A DNA stretch of 64,000 nt from Saccharomycopsis phalli (lineage: Eukaryota > Ascomycota > Saccharomycetes > Ascoideales > Saccharomycopsidaceae): positions 1-64,000 of the forward strand of contig CP073214.1 in NCBI GenBank assembly GCA_020342235.1, given 5' to 3'. The position numbers and the translations under genes were made by a program. This document shows positions 1-64,000 of the stretch, in pieces. The notes under the pieces were generated by a model. The model saw nothing but the letters and a program-made list of their open reading frames with translations, did not search any database and was not told the DNA's origin. Every line of letters starts with the position of its first letter. Within the stretch, counting starts at the first letter, position 1.

Positions 1-292
1 CATCCGCACATCCGCAATCCGCACTTCCGCACATCCGCACATCCGCACATCCACATCCGCACATCCGCACATCCGCACATCCGCACATCATCCGCACTCC
101 GCACATCCGCACATCCGCACATCCGCACATCCGCACATCCGCACATCCGCACATCCGCACATCCGCACATCCGCACATCCGCACATCCGCACATCCGCAC
201 ATCCGCACATCCGCACATCCGCACATCCGCACATCCGCACATCATCCGCACATCCGCACATCCGCACATCCGCACATCCGCACATCCGCATC
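1..292. repeat. Telomeric repeat array, 8-nt unit
   Basis: About 35 near-perfect head-to-tail copies of ACATCCGC (G-strand GCGGATGT) run from the first base to the start of the E-box array. A few units have lost one to five bases. The C-rich strand reads 5'->3' into the chromosome, the polarity expected for a left chromosome end. The unit shares the GGATGT core with the 23-bp Candida albicans telomere repeat but is far shorter. Open frames inside it are repeat artefacts. Telomere identity is inferred from position, polarity and repeat form; a subtelomeric satellite is the alternative. Confidence 0.85.
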
Positions 293-533
293 CACATGTC
301 ATTTCTATCACATGACAACTGCCCTCACGTGCTGATGCCAAGTCACATGTTAATTTTATCACATGACTTGATATGTCACATGCTAATTCCATGTCACATG
401 TAAATTATATCACATGATTTGCTATGCCACGTGCTAATTCCATGTCACATGCTATTTCAATCACATGACCTGTCGGCGTCACATGTTAACTTTGTGGCGC
501 ATGATAATCTTTCATCACATGATTCTTTCCGCA
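293..533. repeat. Subtelomeric 51-bp higher-order repeat of E-boxes
   Basis: Thirteen E-boxes start at 293, 309, 326, 344, 360, 377, 395, 411, 428, 446, 462, 480 and 516. Eleven are CACATG; those at 326 and 428 are CACGTG. A degenerate box (CGCATG) sits at 499. Spacings repeat as 16, 17, 18 bp, so three boxes form a 51-bp unit, and about 4.5 units are present. Text between boxes is also partly conserved (for example GCTAATTCCATGT after the third box). CACATG/CACGTG are recognised by bHLH factors of the Cbf1/Tye7 type; binding here is inference. Confidence 0.85.
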
Positions 534-903
534 TATTTCCATCCCGCCTCACCTCTTGACGTACGTCTAATGCCTTTGTCACATCCAACTCCATCTTTCA
601 TCTAACATACCCTCACTTCTCTAATCCCACCCACATCTCCCTTCCTCCATCTTATCTCATACTCTATTCTTTTCTTATTTCTCTCTTCATCTATCTTTCC
701 ACTTCCATTAAATTATTCCCCATCTCACCTGACTCACATTTGCCGTTCAGGCACTTATGCCGTTCCACCTAATACACATTCCTCACCAATAAATCATTCA
801 CTCTAAAAAGTTTTTCTTCCTTTAGCCGTTTTACAATTGTACACGGCCATTTCCGTTTATTATATATAATCTACTTAATCTTTTCTATCCATCACTTTTT
901 ATC
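534..903 (+). promoter_or_regulatory. Pyrimidine-rich upstream region of protease copy 1
   Basis: This stretch is strongly T/C-rich on the + strand and holds no gene. A TATATATAA box lies at 861-869, 35 bases before the ATG at 904. The segment from about 720 resembles the region upstream of the second protease copy (about 3290-3520): both have a TATGC(A/C)GTTC(C/T)ACCTAA-like block and a later GGCCGTT/CACGGC block. The upstream region was therefore duplicated with the gene. Confidence 0.5.
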
Positions 904-1892
904 ATGCTCCTTACAATCCTCTTCTTTTATCTCCTCCGTCTAACTCTCGCTAACCTTGTCACTCGGCAAAATGCTCCAAAGTATTTGGCTCGCCTTTCAG
1001 ATAATAGTGAATTTCTACCTGCTACTGGTCCTTACAACTATAAGTACCAGTCTCAAGCTGGTGAAGGAGTAGCTATCTACATCATCGGTGCCACTCCCTC
1101 ACAACTATTGTCAAGTTACCGAAACAAGTTTAACAAGAAGCCTGAAATCCTTTACAACACCTATTATGATGTTGATGCTCTTACTTCTTTTACTACCGAA
1201 CATTCCGTCAAAGTCGCTCTTACTGCCGCAGGAAAGGATTCTGGCGTCGCGCCAAATGCTCAAGTTATTATTGTCCCTGTAAGATCTGATAGCAGTCTTA
1301 AAGCTGATGACATTTTAAATGGTATTGATTTTGCAATCAAAGATTATGAAACCAGTCGAAAGAATCTTTCTCCAAAAGGTATTGTCATCAATATCAGTTT
1401 TGGCGATATCACTAAAATAGAGGACGAACAAGGCGATGCCCTGACTCTTCTAAAAGACACTATTAGACGATTTCCAAATGTTCATTTTGTGGTTGCTGCA
1501 GGTAACCTGGATGAAATGCCTGTTATATTCCCTTGGTCAATGTAAAAGAAGCACTCACTGTTGGTTCGTCCAATTTCAATAATTATGAGTCCGGTTTTTC
1601 CAACTGGGGAGAATGTGTCGATTTATTTGCCATAGGTGAGAATATATCAGTTAATGGTGCTTCTATCACAGGTACCGAATATGCCGCTGGGCAAGTATCT
1701 GGCCTCGTTGCCTACTTTATTTCAATTGATGAACACTCCCAAAGCAGCTATATGGATGATGATGTCATTTCAGAAGGAATGATAAGATTAGTCAAACATT
1801 TTGCCCAAAATTATTATATTAAGCTGCATAAAGGTACTGTTGCTAAATTAATTAAAAACGATGTTCCAATACCAGTCGTAACTGTCATTTGA
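904..1892 (+). pseudogene. Secreted subtilisin-like (S8) protease relic, copy 1
   Basis: The ATG at 904 opens a hydrophobic signal-peptide-like segment (residues 1-17), followed by a subtilase fold: GEGVAIYIIG around the catalytic-Asp strand, TEHSVKVALTAAGKDSGVAPNA around the catalytic His, VVAAGN at the oxyanion Asn, and GTEYAAGQVSGL around the catalytic Ser. The frame shifts once near 1535, so the N- and C-terminal parts lie in two frames. The Asp position is Gly and the Ser position is Glu, so even an intact frame would lack two of three catalytic residues. There is no long I9 propeptide. A paralogue sits 2.6 kb downstream. This is probably a decayed subtelomeric family member; a non-catalytic secreted protein is the alternative. 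Confidence 0.75.
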
Positions 1893-2134
1893 AACACTAT
1901 CTAATGGAATACTGGATATTACCGTTGCCCTACTTTAGCCCAGAAATAACTCTATGAAGTTGTTCAATATACGTTATCTATATTTGATAAACTTCCCTGT
2001 TGTCGTATTCTAGTTTTTCTTCAATGTGCAATGAAGAAGGTTTACTCTAAAACTTTTGTGATCCGTGTTGAAGATCGTGTTGAGGATCTGAGAGATTAAG
2101 GAGATCGACAACGATATCATACATTAAGGAGAGG

Positions 2135-2268
2135 GTTGTCACGTTTGGCGCAGTTGTTCATCCCGCCTGATAGGAAGGCACCGTCACGGGTTCAATTCGA
2201 TGCTTAGTGACAACCCTACGGCAGGCTACCGTGCTAGTACCCGCGGCGAAAACTCACAGCCTGCCCCA
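2135..2268. other. Two tandem hairpins, first with tRNA-like boxes
   Basis: The segment holds an 11-bp perfect inverted repeat (AGGGTTGTCAC ... GTGACAACCCT). Between its arms are an A-box-like TGGCGCAGTTG and a B-box-like GGTTCAATTC in tRNA order and spacing. The anticodon and T stems do not pair properly, so it is not a working tRNA. Directly after it, GGCAGGCT and AGCCTGCC form a second 8-bp stem. It may be a decayed tRNA-derived element or a structured part of a retroelement. No function is assigned. Confidence 0.35.
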
Positions 2269-2332
2269 TGCACAAATTACCAGCACAACTACTAAAATCC
2301 CGCTTGGAGTTTTTCTACCCACTTGAAGGGTT

Positions 2333-2597
2333 TGTCGTAAGCTAGCGTTTCTCTCAATGGCTTCCATATCTTACTATTGTAGATATTCTTATTCTTGTTA
2401 CTATACTAACTATTTCCTGTTCTATTTATATTCTTTCTGAGATGCCTTCAGTTATCTTTATCTCATGACATCATTATTAGTATGACTTCATATTATTATC
2501 AGTTCACTATTAGTATGACCTGATAACTTTATTAGATTGCTAATACTATGACCTCATACTCTTAATATACCATAAACAGTATGATATCATGGTACTG
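2333..2597 (-). mobile_element. Truncated solo LTR of the younger copia family
   Basis: The reverse complement matches the last 265 bp of the 357-bp LTRs at 11695-12051 and 16438-16794, with about three differences seen by eye. It starts at the LTR terminus TGTCGTAAGC and is cut off where another LTR-like sequence begins at 2596. No internal element sequence adjoins it, so it is a young solo LTR fragment in minus orientation. Confidence 0.85.
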
Positions 2598-2801
2598 TTG
2601 ATGAATACCATTTGAGGATAAGGTTTAACCAAACACTATTAGAGTTAACATTCCATAATAAGGTTCAACTGACAGTGAAGACAAGTATCCGGAATAGGAA
2701 CAAACTGGTAAACAGAATGTGAGTATAAATAGTATAGGATACGTATAGTTAGAATAACAAGAATTGACTTATTTACACCAAGTAAATATGGAAGCCGTAC
2801 A
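2596..2801 (+). mobile_element. Solo LTR-like element, distinct family
   Basis: A roughly 206-bp TG...CA segment starts TGTTGATGAATACC and ends TATGGAAGCCGTACA, with a TATAAATAG box in its 3' half, like the other LTRs here (TATAAATAGG followed by ATGGAAGCC). It abuts and truncates the minus-strand LTR at 2333-2597. Family assignment rests on layout only. Confidence 0.5.
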
Positions 2802-2975
2802 AATAATAATAATAATAATATTTATTTTTGTATTTAGCTATATATTGTCTCCGGCAATACGGTGATTCGACAGATATATTTTCACTCAGGAACATCCTGA
2901 GGCAGCATTGCTGTTGAAGAAAACCCTTTGTCAACCCTCATTTGGTTGCTTGGGATTAAAAACTTCAATGGGGGC
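2802..2975 (-). mobile_element. LINE 3'-end relic with (AAT)n tail
   Basis: In minus orientation this ends in a short ATT/AAT microsatellite (2802-2822), preceded by a conserved 3' UTR: tATTGTCTCCGGcAATaCGGT, CATCCTGAGGCAGCA and GAAAACCCTTTGTC. The same blocks recur at 21318-21440 and, more weakly, at 19551-19700 beside a LINE reverse-transcriptase frame. No coding part remains. The frames at 2908-3281 are not supported as genes. Confidence 0.65.
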
Positions 2976-3523
2976 AGTTATATTGTTGGTGCTTGGTGCT
3001 TGTATGGATTGTGTAAGAAGCCTGGTCAAGCCGTACAAAGAGAAGCTAGATTACAACACCACTCCCTCACAATATTATATCTCATCACTAACTCCGTGCC
3101 GCCTCTTCATGTATCATGTAGCTATATCCTATTCATGTCCCACATCTGCCCCGTCCTTCACCTCACAATACTAAATCACTCCTCTCCCAAATCTCTATTT
3201 ATCCTCTCTATCTACCCCCTCTATCTATCCCTCTATTTCCTTCCTCACTTCATTCTTTCTTCTTATATATTTTCTCTCTAATTTTTTCTCCATCCCATCT
3301 ACCTCCCATCGCCTATCATCCGCTTATGCAGTTCTACCTAACACTCTTTACTTCATACCATAAATCTCATGCACTACGTTTTGTCTCTATTTCTTGGCCG
3401 TTCCACAATCATGCACGGCTATATCCTTTACAATCATCTATCTTATATTTAATATCTCATATTTCTATCTCATGTTAAATCTCTCATATTTAATCTCATC
3501 ATTTCCCTTATTTCTTCTACATT
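2976..3523. other. Non-coding stretch upstream of protease copy 2
   Basis: No gene is supported. From about 3180 the + strand is strongly C/T-rich. The last 230 bases resemble the region upstream of protease copy 1, so they are the duplicated 5' flank of the protease family. Confidence 0.5.
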
Positions 3524-4493
3524 ATGCTCATCTCAATCTTCTTCTTTCATCTCATCCATTTAGCTTTCGCTGAAATTATCACTCGCCAAAATACAAAAAC
3601 TATTTGGCCGCATTTCATGTCCTGATCAACTTCTACCCAAATCTGGCCCTTACAACTATAAATACCAGTCTCAAGCTGGAGAAGGTGTCGCTATCTACGT
3701 CATTGACTCCGTTCCCCTGGTATCAATGTCTCGCATCCAAGACTATTTCATCAACAAACCAAAACTTCTTTACAAAGACCCAATGGATGTCTCTCGTAAA
3801 ATTTTTCCTCATTCTCATCATGCCATCGATGTCTCCCTTATTGCCGCTGGAAAAGATTTAGGTGTCGCTTCAAAAGCTCAACTTTTCATTGTGCCTGTCA
3901 GATTTAATGATCCCTTTTACCTTGACGACATTATAGAAGGTGTTAAATTTGCAATCAATGATTATCGCACAAAACGTGCCAAAGCCTATCCTAGAGGTAT
4001 TGTTATCAATATCAGTATTGGCTATGAAGGCTCACCAGTGGATCCACCTCATGAAATCCTGGATGAATTAGATGAAATCCTTGAAAATAATCCTAATGTT
4101 CATGTCGTGCTTGCTGCAGGTAACGCAATCACGATGCTTCTAAAATTCCATTGGCCAGTTCAAAATGCAATCAAAGTTGGTTCCTCCAATTTTGATGGCA
4201 AGGAGTCCCACTTTTCTAACTGGGGAAGTTGTGTCAATTTTTTTGCCACGGGTGAGAATATCATTGTTAGAAATTCTAAAATCAGTGGTACCTCATATGC
4301 CGCTCCGCAAGTATCGGGCCTCATAGCTTACCATCTTTCAATTAACACAAATCCCACAAGATTCTATTCCAGAGGTGTGATCACCTCACAAAAGATGATA
4401 TCATTGCTAAAATATTATTCCAACAAAAACACTATTACTCTGTCAAAGGGTACCCCTGCTCTACTAATCGGAAATGAATTCGCAATGTCGTGA
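3524..4493 (+). pseudogene. Secreted subtilisin-like (S8) protease relic, copy 2
   Basis: The ATG at 3524 opens a hydrophobic leader like that of copy 1, but the frame is lost early. The body then reads openly from about 3726 to the stop at 4491-4493. Unlike copy 1 the catalytic-site text is intact: VAIYVIDS (Asp), SHHAIDVSLIAAGKDLGVA (His), VLAAGN (oxyanion Asn) and ISGTSYAAPQVSGL (Ser). The break lies only in the N-terminal region, with the catalytic-Asp strand in the other frame. It is a recent pseudogene, or a sequencing error in a live gene. An active secreted peptidase is plausible for intact relatives elsewhere in the genome. Confidence 0.75.
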
Positions 4494-4870
4494 CTTAGCA
4501 TGTCTCTATATAGTTTACATATCTACTTAATATAATTAAGTCATTTCTTGTGATTCTAACTATTCATATTATATACTATTTATACTTAATATCCAGTTCA
4601 CCCGTTCGTACCTATTCTGTATACCTCATTTCATTTGTCTGTTGAACCTTATCCTAAAATAGTATCCTTCAATACGCATCACTGTACTAGAATTCGCTTT
4701 GCAACGATTGAATCTGCTATAATAACAAGACTATTATGGTGGTTTCTGTAGCTATTACTCAGCATGCTAATCATCAAAACAGCCAACAGAGGGACGGGTT
4801 ACCAAACCAGTCCTATTCGTGATGAGTATCTCAGAGTAAAGAGATTATCTGTCAAACATCTCATGGCTTA
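4494..4870. other. AT-rich gene-free stretch
   Basis: I see no coding or RNA gene. The sequence is AT-rich and leads into an LTR relic. Its right part (from about 4830) shares short blocks with 2085-2140 (AAGGAGATCG and ACATTAAGG/ACATAAGCG), so it may be more retroelement debris. Confidence 0.4.
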
Positions 4871-5055
4871 AGGAGATCGTCAGAGATCTTGTACATAAGC
4901 GAGATCATCGCCACAGACATTCGAATAAGCATAACTGAATGCATCTCAGATAAGAATATAAATAGGGGATAAAATATATGGAATAGTAACGAGAAGACGA
5001 ATCATCTATAACAGTAGACATGGAAGTCATTGAGAGAAATACCAGATTACGGCAT
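4871..5055 (+). mobile_element. Degenerate solo LTR, younger copia family
   Basis: The last 120 bases (TGCATCTCAG, GAATATAAATAGG, ATGGAAGTCATTGAGAGAAA, TTACGGCA) line up with the 3' third of the LTR at 11695-12051 but with many substitutions. It is an old, plus-oriented solo LTR. The left boundary is uncertain. Confidence 0.55.
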
Positions 5056-5239
5056 GGCCCAAGAAGGACATCAAACCCTAAAAATTACATCACTGAGCAA
5101 CTCAGATATTGAATTGAGGATTGCCTTGGATGTTTCATGCTCCTCTAATAAAAAGTTTGGCTTTGCCTCTACCCACTAGAACAACCAGTCCTTCAATTAT
5201 CGTTCTCTTCCATATCGTCTTTGAAGATGGTCATTCTAA

Positions 5240-5545
5240 GACATAAAGGCCCCCTGTCACTCTTTAAGTATCTGCTTTGTGCTCATTTCCTTCAGAACCT
5301 AAATTATGAAGTGCTGTAGCGTCTGTGTTGGAAGATGACCCTCTGCCACGCTTTTGCTCCAGTACATAACCCGCTCACTTCTCAAGTATTTTTGTAATGG
5401 CGTCAAAGATTCTAATGTCCAAACCTGTCGTGCCGTCACCCTTTGCGTATCCTGGATGATGGTACGTTGTGGAATGATTTCTGTTGATGTTCTGTCGATC
5501 CATACCACTTGCAATACACCAATATGGGCCGGGTTCTAGTTGGAT
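5240..5545 (-). mobile_element. LINE coding relic (C-terminal ORF part)
   Basis: Minus-strand translations such as IRIFDAITKILEK, YVLEQKR and KQILKE align with the plus-strand relic at 24630-25215 (IRIFDAVARILEK, YALEEKR, EQITKE). That relic in turn matches the C-terminal region of the LINE protein at 19818-21173. There are several stops and shifts, and it is not functional. It abuts a copia relic on its right. Confidence 0.55.
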
Positions 5546-6975
5546 GCGCTCATAAATTATCAAAATGTCTTGGCTATTGTTAGTAATTTGACTAGAATTT
5601 GAGGTTGCGGCTTGCCACACTCGATGCAGACGATTGGGGTAGAGGTTGTCATAAGTATGTCTAATGTCACTTGCAAGATTGAGTTGAAGATGACGCTCAC
5701 TAGATTCCATAGAGTATTTGTGACGTTATTAAAGTACCAGGATGTCCTAATACCCAAAGCAAGTCTCAATATCATCCTTCAATTTTGCTCTGAAGTCATG
5801 TTTAACACTATCTGCACTCGGATCTTGTAGAGTCTCGTTCCTGATTCCTTGGTAGTATACTCAATAACTTGATGTCCATCAAATAAGATTCTAGTTCCAT
5901 TATCAGCTGCTTGTGACACTGACGCAAGATTAACCTTACCATTGGGGTATAAAAGGCAGTATTCAACTACACACTATTTCCTCCAATAAAGTCATTACAG
6001 GCTGGTCCCTTTACATCGATCTCCAAGTATCTGCCAACACCTTTTATCAGTACATTAAAAACCTCAGTTTGCTCGATTAGCTCTTTATCTGCCACAAATA
6101 GCCAAATGCACCACTCTCAAGATATGTAGGATTGCGTTATCTAACACCATGGTATGCAAATCATGATGGTTTGTTCTTAAACAGTGTGTGCTTCCCATCA
6201 TCTTCTTTATCTGCCTTTTTGCAGTTATTTATAATATGTATCCTCTCTCCTCATTTATAACAGGTCACTTGCTTTCAAGTTTTCCGTTGTCCAACGAAAG
6301 TATAAGAGTTGTTACCCGTCCAAACGCCTCATCGACTAACACAAAGAAACTGAATAAAATTGGCATTCTCCACATACGATGACTGGGCTATCATACTGAT
6401 TAATTATTGCTTGAATAGGTGGATCAACGACTCCCTCTTGATTTAGGGAAACCACCTCAATAACACAACGGGGCATATCACAATTAAGATTTGACCAATA
6501 GTCCTGATATCGACTTAGAGCATAGTCCACCGACGACACCATACGAGAGGATACTGTTGAAACAATAGAACCACTAATTGCCTAATTGAATATCATAACT
6601 TCATACTCGGCTTTAAGGGTATGAAACCTTTTCTCACTCAGTTTAACATGTGTCACTTTCAATTACATCACAACTACGCTAGTGATCACCTTTTCGCAAT
6701 AAAAGTCCAATCATAGAATCCAATGCGTTTGTTGCTTCACTCAAAGCGTCACTGTGAGAACTCTCTGGTAGACCAACATCTTCATGGATAAGATATTCAA
6801 AAATACCGAGGCCATACTGGTCAAGCTTCTAAACGAACAATTCTGCCCATCTAGTACAATTAGTAGGTCCTTGCAAATTGTCTGTCAGCTGAAATACAGA
6901 AATGCATCCAGGATTCATTATAACCTGTCATAATTTAGCATTTCTTTCTATGGTCTCCATATAACAGTAGATATG
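5546..6975 (-). mobile_element. Degraded Ty1/copia relic
   Basis: Read on the minus strand from right to left, this retains the LTR end and gag start (near 6960), a gag block (VDYALSRYQDYWSN ... YDSPVIVCGEC, near 6360-6540), a block downstream of the protease (VNLASVSQAADNG, near 5900) and the integrase zinc-binding region (near 5600-5720). Each aligns with the element at 11695-16794. It is heavily broken with internal loss, clearly much older than the two copia elements to its right. Confidence 0.75.
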
Positions 6976-7017
6976 GAAGCTACTGCGTGATATGCCAAAT
7001 TACGATAATACATAATT

Positions 7018-7069
7018 GGTATAGTCTTCTGAGAGGTATAGCCTTCTGGGAGGTATAGTCTTCTGGGAT
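7018..7069. repeat. 17-bp tandem repeat, three copies
   Basis: GGTATAGTCTTCTGAGA, GGTATAGCCTTCTGGGA and GGTATAGTCTTCTGGGA lie head to tail, differing at two positions. No function is evident. Confidence 0.8.
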
Positions 7070-7104
7070 ATTAGTTTAGAACCCTCAAATTACCGAAAAT
7101 TAAC

Positions 7105-7390
7105 TTCTGTAGTCAAAGTTGACGTCATACGAAGTATGATACAAGATTATAATCACGTGATAATCTGAATGAGCAACATGGGAAGCATAGACGCCGATCT
7201 ATGATGATGCGCAGTATGACTCCGCCACAACACAGGGGACACGTATATGTGAGAGATGCAGGTATAAAAGATATTAGTTTAGACCTGAAGATCTTTAGTT
7301 CAATATAAATACAAAATACGTTTGTAAGATAGCTCGGCACTATCAATAATACCTCGTATCTTACTGAGCTCACTACTATTGATTATTATT
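7105..7390 (+). mobile_element. LTR-like repeat, third family, copy A
   Basis: Blocks GACGTCATAC, AATCACGTGA, GAAGCATAGACGCCGATC, GGACACG and TTTAGTTCA recur in order at 19257-19550 plus 21218-21317. The TATAAAAGA-like box and length suggest an LTR. The other copy is split by a LINE. The boundaries are approximate. Confidence 0.5.
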
Positions 7391-7601
7391 TATTTATTAC
7401 TACCCGTGCAGAGTCCCCATCAGAGAAGAGACTACACTAGGTACGTCACTAAGCACTTCAAAAGTAACTCTAGATACACGTGGTATGACAAACATAAATG
7501 GTATATTATGATCCATCAACCACGTTGGAGGCCCATTGATCTACGAGATACCCCATGAGATTCGTAATAACACCAAATAGATTCAAATCTATCCAAAAAA
7601 T
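7391..7601. other. Gene-free stretch downstream of tRNA-Ile
   Basis: Nothing is recognisable except the pol III terminator of the tRNA-Ile gene: a run of six A on the + strand at 7595-7600, which is a T6 run on the transcribed minus strand just past the tRNA 3' end. Confidence 0.5.
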
Positions 7602-7694
7602 GGTCCCTACCAGGATCGAACTGGTGATCTTGGCGTAACTCGATCATGCAATCTCTTATTAGCACCACGCCTTAACCAACTGGGCCAAGGGACC
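7602..7694 (-). tRNA. tI(AAU): tRNA-Ile (AAT) with intron
   Basis: The minus strand starts GGTCCCTTGGCCCAGTTGG and ends TTCGATCCTGGTAGGGACC, with a 7-bp acceptor stem, an A box in the D arm and a B box GGTTCGATCC-like T loop. The anticodon stem TGGTG/CGCCA flanks the loop CTAATAA, giving anticodon AAT. A 20-nt intron interrupts the loop at the canonical 37/38 position, leaving 73 nt mature. A T6 terminator follows. The S. cerevisiae tRNA-Ile(AAT) has no intron, so the intron is a lineage feature. A copia element begins 125 bp upstream of this gene. Confidence 0.93.
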
Positions 7695-7819
7695 GAATTT
7701 TGATAAATTTTTGTTATTGGGGTTAATCCTAGCGTAAGCGCTTACTAATACTGCAGGTCGATGTCACACGTGAATATTGACAACGGATATTGCCAAGTGC
7801 TGAAACTAGTCGTGAGTAA

Positions 7820-8133
7820 TGACGTACATACTACGTATGTGCCGAATAATCCTGATTGATCAGAGAGCAACCATAACAAATAACTAGGATACAAGATGAG
7901 GGGAAGAACAATAGGAACAATAAGCAATCAACAATTAATATTTAAGGGACAGGAGGTCCACTAAATCAGGGAGCAAATTTTTATATATTATTATACATAT
8001 ATTACGGCTGTAATTCGTGCATTGTGACCGACACAACACTGTTACCCACTGATACTTTTGCCAACAAACCACCAACAACCCTCCAACAACCCACCAACAA
8101 CCTAAAGTGGCCCCGTAAATTCGAGGTCCGTCA
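7820..8133 (+). mobile_element. 5' LTR of outer copia element
   Basis: A 314-bp TG...CA repeat (TGACGTACAT ... GGTCCGTCA) that recurs at 18668-18981 with about four differences. It contains an inverted TACGTA pair near its start and a (CCAACAAC)-rich block near its end. It begins 125 bp upstream of the tRNA-Ile 5' end. Confidence 0.9.
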
Positions 8134-8159
8134 GATTAGAAGTCAGATTATATTTAAAG

Positions 8160-8165
<6 letters not shown>

Positions 8166-8193
<28 letters not shown>
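8166..8193 (+). repeat. A28 tract directly before the outer element's gag start
   Basis: Twenty-eight consecutive A residues run up to the ATG at 8194, so an uninterrupted A29 includes the start codon's A. Homopolymers this long are unusual between an LTR and gag. It would place a poly(A) leader at the 3' end of the 5' UTR. Confidence 0.95.
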
Positions 8194-8196
<3 letters not shown>

Positions 8197-11100
8197 ACTC
8201 CAAGCTACGACAAATCAACTATTGAAGACTTAACCAAACAAATCAGCGAATTAAAAATTAAAGCAAAAAATAAAGATGAAAACGACGAACGTTTTGAACA
8301 ATTCATCAAGCAATCAGAACAACAAAGCGCGTTAGTTGCACAATTAGTCAAGTTGACACAAGCAATTGCCGCACGTGATCCAAATATTGAATCCAAGGAA
8401 AAAGACAAGAAAAAAGATCAAAACGAGGAAGCAATCAACAATGCCCGTGAGATTGTCAAAGAAAAACGAGAAAAGTGGAAAGACTTACCAGGATTGTCAA
8501 CGTTCCAAAACAGAAATAAATGGAGATGGGAAATTGAAAACATTACACCAGATCGACTTATCGGTAACGCGATCAAGTGTTATTTAGGAGGTCAAATTCC
8601 CGAAACAGTGGGCAAACAGCAATTCGAAGGTGAAGCAAGAGATGCTTGGTGGGATATTATCAATTATGAAATTATCGATAATAACGAGGTAACTCTTGGA
8701 CAAAAAATGACACTAATGGAAATATGGGCCGAACTTGACCACAACAATCAAGGCGATATGACAGAGGAGTTTTGCAGACACATCGAGATATATGAGACTA
8801 TAACAAGAGATTTGGCCATCAAAGGGGGTGATTGTACCGCCACACTGTTAAAGTCTAGTCTAACAGCAGAATGTCCAACAATCACACGCGCTTTGAATAC
8901 ATTGGAACCCACGGACTATAATACAATTTTCTTGAAGGTAAGTCGATGCAAAACTAACCGTCAAATCTATGGGGCGATTATTCTGGAAACAATTGCAAAT
9001 GGGGAACAGTTGGATTTAACCAAAATCATTAATCAAGCGAAACAGAGACCTGGCATAAATACATCCGATCCTTATATGACAAACAAAATCAGAATGGAAC
9101 GAAAGGCAAAAAATCAAGAGCTTCAAGCCAATCGTGCTACCTTCAAAAAAGGAACCAACGAGACCAAACTGTCAAAGGATATTGTTATTGATTCAGGTGC
9201 AAACGGAACCCTGGTAGATAAAGCTGTACTCAATACACAAGATTTTTGCAACAGTAGCGAATCAACTCAGGTAGAAATCCACTTACCTTTCGGGGCAAAG
9301 AAAATTCACCAACGAGCTCAAACCGGGACTCTACAACTATTTCCTAAATCAAAGTATCTGATACCAATTAACACATTAATCTTCAACAACATCCATCATA
9401 ATCTACTTGCTCTAAACGACTTAACTCAAGACGGCAATTTTGTTATTTTTGATGACAATGATACGTTCCTCTACCACAAAAAGACTCAAGAAATTATCAA
9501 GATCGGTATGAAACGAACCGATGGACTTAGATACCTCATCAAATCCGCATTTACTTCCAAACCGTCAATTATGCACAGCAAGGACAAACCGTATATTGAG
9601 AAAATACTTCAACTGTCACAACAAAAAATCCTCAAAATGAATCTATTTACACTACTCAAGAACCACAAAACTATTCCACATTTCGTTGGACGTACACTTT
9701 TCGATTTTCACTTAATTTCCAATCACATGAGTTATGACAGCTTAATCAAAAGATTGGAGCACATGAACATCAAGTTACAACACGACGAAGAAGACAAGAA
9801 ACAAATCCAAAAATGTCAAATTTGCGTAATGTGTAATGCTACAGAAGTATCACACAGAGGTACAAGAATCCCAGCACCGTTACCACTATACAGATTACAC
9901 AGCGACACACTAGGACCTTTCAGCGATCGTGAGAACCAGAAGCTATACATTACTACCCTTATCGACGAATACTCGGGCTACTGTTGGCCAACGATCACCG
10001 TTGGCAAGGATTTAACAGAACCATTCATGGACACCATTACTGGGGTTCGAGAGGAATTTCGAAATAGTCATATCAGAAGTTTGAGATGTGATAATGCACC
10101 GGAATTTCCTACCCATCATGAATTACGTCAAATCGGAATAACAAAACATGCTACACCCGCCTACCTACCCTACAAGAATGGTCTTGCCGAAAATTATAAC
10201 AAGAAAATTTTAAAGCAAGTCTACAAGATTATATCCAATTTTAATCCTGAAAAAATATCTATCTTCCTCAGAGAAATTTTTCAATATGCCATCGACATCG
10301 TTAATCAAACACCATCAAAACGAAACAAGTGGAAATCACCAACACAGATGTTGTATCCATACGATCCGACACATAACCTCTTACCATTTGGAATCGACGT
10401 GATCGTTACTATTCACAACCAACAACAAAAAGAATCAGTTGGTTTGACACAATCAAAGATACTACCAGACAACATTGAAGGATTCATCATAGGAATGGAT
10501 ATTGGGGGAAATTGCTTCAGAGTCATCACAAGACATGGCAAGGAAATCATTACACCAAATGTGAAGCCGCTATCGTCATATGGCATGATTCGCAGATACT
10601 ACAATGATCACAAAGAACTCTTCAACAATTCGAATCTACATACCTTACGGCAGGAACTTGACCGGGCATACTACCCCAGTCTGGATATCTCTGAAAAAAG
10701 CTACGAAGGTGATTCCGAAGACCAGACTCAAACGATGAATGCTACTCTAACGGACGAAGAAGAAAAGAGCAATATACTTAAAAGCTTAAAAATCGACGCG
10801 GAAGGATACGGTAGCGCACTGGACAACGTAATCCCAAAAACGGACCGAGGATCACCAATAAACTATGCGGAGTCATCCACAAACAGGACAATCACCGATC
10901 AAACCATGTCATCTGATAGCGAATCGGACCCAAGTTTTGACCCATTACTAGACGCAGAAATTGACTCCGGAGACGAAACAATGCAAGAAAATGATCAAAT
11001 ATCAGACAACGAGTTGCAGGATTTACAACGTGACAAAGACAAAGGTGAAAACCAACAAGCGGATGCTGCGGTTTTATCTGAAAACGCGGACAAGCCTATT

Positions 11101-11694
11101 CCACCAGACGATTCAACACAAAACACCAACAAGGAAATCATACAGGGACCAGAATTGGACATCCACCAGGCATCAGATTTGGAAACTCACCAGAAACCAG
11201 AATCGGAAACTCATCGGGAACAAGAATTAGAAAACCCCCAAGAAACAGGTCAAATTACACAGCGTCAAGAGAACCAAAAGGCAATCATAAAATCTGTGGA
11301 AAGTAGGAAATCCCCTGACGAGACTTTAGCGAATAAACAACAACACAAAGCAAAGGACACACCAGTGATTACACCAACCAAAGTAATATTACCTACGATC
11401 AATACAAAAAGAAAACGACAATCATATTCATCAGAAGACTCATCCATAGGAAATCCCAGAAAATTTGTACGGGTGGAGCCAACAGAATCAGAAAATCAAG
11501 AAAATGTGCCGCCAACAGAGGAACACAAAGACAAGTCACTTGAGATGCGCAATCGAATTGAAAAGATAGCATGGTTAAAACAAAAGTACAAACATCATCC
11601 TCTCAAAAGATACAATCTGGCACACTTCCAAAATGCAATAGTTAAATTAAATAACATCATTGTTAAAGACCCGAAGACAAATTACCGCGATTGG
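8194..11694 (+). CDS. Outer copia element: gag, protease and integrase part
   Basis: A long open stretch that belongs to the retroelement, not to the host. The N-terminal part is coiled-coil-like and charged, followed by a gag-type segment, an aspartic protease motif (VIDSGANGTL), a GAG-pre-integrase-like region with CxxC pairs, the integrase core (LHSDTLGPF, TLIDEYSGY, RCDNAPEF) and a long acidic, low-complexity tail typical of copia integrase C termini. The nested element's 5' LTR begins at 11695. Treated as a fossil. Confidence 0.85.
11690..11694. repeat. Target-site duplication ATTGG (left)
   Basis: ATTGG directly precedes the nested element's 5' LTR and recurs directly after its 3' LTR at 16795-16799. 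Five bases is the usual copia duplication length and fixes the insertion boundaries. Confidence 0.95.
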
Positions 11695-12051
11695 TGTTGA
11701 AAGTGCTGAAAGTGTTGAAGGAGTTAATGCATGGTGAAATACATCATGCATGATAAATAAGCTGGTATTGAGAAATAGCAATCCTTCAGTACCATGATAT
11801 CATACTGTTTATGGTATATTAAGAGTATGAGGTCATAGTATTAGCAATCTAATAAAGTTATCAGGTCATACTAATAGTGAACTGATAATAATATGAGGTC
11901 ATACTAATAATGATGTCATGAGATAAAGATAACTGAAGGCATCTCAGAAAGAATATAAATAGGACAGGAAATAGCTAGTATAGTAACAAGAATAAGAATA
12001 TCTACAATAGTAAGATATGGAAGCCATTGAGAGAAACGCTAGCTTACGACA
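11695..12051 (+). mobile_element. 5' LTR of nested copia element
   Basis: A 357-bp LTR (TGTTGAAAGT ... CTTACGACA), identical by eye to the copy at 16438-16794. TATAAATAGG lies about 95 bp before its end. The likely gag start (12017) lies inside the LTR. Confidence 0.95.
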
Positions 12052-12060
12052 GGTTATGAG
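12052..12060 (+). promoter_or_regulatory. Primer-binding site matching the initiator tRNA-Met anticodon loop
   Basis: GGTTATGAG directly follows the 5' LTR. It is the reverse complement of CUCAUAACC, the anticodon-loop region of yeast initiator tRNA-Met. Priming from an internal half-tRNA is known for Drosophila copia and yeast Ty5, so this element probably uses the same mode. Confidence 0.8.
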
Positions 12061-15000
12061 TAACCCTGGAAGCGAGGCAACTTTTGAACCAACAGAAAAG
12101 TTGCAAGGAGCTACCAATTATGCTCGATGGGCAAAGTTATTTATCTACAAGCTCGATCTGATTGGCTTCGGTCTTGTTCAGTACCTTGTCCATGGGGACC
12201 TTGGATTACCAGATGGATCACCAAATGAAGTGGTCAATAATGCGGCGACAGCATTAGATGGTATTATTGCGTTATTATTACGAAAGGGAGTTACTGAAAA
12301 GGTTGCACAATATACTAGAGAATTCAATGCTCGACTGCACGAGAACGGTTTCATACAACAATCAAGGATGAGTATGGGACAATGTCATTTGCTCAAGCAG
12401 TAAAGGGTACAACCACTGTATCGCCATCTTCAAGCACACTATCGCCATTTGAATATGCCATGGAACGACATCGGAACTATTTTTCAAACTTTAGTCAGGA
12501 AATGCAATCATGCATTATTGGAATCTTTATTCTTCGACAAGAGCAAGTTCCGGAACATGTTATCCAAAACTTTATTGACCGGTATGATAATCGAGGCATT
12601 ACTGCGGAAACTTCAAATTTTATGCATTTTTTAGCAAAATGGATGGTGAATATCAGGCTGGTAATAATCATTCGGCATTTCTAGGACATCGGAAGGCACG
12701 ACGTCAGGTGACCTGTTTTAAGTGCGGTAAAAAGGGACATGTGAAAAAGGATTGTAAGAAGGTACTTAAGGAAACCGATGATGATGAGAAGCATGCATTA
12801 TCGAAGAACAATCACTCATGGCTTGCATACCATGGGGTTGCGGAAAAGTATCCCACATATCTTGATAGTGGGGCATCGAGACACTTTATGGCAAACAAGG
12901 CGTTATTTGAATCTTTGGAAACCCATGATGATCGGATTAAAGGAATTGGGGGTCTGTTGGCAATTACGGCAAGAGGCAAAGTCAGTATGAACTTGCTTGG
13001 TGGAACTACTATACAATTGAAGGATGCATATTATACTCCAGGTGGAGAAGTTAATCTTGTGTCAGTTTCACGAGCAACTGACAATGGGGCGAAAATTTTA
13101 TTTGATGGACAGAAGGCTATTGATTATGTTACAAAACAAGTAATTGCAGTCAAAGAACCGAATACAGGACTCTACAGGATACAGAATTCTGATAATGGAA
13201 GTGTTGCTTTTAAAGCCAAATCAGAAGATAATATTGAGACTTGGCATCGGCGATTAGGACATCCTGGTACTAATGTTATGGAAAGTATTAATAAAGAACA
13301 TGGTTTTTGGAAGAGTAGCGATCATATCACTATGTGTGGTGAATGTTCCGTAACTAAAACTACAGTAAGTATTCCAAAACTGCGAACTACACAGCCGATA
13401 CAACCACTCCAATTATTACATGTTGATGTGTGTGGACCATTTAATTATAAGTCCGTGAATGAATCCAAGTATTTTCTAACAGTGGTTGATGGTTATACTA
13501 AATGGACTCATGTGGTATGCCTTAAGAAGAAATCAGAAAGTACAGAAGCATTGATTCAGTTTATTGTCAACAGTGAAAGACAGTTTCAGAGTAAAGGATT
13601 ACTGTTTTGTGCCGGTATTGTTAGAACTGATAATGGAGGAGAGTTTGTGAATAAAGCTCTCCATCAGTTCTTTATAACAAAGGGAATTAGTCATGAGTTG
13701 ACAGTTCCTTATCATTCCTATCAGAATGGAGTGGCGGAACGCATGCATAGGACCATTCAAGAAAAGACGAGAGCTATGATGCATGCGAGTAATGTGCCAG
13801 TAGAACTCTGGCCAGAAGCAGTATTGACTGCAGTTTATCTCATTAATAGAAGTCCATCCAGAACTATTAATGGAGAGAGTCCATATCTTAGATGGACTGG
13901 AAATAAACCTGATTTATCTATTCTTCGAGTATTTGGATGTGTTGCTTATGGCAATATTCCTATAGATATCCGAGCTGGAAAGTTTGCGGCCACAGGAATT
14001 AAGTGTGTTATGCTAGGATATGAACCTTTAAGAAAGGCCTATAGGTTGTTTGATCCGACTAAGAGGATGATTGTAACTGCAACGCATGTTCGTTTTGATG
14101 AGGGTAGCTACTATTATTCCGCTGTGTCTATGGCGCAAGAAGCATCTGCGGAAAACCCAATTGTGGGTATTGGAGGAACGGCCAAGGGTATTGGAACTGT
14201 TCCAGTTAATAGCGATCGATCAATTAGTTCTAAGTTGAAGAAAGGAGAACACAAGGTTTCAGGGAGAATTGATCCAGATGATGACGTTGACTGTGAGAAT
14301 GATGATGTGAATAATGAAAATGATAGTGTGACTGACGATGCAACAGCAGAGAAAATTATGGATCATGGTGCAGAAGATCCAACTAGTAATGATACTGAGG
14401 ACAGTGTTGATACTATCTCAAGTACTACTACTGCTGATGAGGATAATTTAGCAGATATCAGTGATCATGGAGAAAATATATCTGGTGACGATATTGAGAG
14501 TATAAAGAACGACTCTGGGGACAGTGAAACTTCATCTACACCAGATGATGAAAGATCACAAGTATCAAGAAGTGAATCAGAATTTTCTAGTGACACTAAT
14601 CGTCGTCTTGGGAGAACACCACGGAAACGTGTTATAAAACATAGTCTTGAAAATCTGAATAGTACATCTGATGATGGCCCCTCTAGTTCTGATGAAGCTG
14701 ACCCTATGATACGTTCAGCTTCAAGGGGGGATAAGCGATATCGGGGATCAGATTTGGTAATTAACAGTGGAGATTCGGAATCAAGTAATGACTACATATC
14801 TTTAAAGCACAGAATTGTGGTATCTTCAGGATCGGAAGAATTAAGTGATGAGGGTATTAATCACGTGGCCACATGTTTAATGGCCGAAACTCAATTACGC
14901 AATGACATACCAATAACTTTCACACAAGCAGTTCGAGGTAATGACAGCAAGAAATGGGAAAAAGCAATTATGGAAGAAATAGAAGCTCATAATCAGAATG

Positions 15001-16437
15001 GAACTTTTACTTTAGTTCCCCTCAAGGACGAAAGGCAATTTCATGTCGCTGGGTATTTACTATCAAGGATGATGGGAGATACAAAGCGAGATTAGTGGCA
15101 AGGGGATTCACACAAGTAAAAGGGATTGATTATACTGAAACGTTTGCACCAGTTATAAGATATGAATCAATAAGAATCATGTTATCAATTGCAGGAAACT
15201 ATGGACTTACTATACATCAGATGGATGTGAAGACTGCGTTCCTTAATGGAGAATTACTGGAGGACATTTACATGGAACAACCAGAAGGGTTTGAGGTTAA
15301 AGGAAAAGAAGATTATGTGCTTAAACTTGGAAAATCACTATATGGTTTGAAACAGGCGCCACTCGTATGGAATAACAAGATTAATGGAGTATTACAAAAA
15401 TTGGGATATAAGAATAATGCAGCCGAAAATTGTTTGTACTCAAAAAGAGAGGGCAGCAGTTTCATCATGATTGCACTTTATGTGGATGATATACTTATTG
15501 CTGGAAATCAAGAGAACAGTATTCAAAAGGTCAAAGAACAACTAATGCAACACTTTAAAATGAAAGACTTGGGGGTTGCTAAGAAATTTCTTGGAATGAA
15601 TATTGATCAAGATGGCAAAACTATTAAATTACTGTTGGATGATTATATTGAATCAATGTTATCAGAATTCCAGATGAAGGACGCAAAACCAGTTACAATT
15701 CCTGCTGCCACAAATCAAGATCTTACAAATTGTGAAGACAATTCAAAACAGTGTAATGGTACAGAATACCGATCTTTAGTTGGAAAATTGTTATTTGCGG
15801 CAAATACTGTCCGGTTTGATATTGGATATATTGTTGGAGTTTTGTCTAGATATCTTAAGACTCCAAAAGAAATACACTGGACAGCAGCAAAGAGAGTAGT
15901 GAAATATTTGAAAGGAACAAAGGATCTAGGAATCACTTATACTAGAAACAAAGATGTGATCTTAAATGGTTTCTGTGATGCCGATTGGGCAACTGATAAG
16001 ATGACTAGAAAATCAACTACTGGGTACGTTTTTAAATTTGGTAATGGTGCAGTCACTTGGAAATCAAGGAAACAGTCAACGATTGCAATGTCTACTGCTG
16101 AGGCAGAATATATGGCTCTTGGAGATGGTGTTAAGGAAATGTTGTGGTTAAAGCTGGTATTTAAAGAGCTAGGCATAAAATTGAATGGAGCAGTCATTCA
16201 TGAGGATAATGCTAGCTGTATTAACATTGCTAAACATCCAGCATTACACAATAGAACAAAGCATATTGACATTAGACATCATTTTATTAGAAGTCACATT
16301 GCTTCAGGAGAAATGGAACTCAAGCATCTTGGAACTGAGGAGATGCTAGCAGATATGTTTACTAAGGCTTTGTCTGAGAGACAATTCAAGAAACTAAGAT
16401 TTATGTGTGGAATGAGAAGTCTTCAGTTAAGAGAGGG

Positions 16438-16794
16438 TGTTGAAAGTGCTGAAAGTGTTGAAGGAGTTAATGCATGGTGAAATACATCATGCATGATAAA
16501 TAAGCTGGTATTGAGAAATAGCAATCCTTCAGTACCATGATATCATACTGTTTATGGTATATTAAGAGTATGAGGTCATAGTATTAGCAATCTAATAAAG
16601 TTATCAGGTCATACTAATAGTGAACTGATAATAATATGAGGTCATACTAATAATGATGTCATGAGATAAAGATAACTGAAGGCATCTCAGAAAGAATATA
16701 AATAGGACAGGAAATAGCTAGTATAGTAACAAGAATAAGAATATCTACAATAGTAAGATATGGAAGCCATTGAGAGAAACGCTAGCTTACGACA
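16438..16794 (+). mobile_element. 3' LTR of nested copia element
   Basis: A 357-bp repeat identical by eye to the 5' LTR, preceded by the purine tract and followed by the ATTGG target duplication at 16795-16799. Confidence 0.95.
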
Positions 16795-18143
16795 ATTGGC
16801 AGGAAGCAATGGACAGAGAACTTCAAAAATTCAAAAACCTTAACGTTTTTACCTTAGTTGACAGACCACTGCAACCTTTGATTAATTCGATGTTTGTATT
16901 TTCCCAAGATCCAACCAAGATAAAAGGCGAACAATACAAAGCACGACTAGTGGCTCGGGGTGACAAAGCACTTCCACTCATTGATTATGACCCCAACGAG
17001 AGAGCAGTTGAAGTCATCAATCCAATGATATTAAGAACAATGCTTGCCATTGCCAGTAACAACGGTTTAACATTAACACACTGTGATATCAAGTCAGCAT
17101 ACCTCAACGCTTCTTTGGATAACGCGCAAGTATACATCAAACCACCAAAACACGCAAAGGTACCTAAAGACAAATGTTGGTTATTAAAGAAGGCAATGTA
17201 CGGCCTACCACAAGCAGGGTTTTACTGGAACGAAACGCTACGCCGACTGTTAGCGAAAATAGGAATGTGCTCAATTGACGGGAACGCTACTATTTTCATT
17301 CGAGGACGATTGGGTAAACCAGAATGTGTCATTTTAATAGCATATGTGGATGACCTCCTTTGCATTGGCGAAGAGAATGCGACCAAGGAACTAATAGAAC
17401 GACTTCAAGAAAAATTTCCATTAAAAATATTAAACACGATACAAAACGACAATCAACGTTTAAAATTCTTAGGGATAAATGTTGAAAACAAAGAGAATGA
17501 AATGAATATTAGTTGCGACAAGGATCTAAATGAAGACACACTGAAATCCCTTTCCAACACGAAATACTTCCAGACACAATGTGGCAATCTCATCTGGCAG
17601 TCCATCACTACAGAACCAATGTTGGCTTTTCCAACGGCTCACTTCAGCTCCATCACACACAGAGCTACAGACGAAGACCGAAAACAATTGACAAACTTCT
17701 TAAAGCACAACAAAGAAAAACTTCAGATAACTTATCAGAAACAAAACAAACCGCAGAAGATTGATTTTGTTATTGATCTATTCGTGGACGCGGCAACTGG
17801 AAATATAACAAATCCCAAATGTATCACGGGTTTTCTTATATTCCTAAACAACAAGTTAATTGACTGGAAGAGTCTGAGCCAAAAGAGAGCATCAGTAAGC
17901 ACTAGAGAATCAGAAATGATAGCTTTAACAGAAGGAATATTTCAAATAGTGAACATTCACAAAATACTAAGGGGTATTGGCGCGAGAAAGATATCTGTCA
18001 ATATCTATGAAGACAATCTAGCAGTAGTTAAAAATATTACAAATTACCAGCTAACATCGTCAAATCGAATAAACCAACAGATGCTACAATACATAAAAGA
18101 GTTCATACTGTCGTGGTTGAGAACCACTGCAGAACAAGTTCAC
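16795..18143 (+). CDS. Outer copia element: reverse transcriptase and RNase H part
   Basis: The right-hand segment of the outer element, after the nested guest. It shows NWQEAMDREL, YKARLVARGDKA, the DIKSAYLNA palm motif, GLPQAGFYWN, the catalytic AYVDDLL and the RNase H-type VSTRESEMIAL and EDNLAVV. Two of the DDE/RNase H-type carboxylates are visible. The segment is cut by an LTR-like insert, and RNase H-tail text (GTLNPADHLTK) appears beyond it near 18490-18530. Fossil; no host function. Confidence 0.88.
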
Positions 18144-18407
18144 TAGTGCAACATCGGTGTCGGTAATATCTTGACCGACTCCCGGTTTTGATTAGACTAA
18201 AGTAATCCAACCAATGATGTTTTTGATAAGATATTATTGGAGGATAAAGATCTGATAAGAGATCCAGAATAGTCTATATAAGAAGGGCTTCCTTCTTATA
18301 GAAAACACACAATTCAACTGAACAGTTCAGCTAGATATTATATCTAGCAAAGCCCAATCCGGTTATCCAAATCCTAAAGGAACAAAACAAATAATTAAGT
18401 AGTTTAT
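18144..18407. mobile_element. Solo-LTR-like insertion within the outer element
   Basis: A roughly 264-bp segment flanked by the 7-bp direct repeat AGTTCAC (18137-18143 and 18408-18414), inserted into the RNase H region. It contains TATATAAGAAGG and a GAAGG/CCTTC hairpin, and a nearby TTCAACTGAAC palindrome, giving LTR-like content. It does not match the other two LTR families and lacks clear TG...CA ends at this phasing, so an unrelated short element is possible. Confidence 0.6.
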
Positions 18408-18667
18408 AGTTCACATAATACTATGTCTATTTCAGGCGATACTATTAACTACGACACATACAGCAATATCAAGTACAAATATTTCAGATAAAAGGAACAC
18501 TGAACCCTGCAGATCATTTAACCAAATGGACATCACAGATATCTAGGAAGGCAATAGGTCCGATAATAACAAATGAGGATGCAATAAGACAACACATCCA
18601 GAATTTAAAAGAAAACGGAGAAATTGTGGAAGAGATAGAGGCAATAATTAAAGCAAAAGAGGAGAAA

Positions 18668-18981
18668 TGACGTACATACTACGTATGTGCCGAATAATCT
18701 TGATTGATCAGAGAGCAACCATAACAAATAACTAGGATACAAGATGAGGGGAAGAACAATAGGAACAATAAGCAATCAACAATTAGTATTTAAGGGACAG
18801 GAGGTCCACTAAATCAGGGAGCAAATTTTTATATATTATTATACATATATTACGGCTGTAATTCGTGCATTGTGACTGACACAACACTGTTACCCACTGA
18901 TACTTTTGCCAACAAACCACCAACAACCCACCAACAACCCACCAACAACCTAAAGTGGCCCCGTAAATTCGAGGTCCGTCA
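18668..18981 (+). mobile_element. 3' LTR of outer copia element
   Basis: A 314-bp repeat of the LTR at 7820-8133 with about four differences. It ends 120 bp upstream of the tRNA-Tyr gene. Confidence 0.9.
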
Positions 18982-19010
18982 GCCATCGAGAGAAACGCTA
19001 GCTTACGACA
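18982..19010 (+). mobile_element. Terminal 29-bp stub of a nested-family LTR
   Basis: Immediately after the outer element's 3' LTR, 29 bases match the last 29 bases of the 357-bp LTR (GAGAGAAACGCTAGCTTACG and flanks) with one difference. The outer element, or a recombination at its end, replaced the rest of an older LTR that sat upstream of tRNA-Tyr. Confidence 0.8.
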
Positions 19011-19101
19011 CAAATAGCTGTGCTTATGGTTAAGTAACCCTGTGGTGTCATTGTCATAACCGGGATAAGCTATCATATCTAGCGGAACCAAATCGTGCAG
19101 C

Positions 19102-19188
19102 CTCTCGGTAGCCAAGTTGGTTTAAGGCGCAAGACTGTAATGTTAATCATTTATCTTGAGATCGTGTGTTCGACTCACACCCGGGAGA
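19102..19188 (+). tRNA. tY(GUA): tRNA-Tyr (GTA) with intron
   Basis: Starts CTCTCGGTAGCCAAGTTGG and ends TTCGACTCACACCCGGGAGA, nearly the S. cerevisiae tRNA-Tyr (SUP4) sequence. Anticodon stem CAAGA/TCTTG flanks anticodon GTA at 19137-19139. A 12-nt intron (19141-19152) follows position 37, as in all yeast tRNA-Tyr genes, leaving 75 nt mature. A T5 pol III terminator lies at 19191-19195. Transcribed away from the retroelement on its left. Confidence 0.97.
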
Positions 19189-19256
19189 TATTTTTGTGGC
19201 AATTATATGTTGGGTATGATTAATGTGCCTGATATTTTTGGAATGTTTGGTTTTTT

Positions 19257-19550
19257 GTCGTAGTTGCTGACATCATACACTGTATGGTATGAAAAGTTGG
19301 TCACGTGCTGTTTGAACTAGGCAACACAAGAAGCATGGACGCCGATCCATGGCTACGCATAGTATGGCTCCTCCCCCACTTAGTAGACACGAATATGTTA
19401 GAGATACTGGCATACATTGGTGAAATGTACTTATCCTATCAGAGTTTTTGGTCTCGTAACCATGATTATTGATGATGTGGTTACAACCGGATGGAGCAGT
19501 ATTACCCTACCTATAATGCCTTATAAGAGGGATTTACTGCCTCCAAAATA
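19257..19550 (+). mobile_element. LTR-like repeat, third family, copy B (left part)
   Basis: Shares ordered blocks with 7105-7390 (GACATCATAC, GGTCACGTG, GAAGCATGGACGCCGATCC, GTAGACACG). The copy is interrupted by the LINE at 19551-21205 and appears to resume at 21218 (TTTAGTTCAGAA). Confidence 0.5.
19539..19550. repeat. LINE target-site duplication, left copy
   Basis: GCCTCCAAAATA occurs here and again at 21206-21217, bounding the LINE. A 12-bp perfect duplication is typical of target-primed insertion. Confidence 0.85.
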
Positions 19551-21205
19551 ATAATAATAATAATGTTTATTTACTTCTATAGCTATACTAGGCTCCCCAG
19601 AAGGGTGAGATTGATATTTCACCGTCTAAAAAACTAAGGACGGCGCCGCTAATGTTGGAGTCGAGAGAAAACCCTTTGAATGGGGATAAAAACTTTCGAC
19701 TTGATCTTTAAGAAACTGTTTAAGAGAAATGACTCAGAAAGGGCTATGGAGTCTCGCCCCCCGAGGGGGACTACCTGCCCGGCCGCCCTTCTTATGTACT
19801 GCAAAAGGAAAAGGTGTCTACCCGTCCAGCACTAACGTGTAGAAACCTATAAGAGAATGAATTGATTTTGCGTCTGTAAAGAGGCGGCGAATCTGCGCTC
19901 TGGTTGTGAGGCCTTCGCCGATTGTTTCCTGAGTTCGGAATACCTCTAAACATGGGCATGATAGGTCGTGGAATATTGTTGGGGAGGGATTGTCGCACCT
20001 AGGGCACTTCGGATCACACTCGGGATTGAATTGTTTCTTGATGGTACATGATACCAAGCTTTTTCCACTTAGGAGTTGGCTTATCAGGCTCAAAATATTC
20101 TTTGGGCCGGCTAAGGCCTCGGCTAGTAGGAGTTTATCTTTAGCGGTGGTAACCACCGGTGAATCCGTTCCGCGTAGAGTTCTATAGTGGGCCGGGAGAG
20201 TAATCTCGCCAGTGTCCACTAGTTTTTGCCATTCCTTGGTCATCTTTGTGTTTATTTGGTCTTTAAGGGCCCATTTCTTTCGTCCCTGCAGGGCTGAACT
20301 CTGACTATCTGACAGTTCCGAATGGGTTTGGACTAACACTTCTGCATGATGGTCTATATTTGATGCAGCTTCTTTAAATGATCTTTGGTATGGCGCACTT
20401 ATGCCAAGACTTTCAAAGGATTCTCGTATGAGAGGGTATGAGTAGGCGTCCCGGTTTGTGACCCCGAGTACTATTTGCTTATTGATGCTATCTTGTAGAG
20501 GGTTTTTTATGTTAGTGTTAGTGAACCATCTCACACACTTTTCTATCGCGGCTCGTTTTAAAAGAAGTTGGATCGGAAGCATCCCTGCTTCGATATTGAG
20601 GATTCCGGTCAGGGTCGGTTTCAACATGCCAAGTGCATTACGCAATGAAATGTTGTAACATACTCTGATGGCTTCGATCTGGGTCTTGGTTAGCTTATGG
20701 TAGAAAATCTCTAGTCCATATGTGATGAGGGGTAGCGCGCATGTCTTGAACAAGATTAGCGTGGTCTTCCCTCGGGTTCCATTGGTGATGCGACTAATGG
20801 CCTGTATCCGTCCAGTGGTTCTCTTCAAACGAAGTGTCATGTTCCTAATGTGTTGTCTGAAACTAAGTTTTGAGTCTAAGGATATCCCTAGTAGTTTCAC
20901 CTCTGTGGACTCTTTCTTTATTGTTCCGTCTGGAAGGTGGAGAATTGAGCCGCATGATTTTGCAAAGAATCTGATGTATTGTAATTTTTCCCCGTAGTCA
21001 AAGCCTGTGTAGTTTTCTTGGGCCCACTGGTGGCATATGCTGAGGCTCTGTGAGAGCGCCCTCTGGATTGTCCGCTGTCCGCTTGTCTTGTATATGGTTA
21101 TGTCATCGATAAAGCCAATTACTTTGACCCTATGGTCTCGTAGTCGCTTATAGAGGTCGTGGGTGTAGATCATGAAAAGGATAGGCGAGATCGGCGAGCC
21201 CTGAG
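19551..21205 (-). mobile_element. 5'-truncated LINE retrotransposon with (ATT)n tail
   Basis: A non-LTR retrotransposon in minus orientation, bounded by a perfect 12-bp target duplication. Its 3' end is a short ATT repeat, not poly(A), resembling the TAA tails of I-type elements. The 3' UTR carries the GAGAAAACCCTTTGAA block shared with the other LINE tails in this window. The 5' end is truncated just before the reverse-transcriptase motif QGSPISP. The exact duplication implies a recent insertion. It sits inside a third-family LTR-like repeat. Confidence 0.88.
19818..21205 (-). CDS. LINE reverse transcriptase, C-terminal part
   Basis: An open frame of more than 450 codons on the minus strand. 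The reading continues upstream of the first ATG (21173) through PQGSPISPILF to the truncated end of the element. It contains the catalytic GFIDDITIY (the YxDD-equivalent box), the thumb region GISLDSKLSFRQHI, ALPLITYGLEIFYH, and a C-terminal CPRCDNPSPTIFHDLSCPC zinc-binding motif of CCHC type, found at the end of many APE-type LINE proteins. No endonuclease domain remains because of the 5' truncation. I see no separate RNase H. It belongs to the element and is not a host gene. Confidence 0.85.
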
Positions 21206-21317
21206 GCCTCCAAAATATTTAGTTCAGAATTTTATATACACAATGTATATTACTGTAACGATTGGAACAATGTATAATTATTATAGTAGCTACTGATAGT
21301 TCTGTGCTCCGAACCTA
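21206..21317 (+). mobile_element. LINE target duplication and right part of LTR-like copy B
   Basis: The right target duplication (21206-21217) is followed by TTTAGTTCAGAATTTTATATACACAATG, resembling 7310-7340 of copy A, and the segment ends CCTACA before the next LINE tail. Confidence 0.45.
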
Positions 21318-21440
21318 CAATAATATTTATTTTTGTATTTAGCTGTATATTGTCTCCGGTATTGCGGTTATTCGGCACATATATTTTCACTCAGTAACAT
21401 CCTGAGGCAGCAATGCAGTTAAAGAAAACCCTTTGTCAGC
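21318..21440 (-). mobile_element. LINE 3'-end relic
   Basis: A short AAT tail and about 120 bp of LINE 3' UTR, closely matching 2802-2940 (TTTAGCTGTATATTGTCTCCGG, CATCCTGAGGCAGCAATGC, GAAAACCCTTTGTC). No coding sequence is attached. Confidence 0.7.
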
Positions 21441-21545
21441 CCTCAGTTGCAATAAATAAATGAACCAGTAAATAATAAACTTCAACATTTTTATATTCAT
21501 CAGCTGCTGCACATACTAGGGATAGTTTAAAATGCTTATTATGAT

Positions 21546-22472
21546 TTAGGAAGACTTCACATTTGCATCCATCTCGATATTGATTGTGTCGCTAGATAAC
21601 GACAGGATTTCTCTATAGAAATTCTCTCTTTCCAATTCAATTGGATTGCCAAATGGCATTGAAATAACAAAAAGCAAACAAACAAAAAATATTAAGAGAG
21701 CATCGAACACGTAAATAAAAACCTCATGGGAGGCAATAAATCCATCATTACCCTCAATGAACTCCACAGTTCTGACAGTCGATCTCACAAGAATAAGTAG
21801 CGAGCAAGCAATTAAATTATAGTTGAGAATATGCCAATTGGTTTGATAGAATGGATGCATTATCTTACCGATATTTGCCGCAAACTTAACCTCCGATAAC
21901 GAGAAGATTCCAAAAAAGACGATTTGCAAGACTAACCCACCAACCACTATTCTAGCACCAATCTTCTGTGTAGAAGCTTGGGTCATAAGTCCTCCGCCAC
22001 CACCTTGAATAATAAAACTAACAAGGTCCCCTGAAACAAATGTGGTGGTAATATAACGGGACGGGACAATAGATAAACTAGTGCTCTCAAGGCAAATTAA
22101 AAGACGCCCAAATATCATGTATATAGAAGCAGCCTGGAAAGCAGGAGCAATCAAGATTAAAAGGGTCTGACCAATATAGAAATGAATTGAGCTGGGATCA
22201 TGAGAAGAGGCAATTCTGAAGCCATATCCAATTGCTTCAAATAAACATCCAAGCAAAAAAGGGATATACTTATATGACATAGTATTAACTACCTTTCGAA
22301 GCTTTTTAACTTGCTCTTCAGTAATTTGATCTGGCACAGGTATCTTCAGCTTCTTTCTGTAGTAAAGAATTAAGCATATCAACGCAAAAAATCCAAGAAA
22401 GAATAACGTTAGAAAGAGAGAAGCAGCTCCTCTGGATGGATGATATTTGTAAGGAACAAAATTGTTGGCCAT
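21546..22472 (-). CDS. RTA1-family membrane protein (lipid-translocating exporter type)
   Basis: A 308-aa protein with about seven hydrophobic segments and the family's signatures: FLLGCLFEAIGYGFR in the N-terminal half, the loop VSGDLVSFIIQGGGGG, and RSTVRTVEFIEGNDGFIASHEVFIYVFDALL near the C-terminal helices. RTA1/RSB1 relatives sit in the plasma membrane and confer resistance to sphingoid bases, 7-aminocholesterol and azole stress; the exact substrate here is unknown. The ATG at 22472 is the first in frame and the length is normal. Two perfect TCCGCGGA sites lie 61 and 111 bp upstream, fitting zinc-cluster drug-response control. It stands alone between LINE debris, so it is a subtelomeric accessory gene. 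Confidence 0.9.
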   Translation of the reverse strand: MANNFVPYKYHPSRGAASLFLTLFFLGFFALICLILYYRKKLKIPVPDQITEEQVKKLRKVVNTMSYKYIPFLLGCLFEAIGYGFRIASSHDPSSIHFYIGQTLLILIAPAFQAASIYMIFGRLLICLESTSLSIVPSRYITTTFVSGDLVSFIIQGGGGGLMTQASTQKIGARIVVGGLVLQIVFFGIFSLSEVKFAANIGKIMHPFYQTNWHILNYNLIACSLLILVRSTVRTVEFIEGNDGFIASHEVFIYVFDALLIFFVCLLFVISMPFGNPIELERENFYREILSLSSDTINIEMDANVKSS

Positions 22473-22532
22473 TGAATGTTTTTGTCACTGATTTCATCTT
22501 TATCAGGAGGGATGCACTTTATATGAATGTCT

Positions 22533-22590
22533 TCCGCGGAACTCTCACGGACGCGGGACCTTGGCTAATCATCCGCCTCGATTCCGCGGA
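22533..22590. promoter_or_regulatory. Pair of TCCGCGGA (PDRE-type) sites
   Basis: Palindromic TCCGCGGA at 22533-22540 and 22583-22590, exactly 50 bp apart and 61-118 bp upstream of the RTA1-family ATG. This is the classic pleiotropic drug response element bound by Pdr1/Pdr3 in Saccharomyces, where RSB1 and RTA1 are targets. In this species the binding factor could be another Zn2Cys6 protein. Confidence 0.75.
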
Positions 22591-23754
22591 AGGCCTAGCC
22601 ACCTCGGTCACTAATATTAAAGATATTCCCATAAATAATGAATTACTACCTAATCAAAATATTCCTTTTTACTAGCTGACTAGTTCAAAAATAACAATAT
22701 TAGCAAAGGTAACTCAAAGGCATTCATAGTGAGATTGTTCCGCTGAAAATTTTTTTTTCTGTGCCCTTATGTACATCCACATCGGGGCCCTTCTGAAAAA
22801 TAGTAGCTTAGTTTAGTTTCGTAGGCCTGCATAATCATAGCCTGCTTATTCGAATAGAACAGATGCAAGTTACAATAAAATAGTAACAGTAAGTATACTT
22901 TGTAAATTTTATGGAAGGGTTTCTCAAGTTATGCTTATATATAATTCGCTATTGTCTATATTAGTGTTTCTTGCCATCTCGTTCTATATTGATGAAAGTG
23001 CCATTTCCCTTTTAAGCGAGAACTGAGCGTGTCATGTCACTGTATAAGGAAAAACTCCTGTCACACAACTTGGCCACTTATTATATACACTAATAATGGG
23101 GCCGTACTTTAATAGTCTAATTTGTTCATGTAAATGTCCCATGTAACTCATGAATATTCAAGTCTGAATATTGGAATAGATTACAATGGGGATTATTAAT
23201 ACGAGTTATTTAAGAGTACGGCGGCCCCAGGCTCCCAAGGAGATTTGATACTTCATGGTATACCACTAATGACGGCACCACTATTTAGACAGAGGAAGAA
23301 AAACCTACTCACAGGGATAGAAAGATTCCAGCTAGCATTTGTGAGAGGTGGCAGTGAGCTTTCGCCTAAATTGATGGTAGCTCTGGCCATCTTCTTACAA
23401 TACAGACGGTATCCATTGCTCTACATATACAGGAATCGTGCTAGACCTACCTCACTTTGATCTTGTACCTGTACTAGGATCTACTTGAATCTAGCATCGG
23501 TTATACCACACATAGGTACAGTTTTATTACATTAGTGACTTATTAGGAAACCATAATGGCTTTGAAATAATAATTGTGGATGTACAATGAGAGTGGAATA
23601 GCGCCACCCAGAGATCTCTAATCATAAACACGTCGAGCCAAAGCCCGGTCCATATCAATATGCTACAAACAATACAGATCAATAAAAAAAAGCAGCAAGG
23701 GCACCCCTGCCCAACCGTTCCATCATTCAAAAAAATCTAACATTAATAGCCCCG
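22591..23754. other. Long stretch without a supported gene
   Basis: AT-rich. A 71-codon frame at 23245-23460 (LHGIPLMTAPLFRQ...) has no recognisable family and may be element debris. I see no tRNA or repeat with a clear partner. Confidence 0.4.
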
Positions 23755-24110
23755 CTAATCCCAGATCGTACAACCTTTGATGACATTATTAAAATACTTG
23801 AAAAGCGAGCGAAGTACGCAGTAGAATAAAAAATATTTACATAAAACCCTTCTCCTCATATAGAGTAGCTACAACGCTTATGCATCTGGATAATAATAGA
23901 AATGGCTTCAGAGCAAACAATTAAAGAGTGGCAGGAAACCACTATGTCTTGTGTAACCACCTTCCAGCACGCTATCAAAGAGCACAACTTAATGTCAGAC
24001 ACACACACAGCACACGATAACAAATTGATACGACTCTTTGAATACAAACACTCAAATTTTAAACGATGTGGAATTACTTCTCCACCATACACCGCCTTCA
24101 ATGCCTAGGT
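23755..24110 (+). mobile_element. LINE coding relic (plus strand)
   Basis: Plus-strand text DDIIKILEKRAKYAVE and MASEQTIKEWQETT aligns with the relic at 24750-25215 (DAVARILEKQADYALE, VSEQITKE) and with TKMTKEWQKL of the LINE protein at 19818-21205. Stops interrupt it. It is old. Confidence 0.6.
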
Positions 24111-24629
24111 CTCATAGGTGCACGATTCCACTCACGAAGAGAAGATTACTTAGCTCAGCCAGAAGAATAGTCAGTGCACTATAATTGGTCTTTGCCGACC
24201 ATAAATCAATTCACATTGTTGAAGTTTATAGTTTATCGGAACGGCTAGCCATGATTAATTAGGATATGTCTATAAACTTCTTAAATAATTGTGTGGTTCC
24301 TTCATATTGAATAACCGGATGGGCGTGATAGCTAAAGGATAACTGAGTCCATGTCATAGTGGAATTCCCATCTTTTATAGAAGGTTGATTGTTTCTATAC
24401 ATATGTTCAGGCATTGTCCACACACTTATGTATAGACAATGCTTGTACCACTATTAATCAGTCATGTTTAGTATCTACGGATTCAGTCAGCAAACCACTG
24501 AGCCACGACACACATACTTATAAAGCTCTATCAGAAAATGACAAGGCGAGCCACATTCAACGCATCATGAGATTCAGCGGCTAAACTTGTCCTTGACAAA
24601 GACAACAAGGCTTCTCTCAGATGATTTAT
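24111..24629. other. Gene-free stretch between LINE relics
   Basis: No coding feature is recognisable. One inverted pair (CATTGTCCACACACTTATGT / ACATAAGTGTGT-like text around 24415-24445, with TATAGACAATG) suggests a weak hairpin. Nothing else is supported. Confidence 0.3.
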
Positions 24630-25480
24630 GAATATATCATGCAAAAACCCGGTTCGCTTGAGTTTGTTCCAAACTACTCAGATTGACGAAAACACAAGAG
24701 TTACAATCCCCAAGCGCCTTCTTATCCAGGTCATGCTAAAGGTAACAGCCCACATATCACAGGTATCAGAATATTTGATGCTGTTGCTCGAATACTTGAA
24801 AAACAAGCGGATTATGCACTAGAGGAAAAACGACTCAAAGAAGACCCATCACCGATACAGGACCTACAACGATCCCGCATCCAGATGCTCAACGGAATAG
24901 TCTCAGAGCAGATAACCAAAGAGTGACAAGAAACTGTTACCTCTCGTAGCGACTCATTTCCTAACCGCAGAAGTACCCACGAAATATGAGAGGCATGCCC
25001 CTCAAAGTGCACCGAGATGAAGCGAAGCTCCTCCTCATGGAGGAGCTCGCAGGTTCAAAGCCAGTACTCAGTCTATAGCTCAATTTCTCAGCGGAAAAAG
25101 CCTCACAGATGGCTCGTCACTCAAAATATTTGGCAATAAAGTCCCAAAAAGGAAAAGATGCGGACACCCTCCCCTTCCACCATATATGTCCACCGGTGCT
25201 CCGAGCTCCCAGGTACCCTAATTCTATCATGAATTGATGGAATACTACGGTCCCCTAGTGGAATACCCATCATGATTTATAAACTACTTGCCAACCAGAA
25301 ACCAGTCTGCAAATTTGGTAACAAGGGCCACCAGGCTTCTTTCACATCCACTGCAAGCACTATGTATCAACAATACAACTGCTCCAATCGAAGTTTTTAA
25401 TCCCAAGTAGCCGAATGAGGGTTGGCAAAGAGTATTTTCTTCAACAGCAATGCTGCCTCAGGATTTTCCCTATTATTATT
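24630..25480 (+). mobile_element. LINE relic with 3' end (plus strand)
   Basis: Shifting plus-strand frames give HAKGNSPHITGIRIFDAVARILEK, DEAKLLLMEELAGSKPVLS and IAQFLSGKSLTDGSS. These match the LINE protein AKDKLLLAEALAGPKNILS and ISQLLSGKSL. The 3' UTR blocks (GAGGGTTGGCAAAGAGTATTTTC, TGCTGCCTCAGG) and an ATTATTATTA tail follow at 25400-25480. Multiply broken. Confidence 0.7.
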
Positions 25481-26030
25481 AAATAAAGACAAAAGGATAT
25501 ACTCATCCAGAACCAACGTGTAGGAAGCACCCCATAAGTGAGTGAACGGCATTTGCGTCTGTGAAGTGGCCATAAACTTGCGCCCTGGTTAGGAGGCCTT
25601 CGCCTGTTGTTTCCTGGTTTGCGAGTAGCTCTAAAAGTGAACATAATAGGTCATGAAAGATTGTTGGGGAGGTATTATCGCACCTGGAGCACTTGGGATC
25701 GCAGTCAGGGTTAAATTATTTCTTAGTTGTGCTTGATACCAAGCTTTTTCAACATAGAAGTTGACTGATCAGTCTTAAAATTTGCATTGTACCAGCTAAG
25801 GCCTCAAAGAGTGAAAGTTTATCTTTGGCAGTAGAAACCACAGGTGAATCCGTTCCGCATAGAGTTCTATAGTGGGCTGGGAAAGTAATCTCGCCAGTAC
25901 CCACTACAATCCTGTTAATTATACTGAACAGAGGGGAACAGGATTTCTTCAATATCCAAGAAACATAATCGCCAAGAATTTTTCCTAGAAGTGTATATTT
26001 TTGGCTGGGATCGCTCAAACTAGGATTTAA
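25481..26030 (-). mobile_element. LINE coding relic (minus strand), tail-to-tail
   Basis: The minus strand encodes VGTGEITFPAHYRTLCGTDSPVV and AKDKLSLFEALAG, close to VDTGEITLPAHYRTLRGTDSPVV and AKDKLLLAEALAG of the LINE at 19818-21205. The zinc-motif region and C terminus follow toward 25490. Broken in several places. Its 3' end abuts that of the plus-strand relic. Confidence 0.75.
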
Positions 26031-26527
26031 TTGCCTTGGATCTGTCCAAGTTATGGAATATAGTCAATTCACACAAGATGGTCAAATGCACCACAATATT
26101 TGGTTTATTTGTTTGTTCACGTGATAGTTTACCTACCCTACCTGAAGAATAATACAGGGATACTCAACTATAGCAGAACTATTATTATTTCACTGATAGT
26201 TAGTCACGCGCGAAGGAATTTATTATGACGGACGTCATATTATTTCTTCTATCCTGACTATTCTGCTGTAAAAGTAATCTTATGTGTTTGGCGTGAATTT
26301 CTCCGCACTGCTGATTCGGGTGGTTCCCGCCCTTCACAGACAGTTTTTCTTTGTGAACTATTTCGTGAAATTTCGTCATAATACCCATTTTGCACCAATG
26401 AAATGCTTACCAACTCCCTAAATTTTGCGCAAGTAATATTTTAATCAAGAGAAATTATATTGTAGCCACAGTTCTTATTACTATTAAACAATAGATATTC
26501 CAGAGTTTTTTATCCCGGTTACCAACC
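26031..26527 (+). promoter_or_regulatory. Upstream region of the DUF1479 gene
   Basis: A gene-free 497-bp stretch. It contains CGGGTGGTTCCCG at 26317-26329, an inverted CGG-N7-CCG pair typical of sites for homodimeric Zn2Cys6 factors, about 200 bp before the ATG. A Zn2Cys6 regulator gene lies 5 kb away in the same block, so it is a candidate for binding here; that link is inference. Confidence 0.45.
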
Positions 26528-27964
26528 ATGACAAAAACTACTTCCAAAGAGTATTCCATTCTTCCAGATCAGTTAGAGCCGCGATTTGCTGAAATTAAGA
26601 AGGCATTAGTCAAACCAGAAAACATAACCGCGGTCACTGAATCATGGAAAAGGTTACTTCTAGCTTTAGAGAAGGAAGCCGCCCAGATTTCCAAGGATGG
26701 GCCTTCGAGAGTACCTACATTTGAGTGGAGCGAAATTCAGAAGAACAATTTTCATTTAACTGATGATCAATTGAAGATATTCAAGAGTAGAGGTACCGCT
26801 CTTGTTAAAGGTGTGGTTGACAGAGAGCAAATAGATAAGTGGTTCAATGAGTTAGTTGCCTTTATTAAGGAGCATCCTGAGACAGGTGGGTATCACTATC
26901 CGAATGGTGCTTCCATGTACAATGTATTCTGGAGTAAGGCACAAACTGAAGCGAGATTCCACCCAGAGATAGTTAAACTTTTCAAGTTATTTAGCAACAC
27001 ATTCCATGTAAGCAATACTAAGAACTCTTACTTGGATCTTGATACACAAGTTGTTTACGGAGACAGAATCCGCATTAGACAGCCAGGCCAGAAAGCAGAT
27101 CTTCCTTTGCATTTAGACAGCTCCTCCATAGAAAGATGGGAGGACATCAAGTTTAGGGAAACATACAGTGAGATATTTGAGGGAAATTGGGAGAATTGGG
27201 ATCCTTGGAGACTTGATGAGAGACAATTTGCCCAAGAGGACTTATATAAGTATCTTGGTGAAGCGCGTTCTACAAATTCTATTAGCTCTTCCTTCAGAAC
27301 CTTACAGGGCTGGCTTAGCTTGTCAGATAACAAGTCTGGTGAAGGTACTTTACGTGTACTTCCATCTGTTAAGTTAGCTATTTCCTATATTTTGCTACGG
27401 CCATTATTCTGGCAAGATCCAGTTCTGGGAAACATTGATGATTATAAGATTGATTTAAGTACTTCAAAATTTCCTGGAACCAAGCCTTCTTTTGGTCAGA
27501 TCCTAGTTGAGCCATCATTATTTCCCCACCTCCAGAGCTACCAGTCTGTTGTCGGTATTCCAGATGTAAGTAAGGGCGATTTCATATTTTGGCACGTTGA
27601 CTTGCCTCATGAAGTTGACCCACTTCATGAAGGACCGACACATTCAAGTGTCTTCTATTATTCTATCTCACCGCTCGCTCCTGGAAACATTGAAACTTTA
27701 CTAGACACCAGAAATTCTTGGAAAAAGAATATATCTCCTATTGATTTCAGATCACAGTTACCTGCTGGTACAGTAGAGTATCAAGGAGCCGATGATAAGA
27801 ATCTTCCCGATGAAGACTCAAAGAGATCGATGGGATTAGCGCCATTTGATTTGACTGGTGATCTAACAGATGCACAAAAGAGTATCAGAATTATCGCTAA
27901 CCAGGCCCTAGAAACTGGTTCCTTCGATTTGGAAAGTTTCTTAAAAAAAGTGGAGAGAGGCTAG
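26528..27964 (+). CDS. DUF1479 protein, putative Fe(II)/2-oxoglutarate dioxygenase
   Basis: A 478-aa protein of the DUF1479 (YbiU-like) family, which has the double-stranded beta-helix fold of 2-oxoglutarate-dependent oxygenases. Candidate iron ligands are H195 and D197 in LPLHLDSSS and H361 in FWHVDLPHEVD (H356 as an alternative). The N-terminal region has PTFEWSEI and YPNGASMYNVFWSKAQ, conserved in the family. No signal peptide or membrane segment is visible, so it is probably cytosolic. The family's substrate is unknown. It is the first gene of a seven-gene accessory block containing two sugar-type permeases, a regulator, an NCS1 permease and hydantoinase-like and lactamase-like enzymes, so oxidation of an uptake substrate is possible. 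The length is normal and the frame intact. Confidence 0.85.
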   Translation: MTKTTSKEYSILPDQLEPRFAEIKKALVKPENITAVTESWKRLLLALEKEAAQISKDGPSRVPTFEWSEIQKNNFHLTDDQLKIFKSRGTALVKGVVDREQIDKWFNELVAFIKEHPETGGYHYPNGASMYNVFWSKAQTEARFHPEIVKLFKLFSNTFHVSNTKNSYLDLDTQVVYGDRIRIRQPGQKADLPLHLDSSSIERWEDIKFRETYSEIFEGNWENWDPWRLDERQFAQEDLYKYLGEARSTNSISSSFRTLQGWLSLSDNKSGEGTLRVLPSVKLAISYILLRPLFWQDPVLGNIDDYKIDLSTSKFPGTKPSFGQILVEPSLFPHLQSYQSVVGIPDVSKGDFIFWHVDLPHEVDPLHEGPTHSSVFYYSISPLAPGNIETLLDTRNSWKKNISPIDFRSQLPAGTVEYQGADDKNLPDEDSKRSMGLAPFDLTGDLTDAQKSIRIIANQALETGSFDLESFLKKVERG

Positions 27965-28951
27965 CCCTGCTATTCGTTAAGATAATGACAAAAGATTGAC
28001 GCTCGGTCAAAATGAAGTCAAATAGTTATATATATCATAGTGTCTATCGTATTTGATTGAGTCGTAAGCAATCGAATAAATTCAGATGAATACCACGATA
28101 ACGGATATGCCTTAAGAGGAGCTTAATCGATACAGAGAGGTCCTCTCATGCTTTTTTCTCTTTTAATTTGAGTTGAGCACTCGCCATAATATGACAAGAA
28201 AAGCACAAACACAGTGTTTGTTATAGTCAGTTGAATCTTGCCATTTTCTATCTATGGCCCTTGTCGCAAAATAAATAAATCTACCTGACCCTGCCCGGGC
28301 AGAAAACCGAAAACAATAGGATAAGAATAAAAGAATAGCAATGTTAAACGGAATAAAGCGACATTGTGCGCGCAATTATACTCGCAAGAGCTAATGCAAG
28401 TCCCCTAAATGACAACATGACAAGAGTTGTCAATTACTAGAGAGCAATAATAAATAATTTCATAGTCGAATACTCTATTGTAATTGATTTCAGGATCAGA
28501 TCTTTGATTTATAGTGGCCAGATCGTCGGCTTGTAGTGACCAGATCTTCAACTTTTCAATCAAACCACCTCATTGACACAAAAGCTTGTCAATATGTTCA
28601 GTAGTACATGCTATTGTAATATTTTGCTTCACAGTTGCTTCCGTATAATGCAGAAATAAATAGCTTAATTCTTGTTATCATTCAACTATTTTCTATCGTA
28701 TATATACTGAGAAAAAAGATGTTGTTTCCTTAATGTAACCCTACTTTATTTGTTGGGCATAATTCACACGTTGTATCACTGACATACGCATCCTGTTACC
28801 TTTGATCTCTGCTACCAGCAAGACTCGCACTTTGATGCCTAAATCATTATATTATATTTGAGCAGAAAGAGATAGAAATCTACTTATTCGAATTACATCA
28901 CGATTTTTAGAAAACAAGATTAAGTACTTATAATTTTTTGGATTATATCAC
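27965..28951. other. Gene-free intergenic stretch (convergent genes)
   Basis: The 987 bp between the convergent DUF1479 and MFS genes. It is AT-rich with no RNA gene or repeat partner that I can see. It is unusually long for a convergent spacer in yeast, so a lost gene is possible. Confidence 0.4.
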
Positions 28952-30595
28952 TTAAACCACAGACACATCCTTCTTATCATAAAATCCAAATTGTTCGGCG
29001 GAATCACCATTGGAAATAGCATTGAATACTTCTGAAGCTTCTTCTAAAGTAAAGCCAGAAGTCTCAACGAATGTGAAAAACACGACCAATAATTCCACAG
29101 TCAAAGTACAGCAATATACAATATAATACTTCCATCCAATAGCATCCATCGCAACTGGATTGACAAATCCGTTAAAGAGAATAAACAAGTTGACATAGAA
29201 CTGAAAAATATTGTTTCCTTTTGCCCTGTGTGAGTAAGGTAAAATCTCAGTGACATACAAAGAAGGTAAGCCGTTAAGACCCAAATTATAACCAGCGTAA
29301 TATAAGAAGATCATGGCGAGAACACCATTAGAGAGATTCTTATTCTTAAAGTCTCCTTTTTGGTTGAGTGCTGACAATATAGTCCATAATATATAAAATA
29401 ACAACATCAGCAAGGTTGAGACTAAGAACACATGTCTTCTTTTGAATTTCCCCACAACAAGAGCAATAGCAAAAGATATAACAAAGTTATAGATCATTAA
29501 TGCTCCGTTAATTTCTAATTGTTCTTTTTCTGAGGTTATACCAATGGAGTTAAGCACCAAGTTCAAATAATAGGATACCAATCCATTACCTGACAAATTT
29601 AACATAATACCAAGAAAAGATAAAATAAAAAGCCTCTTTCGAAAGGAAGGAATTTTAATGAAATCAGCATACGAAGTCGTGGATGAAAGTTTCTCCAACT
29701 CAAGGGCAGCCTTGATTTCTGTTATTTGGTAGTCAATAAACCTCTCGGCAGCAGGAGTCTTTGAATTTCCAGTATGGTATGTACTAAGAATATTCCTGGC
29801 CTCGTCAATTCTACCTTTTGATAATAAAAATCTAGGAGATTCTGGAACCCACCAGGTAAAAACTGTTTGGACCAATGGAAAAAAACCTTGTAAATAAGAA
29901 GGTATTCTCCAACAGTAAGAATCATCAATAACTCTAGTGCCGTACGTAACCCACGCAGCCACAATAGCGCCCAAATACCAATAAGCGCCATATAAAGTAG
30001 TGTTAGCTGATCTATATGATTTTAATTTATGCTTTCCAGCATGACGTTTCTTTTGCTCCTCGGTTTCATGTTTCATATTTGGAAATGAAATCTCAGCGAT
30101 CAAAAGTGGGGCAGAAACAGCAGTGACCCCGTTACCAAAACCAATGATAATTCGGGTAACCAAAAAGAAAGCGTAGTTGGTTGAATTTGCTTGTAATATT
30201 GCCCCCGCCACTGTAATGAGGGAGCCTATGATTATGGCGTACCGTCTTCCGATCTTATCAGATAGCCAACTGGCAATTGCGTAGGCTAAAATAGCACCAA
30301 AGGTAGTACCATTTGACAAGGCCCCCAACACAGCACCAGAAGGATTGGACATTGCTTTGCTCCATATAGAAAATACTTGCAATCCATTGAGCATACTTCC
30401 ATCGTAACCGTTGTTCGTACTGGCCAAGGTGCATACAAAAATATGCCATGTTAAAATCTGAAGGTGACGGTACGTGTACCAAGGCTTATCAAAGTAACAA
30501 TATTCGTTTAAATCACCACTGTCATTATTAAGAGCACTGACACCAATAATAGCATCGTTCTTCTGACTGTTTTCGCTACTTGCTGTTCCTGGCAT
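28952..30595 (-). CDS. MFS sugar-type permease (Lac12-like)
   Basis: A 547-aa transporter of the major facilitator sugar-porter family with about 12 membrane segments. Signatures are NNGYDGSMLNGLQ in the first helix region, DKIGRR after helix 2, WRIPSYLQG, the PESPRFLLSKGR motif, and FVETSGFTLEEASEVF near the C terminus. Overall layout resembles fungal lactose/oligosaccharide permeases (Lac12 type), but the family also carries other polar solutes. The first ATG gives a normal length. It faces the Zn2Cys6 regulator across 1.07 kb of divergent upstream DNA, so shared control with that gene is plausible. The substrate is not determinable. Confidence 0.88.
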   Translation of the reverse strand: MPGTASSENSQKNDAIIGVSALNNDSGDLNEYCYFDKPWYTYRHLQILTWHIFVCTLASTNNGYDGSMLNGLQVFSIWSKAMSNPSGAVLGALSNGTTFGAILAYAIASWLSDKIGRRYAIIIGSLITVAGAILQANSTNYAFFLVTRIIIGFGNGVTAVSAPLLIAEISFPNMKHETEEQKKRHAGKHKLKSYRSANTTLYGAYWYLGAIVAAWVTYGTRVIDDSYCWRIPSYLQGFFPLVQTVFTWWVPESPRFLLSKGRIDEARNILSTYHTGNSKTPAAERFIDYQITEIKAALELEKLSSTTSYADFIKIPSFRKRLFILSFLGIMLNLSGNGLVSYYLNLVLNSIGITSEKEQLEINGALMIYNFVISFAIALVVGKFKRRHVFLVSTLLMLLFYILWTILSALNQKGDFKNKNLSNGVLAMIFLYYAGYNLGLNGLPSLYVTEILPYSHRAKGNNIFQFYVNLFILFNGFVNPVAMDAIGWKYYIVYCCTLTVELLVVFFTFVETSGFTLEEASEVFNAISNGDSAEQFGFYDKKDVSVV

Positions 30596-31666
30596 TGAAT
30601 CGAATGGTATTCCTTCATGATCTGTCTCACTACTTATAGTGAGAATACAAAGTAATTCGAATATGACGAAATCAAGCCTGATTTGATTCTATCCTAGTCG
30701 ACAGTTCTATTTGGCATATCAATAGTCACCCGAAGTCTTTTGGGACGCTATATGATTAAGTGTGGCTCAAGAAAATGTTGACATGGCAAACTACATATGC
30801 AAGTTTTCTACCTGCAATTAGGCAATATATCTGTAAGGATGGCCAGTATTTCATAACTTACACAGAAAGAAAGAAGCCTGTTTTCCCGGTATAGTGCTGT
30901 AAATTGTGATTTTTGATTGTCATATTCTATAGATCATTGTAGTCATTATCATTTGCAGGTGAACATCATGTCTTATCAGATGAAAATAAAAATAAGAAAA
31001 AGCGGTAAGTTTATTGATCAGCACACCGGTGTTGTTGCTGCGTTGCATACAAATTTGCGTTATTGAATTTAGCAATAGAGAACTGTGGTGCACTTACAGT
31101 GTCTAGGCCACCCAAGAACAAGGTATGAAGGGATTTCCGATTTAAACACGGAAACTGCATTATTCAAGCACTCTGAGCTTAATTCGATTTACTAGAAAAA
31201 CCTACCTATTAATTATATTATAATCGTTTACTAATAGTACTTACATATAATATTATTTTACCAATAATACTGATCTATTATAGTACTTTACTAACAATAA
31301 TGATCATTCTAGCATTCTACTAATATTACTTGAAATTGACATGAACACTAAGATTAGGTGTCTCGTAAAATTTTTATGGGTCTGCCGCCCTGTTTACTCG
31401 ATCGTGTGTGCAGAAAAAAAAAAAGCAATGTAAAACTGTCAAACGCGACTCAAGAATGCAGGATATCACTTGCACCGCTACTCTTCAATTCAATACCAAT
31501 ATTCACTCCGATTTTATCACAGGCTGAAATACTTTTCTGGACTCAAGTTTTACATAAATTTAATCTTATTTGCATCTTTGGAACCCTATTCTGATCTGTG
31601 AAGGTCAGCGGAGATCTGCGCCTGTCAGGTTATTTCTGTATAAAATTTGTCTTGCTATAGCAACCT
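30596..31666. promoter_or_regulatory. Divergent upstream region (MFS gene / Zn2Cys6 regulator)
   Basis: 1,071 bp between divergent starts. AT-rich, with repeated (C/T)TACTAATA(G/A)TACTTA-like text at 31225-31330. A short frame at 31358-31594 is not supported as a gene. No canonical CGG-Nx-CCG dimer site is visible. Confidence 0.4.
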
Positions 31667-33406
31667 ATGGTAAAGGGCAGAAGCAAATACAGTCACAGTG
31701 GTTGTGTGGCCTGTAAGAAAAGCAGTATCAAATGTGATGAAGCTTTTCCGACATGTGTGAATTGCCAGAGGAAGCTGGTAGACTGTGAGTATAAGTACAA
31801 GCTATTTGTCTACCAACCTGACCGAAATCAGTCAGAAGCAAAGAGGCAAAAAAAATTCAAAAAAATCGAGGTGAAGCTCGGGGAGGACATACATATTATG
31901 CCAAAGAAGGAGGCTCTGCCAGAGTTATTATTAGAGTCATTGAATGTTTTTGAGGATTTGCTAGGTTCATTCAGAGACGACTTGCATGACGGCAGTGCCA
32001 AGCGGAAAGTCGCAACAGAGACGTTAACATATTGCCCCAAAATAGACCTGGTTAATCTGTATGATCCCTCAAAGGTACCTGACTACGTGTGTTACTGGAC
32101 CTCCTTTGATAAAGAAAGATACCAGCTTCTCTGGGATAAGCTTGATGCCTCTGGAACCATGAAACTAGAGGGACATTATCACGAAGACGAGCCGGAGGTT
32201 CAAGAGTTAATATGGCTTGACTTTGTGGCTACAAACTGTGTCTTCAATTTTATTCTTGTCACCAATGATGACCTCAATCCTGTCGTTAGTTGGCTCAGTT
32301 TCTTTGGTCGGAAGTACCCTGTTGTATCCCGGACCATCAATGCCATAACTTCAAATATGCTTCAAGAAAGATGTCTGGATGACAGGTGGAGCTGTATTTT
32401 GAACAGAAAGATGAGCATAACTTTGAATGATATCTCTAAGAGAGTTGGTATGGTGAGCTCGTTCCCGGAAATGGTATGTTACTCCATCTGCATCATGTTT
32501 CTTTTCTCTGAGCGTTCTGCCACGAGACTGAATGCTTGGAGGACTCACTTAAAGGGTGCTTTTGCTATTTTAGATACCTGCAAAGACATTTATAATAAGC
32601 TTAGCCTTCATATGGATGATTTGGACCAGGAGATGCGCTATGCTTTGCATATGTACTCCTTTACTAAGAACTGGTTTGTGACAGCAGAGACTATCGCTTG
32701 CTTGTCGGCTCCAAATGGAGGTGCTATTTCTGATGTTTCTTTGTCACATGCTAATCTTAGCTTCATGCCAAAGAGCAAAGAAGATGGCTTCATGATGGGT
32801 GGTTTTAATTTTATCAAGGGTTACTCACAGCGACTCACTTCTATATTTGTCGAAATTGCTACATTTATTATATCGTTTAAAAATGATAGAGGTATTTCTC
32901 TTAGTGGAGCCCAGGGTATTATCAATAATTTGGAGAAATGTGATAGCCGCACAAAACTAGGCGAGAGACTTCTTACCAATATTGCAGATGTTGAGGCTGA
33001 GAAGTTTAAATTTATTACCATTCTGGATTACAAGCTACGGGCCACAATGAAAGCATGCAATATTAGTTATTGCTCTGCACTACGATTGTATATACTAACG
33101 GTGTTCATTGGCAGGCCAATATATAGCCCGGAAGTGCTTGAATGTGTTTTGACCATAGAAGAACAGTTTGCCACTATCAGCGATTTGGAAAAATATGGAC
33201 TTTGTATTCACTGGCCACTATTTATAGGCGCATTATGTTCGCCCCCAGGAATACAAAGAGAATCGTATCTTGATATTTTGAGAAGAATGTCTAACAACAA
33301 GACCCATGTGGCCACAAACACTGTAGAAAGAGTGGAAAGATGCTGGAAAATATTGGACAGCGGAGGGATAATCAATGAAGAAGACTACGACTGCATAACA
33401 TTATAA
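31667..33406 (+). CDS. Zn2Cys6 zinc-cluster transcription factor
   Basis: A 579-aa protein with an N-terminal Zn2Cys6 binuclear cluster: C13-x2-C16-x6-C23-x6-C30-x2-C33-x6-C40 within SGCVACKKSSIKCDEAFPTCVNC. A basic linker (KRQKKFKKIEVK) follows and the rest is a helical fungal-regulator middle region, so it is a nuclear DNA-binding protein that usually recognises CGG triplets. It lies inside the accessory block, ending 28 bp from the convergent NCS1 permease gene, and is the natural candidate for the block's pathway-specific regulator; that role is inference. The ATG at 31667 places the zinc cluster at the expected distance from the N terminus. Confidence 0.9.
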   Translation: MVKGRSKYSHSGCVACKKSSIKCDEAFPTCVNCQRKLVDCEYKYKLFVYQPDRNQSEAKRQKKFKKIEVKLGEDIHIMPKKEALPELLLESLNVFEDLLGSFRDDLHDGSAKRKVATETLTYCPKIDLVNLYDPSKVPDYVCYWTSFDKERYQLLWDKLDASGTMKLEGHYHEDEPEVQELIWLDFVATNCVFNFILVTNDDLNPVVSWLSFFGRKYPVVSRTINAITSNMLQERCLDDRWSCILNRKMSITLNDISKRVGMVSSFPEMVCYSICIMFLFSERSATRLNAWRTHLKGAFAILDTCKDIYNKLSLHMDDLDQEMRYALHMYSFTKNWFVTAETIACLSAPNGGAISDVSLSHANLSFMPKSKEDGFMMGGFNFIKGYSQRLTSIFVEIATFIISFKNDRGISLSGAQGIINNLEKCDSRTKLGERLLTNIADVEAEKFKFITILDYKLRATMKACNISYCSALRLYILTVFIGRPIYSPEVLECVLTIEEQFATISDLEKYGLCIHWPLFIGALCSPPGIQRESYLDILRRMSNNKTHVATNTVERVERCWKILDSGGIINEEDYDCITL

Positions 33407-33434
33407 TACTATAACTAACAATAATAAGAAGTCT

Positions 33435-35075
33435 TTACTCTAATTTGTGGATTGATACATCAGATTTGACATCACTCTCAGAGATATGCTTATACGGCAC
33501 AATTTTCTTGTTTTCGCATTCTTCCTCGGTGAATGTATTGAAGTAGTCGTATTCGTCTTCCTCTTCGACGTTTTCATACGGCCAGATATAGCTACTCACT
33601 GCTGTCAAAAAGAAAGAAATGCAGAATTCAAATATTGTGTTACCGTAGTAAAACTGTGTGATGCCAGTATTGACTTTAAGCTTAGGGTTGCTAACATTAA
33701 TAAGACCAGGTATTCCTGGGGAGAATGCTATTGCCCAAATAATAAGGTTGCGATAATTGATACCATTCCAGTACCAGTACTTCCCATTGGGATTATCGGT
33801 GTATAGATGTGATAACTTGAGATGTTTCTTTCGTACAAACCAAAAATCGGCTGTAATAATGCCAACAATTGGAGACATAAACACAGAAAACGATGACATG
33901 ACTGTGACGAAAGTAGATGATGTATTGTAAAAGTCCCAAGGTTGTACCACCCATGATAAAAGTGCAGTGATAATCGCGCCTCTTCTAATCGTGATGTAGG
34001 TAGGAAGTAACCCAGCCATATCCATACCACCGGCATAGCCATTACCCATTGTATTGAAGCAAATTTGAGACAATGTAAAACACAAGCTACAAAAAAATGC
34101 AGCTGCTCTGGCTTTCGCAGTGTAATGGTTTGTAAGCCACAGCATAATAATCTGGTTGGGCATCCATACTTCTTCACCGTACTTTTCCTTCATAGAAGAA
34201 GCTGAAAGCAACCCCATTAATGGAACAATAGTTCCCATCACTATTAGGGAAAAGAATGTTCCATAAAGTGACGACCAAGGCTTCTTTGAAAATCTGGTAA
34301 AGTCAGACTGGTTTGATACTCCTGCAGCAAGTCCGCCGTACCATGAACAGATACCGCGAATCCAACTCCAACCTCTTTGCGAGGAAGTCATAGGATCTGA
34401 AGTAGTCATCAAGGGACCATTCAGACCTCCATTATTCGAAATAGACCAAGCAGTGATACCCACCATTGAAAAAAAAGTCAAGATACATGTCACAATCAAC
34501 ATCTTGTTAAATTTTTCAGGCCTTATAAGTAACGGTGGAATAGAAAGTAACTGAAAAAGTACAAAACCCACTAACTGCTGGGTGGTCATATGCACTGACT
34601 CAGGAATCGTATTCTTCAATGTTAAGTAGTTATGACTCCATGAGGAAAGTAGACAATTGAGGCATAATGCCCCAAGGTAGGCCTGTGATCCAAACCAGAC
34701 TATTGATAAAATAATCCGAATAATGATACCAAAGATGGATCCACGTATTCCAAACACTACCCGTTGTGAAATTGTGTATCCAATATGGAAATACCCACCT
34801 GGTGCGGCTGTCAATAGGGCTAAAGAGGCGACAATAATATTCCCAATTAGAATAATCACTAAAGTCTCTCTAGCAGATAGACCTAGAGACAAAAGAGAGG
34901 AGGCACCAGTCCAGGTGGAAATGGTGACGTTAGTAATAGACCAATAAAAGGCAAGAGACCACACTCCCCAAATCCGACGCTTAGGGCCCATAGGGATGAT
35001 ATCCTTATTTCTTAAGTAAGTGACTTTCTCCACGCCATCTCCAGGTGATACCTTGATAAACTGCAAGAACGGCAT
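33435..35075 (-). CDS. NCS1-family nucleobase/hydantoin-type permease
   Basis: A 546-aa nucleobase:cation symporter-1 (NCS1) protein of the fungal Fur type, with about 12 hydrophobic segments. Characteristic text is TNVTISTWTGASSLLSLGLS (helix 1), TAAPGGYFHIGYTISQRVVFG, WFGSQAYLGALCLN (helix 3), and SNQSDFTRFSKKPW. The family imports uracil, uridine, allantoin, thiamine and, in bacteria, benzyl-hydantoin (Mhp1). The substrate here is unknown. It is transcribed divergently from a hydantoinase-family gene across 1,017 bp, which suggests that the transporter supplies that enzyme. Its tail lies 28 bp from the zinc-cluster regulator. The frame is intact and the length normal. Confidence 0.92.
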   Translation of the reverse strand: MPFLQFIKVSPGDGVEKVTYLRNKDIIPMGPKRRIWGVWSLAFYWSITNVTISTWTGASSLLSLGLSARETLVIILIGNIIVASLALLTAAPGGYFHIGYTISQRVVFGIRGSIFGIIIRIILSIVWFGSQAYLGALCLNCLLSSWSHNYLTLKNTIPESVHMTTQQLVGFVLFQLLSIPPLLIRPEKFNKMLIVTCILTFFSMVGITAWSISNNGGLNGPLMTTSDPMTSSQRGWSWIRGICSWYGGLAAGVSNQSDFTRFSKKPWSSLYGTFFSLIVMGTIVPLMGLLSASSMKEKYGEEVWMPNQIIMLWLTNHYTAKARAAAFFCSLCFTLSQICFNTMGNGYAGGMDMAGLLPTYITIRRGAIITALLSWVVQPWDFYNTSSTFVTVMSSFSVFMSPIVGIITADFWFVRKKHLKLSHLYTDNPNGKYWYWNGINYRNLIIWAIAFSPGIPGLINVSNPKLKVNTGITQFYYGNTIFEFCISFFLTAVSSYIWPYENVEEEDEYDYFNTFTEEECENKKIVPYKHISESDVKSDVSIHKLE

Positions 35076-36092
35076 GACAAGACAATATTCTTACTATGCC
35101 TAGATGAACATTGATCTTGTGAATATCTATATATATATGACAAATGGGCTTTGTTTCTTGAGGATAGCAATAAGTAGACCAATAGTCCACCATGCGGAAT
35201 TATTACCTCGTATGATTAAGTCCAGAAGTAATAGCCTAATGTGGATTGATTATGGGCTCTATGCCCTGAAAAGATTGCCTGGTTGGCGTCAACTGTTGTT
35301 GATCACACATTGACATGCATGTTAGTACTTTGGAGCCGAGGAAGATGTACACATACAGTAAACTGGTTTCCCTGTCAAATTCCAATGAGACGCTCTCGAT
35401 AATTGACAACGAAAGCAGTTGGTTCATACCGTTGCGTACTTTATTTGCTATGATTATTTGCGCGTCCATAGTATATAGCAATTCAAGTATGCAGGATCAT
35501 TCTCGATCTCTTAAATTGTTAATTCATAACTATACCAATATACTGAGTAACCGGCGATCACACGTAACAGACCGTCAATCTCCGCATGTATGTGAAGTAA
35601 AACGCTATGGGAGTGCTTATTGTTACGCAATGCTAAACTGCTCGATAGGCATTAGATAAGAACTTAAAAACGAAAACTTATGAACCTAACTATACAATGA
35701 CCTCAAATCCCATGATAATCACTCCGCTGTTACACAGTTTTATTTTTATTTTGTTTCTTTTTTTCTAATATTTACTAATTTTGAGATCTCAACCAATGGC
35801 GTTACTACATAAAATAGATAGAATTGATGCAACTGACAGGTGGATCCGTGTTCCCAGCCCTTTCTTTCATGATTGGTCTGTATAGGAACAATTAGTTTAA
35901 TATTGGTTTTTCTTTTAAAACCTAGTTTTTATATTGTTGTTTTTGAAATGCTTGTCGCTTAGATTCCACTATATCCATTTTCGGAAACTTTTCCTAATTC
36001 AATGAAATTATCACTGCAACGCAATTGTTTCCCAAACTGATTGGTTATCGGTCTTTAAATCAAATAGATAGGTTAACTAAAAATAATTAAAA
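35076..36092. promoter_or_regulatory. Divergent promoter (NCS1 permease / hydantoinase)
   Basis: 1,017 bp between two divergent ATGs. It has several CCG/CGG triplets, clustered at 35550-35590, one GATAAG (near 35655, the GATA-factor core used in nitrogen control) and long T-rich tracts near 35745-35775. It probably serves both genes. The short frames inside are not supported. Confidence 0.5.
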
Positions 36093-39000
36093 ATGGCGAT
36101 AAAACACCAATTACACTTTAAAAAAATGGCAACTAGAAATTTATTGATTGGCATTGACGTTGGTGGCACCAATACCGATTCGGTATTACTCGATCCGTCA
36201 CTATTCAATAGTGACTCCAGAGGAGTAATAGCATATCACAAATCGGTTACCACTGCTGATGTAAGTGAAGGAATATCTATTGCTTTGGATGCGTTACAGG
36301 AAGGGACCAACGACTTCACTCCGAATGATGTGCGTTCTGTTACTATTGGGACTACACACTTCATCAATGCGGTAGTCGAGCAAGACAGAGCCAGGTTAGA
36401 ACCAGTTGCAGTAATTAGATTATGCGGTCCTTATACCAAGGGGACCTATCCCTTCTCGGACTTCCCTAACGGGTTAGCTAAGATCATCAAGTGTTATGAC
36501 TGCTATATTGATGGAGGTCACAGAGTGGATGGAAGTGAGATCCAACCTTTAAATTCCGATCTGGTATTAGATCATGCCCGCAAGATCAAACTGCTTGGAA
36601 TAAAGTCTGTTGCTATTGTTGGAATATTTTCCATCATCGACAAATCTCATGAGATGAAAGCAGCTGAGTTAGTGAAACTGGTAATTCCAGAGTCCAACGT
36701 GGTAATGTCACATACCGTCTCAGGAATTGGTCTCTTGGCTAGAGAGAATGCGTCGATTCTAAACGCATCTATCATGAGTTTTGCAGCCAACATCATCGGT
36801 TCTTTCATTAAATCAGTAAGATCACGTGATTACTTATGTCCGATTTTATTGACCCAGAATGATGGTACCGTATTGACTGTTGATGAAGCATTGAAGACCC
36901 CCATCCGAACCTTCTCTTCCGGAGCCACGAATTCCATGCGAGGCGCCGCATTTCTTTGTTCTAAGGAGAAGTATATTTCCGGGAAAAGCGTAATTGTTGC
37001 TGATATCGGCGGAACTACCACTGATGTTGGCCTCCTTCTCCCCTCTGGTTTCCCTCGACAGTCCTCTTCTCACTCGGAAGTGGGGGGCGTCAGAACTAAC
37101 TTCTCTATGCCTCACGTAGAGAGCATTGGGCTTGGAGGTGGCTCTATTGTCAGAAATAGCAGTGGCGAGATCACAGTAGGGCCTGACTCCGTAGGGGCAG
37201 ATATAAAGACTAGGGCCCTTGTTTTTGGCGGAGACACCATCACGACCACCGATGTCACTGTATCTATTTCAGATGGTACTTCTATATTTGAGGTTGGTGA
37301 AAAGTCTAAAGTGGTGCACTTGTTTGATGATTCTTTCATGACACAGTTCCAAGCCGTGGTAAAGGCCAAGCTTGAGCGGGTCATTGACAGGATCCGAACC
37401 AGTCCAGAGCCTATTCCGGTATTTCTTGTCGGTGGAGGGTCTTTTATTTCTCCTCTCGAATTGGATGGAGCTTCAAAGGTATACAGACCACCGTATTACC
37501 AAGTGGCCAATGCTATTGGTGCGGCAATGGGTAAATTATCTGCACTGCTTCATAAGATTGAAGTCTTGGACAGTATACTGGACCGAGGACCTGTTATTGA
37601 AAGAATGACCCTGGAAGTTACCGCTGATATTGTCAGAAAGGGTGCACTTGAGTCGTCTGTCACTGTTGTGGATATCGTGTACGACCCCGTGCCTTATGTT
37701 GACAGAACGTACTACTTTGAAATCAAAGTGGTGGCGGATATTGACTACACAAAAGTCAACATTGCGGTAGATGGGCATGCAGATTTATCCAACATATCGA
37801 AATGGGAAAGGTCAGAGGCGGTGTTTAAGAAGTCGTCATTTGGAGAGCCAAATATGTTGCCTTTGAAGGAAGAGTTGTTTGATCACAAAAGTTACAAGCC
37901 CCACATCAACTCTAAACGTGAATGGATTATTTCAGAAACGGACTTGGAGTACATTCGCATTGGAACGTATATTCTTGGCTGCGGAGGTGGCGGTACCCCG
38001 TATCCTGTCTATCTACAAGTGCGAAATATGGTGAGAAGTGGCGCGGTAATTCGTGTCATCAACTTACATGACGCTCCACGATATGCTACTGCCGAAGGGA
38101 AGTTTATCACCGTTGGCTTTGCTGGATCCCCGACTGTTGCCGATGAGCAGATTCAAGGCACTGAATTGAAAGATGCATGTGCTGCTCTTTCTGAGTACAC
38201 AAACTTCTCTCCCGATGGAGTTTTATCTGTTGAGATTGGAGGTGGGAATGGATTCAAGGGAATGTTCTGCGGTGCGTCAACTCAGTTGAACCTTCCTGTC
38301 ATTGACGCTGATTTAATGGGGCGAGCCTATCCCTTATTTTCGCAGATTTTACCGTGTGTACTTCGCAAAGAATCATTCTTGACACCCTCGTCCGTATCTG
38401 ATGGAAACGGAAACAAGTTCCTTATTACTGGGGCACAAAACGACCATTACGTCGAGAAAATGTTGAGGGCTGCATTGTCGGAGATAGGAGCTCATGTCGG
38501 AGTCGTGACAGGGCCGATGAGTTCCCGGGATTTAGTTGATCTTACAGTGCATCATTCACTCTCTACTGCATGGAGAATTGGTCGTGCTGTGCTGATTGCA
38601 AAGCTGGAGTTAGCAATTGATCAATTGCCAGAGCGGATTCTTGAACTGATCGGAGGTTCTATTGTTGGCAAACGGATCTTTCAAGGGAAGATAATAGGTG
38701 TGGAAAAACGGCTCTTCAAGGGCCATGTTTATGGAGAAGTAATTATCGAAAACATGGCAAAGGAGAAGATGTGCATCCCCTTCAAGAACGAGAATTTAGT
38801 GGCTAAGGTACAGAAACCGCTGCTGGAGGAGTGGAATATTGTATGTTCGGTACCCGACCTTATATCAGTGTGTTACGCAGATAGCGGGGAGGCTGTGGGC
38901 ACTCCTGAATACCGATATGGATTGCTAGTGTTTGTATTGGGTTTCTCACCTTCGGAAAAGTGGGTTTCCAGTCTGGAGGCCCTAGAGACTGGCGGACCTG

Positions 39001-39101
39001 CGGCATTTGGACCTGCTTTGGCTGATGTAGTCTATAAGCCAGTGGGAAAGTGTATCAAACCTGTATCTGTTATCGATGAGTATTCACCGGTTAGCATCTA
39101 A
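36093..39101 (+). CDS. Hydantoinase/oxoprolinase-family enzyme fused to DUF917
   Basis: A 1002-aa two-part protein. Residues about 15-520 form a Hydantoinase_A_N/Hydantoinase_A unit with the ASKHA phosphate-binding loops GIDVGGTNTDS and VADIGGTTTDVGLL, plus a GGGSIVRN block. Residues about 620-990 form a DUF917 domain (YILGCGGGGTPYPVYL, VEIGGGNGFKGM, AWRIGRAV, FQGKIIGVEKR). This family cleaves cyclic amides or imides such as hydantoins and 5-oxoproline, usually with ATP. Two starts are plausible: 36093 and the ATG at 36126 directly before the conserved region. At least eight in-frame CTG codons are present, more than I saw in the nearby core genes, which may mark horizontal origin. A serine hydrolase gene follows after 148 bp. 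Confidence 0.9.
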   Translation: MAIKHQLHFKKMATRNLLIGIDVGGTNTDSVLLDPSLFNSDSRGVIAYHKSVTTADVSEGISIALDALQEGTNDFTPNDVRSVTIGTTHFINAVVEQDRARLEPVAVIRLCGPYTKGTYPFSDFPNGLAKIIKCYDCYIDGGHRVDGSEIQPLNSDLVLDHARKIKLLGIKSVAIVGIFSIIDKSHEMKAAELVKLVIPESNVVMSHTVSGIGLLARENASILNASIMSFAANIIGSFIKSVRSRDYLCPILLTQNDGTVLTVDEALKTPIRTFSSGATNSMRGAAFLCSKEKYISGKSVIVADIGGTTTDVGLLLPSGFPRQSSSHSEVGGVRTNFSMPHVESIGLGGGSIVRNSSGEITVGPDSVGADIKTRALVFGGDTITTTDVTVSISDGTSIFEVGEKSKVVHLFDDSFMTQFQAVVKAKLERVIDRIRTSPEPIPVFLVGGGSFISPLELDGASKVYRPPYYQVANAIGAAMGKLSALLHKIEVLDSILDRGPVIERMTLEVTADIVRKGALESSVTVVDIVYDPVPYVDRTYYFEIKVVADIDYTKVNIAVDGHADLSNISKWERSEAVFKKSSFGEPNMLPLKEELFDHKSYKPHINSKREWIISETDLEYIRIGTYILGCGGGGTPYPVYLQVRNMVRSGAVIRVINLHDAPRYATAEGKFITVGFAGSPTVADEQIQGTELKDACAALSEYTNFSPDGVLSVEIGGGNGFKGMFCGASTQLNLPVIDADLMGRAYPLFSQILPCVLRKESFLTPSSVSDGNGNKFLITGAQNDHYVEKMLRAALSEIGAHVGVVTGPMSSRDLVDLTVHHSLSTAWRIGRAVLIAKLELAIDQLPERILELIGGSIVGKRIFQGKIIGVEKRLFKGHVYGEVIIENMAKEKMCIPFKNENLVAKVQKPLLEEWNIVCSVPDLISVCYADSGEAVGTPEYRYGLLVFVLGFSPSEKWVSSLEALETGGPAAFGPALADVVYKPVGKCIKPVSVIDEYSPVSI

Positions 39102-39249
39102 CTTTGCTAGATGCGTTGTTTGTCATTGCATGAAACCGATTGATTGTCACAGCACTTGGCGTATTTCAGGTGGTTTTGCATTCATGTGTACCCCGCATCC
39201 ATGCACTAGCCTTATATATAGTATTGCTGGTCCCTTTTATAATAGGTTA

Positions 39250-40449
39250 ATGAGTAAATTCAGTTCAAACGAGTGTAAGAAAACCCTTCAGAGTGCGTTA
39301 CACCCTTTACTCCAGGATGCTGTTGGTCAGGGTAAAACTAATGCCCCAGGCGCGGTGTTTGGGGTAACTAATGATAAGGAAACGGTTTTCCTCGAGGCTG
39401 CTGGGTATTCAGACATCGAGACGGGTAAGGAGTTATCTGTTGACACTAACTTTGCAATTTACTCTTGCACTAAGGCAATAACTGCCACTGGGTTGTTGAT
39501 TTTGAAAGACAAAGGGTTGCTTGACCTTGATGCACCAATTACAAGGTACATCCCTGAAGCCAAAAAGATTGGAATTGTACAAAAATTGGGAAGTGGTGGG
39601 GTACCTGAAGTGGTTCCACCAAAAAATGCGGTCACGACCAAAATGCTTCTTACACACATGGCCGGGTTTGGTTACACTTTTTTTCATAAGGAGTATCTTG
39701 ATTCGTCCCAAGCTGGAAATGAGTTGAATATTTTCGATGTCAAGGAGAGCTTTTACGACAACACGTTTCTCTTATTTGAGCCTGGCACAAAATGGTCTTA
39801 TGGCCTGAACATTGACTGGGCCGGACGGGTTCTTGAGCGTATCACAGGTCAAAAGTTGGGCGACTTTCTACAAGAACATCTCTTCAAGCCGCTTCGTATG
39901 CTGAATTCTACCTTCCATTTGAAGGACAGACTGAACCTTACCAAATTGTATTATAGAGGTACTGATGGGGCCTTAAAGAATAATTCTTTCCAGCAAGACA
40001 TTGACCCACCCATTGACTTGGGAGGCTCTGGGCTCTTCAGCACGGTAGGGGACTATTTAAAATTCATTAGACTTTGGTTAAACGAAGGAAAGTCGGACAG
40101 TGGGGAGCAAATTTTACAACCAGAGACATTTAGACTTGCTCTTGAAAACCAATTGCCAGAAGGGTTTTGCGTCACCAGTTTGGATTCAATGGAGCCAAAA
40201 ATCACCAACAAATTCCAGGCACCGCCTGTTTCAGATTTGTGGAGCTTGCCTTTTGCAATTGCACAGACTGATCTGGACACAGGTAGACCAAAGGGGACGC
40301 ATCATTGGTGTGGTATTGCGAATTTATTCTACTGGATAGACACGAAGAACAAAATTGGGGGCTACTGGGCCACACAGATACTTCCTTTCTTAGATCCTTC
40401 GCTTGAACATTATGCGAATCTAGAAAAGGCAGTGTACCAGTCTCTTTAA
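39250..40449 (+). CDS. Beta-lactamase-fold serine hydrolase (class C / EstB type)
   Basis: A 399-aa protein from the ATG at 39250. The longer in-frame extension to 39076 overlaps the upstream gene, contains TATA-like text and lacks family similarity, so I rejected it. Catalytic motifs are S72-C-T-K75 in IYSCTKA (nucleophile Ser and general-base Lys), Y184 in KWSYGLNIDWAG (the Yxx motif), GGSGLFSTVGDYLKF, and a C-terminal HHWCGIANLFYWID block. The family hydrolyses esters, amides or lactams. No signal peptide is visible, so it is probably cytosolic. A TATATATAG box at about 39211-39219 supports its own promoter in the short gap. It may act after the ring-opening enzyme upstream. Confidence 0.9.
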   Translation: MSKFSSNECKKTLQSALHPLLQDAVGQGKTNAPGAVFGVTNDKETVFLEAAGYSDIETGKELSVDTNFAIYSCTKAITATGLLILKDKGLLDLDAPITRYIPEAKKIGIVQKLGSGGVPEVVPPKNAVTTKMLLTHMAGFGYTFFHKEYLDSSQAGNELNIFDVKESFYDNTFLLFEPGTKWSYGLNIDWAGRVLERITGQKLGDFLQEHLFKPLRMLNSTFHLKDRLNLTKLYYRGTDGALKNNSFQQDIDPPIDLGGSGLFSTVGDYLKFIRLWLNEGKSDSGEQILQPETFRLALENQLPEGFCVTSLDSMEPKITNKFQAPPVSDLWSLPFAIAQTDLDTGRPKGTHHWCGIANLFYWIDTKNKIGGYWATQILPFLDPSLEHYANLEKAVYQSL

Positions 40450-40454
40450 TGGGT

Positions 40455-40640
40455 TATAGTAATAATAATAATGATGTTTAATTTTGTAATTAGGTATATG
40501 TTGTCTCTGGATACAGGATGTTTTACAAGTATATTAATGATTTCATTAGCAGGTTCTAGTGTTTCATTTATTCTCTGAGGAGTTATAGCAATTTGTCGTC
40601 CGTGAGGCTGGTTCCACTGAAGTGGGATATAGACTTATGT
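40455..40640 (-). mobile_element. Possible LINE 3'-end relic
   Basis: TAATAATAATAATGATGTTTAATTTTG followed by a GTATATGTTGTCTCTGGATAC block resembles the AAT tail plus TATATTGTCTCCGGCAATAC of the LINE ends at 2802 and 21318. Similarity fades after about 60 bp. Plausible but weak. Confidence 0.4.
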
Positions 40641-40709
40641 TACGATAGATAGAGACTTTATATTAATAAATAAATAAATAAAAATATTCTTGGAAACCTG
40701 CAATCTATT

Positions 40710-42335
40710 TTAATCAGTTCCATCTTCATCGTGCGATAGCTTATCTTCCTTGACGTCATGTTGGGCAACAGAAAGAGCAGCCTGCTTCTGTTGTTTGTAA
40801 GCCGCAAATTCCTTTTCGGCCTTCGAGGCCAACCAAGACTTGGAGGCAAACAAGAAGTCTATTTCCTCAAGAGTTCTATTAGCGGTTTCTGGACAGAACA
40901 AGTAGACAAGTACCAACGACAAGAAATTGCACGCTCCAAAAATGTAAAGGGTTTTTTCTTGGATATGGTTGAACATCACGGGACATAGGAGCGTCAACCA
41001 GCCATTGCCAATAGACCAGCCAACAACACCGAAAGCATTACCTTGAGCTCTGACCTTCAATGGGAAAATCTCGGTAGGGTACAACCAAGGAACAGCCAAC
41101 CATGTGGCACCAAATACAGAGGTATATATGAAGACAAAAGATGCTGCTGCTGCACCATAAGAACGGTTAGATGGGTGGAGCTGTTGAAGTTTGGAGAATC
41201 CACCAGCTAAGAACATGGCAATTCCTTGACCAATGGCACCCCAGTACAAAGTGAATCTTCTTCCCCATCTGTCAACAGTGAAGTAATTCACCAAAGTAGA
41301 GATCATGTAGAATATATTGTTCAATCCTGACAACCAAGCGGACTTTCTGGTGGTGAAACCGGCTTGCTTGAAAATCTCAGGCTGATACACAGTAACACCG
41401 GCGATTCCAACCCATTCTTGCATGATTTGCATCCATACCACGAGTTGGATTCTTCGGGCAATGTGCAAGTTCTTTGCTTTTCTCTTGGCTTCTTCGTCGC
41501 TGGCCTTGTGGTAGTCGAGTAACATTCTCAAGTAGTTCCCGGTAATGGCTGAGTCCTCCTCATACTCCATAGCTTCGACAATTTGCACGTACTCGTCTTG
41601 TCCCTTTTGCTCGCCTCTCATGCTGATGAGAAGTCTCTTTGCACGTTCATGCTCGTTGTTTTTGATGAGCCATCTAGGAGACTCTGGGAACACCCATGTG
41701 ATGGCAAAGAGAATAAGCAATGGGACTATTTGAAAGGCGATTGGAAATCTCCATCTGAAGGCCGAAAAGCCATTGTCGATATAACTCAAACCGTACTCCA
41801 ACCAGTATGCCACCACCACACCAAAGATGTTCAAGGTAAACTCAATGGCAATGAAGGCACCTCTGGAGGTGTGTTCAGCGGTCTCTGAAGAGTACACAGG
41901 TACAACTGCATTAAGAATTCCGGTTCCAATCCCATTGACAAATCTTGCACCACACATCCACGCGGTTTGTTTAGCTGTGCACTGAAGAGCTGCACCGAAA
42001 ATGGCAACTAGAGCACCTGCCCCAATAGCATTGATTCTTCCCCATTCGTCAGACTGGAATCCACCCCACAAACAACCAACAAGAGTACCAAAGTAATACA
42101 CCGCGACAATTCCACCTTGCTTTGTGGAGTCTGTCACGGTGACATCGCCGTTTGAGTCAAAGAAACCAAACTTCATGTGCAGAACATAATCTGGAGAAGT
42201 GTTGACACCGGCCATCATACCTTGGTCGTAGCCAAAAAAGAAGATTGAAAGGGCAGATAAGAAAACAACCCATCGTGTGAGGGCGTTCCCTTTGAAGTGA
42301 TTCTCGAGCAACCAGCTATCAGGAACTGAAATCAT
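40710..42335 (-). CDS. MFS sugar/polyol permease (Stl1-like)
   Basis: A 541-aa sugar-porter family protein. It shows FGYDQGMMAGV in helix 1, SDEWGR after helix 2, PESPRWLIKNNEHERAKRLL, QEWVGIAGVTVYQPEIF in helix 7, DRWGRR, PWLYPTEIFPLKVRAQG, and CPETANRTLEEID at the C-terminal end. Layout resembles the yeast glycerol/sugar symporter Stl1 and related hexose permeases. It is the last gene of the accessory block and lies tail to tail with the serine hydrolase. Its upstream flank is a 1.2-kb gene-free region leading to core genes. The exact substrate is unknown. The frame is intact. Confidence 0.88.
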   Translation of the reverse strand: MISVPDSWLLENHFKGNALTRWVVFLSALSIFFFGYDQGMMAGVNTSPDYVLHMKFGFFDSNGDVTVTDSTKQGGIVAVYYFGTLVGCLWGGFQSDEWGRINAIGAGALVAIFGAALQCTAKQTAWMCGARFVNGIGTGILNAVVPVYSSETAEHTSRGAFIAIEFTLNIFGVVVAYWLEYGLSYIDNGFSAFRWRFPIAFQIVPLLILFAITWVFPESPRWLIKNNEHERAKRLLISMRGEQKGQDEYVQIVEAMEYEEDSAITGNYLRMLLDYHKASDEEAKRKAKNLHIARRIQLVVWMQIMQEWVGIAGVTVYQPEIFKQAGFTTRKSAWLSGLNNIFYMISTLVNYFTVDRWGRRFTLYWGAIGQGIAMFLAGGFSKLQQLHPSNRSYGAAAASFVFIYTSVFGATWLAVPWLYPTEIFPLKVRAQGNAFGVVGWSIGNGWLTLLCPVMFNHIQEKTLYIFGACNFLSLVLVYLFCPETANRTLEEIDFLFASKSWLASKAEKEFAAYKQQKQAALSVAQHDVKEDKLSHDEDGTD

Positions 42336-43600
42336 TGTATATCACAGGAACACTAGACCAAATGGCTGTTATTTATACCGTCGAAATCCTGGGGCAACCG
42401 CACTCCAGACTACCAGTCATTGTCCGATATGCATGTCTGGCTAAAATTGCTCCTGCCGGTTATGTCACTCAATTGCCAACTCCGCGGTAACCTGGTGCAT
42501 GACTCTGCAGCTAAATACTTGATTAGAAATAATATCTTCCAAGGCAACGGAAGTCAAGACAATATTCACTCGATAACATTTTGTGGTCTTTATTTAATGA
42601 CCTTCTTCTTATTTATTCGCGAAGAACTATCAAAATCGCAATTTTTATGGGGTTTGGTGTCAAAGAGAGACTAGACGCAGGTAAAGTATGGAGGTACAGG
42701 AGCTTCTAGCTAATCGGGAAAACACCCCACTTGCGTAATTATGGATCATTTACAGTAATTAAGAAATATTACCCCGGACAATCCTAGTAAGTACCTGTAT
42801 CTACTTAGTTATGCGAGCTGTAATTTCGGATTTGCTATTGGGATCTCTAACCAAAATCTTCCCACAACAGTGTTCATTATCGAGGCGTCTATTTACATTT
42901 ACGACCAGCTCACAATAGAGCAACTGAGGAGATAGGAGGAGATGACATTGTCTGCATATATTAAAATATGCGCCTAGCTTTGTAATCAGAAGTAGTAGGT
43001 GCTATTTTTCTAAAACAGTAGCAAACTTAATGTGCCTACGTCATAAGGCATAATCAATGATAAAATCCATTCTTATTAAGAAAAGCACCTGAGTTAAGTC
43101 ACAGCAAACCGCACTGCAAATCCAAACGGGAAAAAAAATGCTTATACATGCTTTCCATGCTAATGGTATATTTTCCATCATTCCATAACGTCGCCAAGAC
43201 CGTTCCACTGGAATGGAAAATCCCTTTTAAAATTAGGCAGCATGAGCTAATCCGACGTTCAAAATTCGCTTATCTCATGGACACAAGAAGAGAAAATTTT
43301 TTTCCAGAACGAGGTGAGAAGACGTTATGAAGCAAACATCCTTGGAAAATATACCAAGCACACGGTTAGCATGTCTTATCCAGTGATTCATAAGCACATG
43401 GCAACGCTAATCGAATAAAGGCAATGGCCCCTTTACCAGAAACTCGTAAAAGGGGGAAAGACGTTTGGCCGTCTTGCGGAGTTCACCTTGGCACATACAA
43501 CCCTTTTTACAATAACAATACATATGGTCCTGCAGTTTCCTTCAAAGGGCTGGCACAGCACCGTTTGGAGATGTACATACTTCGTCATGAGCGTCACACA
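42336..43600. promoter_or_regulatory. Long upstream region of the Stl1-like gene
   Basis: About 1.26 kb with no supported gene. It marks the boundary between accessory and core chromosome. It contains a CCGCGG palindrome near 42482 and AT-rich text. The frames present are short and unsupported. Confidence 0.4.
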
Positions 43601-45142
43601 TTATTTCTTTGACCTCCTGGCCTTTCGCTCGGCAAAATTCATAATCTGCTGCTTCCCGTCGTTTGTGACAAAAAACTTCCGGGAAGTGTTATCCTTGAAG
43701 AGCACCACCCCAATGGCCTCCCCATAGTTGAGTAACATTTTGTACTCCCCGTCTGTACGGAAATCCTTAAATAAGTACCCCTCAAACGACTGTATTCTGT
43801 CCATTTCCAATTGCCATAACTTTATCTGGTCCACCACGTTAGATGGAACAACTTCGAGGTTCCGCAAGTTCATGTGGGATGCCTTCATACCGCTCGTAGT
43901 CTCAAACTCGATCTTCTTGTTCAATGCGTCCTGGGCTAACTTTTTCATCTGAGGATGGGCGTTCACTTCTAAGTACGTTATGATCTGCTCCGATGTAATC
44001 CCGCTCCGAAGCGCGCGCTGGATCGAATCTCTTGTGATTTGCCCGGTGACAAGGTTAGAAAAGCGCGACTTCAAGTGCATGAACAAGTTGAGAATGGCAA
44101 TCTGCAACGGCGACGTGGCGTAGCAGTATACCTTAAAGTTTGTTTCGATAATTATTGTGCCAGATACCAAATCAAGCAGATCATCCTCTGGCTTGTCCGT
44201 GGAACCGAGGCCCAGCGGCTTTTTGGCACCCTGGATCGCCTTACTCATTGCCGAGGACGCGGATCGTAATGCGATAGAGTCGGAGGTTAAAGTTGTAGCA
44301 AGTCTTGTCGGATAGAACCGTTTTGACTTGGAGTTCCTCTGATACACCAACCCGTAGTCTCTGAGATCCTCCAACATCTTGACCTGCGTCTCGCTCAAGG
44401 CGTCCAAGCTATAATCCTTGCCCAACTCCAATGAACCGAGCATGAAAATGAAGTTCAACACGTCCACTGAGTCCATATGCAAAGACTCTGCCATCTTCAA
44501 GTACTCTAATAACAATGACCATATCTGTGCATTGACGTCCTGAAGAAGGAACTGGAACCCACTCTTGGTGATACTGATGCTCCGTATCCGCTTCGCAGCA
44601 ATGTCCCCCGCGATCTCCATCAATCCACTGCGCTTCAAAAGACTCAATACCCCAATACTCGGCAACTCATCCAACTCGGTCCCCACCATGAAATGCAAAA
44701 TTGACTCCCACTTCTTGGTGGCATACTCATCCAAGAAGTCGGCCGACACCTTCATACTATCTTCGGTACTGCATGGGATGCCAAACGCATTGTTGGACTG
44801 GTCGCCAATTAATGCGTTTCGAAAGTTCTCTCTAAAGTACGGATCCAACTTCAAGAGATTATTCTTGAACCCCGTCACAAGACTAAGACTCCGCATTCGC
44901 CGAAGTGCCTCGATCTCTAGTTTCCTTCCCTGTTCATTTCCACGTACCCACACGTCCAAGTACCCACTGTTCATTGGCCGGTCATGGAACAACATCGACA
45001 TCACATAGAACTTGGCCAACTGAGGAAGCAACCGGTATATGGCGAGACAGGTTGCAGGGGACTGGAAGAGCTTTGTCTTCATGGCCCCAGGCAAATTCTC
45101 GAGATACTCATTGACAGTATCTTTGAATAAGTACGAAGACAT
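43601..45142 (-). CDS. TFB2: TFIIH subunit Tfb2 (p52)
   Basis: A 513-aa protein from the ATG at 45142, matching the length of S. cerevisiae Tfb2 and its N terminus (MSSYLFKDTVNEYLENLP). The 45-residue extension to 45277 overlaps the divergent neighbour and is rejected. Conserved blocks are SPATCLAIYRLLPQLAKF, WESILHFMVGT, MDSVDVLNFIFMLGSLELGKDY, LSETQVKMLEDLRDYGLV, SPLQIAILNLFMHLKSRF and VVDQIKLWQLEMDRI. Tfb2 is a core TFIIH subunit that binds and stimulates the XPB/Ssl2 ATPase in promoter opening and nucleotide excision repair. It shares an 87-bp divergent promoter with RCY1. Confidence 0.95.
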   Translation of the reverse strand: MSSYLFKDTVNEYLENLPGAMKTKLFQSPATCLAIYRLLPQLAKFYVMSMLFHDRPMNSGYLDVWVRGNEQGRKLEIEALRRMRSLSLVTGFKNNLLKLDPYFRENFRNALIGDQSNNAFGIPCSTEDSMKVSADFLDEYATKKWESILHFMVGTELDELPSIGVLSLLKRSGLMEIAGDIAAKRIRSISITKSGFQFLLQDVNAQIWSLLLEYLKMAESLHMDSVDVLNFIFMLGSLELGKDYSLDALSETQVKMLEDLRDYGLVYQRNSKSKRFYPTRLATTLTSDSIALRSASSAMSKAIQGAKKPLGLGSTDKPEDDLLDLVSGTIIIETNFKVYCYATSPLQIAILNLFMHLKSRFSNLVTGQITRDSIQRALRSGITSEQIITYLEVNAHPQMKKLAQDALNKKIEFETTSGMKASHMNLRNLEVVPSNVVDQIKLWQLEMDRIQSFEGYLFKDFRTDGEYKMLLNYGEAIGVVLFKDNTSRKFFVTNDGKQQIMNFAERKARRSKK

Positions 45143-45229
45143 GGCTACAAAATGTCCCACGCTCAACGATATCATTGTGTCACGTGACAATCCAGGCACG
45201 AAAGACGAGCTGCTGGGATCAAATGGTAC
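45143..45229. promoter_or_regulatory. 87-bp divergent promoter TFB2/RCY1 with CACGTG
   Basis: Only 87 bp separate the two ATGs. A palindromic CACGTGAC (E-box, Cbf1-type) lies at 45181-45188, near the middle. Confidence 0.7.
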
Positions 45230-47998
45230 ATGTTTCGGAAGAAGAAGTCTGTGAATCGGAAGAATCAGGAACTTCAATTTAAGAAGAAGTCGATAATCCT
45301 ATCAAATTACTTGCAGTCGTCTTTCAATGCCGTCGTGTTGAATAGCGACTTGATTCCAGAAAATGTCATCAGTCGAATAATCAACTACTTGAACTTCTCC
45401 GACTTGGGCAACTTTGCCTTGATTAACAAGTCCACCTACAAATATATTCTGACAGGCCAGACTGATTTATGGCATACGTATCTCTCACAGATCGATATCT
45501 TCAACGCAAAAGACTTTGAGGCGTTGAAGCACCAGCATGAGCTTATGACAATCAACGACTTTTACAGCGTTAATGCTAATATAATGTTGGAAAATGGGCA
45601 GCTAAATCCTCTCCGCATTTATAAGAACCTAATAAGCTCGTCTGAGCCTTGTTTGAAACTCATATACAACCCAAAGCTTTACAAGACCCAGTTCCAGCTT
45701 ATATACCAGAGCCTCTTTCCTCTATACAAACAGTTAATCAGCTCTAACCTCCAACTTGGAAACACTCTATTTATAAAAAACTTCAACAACCCAATCTCCC
45801 AGTCCATTCTCTTGAACAATTTCATGAAATTCTCCAAGTTCCAGATAAACCAGGTAGGTACAAAACAGTTCAACTTAAACCAGCTGAATCTCCTGTCAGT
45901 CGTGGAATTTTTCGAAAATGCCTGTCTTCGGGAGATTGAAATTGGATATGATCAGCAAGACTTTGCTAACAAGGTTAGCTACTACACCAATATCTTGTTA
46001 AACTTGGACGACAACTTGGTAAACAACAACTTGGTAAATTTCTTCCTCCAGAAGTTAAACTTGAATGATCTCATGATTGATGAGGCTGATGACTTTTTTA
46101 TAGTTGAAGAACCATTGCCTGTCATTGAGGAGGTTCCCGAGGCAGAGGCTCAAGGCTGGGACGATACCCCAGAATCAAAAGCAGAACCATGGACTGCCCA
46201 ACAAGAAAAAGAATCGATATACAAAATAAATAAACTGAATTTGACAGTATATTTTACCAAATTGTCCAAGTTGTTGAACACTCAAATCAAGATTATTGAC
46301 CAGATCTTCACCAACGACGACATCCCTTTGATTCTAAAGATCTTTGAGGAAGTGATCCAGAACTACATTCTTGAGTTTCTCAACAATTTGATTAACCGTG
46401 CAAGAAAGTTGAATGTTATTAACGAATCTGTGATATTTAACGACGCTCAGTTAATTCTGTCGAACGAAAGCAACTTGCTCATCTCTCTTCTCCCTCTATT
46501 CTACAGCTATTCCATTAAAATGGTATTTGAAGACATTAATGAGTGTGTTAACGGAGGCAAGCTATTCAAAGTCAACATTGTTAACCTAATGCACTTGTAC
46601 CTAGAGCTGTACATCAATGAGTACCTTACCACGGAGCTTGAGTTCTTTGCCAAGGTCATTGAATTCAACATTAAAAACTGGGACGAAAATGCTAAAATCG
46701 AGGAGTCTAAAAAGGAGCAGGAAATTTTAAGAAACGTCAAGCAGATCGACACCTCAAACAAGTCAAGCAGCTTCTTGAAGGTGGACCTTGTTTCGGGATT
46801 TAAAAGCATATTAAAGCCTGTGGTGGCTGTAGCTTCAGGAGGAACTACAAATAGTAATGTAACTTCTCCAGTAGTTGAAACAGCAGACCCCAGCAGCATA
46901 ACGGAGTTTGAAGCCAAATTGGAGATTATGAACACAAAGTTGAACAATATCAAAACTTTTTTCTCATTGGACTTGTCCATGAATATCCTCAACAATGCGC
47001 GATCGTCCATGAGCAGAATTTCAATCTTCACCACAGAGATACGTGGCTTAGGCGAGATCAACGAATCTGAAATGGACCTAGATTATAATAAGAATATTTT
47101 AAAGAACTGCAAACTGACTATTGAAGATATATTTATTAAGATATTGCAGGACTTGGGCGAGTTTCACGTTAAAAAGGGTTTTGATAAAGCCACGCAGCGG
47201 TTGAAAGAATACGATCCTGAAGAAGCAGCAACTGGTGAGAGTGTGCAACCTTTGGTCATCTTCACTGAGTTGGTGAATATTGGAGACTTGATACAGAACT
47301 TAATTGAAGTTTTCTACAAAGAAGAGCTAGTCAATAAGAAAGTAATTAATAAGAATGTTGATTTTTTGTCCAAGGTTATTCAATCTAAGAAAAAGTTTGA
47401 GTTGATGCTTGATGATAATGTTGCTGATGGTTTAAATATCGGAATTGATGTTCTCATCAACAAAATTCAGTACATCTATGATAATTTTCAAGATCCTATG
47501 GATTTCATTCCCGACCAGAGCAACAAGAAAGTGGGTATTATTACACCAGTGGCAATCAAGACAGTTGAATTATTAACAAACCACGTTAAATTGCTTGTCG
47601 GGTCAACTGAGAAATCTACAATTGATGTGTTTCAGCAAGAAGTCTCGCAACGGTTTTTTGCGTTGATTGTCAAAAACTTGAAGACCTTAAAAATTAACAC
47701 CACTGGAGCGCTAACTTTGATCAGTGACTTGAACTACTACTATGACTTCATTGTTTCTCTAAGGCAAAAACCTATATTGCCATACTTTATAGGACTAAAG
47801 ACAGTGGGACAAATCTATTTAATTGATGGTAATGATGCAAAACTAATTGGGAAAACCATCAGTGATTTGAACCGTTTTAATGGGATTTTTCAGCAGGACG
47901 AAATCTACAAGTTAATACAGTGTCGGGCTGATTGGTTGAAGGTGAAAAAGGAAGTGGAAAAAGAAATGTATGGAATGATGGAGTGCATGATTGTATAG
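45230..47998 (+). CDS. RCY1: Recyclin-1, F-box and Sec10-like protein
   Basis: A 922-aa protein. An F-box lies at about residues 40-80 (LIPENVISRIINYLNFSDLGNFALINKSTYKYI), then a long helical Sec10-like region (INEYLTTELEFFAKVIEFNIKNW, FHVKKGFDKATQRL, VSQRFFALIVKNLKTL). The C terminus is CMIV, a CAAX prenylation box, as in yeast Rcy1, which is farnesylated. Rcy1 acts at early endosome/Golgi membranes in recycling of plasma-membrane proteins such as Snc1 and binds Skp1 through the F-box. The protein is somewhat longer than the 840-aa S. cerevisiae version, partly by an acidic linker near residues 285-325. Confidence 0.93.
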   Translation: MFRKKKSVNRKNQELQFKKKSIILSNYLQSSFNAVVLNSDLIPENVISRIINYLNFSDLGNFALINKSTYKYILTGQTDLWHTYLSQIDIFNAKDFEALKHQHELMTINDFYSVNANIMLENGQLNPLRIYKNLISSSEPCLKLIYNPKLYKTQFQLIYQSLFPLYKQLISSNLQLGNTLFIKNFNNPISQSILLNNFMKFSKFQINQVGTKQFNLNQLNLLSVVEFFENACLREIEIGYDQQDFANKVSYYTNILLNLDDNLVNNNLVNFFLQKLNLNDLMIDEADDFFIVEEPLPVIEEVPEAEAQGWDDTPESKAEPWTAQQEKESIYKINKLNLTVYFTKLSKLLNTQIKIIDQIFTNDDIPLILKIFEEVIQNYILEFLNNLINRARKLNVINESVIFNDAQLILSNESNLLISLLPLFYSYSIKMVFEDINECVNGGKLFKVNIVNLMHLYLELYINEYLTTELEFFAKVIEFNIKNWDENAKIEESKKEQEILRNVKQIDTSNKSSSFLKVDLVSGFKSILKPVVAVASGGTTNSNVTSPVVETADPSSITEFEAKLEIMNTKLNNIKTFFSLDLSMNILNNARSSMSRISIFTTEIRGLGEINESEMDLDYNKNILKNCKLTIEDIFIKILQDLGEFHVKKGFDKATQRLKEYDPEEAATGESVQPLVIFTELVNIGDLIQNLIEVFYKEELVNKKVINKNVDFLSKVIQSKKKFELMLDDNVADGLNIGIDVLINKIQYIYDNFQDPMDFIPDQSNKKVGIITPVAIKTVELLTNHVKLLVGSTEKSTIDVFQQEVSQRFFALIVKNLKTLKINTTGALTLISDLNYYYDFIVSLRQKPILPYFIGLKTVGQIYLIDGNDAKLIGKTISDLNRFNGIFQQDEIYKLIQCRADWLKVKKEVEKEMYGMMECMIV

Positions 47999-48029
47999 GA
48001 ATTATATTAGAATATTATATATTTGTATA

Positions 48030-51000
48030 TTACCAACCTCGTTTCAATGACAAATTTTCTTTAATGTGGCTTAAATGCAAAAGTGTATACTTTAAGCCGC
48101 TCCCGAGATTCCCCCCTTTCCATACGTTCTCTGGTCCTAGAAGTTCATCTTCCAGGACAATTTTTCCGCCCTCGGCAGGAATATCCTCTAACAACTGTTT
48201 GAATACATATTGATTCTCATCAAAGATTGATTTATGCTTAGCACGTTCAATCATTTGTCTGTGGACCTCTTCCTGTGCTTGGAAATCAATTAATGGCTTT
48301 ATCAATCCACCCTCTCCAAATTCTAACTTCATATTGTCAATTGAATATCCCCTGGTGTTCAACTCAATAAACTTCTCAGAATTTCTGACAGTTTCATTGT
48401 TCACAATTTTTAAAATGTTTTCGTTCACTAGCAAATTCAAGTTGTTGCTTAGAATGATTTTGATAAGATGCTCTTTCAAATTTGCAATGTTGGTATTCTC
48501 AGGAGTTTTCTTGATTAAGTCGATTGGAGCTATCAAATCACTGGCTTTCTCTATTAACGCATGTATAAACTCCAGTTTGTCCATACTATAGTCGATCAAA
48601 TATTTCAATAATTCTTTATCCTCTTTATATTGTCTCTTAACAAATGCAATAGCTTCATCAGGGTCATTTAGTTTCTCGATAATCAACTTCAATGCTCTTT
48701 TATTCTGGCTAATCTTGCCTAATAAGTAGATCAACTCTCTTATATACTTATCGTCCTTCTCGAAGCGGCTAATGGCCTTCTCAATGTCATATTGTGTTCT
48801 ATTGATAAGAAAATTCAACAACTTCTTCTGGTCAAATTTTGCCAATAACTGAACCATCAAGTTTTCAAAAGATTCTAGTTGCTCACTATACTCATCTATC
48901 TTATATAATCGTTCAAGGTATAGAAATGAAATATAGTGAAGCTGATTAGACTCTAATATATCAATAGTTCTGGATGGAGATACTTGGTATAAATTTTGAA
49001 TGAGCATTTCAATATAAGGGCTTAGTTTGGTCTTGAGCTTCGATAGATTCTCTGTTGGAGATTCCAAATCCTTTCCAGGAATTTTAATGGTGAGAATTTT
49101 GGGTAACTCATCAACGAAGCTTAATAGCAAGCGATATTTACCGAGAACTGATAATATTTCTTCATCTTTCAATATTATCAAATGCGGTACACTCAATTTA
49201 GGCTCATTAGACTCTATGTACAAGCCACTAAGGATTTTGCGTAGTTTTGGATCGTTTTCAACTTCAATTTTCTCTTCCACAAGCAGCTCAATATGCTTAA
49301 TATCGTATAATTTGACATTCCATGATTTAATCAATTTTGAATATTTCTCCTTATCACACTCCAAATAATGAACCAAGATTTGCTCATAAATCTTGTGATC
49401 AATTTTTAATTTCAAATGGGTAGGAATCACATCTGCAATATCGTCAATGTGATTTTCCTTGATGAATAACCACGAGTATTCCTGCCATTTTTCCACGAGA
49501 TACTTTTGATGATCCGTCAATTCAATATCCGAGTCCTCAAATGGGACAAAGTCCAATGCAAGCACCGTAGAAAGAAATTTTCCTGCGTCATGCCATTTTG
49601 TGTCATCAATCAATTTATCGACCCATTGCAATCCAATTTGAACTCGTTTGGATTCACTCACCAAATGCTGGCACATAGACCAAGCTATGTCAAACTTTTC
49701 CTTCTCTAAGTACCAGCCCAATCGGTCGTTTATGTTAAATTCCTCAGCAACGGCTATGTCCTTGGCACTAACTATATAGTACTTTGCTGGAGAAGTCTCT
49801 CCTATATATTTTCCCAAATGATAGTCATTCAAGCCCAACATTTCATAATCTTTGAGGTTTACTTCATCATCTGCTACTTCTTGGCCATCACTTGAGTGAA
49901 TAACCCGTATTTCGGGTGGTTCTGCCTTGGCTCTGCCTTGTCCATCTGATGGGTTATAGCCTAAAATGAGAATCTGGTCATTAGCAAATGAAGCCAAGCC
50001 AGCCACTAGGCAGTCGATATGGATTGTATTTTCTAGCTCTGCTTTTCTTTCTATTGGTGCGCGAAACGATGATGCTGCACTGCTGAGGAAGGATTTTGTC
50101 TCAGACTGAATCACTTCCACTCTTATGAAGTACACATAGTCGCACCAGCCGATCATAATCCGGTCCGTGTCAATAGTATGAAATCGAGGCCAGTATAAAT
50201 CTGAGCGAGGAGCATTTTTCTGACGAGGGATATTTAATATCTTGGTCTTTGACGAAACATTGTAAAAAGTGATACCCAAGTCATTGGCCCAGATCAAAGT
50301 CTCGCCAGCATACTGAAGTCCTACAATTGGACCATGGCCCTCCTCCAAGACAATATCCGTACGAGCACCAATCCAGCCTTTCTGCGACAAAATAACCTTT
50401 CCCGCCATTCCTCCTGACACAAACCATTTTGTCAGCTTGTAGTCCTTGTCTATTGCTACCCCATGCACTGGTCGCTTAAAGTCAAACCTCGTGATATCAG
50501 ACAGATCTGCCACTGATCCAATTACAACCGACCCGTCCATGGAAGCGGTGGCAAAATAATCACCATTTGTAGTTATTGCTAGTACACTCGCACGATGCGC
50601 TCTGAATGTCCGAATTAGACTTAGGTCAGGTTTGCATAAGTGTAGTACACCTGAGTGGGTTGCAAAGGCAAAGAATGTATCGTGGATTAATGTGCACGAT
50701 ACTGGATCTTTTTTGAAGAATGAAGGAGGAAGACCACTTACTCGGCTATACTTTAATCTTGGTACCAGTTCCTCTTCCTCCTCCTCCTCCTCCTCCTCCT
50801 CCTCCTCCTCCTCCTCCTCCTCCTCCTCCTCCTCCTCCTCCTCCTCCTCCTCTCCTCTTCCTCTTCCTCTTCTTCGTCTTCTTCCTCTTCCTCGTCTTCT
50901 TTCGCCGCTTCCTTCTCCATATCAACATCTACTTTCTCTTCCTTTTGGTCTTCTTTTTCCTCATTAAATTCCTCCTTCGGTTCTTTATCTTCATCTCCCA

Positions 51001-51388
51001 TATCTCTTTTTCCTATATTTAGTTCTTCATGTGTAGTTGCTGTCTTGTCATTCACTATTTTAACTGCTTCATTTGGGACTACTTCATCTTCTTCGTCACT
51101 AAGTTCCACCGGCTCACTAGGCATAATCTTAAGGGGCACAAATGCGCCTCTCTTTGAATTTGTCAAATCTTTTTGAATATTTTCAGCCGAATTATTCGGT
51201 TTCTCGTTCAGGTCTTCTACGTCATTTGCCTCTAATTGCTTTTCATCTTTGTTCGAATCAATCACTTTAGGCACATTATTGGCTTCTAAGTCATTGTTAC
51301 CATCAATAATACCAGGCTTGACTTCTTTGGACTTTCTAAATTTACTAGTCACAAGCTCATTACTTTTCTGGTTTGGCGCATCTTCCAT
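48030..51388 (-). CDS. VPS41: HOPS subunit Vps41 (frame shift in a GAG microsatellite)
   Basis: Vps41 is a HOPS tethering-complex subunit for vacuole fusion and the AP-3 pathway. The N-terminal 200 or so codons from the ATG at 51388 encode an acidic, low-complexity region. Then comes poly-Glu, the WD40/beta-propeller (LKYSRVSGLPPSFFKKDPVSC, THSGVLHLCKP, ATASMDGSVVIGS) and a clathrin-heavy-chain-like helical repeat region. The acidic N-terminal part and the propeller lie in two different frames that meet inside a (GAG)n tract at about 50776-50870. The propeller frame reads the repeat as Glu without a stop. Either the indel is an assembly or polymorphism error, or the gene is truncated. The rest is open. 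The nearest ATG in the propeller frame (50540) would lose the first blade, so I favour an error or polymorphism. Confidence 0.9.
50776..50870. repeat. (CTC/GAG)n trinucleotide microsatellite
   Basis: About 23 uninterrupted CTC/CCT triplets followed by mixed CTT/CTC text, inside VPS41. The regular register is broken once at about 50850-50856, where the reading frames of VPS41 switch. Confidence 0.9.
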
Positions 51389-52956
51389 GGTAGCCTCGCT
51401 GTGCTTACCCAATTACCTGGTACCATTTGGGCATCTCACTCATGACACCCTCTAACTTCCTTATTTGGCACAATACACACATTAATAGCAAACTCTCCCA
51501 GTTAAACACTGAACAATCAATGAAGCTAAATATCAATCAAATTGAATCGTTTTTTAGTATTGTCTTACAATTGAAATTATACTATTATTTGTTTAATGAT
51601 TTTCAAACTATCTACTGATTTCATTTTCCACTACCATTTCTGCAAGCTTCTGTAATACTAACTTCAAGCTGATAATAATTGGATTTATCATTCATAGTTT
51701 TTACTAGATTAACTAGATTATATTCTAAATTTATCATTATTAAATTATTAAAAAGCACCCATTCTTTTTTGAAATGACTGTCTATTGATTAGCTCTATTA
51801 TCAGTTACGTTATTCACTTCACTTCATTGTATGGAAAGACTGGGAACCTAAGAACAATTCATAAGATGTTAGTGAGGCATTAGCCACATCGATTTATTTT
51901 TAAGAAGTTTGTCTACTCTATAAAAATTGACTTATAACAGCAGTCCCTAAGCGGAGTCTATTTCAATTTATTGTCACAATAGTTTGAAATATACGATGGC
52001 CAACAGTGTACCAGAGAACTTCGCCAACTACTTAATTTTACACATGGGCTTTTTATGAGCAAATAATTGCTAAAATAAAGTAATACAAATGATGTACTAT
52101 CAAATTTAGATCTTTTGCAAAATAGCATTTTATGTATCTATGTATACAGCCACCGATAAAAATCTCTACGTTGACATTGCAAAATATGCCAGTCAAAGTC
52201 CGCATAAGGATATACGACTGAAAAGATAAATGGCATTCATATTGTCAAAGTATATCTTATATAGTGAATGACCACTCTCGCATAGCAAGTGTACTTCATC
52301 TAAAAAAGGTTCGGAGTGTCGAGTATGTATGCTCTGTTACATATACACGGGCCCCTGCTTAAAGTTTCAAAGATACATAATAATTTGCAATTGTACCAGA
52401 AATTGTAGGCGTCAGACTGAATTGAGGCGACACATCTCTAAACCAAATATCGTCATACCAATCAACTACATAACAATATATACTCGAGTCAATGCCTTTG
52501 TAAGTTTGCCGTGAACTTAGAAATACCCCTCAGACTCGCCTCAAAATAAGATAGTCGTAAGGTTGTCAGATAAAAAGACAGTGACGTGAATGGTTGGTCC
52601 AGTCCTAGACGCAAGGGCAAGAAAAGTTTCATTGGAATAAAGTTAGGGCAGCAAAATCAGCACAATGTGCAACTGCCAGATAGCCAATATATTGAAACTG
52701 TTAATTCAACTGGCTCTTTTGTTCCTTCACTAAAGCAGCATGGCTCTGATTGATGCCGCTCATTTCAGCTGTCCAGTGTGCCTTGCAATTTATACACGTG
52801 ACCAAACCTTGCAGTGAAACTATGCAGCCAAGCATGCTATCGGAAAGAAAACCGTATCACGTGCTTGTGCGTTATAGGTTCTGCTCTATAATATAAATCG
52901 CTCTATTTCTTCATCCGCGGGATCTATTAAGAAGGATCATCAACTAGCTAATATTC
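51389..52956. promoter_or_regulatory. Divergent intergenic region VPS41/MET2
   Basis: 1.57 kb, AT-rich, with no supported gene or RNA. The MET2-proximal end carries the two CACGTG sites annotated separately. Confidence 0.45.
52795..52863. promoter_or_regulatory. Two CACGTG sites upstream of MET2
   Basis: CACGTG at 52795-52800 (CACGTGACC) and 52858-52863 (TCACGTGC), 94-162 bp upstream of the MET2 ATG. An AAACTATG sequence at 52818-52825 between them resembles the Met31/Met32 site AAACTGTG. This is the layout of Cbf1-Met4 control of sulfur-assimilation genes. Confidence 0.75.
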
Positions 52957-54387
52957 ATGACCAACCTAAAAACAGATTTCCGGTTTGTGACATCACAGTC
53001 CGAGAACAAATTCTCTCAGCTAGTGCACAATCAGAAGATCATTATAGTGCCAGAGTTCCAATTGGAGTCAGGGCATGCGCTTTATGAGTTACCAGTGGCG
53101 TACAAGACGTGGGGAAAATTGAATGATAAGGGAAACAATTGCATGGTGATATGTCATGCCTTGACTGGATCATCGGATATCGCCGATTGGTGGGGCCCAT
53201 TGTTGGGCGTGGATAAGTCATTTGATCCCAGCAAATTCTTCATTATATGCTTAAACTCGCTAGGATCGCCGTATGGCACTGCGTCCCCAATGACGACTGA
53301 TCCAAGCACTGGCAAGAAATATGGTCCCGAATTCCCGCTAACTACAATCAGAGATGATGTGCTACTTCACAGAAAAGTGCTTGATTTCTTGAATGTCAAG
53401 CAGATTGCAGTGGTGATAGGTGGTTCCATGGGTGGTATGCTTGCTTTGGAGTACCCTGTTTTATTTGGTCTGGAATATGTTAGATCTGTTGTTGCGCTAG
53501 CTACCTCGGCTCGACACTCTGCCTGGTGTATTTCGTGGGGCGAAGCACAGAGACAAAGCATCTACTCTGATCCAAAGTACTGCGACGGATATTACAGCGT
53601 AGATGATGGCCCGACTGTGGGATTAGCAGCGGCAAGAATGTCGGCATTGTTGACTTATCGGAGCAGGAATAGTTTCGAGTCCCGTTTTGGTAGAAAGGAT
53701 CCTAAAGAAGCCAAACACATCCCAGACTCTAAAATACAAATGGAGCGGTCTCCAAAGTCCAGCAGTGACGATTTACATTCGCCAAGAGAAGAGCACTGGA
53801 CCATTCACAATGAGGGACATATAAAGAGAAAGTCTCCTAGTCTCTCGTCTAGGCTTTCACAATCCTCATTGTCTCTGGAATCCACGGCATCACCTACGTC
53901 CAAAAAGACTCATCAGACATTTTTCACTGCCCAGAGTTATTTGAGATACCAAGGGCAAAAGTTTGTTGGAAGATACGACCCAAACTGTTACATTGCCATT
54001 ACTAGAAAATTGGATACACACGACTTGGCCAGAGACAGATACAAGGTAGTTGATGGACAAGAGGTACAAATAGAGTTGGAGGAGGCGTTGGCCAAAATCA
54101 CACAACCAACGTTGGTTATGGGCGTGACTTCAGATGGGCTTTTTACTTACAGTGAGCAGGAGTTTCTCGCTGAGAACATTCCAAATTCGCAATTGTACCA
54201 AATCGATTCGCCAGAGGGCCATGACGCGTTCTTGCTACAATTCCAAGAAATTGACAATGTGATAAAAAGATTTGAGAAACAATATTTGCAGGACATTCTT
54301 GACCAGGATCCTGTGGAGGTTGACGAGTTGCAAGTTGCTGTTGGCGACAGTTTGTTTGGAGAGGCAGAAGAGGTAACCAACTGGTAA
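52957..54387 (+). CDS. MET2: Homoserine O-acetyltransferase
   Basis: A 476-aa alpha/beta-hydrolase enzyme that transfers acetyl from acetyl-CoA to homoserine, the branch step into methionine and cysteine synthesis. Evidence is the nucleophile elbow GGSMGGML (Ser157), the NSLGSPYGTASPMT loop, ATSARHSAWCISWGEAQRQSI, and the C-terminal acid and His positions (GVTSDGLFTY and EGHDAFLLQ). A low-complexity Ser-rich insert (about residues 245-320) is present, as in other yeast Met2 proteins. Upstream CACGTG sites fit sulfur control. Intact and of normal length. Confidence 0.97.
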   Translation: MTNLKTDFRFVTSQSENKFSQLVHNQKIIIVPEFQLESGHALYELPVAYKTWGKLNDKGNNCMVICHALTGSSDIADWWGPLLGVDKSFDPSKFFIICLNSLGSPYGTASPMTTDPSTGKKYGPEFPLTTIRDDVLLHRKVLDFLNVKQIAVVIGGSMGGMLALEYPVLFGLEYVRSVVALATSARHSAWCISWGEAQRQSIYSDPKYCDGYYSVDDGPTVGLAAARMSALLTYRSRNSFESRFGRKDPKEAKHIPDSKIQMERSPKSSSDDLHSPREEHWTIHNEGHIKRKSPSLSSRLSQSSLSLESTASPTSKKTHQTFFTAQSYLRYQGQKFVGRYDPNCYIAITRKLDTHDLARDRYKVVDGQEVQIELEEALAKITQPTLVMGVTSDGLFTYSEQEFLAENIPNSQLYQIDSPEGHDAFLLQFQEIDNVIKRFEKQYLQDILDQDPVEVDELQVAVGDSLFGEAEEVTNW

Positions 54388-54463
54388 TACATATAATCTG
54401 CGTAAAGTTACAGTCTGTTGAATTGCAAATTCTATTTACTTATATGAAAATTAATTACATGTA

Positions 54464-56644
54464 TTATATTATTCGTCCTTCCTCCTCTTCCTCCTTGGGT
54501 GGTTCTATAGGTGCATGACCCTGGGTACTTAGTAGCTCGTTCAAGAAGGAGTTTGGGTTTCTGTACAAGCTGTTAAACGATCCCGTCTCCACCATTTTGC
54601 CATCTTTCAAGACTATGATTCTGGTGGCTGACTTTATGGTAGATATCCGGTGGGCAATTGAGATTGTAGTTTGTCCCTCGATGTTTCTGCGGTCTATTGT
54701 CCGAGTAATTGCGTTTTCAGACTCAGAGTCCAAAGCACTGGTGGCCTCGTCCAAGATAAGAATCTTTGGACGTAAAATAAGGGCTCGGGCAAGGGCTATT
54801 CTCTGCTTCTGACCGCCTGATAACTGTGCACCTCTAGGCCCCACCACGGTTTGAAGACCCGCTGGGAAGGTCGAGAGGAACTGGTTACAGTTTGCCAACT
54901 CCACTGCCCTGCTTACTTCGTCGGCAGTGGCGTAAACTTTTCCGTATTTGATATTCTCTTCGATGGTGCCGCTAAAGAGCAACGGCTCCTGCTGCACAAC
55001 GCCGATTATCCGTCTATAGTTTTTCAAATTAAATTCTCGAACATCTCTGCCGTCGATTGTAACTGCACCCTTGACAGGATCATAAAATCTCAAGAGCAAG
55101 TGCATCACTGTGGATTTTCCCGATCCGCTAGGGCCGACAATGCAAATGTGTTCACCTGGGACAATGTTGAAATTTAAGTTCAGGAACACCGTGGATTTTG
55201 GCCGAGTCGGGTAGAAGAAGTCAATGTCATTGAATGAGATTTCGCCACGGATATTGTTGTCATCGATTTTCACTCCCTTGGTAGCAGGAATCAACGGCTT
55301 TCTGTCGTTCAACTCAAACACCCGGGTGGCAGCACCCAAGCCTTTCATCAATTCAGAATAGAAGCTGGTTACGCCAAACATGGACGAGCCAGTGTACACT
55401 GCATACATCATAAACGATGTCAAGTCACCGACGGTGATTTCGCCGTGGCGCACCATCGATGTTCCAAGACTAAGCAATAACAACAAGGCACAGTTTCCCA
55501 TGAACCCGGTCGAGCCAAAGAACAATCCGGAGTACTTGGCTTCCATGAACCCCACGTTGAACACCTTCTTGACTTGTTTGGAGAAGGTGTGGATCTCGCT
55601 CCGCTCTCCATTGAAGGACTGAATAGTCTTTGTAGACGACAAACTTTCTTCGGCAAGCTTGGTGAGCACCCCGATTTCCTCCTGGAGCTTTCTGGAAATG
55701 CTCCGGACCTTACGACCATAAAACACCGCGCCAAGAGCCAATGGGGGCGCAAGAAGCATCAAGTAGCCAGTCAATTTCAACGACACAAGGCACATCATGG
55801 ACAATCCTACAGCACCACTGATCACCGCTCGAATACCGTCAGACAAGTTCTGGGTCACTGAGCGTGTCACAATGGAGGAGTCGTTGGTCAACCGCGAGAT
55901 CAAGTCGCCCACCTTGTTGTAATCAAGGAACACAGCGTCCTGTTCAAGCGACTTTTTCAAGATCCGCACCCGGAGTCTGGCAATCACTCGCTCGCCCACA
56001 GTCTTTAATATGATGATACGAGAAGTATTGGCGAGAGCTCCTAACAAGAATACTCCGCCCAAGGCTATAAAAAAGGTCTCCAAGTTCAATCCAAATACCT
56101 TTACGTCATTGTCGGCCAAGGACCCTTGGGTCTTGAACCGAGCAATAAGGTTCTTGACAAACCCCTCTTCTTCGTCATCTTGCTCCTTTTCTTCATCTTC
56201 TGCCTTTTCAGTTTGGTTACCAGTGTCCAAAAGCTTACCTATAATTAAAGGCACCGACATGCTGATGGTCGAGGAAATCACCAAGCACAAAAGTGCCATC
56301 AACAATAAGTTAATTTCCGGCTTGGCCAATCGAAACAATTTCGCCAAAGATTCCATATCCGGATAACTCCCCACCGGTGTGCTTGCACGGGTGCTCAACT
56401 TGAAGTTGTCGGCCTTTGTCAAATCAAAATCATGCTTGGCCTGCGGCTTTGGGGGAGCGTCACCAAGATACCGGGACAGGACCAAATTAGCTAAAATAGG
56501 ACTTTTACTCGGAAGCCAGAGTAACTTTGGTCTGTGATATATTCCTGACACTGGAAAATGGTGGTTCAAGTATCTGCTTGGAACTAGAGATACCCGCAGA
56601 AGCACTGGCAACCTGGTGGCTAAGCGGATGGGTAGCATGGTCAT
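54464..56644 (-). CDS. MDL1: Mitochondrial ABC half-transporter (Mdl1-type)
   Basis: A 726-aa half-size ABC exporter. The Arg-rich, hydrophobic N terminus (MTMLPIRLATRLPVLLRVSL) looks like a mitochondrial presequence. A six-helix membrane domain (about residues 110-420) is followed by a nucleotide-binding domain with Walker A GPSGSGKST, signature LSGGQ and Walker B ILILDEATSALD, and the H-loop in ISIAHRIST. Mdl1 is the inner-membrane peptide exporter of m-AAA degradation products. Mdl2 is the close alternative, so the exact paralogue is less certain than the family. Confidence 0.9.
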   Translation of the reverse strand: MTMLPIRLATRLPVLLRVSLVPSRYLNHHFPVSGIYHRPKLLWLPSKSPILANLVLSRYLGDAPPKPQAKHDFDLTKADNFKLSTRASTPVGSYPDMESLAKLFRLAKPEINLLLMALLCLVISSTISMSVPLIIGKLLDTGNQTEKAEDEEKEQDDEEEGFVKNLIARFKTQGSLADNDVKVFGLNLETFFIALGGVFLLGALANTSRIIILKTVGERVIARLRVRILKKSLEQDAVFLDYNKVGDLISRLTNDSSIVTRSVTQNLSDGIRAVISGAVGLSMMCLVSLKLTGYLMLLAPPLALGAVFYGRKVRSISRKLQEEIGVLTKLAEESLSSTKTIQSFNGERSEIHTFSKQVKKVFNVGFMEAKYSGLFFGSTGFMGNCALLLLLSLGTSMVRHGEITVGDLTSFMMYAVYTGSSMFGVTSFYSELMKGLGAATRVFELNDRKPLIPATKGVKIDDNNIRGEISFNDIDFFYPTRPKSTVFLNLNFNIVPGEHICIVGPSGSGKSTVMHLLLRFYDPVKGAVTIDGRDVREFNLKNYRRIIGVVQQEPLLFSGTIEENIKYGKVYATADEVSRAVELANCNQFLSTFPAGLQTVVGPRGAQLSGGQKQRIALARALILRPKILILDEATSALDSESENAITRTIDRRNIEGQTTISIAHRISTIKSATRIIVLKDGKMVETGSFNSLYRNPNSFLNELLSTQGHAPIEPPKEEEEEGRII

Positions 56645-57064
56645 TTAGAAGGACTCCCAGCGATATATATATGTATATACACTATACACAATCTTCTATT
56701 AATGTAAATTTTCACTCGTCTACTGACCCATTCAGTAGTGCCTGATGACTCGAAATTTGTTTTTCACGAAAAAATTGTGGCTTCACCGAGACCCGCATTG
56801 GATCCACTGCATAACCGACGAAGAAATGCTCGAGCTTTAAAGAAAAGCAAGCGTAGAAGAAGGGGCTAGTTCTTGTGCGGCAAACTAAATCGGCCAGCTC
56901 GGCTATGCGGCACTACTGGTGGTGCGCAAATCGGAGGGTTCGAAACTACAGCTGGGGATTGTAAAAGCCAGTGGCATTTTGTCCATGCTATATCACCATG
57001 TGTCTACTGTTGAATCATCATTAAATTAAAGACAACCAGGCACAAACAGTAGCAGTGCATATTA
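56645..57064. other. Gene-free spacer between MDL1 start and SEC2 end
   Basis: The 420 bp hold no gene, RNA or repeat that I recognise. A TATATATATGTATATAC stretch at 56661-56680 is a likely TATA region of MDL1. Confidence 0.4.
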
Positions 57065-59053
57065 TTATATATTACCAATCTTCTCGTCAACTGTATCTTC
57101 CTCATTATCAACGGCAGGCTGCGCCTTGTCCTCTTGACTACTTGAAATCGTGTCTTGGGTAATCTCATGGTCGGCATCCACAAAGGCATCGCTGTGCACA
57201 CTTTCAGACTCCGCGGGAATGTCTCCGAGCACCTCATCGAGCTTCTTTTCCAAATGCACCGGTGGTTCAGACGACTCATTGTACACAGCCAAATCCTTGT
57301 GGGTAGTTTCCTTGGATAACCCACTCTTCTCATTTGAAGTACCGCTCCCCCACAACGACCCCATGAGACTATTTCTAATGTTGCTGCTCTTGGTGCTACT
57401 GCTTTCGCTCTCTGAGTCGTTGTTGGCTGCGCCAAAGCTGGTCAACACCGGACTGGACATTCTGGATCCTATCTTACCAAAGTATCCGCTGTTGCGGGTG
57501 CTATCCACATCGTCTGATCCAGTGATTTGATTCGCACTAAACGAGAAAGCGTTGTTGTTGATCAAATTCGGCGTGCTCTCAGTGATGCCAATGCGGCTGA
57601 AGAACACCTTGCTGCGTATTCTCACGCACTCCACCCAGTTCTTTTGGCAGTTCAAGTTCGTATCAAACTTCCATATTCCCGAGCGAATCCCACGGAGGAA
57701 CGCAAACAACTCGCACACCGACCGAACCCGGTGCAAGCAGTATGAGCAAAGAGGATACTGGTTCGCAATATACTCCTTGGTGACAGTGATGGTATGCTTT
57801 TCGTTGGACCCACCGCTGGTGCTCATAAACTTTGAAAATGCACTGTTGTTGGCGTTTGTCTCTGGCGGCGCGTTGGGATCTCTTTGCTTTGACGTCTTGG
57901 TGCCAAGGACTTTCAAGATATACAATCTGCTGTGGTCCAAAGTATCGTTCCTGGCCTCTCCGCACACGGCACACGCGTCTTCAAACGCGACTGGAGCCGC
58001 GCTGGAGTCGTTAATGGACAAGTCGGACATGCTGTTCAGCACGGTATCGTTCTTGTAGGACTCGTTGACCGACGAAATCGGCTCGATGCTAACCCTGCCT
58101 GTTAACATGCTGGTGATCAAGCTCTTTTTCGATAACCACGCCACACCAGGGGCCTCGTCGAGACGCAATGTAGGCTCGATGTCATCGTTCAAGAGCTTCC
58201 GGTAGAATTTGTGGTCCTTCAACTCCACAAAGGACACCTTGTCGTTTTCTCGCTTATGAGAACCGCTCTTAAACTCGTTGTAGAACCGTTTTCCGTAGCT
58301 CAAAAACTGCTCGTACGCTTTGATGTCGTACCGTAACAGTTGCACGGTTGGCGCATACATGAAATTTGCAGGACTATGGGTATACTGTTGCAGGATCGGC
58401 GGTGATTTGGTGACCGACAAGTTGCCGGTGGATAAGTTCTTCGTACCCAAGTTCTTCAATGAACCTTGTTCCTCAGTCTCTTCGGGAGAATAAGGGACCT
58501 CGGGATTGTCGATCCCGACATATTCATCAGGCTGGGTATGCAACATGTTTTTCAACTCCTCCAATTGCGACTTGAGCATATGGATCATACTGTCCTTCTC
58601 ATTGATTTCGTTCATCAATGTTTCATTGTTCCTTTTCGTCATAAAAGCCTCCTTTCGCGCTTCAGATACCATGCTGTTGGCCTCGGAAAACAACTGGGAG
58701 GACAACTCCTCGGTCTCTTTCCTTAGATTGTTGATTTCAATATCAGCAAACTTCTTGCTGCTCTGCAACTTCTCGTAATTCGTGGATAACGTGTTGTATT
58801 CGCTGGCAATATCCTCATATTTGGACTTGTAGATTTTCAACTCGCTGTTTTCAAACACTTGTTGGTTCAACTCGTTCTGCACCTCCTGGACAGATCTCCT
58901 TAACTGGCTGACCAAAGTGGACGCTCCTGCTGTAGGAGATTTGGGAGACATAGGCCCGGAGTTTTGAATAAACTCATTATTGCTAGCCCTGGGGGAGTCC
59001 ATTTTGTTATACCTATCTCGACCCGCTGACATACCTGGAATGCCGTCAGGCAT
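57065..59053 (-). CDS. SEC2: Sec2, guanine-nucleotide exchange factor for Sec4
   Basis: A 662-aa protein. A long coiled coil at about residues 45-175 contains the Sec2 GEF signature LFSEANSMVSEARKEA, the part that opens the Rab GTPase Sec4 on secretory vesicles. A central conserved region follows (YDIKAYEQFLSYGKRF, GVAWLSKKSLITSMLTGRVSIEPI) with Cys-rich text CAVCGEARND, CSYCLHRVRSVCELFAFLRGIRSG and then a Ser-rich tail. Normal length for yeast Sec2. It ends 420 bp from the MDL1 gene and starts 40 bp from the stop of the next gene. Confidence 0.94.
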   Translation of the reverse strand: MPDGIPGMSAGRDRYNKMDSPRASNNEFIQNSGPMSPKSPTAGASTLVSQLRRSVQEVQNELNQQVFENSELKIYKSKYEDIASEYNTLSTNYEKLQSSKKFADIEINNLRKETEELSSQLFSEANSMVSEARKEAFMTKRNNETLMNEINEKDSMIHMLKSQLEELKNMLHTQPDEYVGIDNPEVPYSPEETEEQGSLKNLGTKNLSTGNLSVTKSPPILQQYTHSPANFMYAPTVQLLRYDIKAYEQFLSYGKRFYNEFKSGSHKRENDKVSFVELKDHKFYRKLLNDDIEPTLRLDEAPGVAWLSKKSLITSMLTGRVSIEPISSVNESYKNDTVLNSMSDLSINDSSAAPVAFEDACAVCGEARNDTLDHSRLYILKVLGTKTSKQRDPNAPPETNANNSAFSKFMSTSGGSNEKHTITVTKEYIANQYPLCSYCLHRVRSVCELFAFLRGIRSGIWKFDTNLNCQKNWVECVRIRSKVFFSRIGITESTPNLINNNAFSFSANQITGSDDVDSTRNSGYFGKIGSRMSSPVLTSFGAANNDSESESSSTKSSNIRNSLMGSLWGSGTSNEKSGLSKETTHKDLAVYNESSEPPVHLEKKLDEVLGDIPAESESVHSDAFVDADHEITQDTISSSQEDKAQPAVDNEEDTVDEKIGNI

Positions 59054-59093
59054 CCGGGTAACGTAAACATTGTGGAATTCTATTATACATTTA

Positions 59094-59828
59094 TTATGCC
59101 CCTACTCCTATAAATTGCAAGTCCTTGTTCGAGTCCTGTATTGCCCGGTCCAACTGCTCGCTGTTCATATTCATTTTCTCCATAAACACTTTACGTAGCA
59201 ACATTAGTTCCAGCTCCTGCTTATCAATCTGTGCATTGAAACGAAGCTGGCTATTCATAAACTCTCGGGTAGTCTGTGCTAATTGCTCCTTTGTCATTTT
59301 GGTACTAAAGGCAATATGGCTCTTGAGCAATGTCTTCTTTAGCAGCAAGTTCTCGTACCTTATTCTCTCCAAGGTTGCAAGCCACTGCTGCTCAAATACC
59401 CGACCTGCATTCATAAACCGTTCCATATGAGCCTTGAATGAGACGCACTTGTGCACCATGATCTTGATTGTATGTTCTAGCAGCTTATTTTCCTGTATAT
59501 ATAATTGCACATCATGCGTGAGATCCTTGATTTCCTTCTTCTTGATGACATAGTCGAACATTAGCGTGTTGTTCAACACTTTGGCTTCATTGATCTCCTT
59601 GGGGTTGAATTGCCCTAGCTGATTGTTCTTGGCCTCAAGATCCATCATCAACTTGTCAATCTGCGCGTTTTTGACCTCTATCGCTTTCGCATTTGCTTTT
59701 ACTAAATCGCTCAATGACTCCACCTGCGCCTTGTACACCTTGACATCATCATTGTCCGCCAGCTGCTGAATTGCAAAGTAAAAAGCACAGCAGGATATAA
59801 TTAGCAACACAAAACATACAAAGCTCAT
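59094..59828 (-). CDS. Unknown single-pass, coiled-coil protein
   Basis: A 244-aa protein that I do not recognise. Residues 1-22 form one hydrophobic segment (MSFVCFVLLIISCCAFYFAI), a signal anchor or uncleaved signal. The remainder is almost entirely alpha-helical coiled coil (about residues 25-235) with heptad-like Leu, Ile and Met spacing. It probably has an ER- or organelle-anchored N terminus with a long cytosolic or lumenal rod. It lies between SEC2 and a PDR16-type gene in the same orientation as SEC2, 40 bp upstream of it. No catalytic motif. The frame is intact and the length suggests a real gene. Confidence 0.7.
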   Translation of the reverse strand: MSFVCFVLLIISCCAFYFAIQQLADNDDVKVYKAQVESLSDLVKANAKAIEVKNAQIDKLMMDLEAKNNQLGQFNPKEINEAKVLNNTLMFDYVIKKKEIKDLTHDVQLYIQENKLLEHTIKIMVHKCVSFKAHMERFMNAGRVFEQQWLATLERIRYENLLLKKTLLKSHIAFSTKMTKEQLAQTTREFMNSQLRFNAQIDKQELELMLLRKVFMEKMNMNSEQLDRAIQDSNKDLQFIGVGA

Positions 59829-60744
59829 ACTGCCTATTCTCGTATTCCCGATAGCTGATATATTGTGCTCCCTACTTTCTCGAGTAAACTGTCAGGAGCT
59901 ATCTGAAACTATTGCAAATTTGGAAATCGTCAAAACTTGGTCAGCTATCCCGCAATAAATTTCCTTGATTATATATATATACCTTGATAACCAGATTAAG
60001 CCCCCTCAATTACTATTATATATCTCCGAGAACAAAAGTAAAATAACGACCAGAACCCGACTTTTAATATGTCAAATACAGTAGCTTGTGCGTTGCCAGA
60101 CTTAATGCGGATGGATTTCAGTCGGATGAAACGCACGACCGTCAATGCATGTCTCACTTTCGGGAACAATACTAGGCATCCAGCAAGAATTAAGAGGTGA
60201 AACTCTTGACAACGTCTATTGATTATAAATTTAGATCGCCTCTAAGGTGTGATTCAGAATCGGTACCTTGTTTCTCGTATAATGGATTTGGAAATAAAGG
60301 GATACGGTTTCCACATTTAGCTTTCCATTGATAAAATCGGCGTGCGTCACCATCACGAATTCTAAAAGGCAAAACTAACTCTAAGCTTAAAATAAACTAA
60401 ACGATCAGGGTCAATTGAAACTATCCCTTGGTGATCATAGATTAGTACTGCCCACCTATGTACTAGGAAAAGTACAACATCGCATACATTGCTTGCTTGG
60501 ACTTATTACTAGCATTCTTGTCGCTCCTCAGGATATGACTCTATTGCTTTATGTTTATTGTGCTGTTGGTCTGTTCTCCACTTTCGTAATTTGTACCTGC
60601 AGTCTATTTACGATTGTATTGTTTAAATCCACCGGAATTTTTGCTTGCCATGCTCAAATCAGTGTCTAGATTCCTCAAGGTATTTGCGCCGGGTAACATG
60701 TGCCTATCAGATGTTTCATTGCCAAAAATATCAATCTCTTGGTG
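59829..60744. promoter_or_regulatory. Divergent intergenic region upstream of the PDR16-type gene
   Basis: 916 bp without a supported gene. A short frame at 60415-60669 is unsupported. A TCCACCGGA near 60629 resembles a drug-response element with one extra base, too weak to call. Confidence 0.35.
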
Positions 60745-61968
60745 ATGGGTCTATTCTCAAGAAGTGCTGCACCACAGGAAACCGTTGCTGTTTCGGAATC
60801 CTCGGAAGATGTTCCAAATGATACCACTAGTGTGTTTAGACCTTTGGAAAAGCCTGCTGCCGGAACCGTCAGTCAACCGGAGGTTCCTAATGATCAGAGT
60901 GTCTCCGATGAAGAAAAAAAGGACCGGTACCAAAAAGTATTGGAGCATTTTCTGTCGCCCGGATTAAAATATAAGCTTTCTACCGAGGAATCCGAGGAAA
61001 GTGCCAAAGAGGTCGAGTTGACACCCGTCGAGAAGGCATGGTTGACAAAAGAGTGCTTTTTGCGATACCTTCGAGCATGTAACTGGAAGGCAGACGCCGC
61101 GATCACGCGACTCGAAGACTCTATAGTGTGGCGACGGGAGTATGGAATTTCAAACGGGATTTATGGCAGTAAGTCACAGGACAAGTACCAAATCCCCGAG
61201 TTGAAAGAAAAGGCATTGGTCCCGGAGACCGTTGACGAAGAACACACTTCGGGGAAACAGGTGCTCTTTGGATACGACAAAGGATGCAGACCGTGCTTGT
61301 TTTTGTCCACTGGCAAAGAAAACACCAAACCTTCGCAACGGCAGGTCCAATTTTTAATTTTCATGCTTGAGGCAACAATCAACTACATGCCCCAGGGACA
61401 AGACAAGTTGGCACTTTGCGTTGACTTTAAGGATTACCCAGGGGTTGGCCTTAAGAAAAAGCCAATGCCTTCAGTGGGAGTTGGAAGATCGGTGTTGCAC
61501 ATCTTGCAGTACCATTATCCTGAAAGATTAGGCCGGGCACTTTTCATAAACATTCCCTTTGTAGCCAGCGTGTTTCTTAAACTCTGCTGGCCATTTTTGG
61601 ACCCTTACACCAAGCAGAAGGTTCTGTTTGATAATCCGTTTGGCGACTTTGTGCCTTCTGAGCAGTTGCCAAAAGACTATGGCGGGAACGTCAACTTCAA
61701 ATTTGATCTGGACAAGTACTGGGAAGGTTTGCTTGAAATTGGTCAGAAGAAATTTGACAAGTACATGGAACGGTTCTTTGAATTAGGAGGTGAAGTCGGA
61801 TTGAGCGAAGTTGACTTGCGAAGCCATGAGGCAGTTCCAGAAGGTGCTCATGCTAAAGCAGAAAAACTGGACCCTGCATTATTGCAACCCAGCTCTGTGG
61901 ACCAGCTTTTGGATGAAAAGACCGTCATTGACGAGAATATTACACAAGCCCAGGTAGTTTCACAATAG
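60745..61968 (+). CDS. PDR16: Sec14-like phosphatidylinositol transfer protein (Pdr16/Pdr17 type)
   Basis: A 407-aa CRAL-TRIO protein from the ATG at 60745. The in-frame ATG at 60700 adds 15 unlikely residues. Diagnostic blocks are AWLTKECFLRYLRACNWKAD (N-terminal CRAL-TRIO helix), the lipid-binding core FLIFMLEATINYMPQGQDKLALCVDFKDYPG, LHILQYHYPERLGRALFINIPF, and GGEVGLSEVDLRS, the last being specific to Pdr16/Pdr17. These proteins bind phosphatidylinositol and sterol, acting at lipid droplets or ER-associated membranes in lipid balance and azole tolerance. Whether it is Pdr16 or Pdr17 is not certain. It converges on the BIK1-type gene with a 100-bp spacer. Confidence 0.9.
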   Translation: MGLFSRSAAPQETVAVSESSEDVPNDTTSVFRPLEKPAAGTVSQPEVPNDQSVSDEEKKDRYQKVLEHFLSPGLKYKLSTEESEESAKEVELTPVEKAWLTKECFLRYLRACNWKADAAITRLEDSIVWRREYGISNGIYGSKSQDKYQIPELKEKALVPETVDEEHTSGKQVLFGYDKGCRPCLFLSTGKENTKPSQRQVQFLIFMLEATINYMPQGQDKLALCVDFKDYPGVGLKKKPMPSVGVGRSVLHILQYHYPERLGRALFINIPFVASVFLKLCWPFLDPYTKQKVLFDNPFGDFVPSEQLPKDYGGNVNFKFDLDKYWEGLLEIGQKKFDKYMERFFELGGEVGLSEVDLRSHEAVPEGAHAKAEKLDPALLQPSSVDQLLDEKTVIDENITQAQVVSQ

Positions 61969-62068
61969 ATTGTATCATATACACTGGCAGAATCACTCGC
62001 CCACATATAGTGCAGCTACATGTAAATACGGTCACTATATTATAATTGTATCTAATAAACTCAGTAAG

Positions 62069-64000
62069 TCAAGACTCAAAAGGACAGTCAAAACTATCGT
62101 GCCCCTCACGTTCACACAATCCACACCATTTACTTCTTCCCTTGGAAGCGTCCACCGCAACAGTAGGCTTATATACCGGCAACTGTCCTTGTACAATCTC
62201 CGAAGTAGATGAATATCTGATCGCAGACTTGTCGGCGTCACAATCAGGCTTATTGATATCCAAATTCTCATCTTCTTCTTCAATAGAAGAGTTGCTTAGC
62301 CTCTTCATCATGTCAGGAGAAAACACATTATCCACCTCCAACGAAGACATGGATCCATGCTTTCTATCCACTTTACCCACTTTTCTCAACAACAACTCTG
62401 TCTGGGCATCTTTCTCAGATATTTCTGCCTCATGTAACTTAACTGCTACCTTCGACTCGTCAAGCAAACCTCGATTCTCCGCGATCTTGTCTTCTTGTTC
62501 TAGCTTCAAATGTGCAATCATCTCCGACAAAGAGTCAGCTTCATCACCTTTCTTCGCAAGAGCATTTTCATATTCACTGTGTTTATTCTGAAACTTCTCA
62601 TACTGGTTTGCTACATCGAGGTCAATAGCTCGGGCTTGCTCATACTGAGCAATGGTGCGTTTCAACTCCTCATTCTCCCTGCTTAGTCGCAGCTTATCAT
62701 CAATCTGCGCTTTTAAAAATTTAATCTCCTCATCCTTGGCCTCTGATAACATGATCTGCTTCTTCAACTCATTCATCTCCGTCACATTTTGGTCAGTAAT
62801 TCCTGCCAATCTCTTCAATTCATTATCCTTCTCCTGTATGACATTGGTAAATTCTTGGAATTCAGTATCCTTATGCATTCGCAACTCATAAAGCTGTTCA
62901 GTTAACTTTGCAATTTCTGCCTCTCCAGCGACTCTTGCCGCATTCAGAGATTCTGATTCATGATCTTGTATTGCATCCTTAGTAAGAGTTAACTGTCGCT
63001 CCAACATACTGATTCTCTCATCTTTTTCCTGGATATCTAATTTAAACTGCTTCAACTCTGAAATGCCATCTTCAGTCTGCTCCAATTCTGGAGCGTTGTC
63101 TTTGGATTTCTCCAACTCTAGCAACGCATCTTTTAATTCGGCGAGTTGCTGATCTCTCTGTTGAAGTTCGGCCTCGTAATAATCAGACATTTCTAGTAAT
63201 TGACTTTCAACATCTTTTCCCTCAAGTCCATCCACTTTACGGGAGTCTAATTCTTTCTGCATTGTATCCATTTTGATTGTCATTTCTTTAATTACCTCGT
63301 CTCTTTTAGAAACTTCATCAGTTAATGTATTGAATCGGAGTTCGTACTTGTCAAGATCACTAACAAGAGCCTGTAGTTGTTCCTCTTTATCTCCGTTGAT
63401 GAAGTTAAAATCATCATTGGCATTTAAGTTTTCAATTACCATTTCTCGTTCTTCAAGCATAGCCTCGAGGTCTTTAATGGTATCGTTCTTTTCAATTAAC
63501 TCCGACTTTAACATCATGACATTTTCACCACCCTCCAGTGATAGTTCATCATTCAACTCCACAATAACGCTCTGGTACTCTTCAATTTTCAAGTTCAACT
63601 GTTGCACTTCGTTGGTGAAAATTTCAGCATTTTCAGAAGCCTGATCTTCTAAAATACTGATGGCCTCTCTTAATTCGTCTCTCTGCTGATCAGCAAGCTG
63701 CTTCACCTTGATGATCTTGGCATCTTTTTTTTCTAGCTGTGACTTGTATAGTTCCAACTGGAGCTTTAGTTCGTCAATGGTTGTGGAATAGTCTTTGATT
63801 ATTTCTAACTTTTCATTAAGTTGCTTTTTATAGTTACTAATTTGGGTTGTAAGCATGAGTTTTTCACTCATCAACGCCTTGTGCTTTGTGGTCAAGGTAT
63901 GAATCTGGCTGATAAGGTCCAGGTTTCTGGAAGGTGTGGAAGGGTATTTTTCGGTATTAGATGCCAACGTGCTGCTGAAACTTCTTCTGTTCACTCCAAC
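62069..64000 (-). CDS. BIK1: Bik1-type (CLIP-170) microtubule plus-end protein, partial
   Basis: At least 641 residues, running off the right edge; the frame is still open at 64000, and the supposed start codon there is GTG, so the true N terminus (probably a CAP-Gly domain) lies outside. The visible part is one long coiled coil and ends with the zinc knuckle CGLCEREGHDSFDCPF, the CCHC type found at the C terminus of yeast Bik1 and CLIP-170. These bind microtubule plus ends and dynein/Bim1. The coiled coil is long compared with S. cerevisiae Bik1 (440 aa), more like animal CLIP-170; another coiled-coil protein with a zinc knuckle remains possible. Confidence 0.75.
   Translation of the reverse strand, partial: VGVNRRSFSSTLASNTEKYPSTPSRNLDLISQIHTLTTKHKALMSEKLMLTTQISNYKKQLNEKLEIIKDYSTTIDELKLQLELYKSQLEKKDAKIIKVKQLADQQRDELREAISILEDQASENAEIFTNEVQQLNLKIEEYQSVIVELNDELSLEGGENVMMLKSELIEKNDTIKDLEAMLEEREMVIENLNANDDFNFINGDKEEQLQALVSDLDKYELRFNTLTDEVSKRDEVIKEMTIKMDTMQKELDSRKVDGLEGKDVESQLLEMSDYYEAELQQRDQQLAELKDALLELEKSKDNAPELEQTEDGISELKQFKLDIQEKDERISMLERQLTLTKDAIQDHESESLNAARVAGEAEIAKLTEQLYELRMHKDTEFQEFTNVIQEKDNELKRLAGITDQNVTEMNELKKQIMLSEAKDEEIKFLKAQIDDKLRLSRENEELKRTIAQYEQARAIDLDVANQYEKFQNKHSEYENALAKKGDEADSLSEMIAHLKLEQEDKIAENRGLLDESKVAVKLHEAEISEKDAQTELLLRKVGKVDRKHGSMSSLEVDNVFSPDMMKRLSNSSIEEEDENLDINKPDCDADKSAIRYSSTSEIVQGQLPVYKPTVAVDASKGRSKWCGLCEREGHDSFDCPFES

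Follow-up and report, generated by a model that had tools for sequence, protein, structure and literature searches.

A HyuA-DUF917 fusion enzyme beside a Fur-type NCS1 permease: a candidate unit for the catabolism of cyclic nitrogen compounds near a chromosome end of a yeast

Transporter and enzyme genes accumulate in subtelomeres. One such region of the yeast Saccharomycopsis phalli carries seven neighboring genes, including an NCS1 permease and a hydantoinase-like enzyme, and raises the question of whether these neighbors act together and, if so, on what kind of compound. A preliminary description had read all seven as a candidate subtelomeric cluster for the uptake and degradation of hydantoins or related cyclic amides, with a shared substrate and shared regulation. 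We analyzed a window of 64,000 nucleotides that contains the block (GC content about 40%). The assembly has eight contigs, and the first base of the window is also that of contig C3; a telomere-like array of an 8-bp unit occupies 1-290, in keeping with the proposed subtelomeric location. The features are as follows.

12639-18146: Copia-type element genes, farther out than the LINE remnant
19821-21218: LINE remnant (RVT_1, E 3e-10)
21546-22472: RTA1-like gene, between the LINE remnant and the block
26528..27964, + strand: DUF1479/Gig2-like protein (PF07350, 407 bits); membership in the unit doubtful
28952..30595, - strand: MFS permease, sugar-porter family (Sugar_tr); membership uncertain
31667..33406, + strand: Zn2Cys6 regulator, 579 aa (Zn_clus and Fungal_trans_2); candidate regulator of the core
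33435..35075, - strand: NCS1 permease of the Fur branch, 546 aa (PF02133, 292 bits)
35076..36092: intergenic region of 1,017 bp, candidate divergent promoter of permease and fusion enzyme
36093..39101, + strand: HyuA-DUF917 fusion enzyme, 1002 aa (Pfam Hydant_A_N, Hydantoinase_A, and S-Me-THD N and C, the latter two being DUF917)
39250..40449 (longest frame from 39076), + strand: beta-lactamase-fold serine hydrolase, AcmB/EstB/LovD-like (Beta-lactamase, 168 bits)
40710..42335, - strand: MFS permease, sugar-porter family (Sugar_tr); membership uncertain

All seven open frames are intact and score above the Pfam cut-offs. The distances first reported between permease and hydantoinase (1,017 bp) and between regulator and NCS1 permease (28 bp) are exact; the 148 bp given for hydantoinase and hydrolase hold for a hydrolase starting at the ATG at 39250, while the longest frame reaches 26 bp into the hydantoinase gene. 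LINE debris had been described as the direct neighbor of the block. Instead, the RTA1-like gene and about 4 kb intervene, and six open stretches tested within 23.2-26.1 kb gave no Pfam match. The seven genes contain 28 CTG codons; CUG is not leucine in this yeast and most likely stands for serine, so the standard translation is wrong at up to 28 residues. The Rfam tRNA model finds a CAG tRNA at all three of the loci L104, L105, and L106. ARAGORN, run with the bacterial code, does not call it: it makes no call in L104 or L105 and reports a tRNA-Leu (TAA) alone in L106.

The fusion enzyme joins 2 families in a single chain: a HyuA-type half at about residues 19-390, extending to 555, and a DUF917 (S-Me-THD) half at 616-984. 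Both S-Me-THD domains lie well above the Pfam cut-off (155 and 190 bits versus 27), and the gene is the sole DUF917 gene found in a search of the genome. The Hydantoinase_A match covers just the first 170 of 291 model positions. Both phosphate motifs of the HyuA half, DVGGTNTD (22-29) and DIGGTTTD (304-311), are intact and invariant in both alignments (A1 and A7). Of the columns that do not vary among the prokaryotic rows compared, the fusion retains 78 of 85 and 36 of 40; the DUF917 half has conserved acids in an IDADLMGRA stretch. Alignment A5, which took the two halves jointly, set DUF917 rows on HyuA and was left out.

The 2 phosphate motifs are common to the fusion and the ATP-dependent hydantoinases and oxoprolinases (CapAB, N-methylhydantoinase, and 5-oxoprolinase), but other hallmarks of those enzymes are missing. 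Caprolactamase combines an adenosine motif, GxxPGP, with a HyuB part that holds an Asp-His-Asp-His metal site (PMC8453981). The yeast chain has neither a Pfam match to the HyuB domain that carries this metal site nor GxxPGP; the latter is likewise missing from each of the 11 prokaryotic HyuA proteins in the alignment, and ATP may thus be bound in another way. The closest named family for the HyuA side is caprolactamase alpha, at 95 bits against a cut-off of 1000. The sole HyuB found in the genome belongs to a separate 5-oxoprolinase, a frame of 1291 aa on contig C5 that carries HyuA and HyuB together. Identity of the fusion with 5-oxoprolinase was considered and dropped, given the lack of HyuB in the chain and the presence of both domains in the C5 gene.

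What the DUF917 half contributes is a separate matter. Its nearest named families are S-methyl thiohydantoin desulfurase and thiohydantoin desulfurase, with which it shares a fold family by profile but from which it differs in being coupled to HyuA, and at one linked bacterial locus (L009) OsmC and cysteine-synthase-family genes adjoin DUF917. Both observations point toward a route in which the DUF917 half would act first, stripping sulfide from a thiohydantoin or methanethiol from its S-methyl form, and the HyuA half would then open the hydantoin so formed. We regard this route as improbable. The half scores 40 and 27 bits against the 2 NCBIfam equivalog models, far under their cut-offs of 450 and 440. 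Urocanase and histidine/aromatic ammonia-lyase have no match in the yeast genome, which speaks against ergothioneine or histidine as the origin of such a compound and leaves other thiohydantoin sources possible. Each of the 39 DUF917 rows in the scan gives a match to both desulfurase models, with a best E-value of 2e-38, which we estimate to correspond to a score well below 450 bits.

Evidence on the nature of the substrate comes from the permease. It exceeds the TIGR00800 cut-off (386 versus 353 bits), and its sole PDB matches at E <= 0.001 are entries of Mhp1, at a distant 81 bits. In Mhp1, Trp117, Gln121, and Asn318 bind the hydantoin ring; W127, Q131, and N345 occupy these positions in the yeast protein. 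The same triad is present in the other Fur-type gene of the genome, and 15 of the 20 Fur-branch controls without linkage have it too; it is therefore a marker of a ring-amide binder, not of hydantoin.

Comparison with prokaryotes bears on whether permease and enzyme belong together. Among the best 80 prokaryotic HyuA loci, which were kept as the sample, 79 are flanked by a DUF917 gene, which in 77 of the 80 is on the same strand and within 1.5 kb. Across the 80 loci the two are encoded as separate genes, in contrast to the single yeast chain. An NCS1 permease is present at 42; the other 38 have none in the stretch covered. In a base-rate test of the first 50 loci, NCS1 was found at 27 against an expectation of 0.37. 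At 7 of 11 annotated plasmid loci, ABC transporters stand in place of NCS1. The pairing with NCS1 recurs in many bacteria and archaea, which narrows the likely substrate to small ring amides.

The linked prokaryotic permeases belong to a different NCS1 branch, yet the yeast permease carries the Mhp1 triad; the pairing therefore seems to have arisen independently. The permease aligns with the genome's own Fur-type gene at 231 bits and with the linked bacterial permeases at no more than 38, which suggests that it was recruited independently. In a quick tree the yeast enzyme sits on a long end branch (2.52), placed as an open fork (support 82) beside L010, L031, L042, and L046, 4 loci with no NCS1 in the stretch covered, 2 of them on contigs shorter than 9 kb. 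No recent prokaryotic donor was found in this tree, and the placement of the yeast in it is unsure.

Neighboring ORFs of the NCS1-bearing loci (n = 114) include 11 with PucR helix-turn-helix domains and 3 with Asp/Glu/hydantoin racemase domains. The recurrence of PucR-type regulators would also suit an ordinary ureide or pyrimidine, such as allantoin, uracil, or a dihydropyrimidine, as the substrate; the permease would then be a further Fur-type copy, and the pairing would stand as in our reading, with a different compound. FurE of Aspergillus, a Fur-type NCS1 protein that we compared by description, carries allantoin, uracil, and uric acid (PMC10788122). Even so, such a substrate seems unlikely to us on several grounds. 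Another Fur-type gene (L004) is already present among the 5 NCS1 genes of the genome. Allantoinase and dihydropyrimidinase, in their usual forms, rely on a metal and work without ATP. The permease also scores below the cut-offs of the allantoin-permease equivalogs, which are bacterial models (160 bits versus 620, and 121 versus 800).

The remaining genes differ in how closely they can be tied to this pair. No PF00144 gene apart from the hydrolase was found in the genome. Its PDB matches are esterases and transesterases, and at 399 bits against the NCBIfam AcmB cut-off of 550 it is related to AcmB without being assigned to it. The DUF1479/Gig2-like gene has a second copy on contig C2, and the 2 MFS permeases score 252 and 313 bits for Sugar_tr. 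We found nothing that ties these 3 genes to the module, so the original 7-gene interpretation stands for permease and hydantoinase, a recurrent unit by both the prokaryotic loci and the Mhp1 triad, and falls short for the DUF1479 and MFS genes. The block's intergenic stretches, including the 1,017-bp region, show no common promoter motif at p < 0.05: neither GATA nor CGG-pair motifs are enriched. A 12-mer common to these stretches is just a weak lead on regulation.

The missing motif, the unattached genes, and the tendency of subtelomeres to gather such genes would all be expected if the block were a set of unrelated neighbors with no joint function. We give this explanation little credence in light of the family pairing at more than half of the prokaryotic loci sampled, and of the low chance, about 1 in 600 with 5 NCS1 genes and an assumed 6,000 genes, of finding an NCS1 gene beside the sole HyuA-DUF917 gene.

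We infer that the core, made up of the NCS1 permease and the fusion enzyme and probably including the regulator and the esterase as well, is likely to be a catabolic unit for a small nitrogen compound resembling a hydantoin, a cyclic ureide, or a cyclic imide. The compound would be imported by the permease, with Trp127 stacking on its ring and Gln131 and Asn345 binding the ring amides. The HyuA half may then spend ATP on phosphorylating a ring amide at its iminol oxygen, after which the DUF917 half would direct water onto the activated carbon and open the ring, the job of HyuB in ordinary ATP-dependent hydantoinases. The opened product is a possible substrate of the esterase. Several findings weigh against this reading: the missing GxxPGP motif, the prokaryotic loci that lack NCS1 or carry ABC transporters, the tree position of the yeast near loci without NCS1, the wide occurrence of the permease triad, and the lack of an enriched regulatory motif.

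More tentatively, and with somewhat less than even confidence, we suggest that HyuA and DUF917 form a further lineage of ATP-driven cyclic-amide hydrolases, one that does without HyuB and is spread across bacteria and archaea and condensed into a single chain in the yeast. A single DUF917 chemistry, the attack of water on an activated ring carbon, might then serve whether the group that leaves is sulfide, methanethiol, or phosphate, and ring-amide importers may have been recruited independently from 2 NCS1 branches, one in yeast and one in prokaryotes.

DUF917 proteins were stated in 2024 to lack experimental characterization (PMC11055893); 2 desulfurases are now named in NCBIfam. Judged by titles and the starts of abstracts, our search of the open-licence literature returned nothing on a fungal HyuA-DUF917 fusion. 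Wine yeasts offer a partial parallel in region B of Zygosaccharomyces bailii, where one passage places a putative oxoprolinase together with a transporter and transcription factors; the transporter there is a nicotinamide transporter, Flo11p is also present, and the passage mentions neither DUF917 nor NCS1 (PMC3053389). With HyuA and DUF917 in one chain and the enzyme's own permease next door, the yeast provides a tractable genetic system for identifying the substrate and for asking whether DUF917 replaces HyuB. HyuA and DUF917 genes occur widely: a match to the fusion, at least in part, is present in 866 plasmid records, 72 of which have one place that covers 80% or more of it.

The NCS1 permease gene (33435..35075, minus strand) and the adjoining HyuA-DUF917 fusion gene (36093..39101, plus strand) are likely to be a functional pair. 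The chance that an NCS1 gene adjoins the only HyuA-DUF917 gene is about 1 in 600 (5 NCS1 genes found, 6,000 genes assumed), and this estimate, together with the prokaryotic association described below, makes a functional pairing likely. The preliminary description had proposed a seven-gene cluster for uptake and degradation of cyclic amides. All 7 genes are open frames, each with a family match over the cut-off; the permease-fusion pairing holds up, while the DUF1479 and MFS genes lack comparable support. The transporter-enzyme core is real and probably functional, with a putative substrate class that is testable; its families are known and their arrangement is new.

The fusion protein (1002 aa) has the following domains:

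Residues 19-197, plus-strand gene: Hydant_A_N
Residues 217-390, plus-strand gene: Hydantoinase_A, first 170 of 291 positions
Residues 616-984, plus-strand gene: two DUF917 domains

Of the 85 columns that never vary among 32 prokaryotic HyuA rows (80 available), the HyuA half retains 78; the DUF917 half keeps 36 of the 40 that never vary among 38 DUF917 rows (76 available). The fusion is the only DUF917 gene found in the yeast genome; 2 HyuA genes were found, and the sole HyuB found lies in the non-fusion one. No single open frame matched both HyuA and DUF917 in the 80 best prokaryotic loci. Comparable fusions are present in other fungi. A quick tree built from 93 HyuA rows, the yeast protein being the only fungal one, places it inside prokaryotic DUF917-linked HyuA proteins, next to rows from Pseudomonadota and Chloroflexota, at an open fork and with a long branch. 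This placement is compatible with an old transfer out of prokaryotes and fixes neither donor nor direction.

The prokaryotic set comprises the best 80 of at least 575 confirmed stretches, the nearest to the yeast protein rather than a survey. DUF917 lies in the flanks of 79 of these loci, within 1.5 kb and on the same strand in 77. NCS1 is flanking in at least 42 of 80, a lower bound because several contigs are short; in 41 of these 42, no more than 300 bp separate the permease frame from a HyuA or DUF917 frame on the same strand. Among the first 50 loci, 27 have NCS1 in their flanks, against 0.37 expected from the density of PF02133 genes across those genomes (146 in 265.5 Mb). The 70-fold excess is an approximation, as the genome tallies are minimum values and were made with a profile other than the one in the flank search. 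Neighbor ORFs were scanned in NCS1-bearing loci only (from 200 candidates 117 were picked, and omission of 3 long ORFs left 114); counting within the 25 commonest of 88 families, PucR helix-turn-helix domains occur in 11 and Asp/Glu/hydantoin racemase domains in 3, and 3 are M19 dipeptidases. Transporters in 11 annotated plasmid loci, picked from 40 listed rows, were cytosine permease (4/11) and ABC transporters (7/11). One pick, the Streptomycetaceae locus L009, is partly owed to the cytosine permease named in its row. On this plasmid (L009 8682-11319), the NCS1-HyuA-DUF917 genes are succeeded by genes of the OsmC and cysteine-synthase families and by another DUF917 gene, a hint that some linked loci may involve sulfur chemistry.

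The only PDB matches of the yeast permease at E <= 0.001 are Mhp1 entries. In Mhp1, Trp117, Gln121, and Asn318 hold the hydantoin ring (PMC4195764); W127, Q131, and N345 of the yeast permease align with them. By BLAST, the yeast permease scores 231 bits against its own genome's Fur-type gene and at most 38 bits against the linked bacterial permeases, those encoded beside HyuA/DUF917. The full triad occurs in 35 of 42 linked permeases (2 of the remaining 7 are gapped there). Among unlinked controls, it is complete in 2 of 16 from the same branch as the linked permeases (2/14 minus two seemingly misframed) and in 15 of 20 from the Fur branch; the yeast's other Fur-type gene has it too. For these controls, 40 sequences were fetched and 4 linked copies dropped, "unlinked" denoting that removal only; since the linked permeases are mutually related, a Fisher value for the contrast is no fair probability. 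Because the triad is common in unlinked Fur-branch controls and in the other yeast gene, we read it as marking a putative ring-amide binder rather than specifically a hydantoin importer. Elsewhere in the genome (C3:394310-397768), about 1 kb separates two NCS1 genes that belong to different branches.

For caprolactamase, PMC8453981 proposes that the A subunit activates the lactim with ATP, directly or via carboxyphosphate, and that the B subunit performs metal-assisted ring opening. By analogy, we infer that the HyuA half of the fusion would take the first step as the A subunit does, by ATP activation of the lactim. The DUF917 half would replace HyuB in ring opening, a role assigned because its two NCBIfam-named relatives act on the equivalent ring carbon. 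The GxxPGP motif is missing from the fusion, which counts against certainty in this mechanism.

Across seven intergenic stretches, GATA and CGG-type motifs showed no enrichment over shuffles at p < 0.05, the 28-bp stretch being too short for the test. The 12-mer AAGACAATATTC occurs at 35079, directly before the NCS1 gene, and at 42556, upstream of the second MFS gene; an overlapping 12-mer is common to the 42556 site and the regulator promoter (31497). Shuffled promoters reached that coincidence count in 3/300 and at least one coincidence in 32/300, a post hoc test with the motif seen first. Genome-wide, AAGACAATATTC occurs 14 times and its reversed form twice. The shared 12-mer is a lead only, as a candidate co-regulation site.

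Family assignments of the block genes are independent of the CUG reading. Compared with 11 prokaryotic proteins, the 12 CTG codons of the fusion gene fall in 5 polar, 4 gapped, and 3 mixed columns (leucine in 2/11, 3/11, and 5/11 rows of the latter); none falls in a mostly-leucine column. When 20 readings were tried on each half, leucine came 17th and 18th; serine beats it by 3.7 and 7.3 bits, yet is itself 10th and 8th. On these scores, leucine is excluded and serine is not proven. Reading CUG as serine raises most Pfam scores slightly and lowers MFS_1 for both MFS proteins. The genome holds 3 copies of a tRNA that has a long variable arm, a serine-like body, and an intron-containing loop:

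L104 1446-1536 (contig C3): serine-like tRNA
L105 1485-1575 (contig C5): serine-like tRNA
L106 1446-1536 (contig C7): serine-like tRNA

As read in that loop, the anticodon would be CAG; ARAGORN, run with the bacterial code, did not call this candidate. Most likely, CUG is read as serine in this yeast. The base preceding the anticodon is A by our reading; G is usual there in CUG-Ser yeasts.

The genome measures 14.15 Mb in 8 contigs. The window covers the first 64 kb of contig C3 and opens with this feature:

1-290: terminal telomere-like array, 8-bp unit CATCCGCA, about 36 copies

Near the telomere, two separate frames (904-1545 and 3726-4493) give partial subtilase (Peptidase_S8) matches and are perhaps remnants of secreted proteases. 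Outward of the block lie a stretch of about 4 kb (no Pfam match in six stretches tested), an RTA1-like gene, a truncated LINE reverse transcriptase, and copia-type genes. The same repeat arrays at 11826-11919 and 16569-16662, 4,743 bp apart, flank a copia-type pol region and might be the LTR pair of a single element; an additional RVT_2 frame (16770-18146) follows the second. Inward neighbors are TFB2, SEC10, and VPS41 homologues, and a tandem TCC repeat of about 42 copies (50770-50893) lies inside a 219-aa minus-strand frame.
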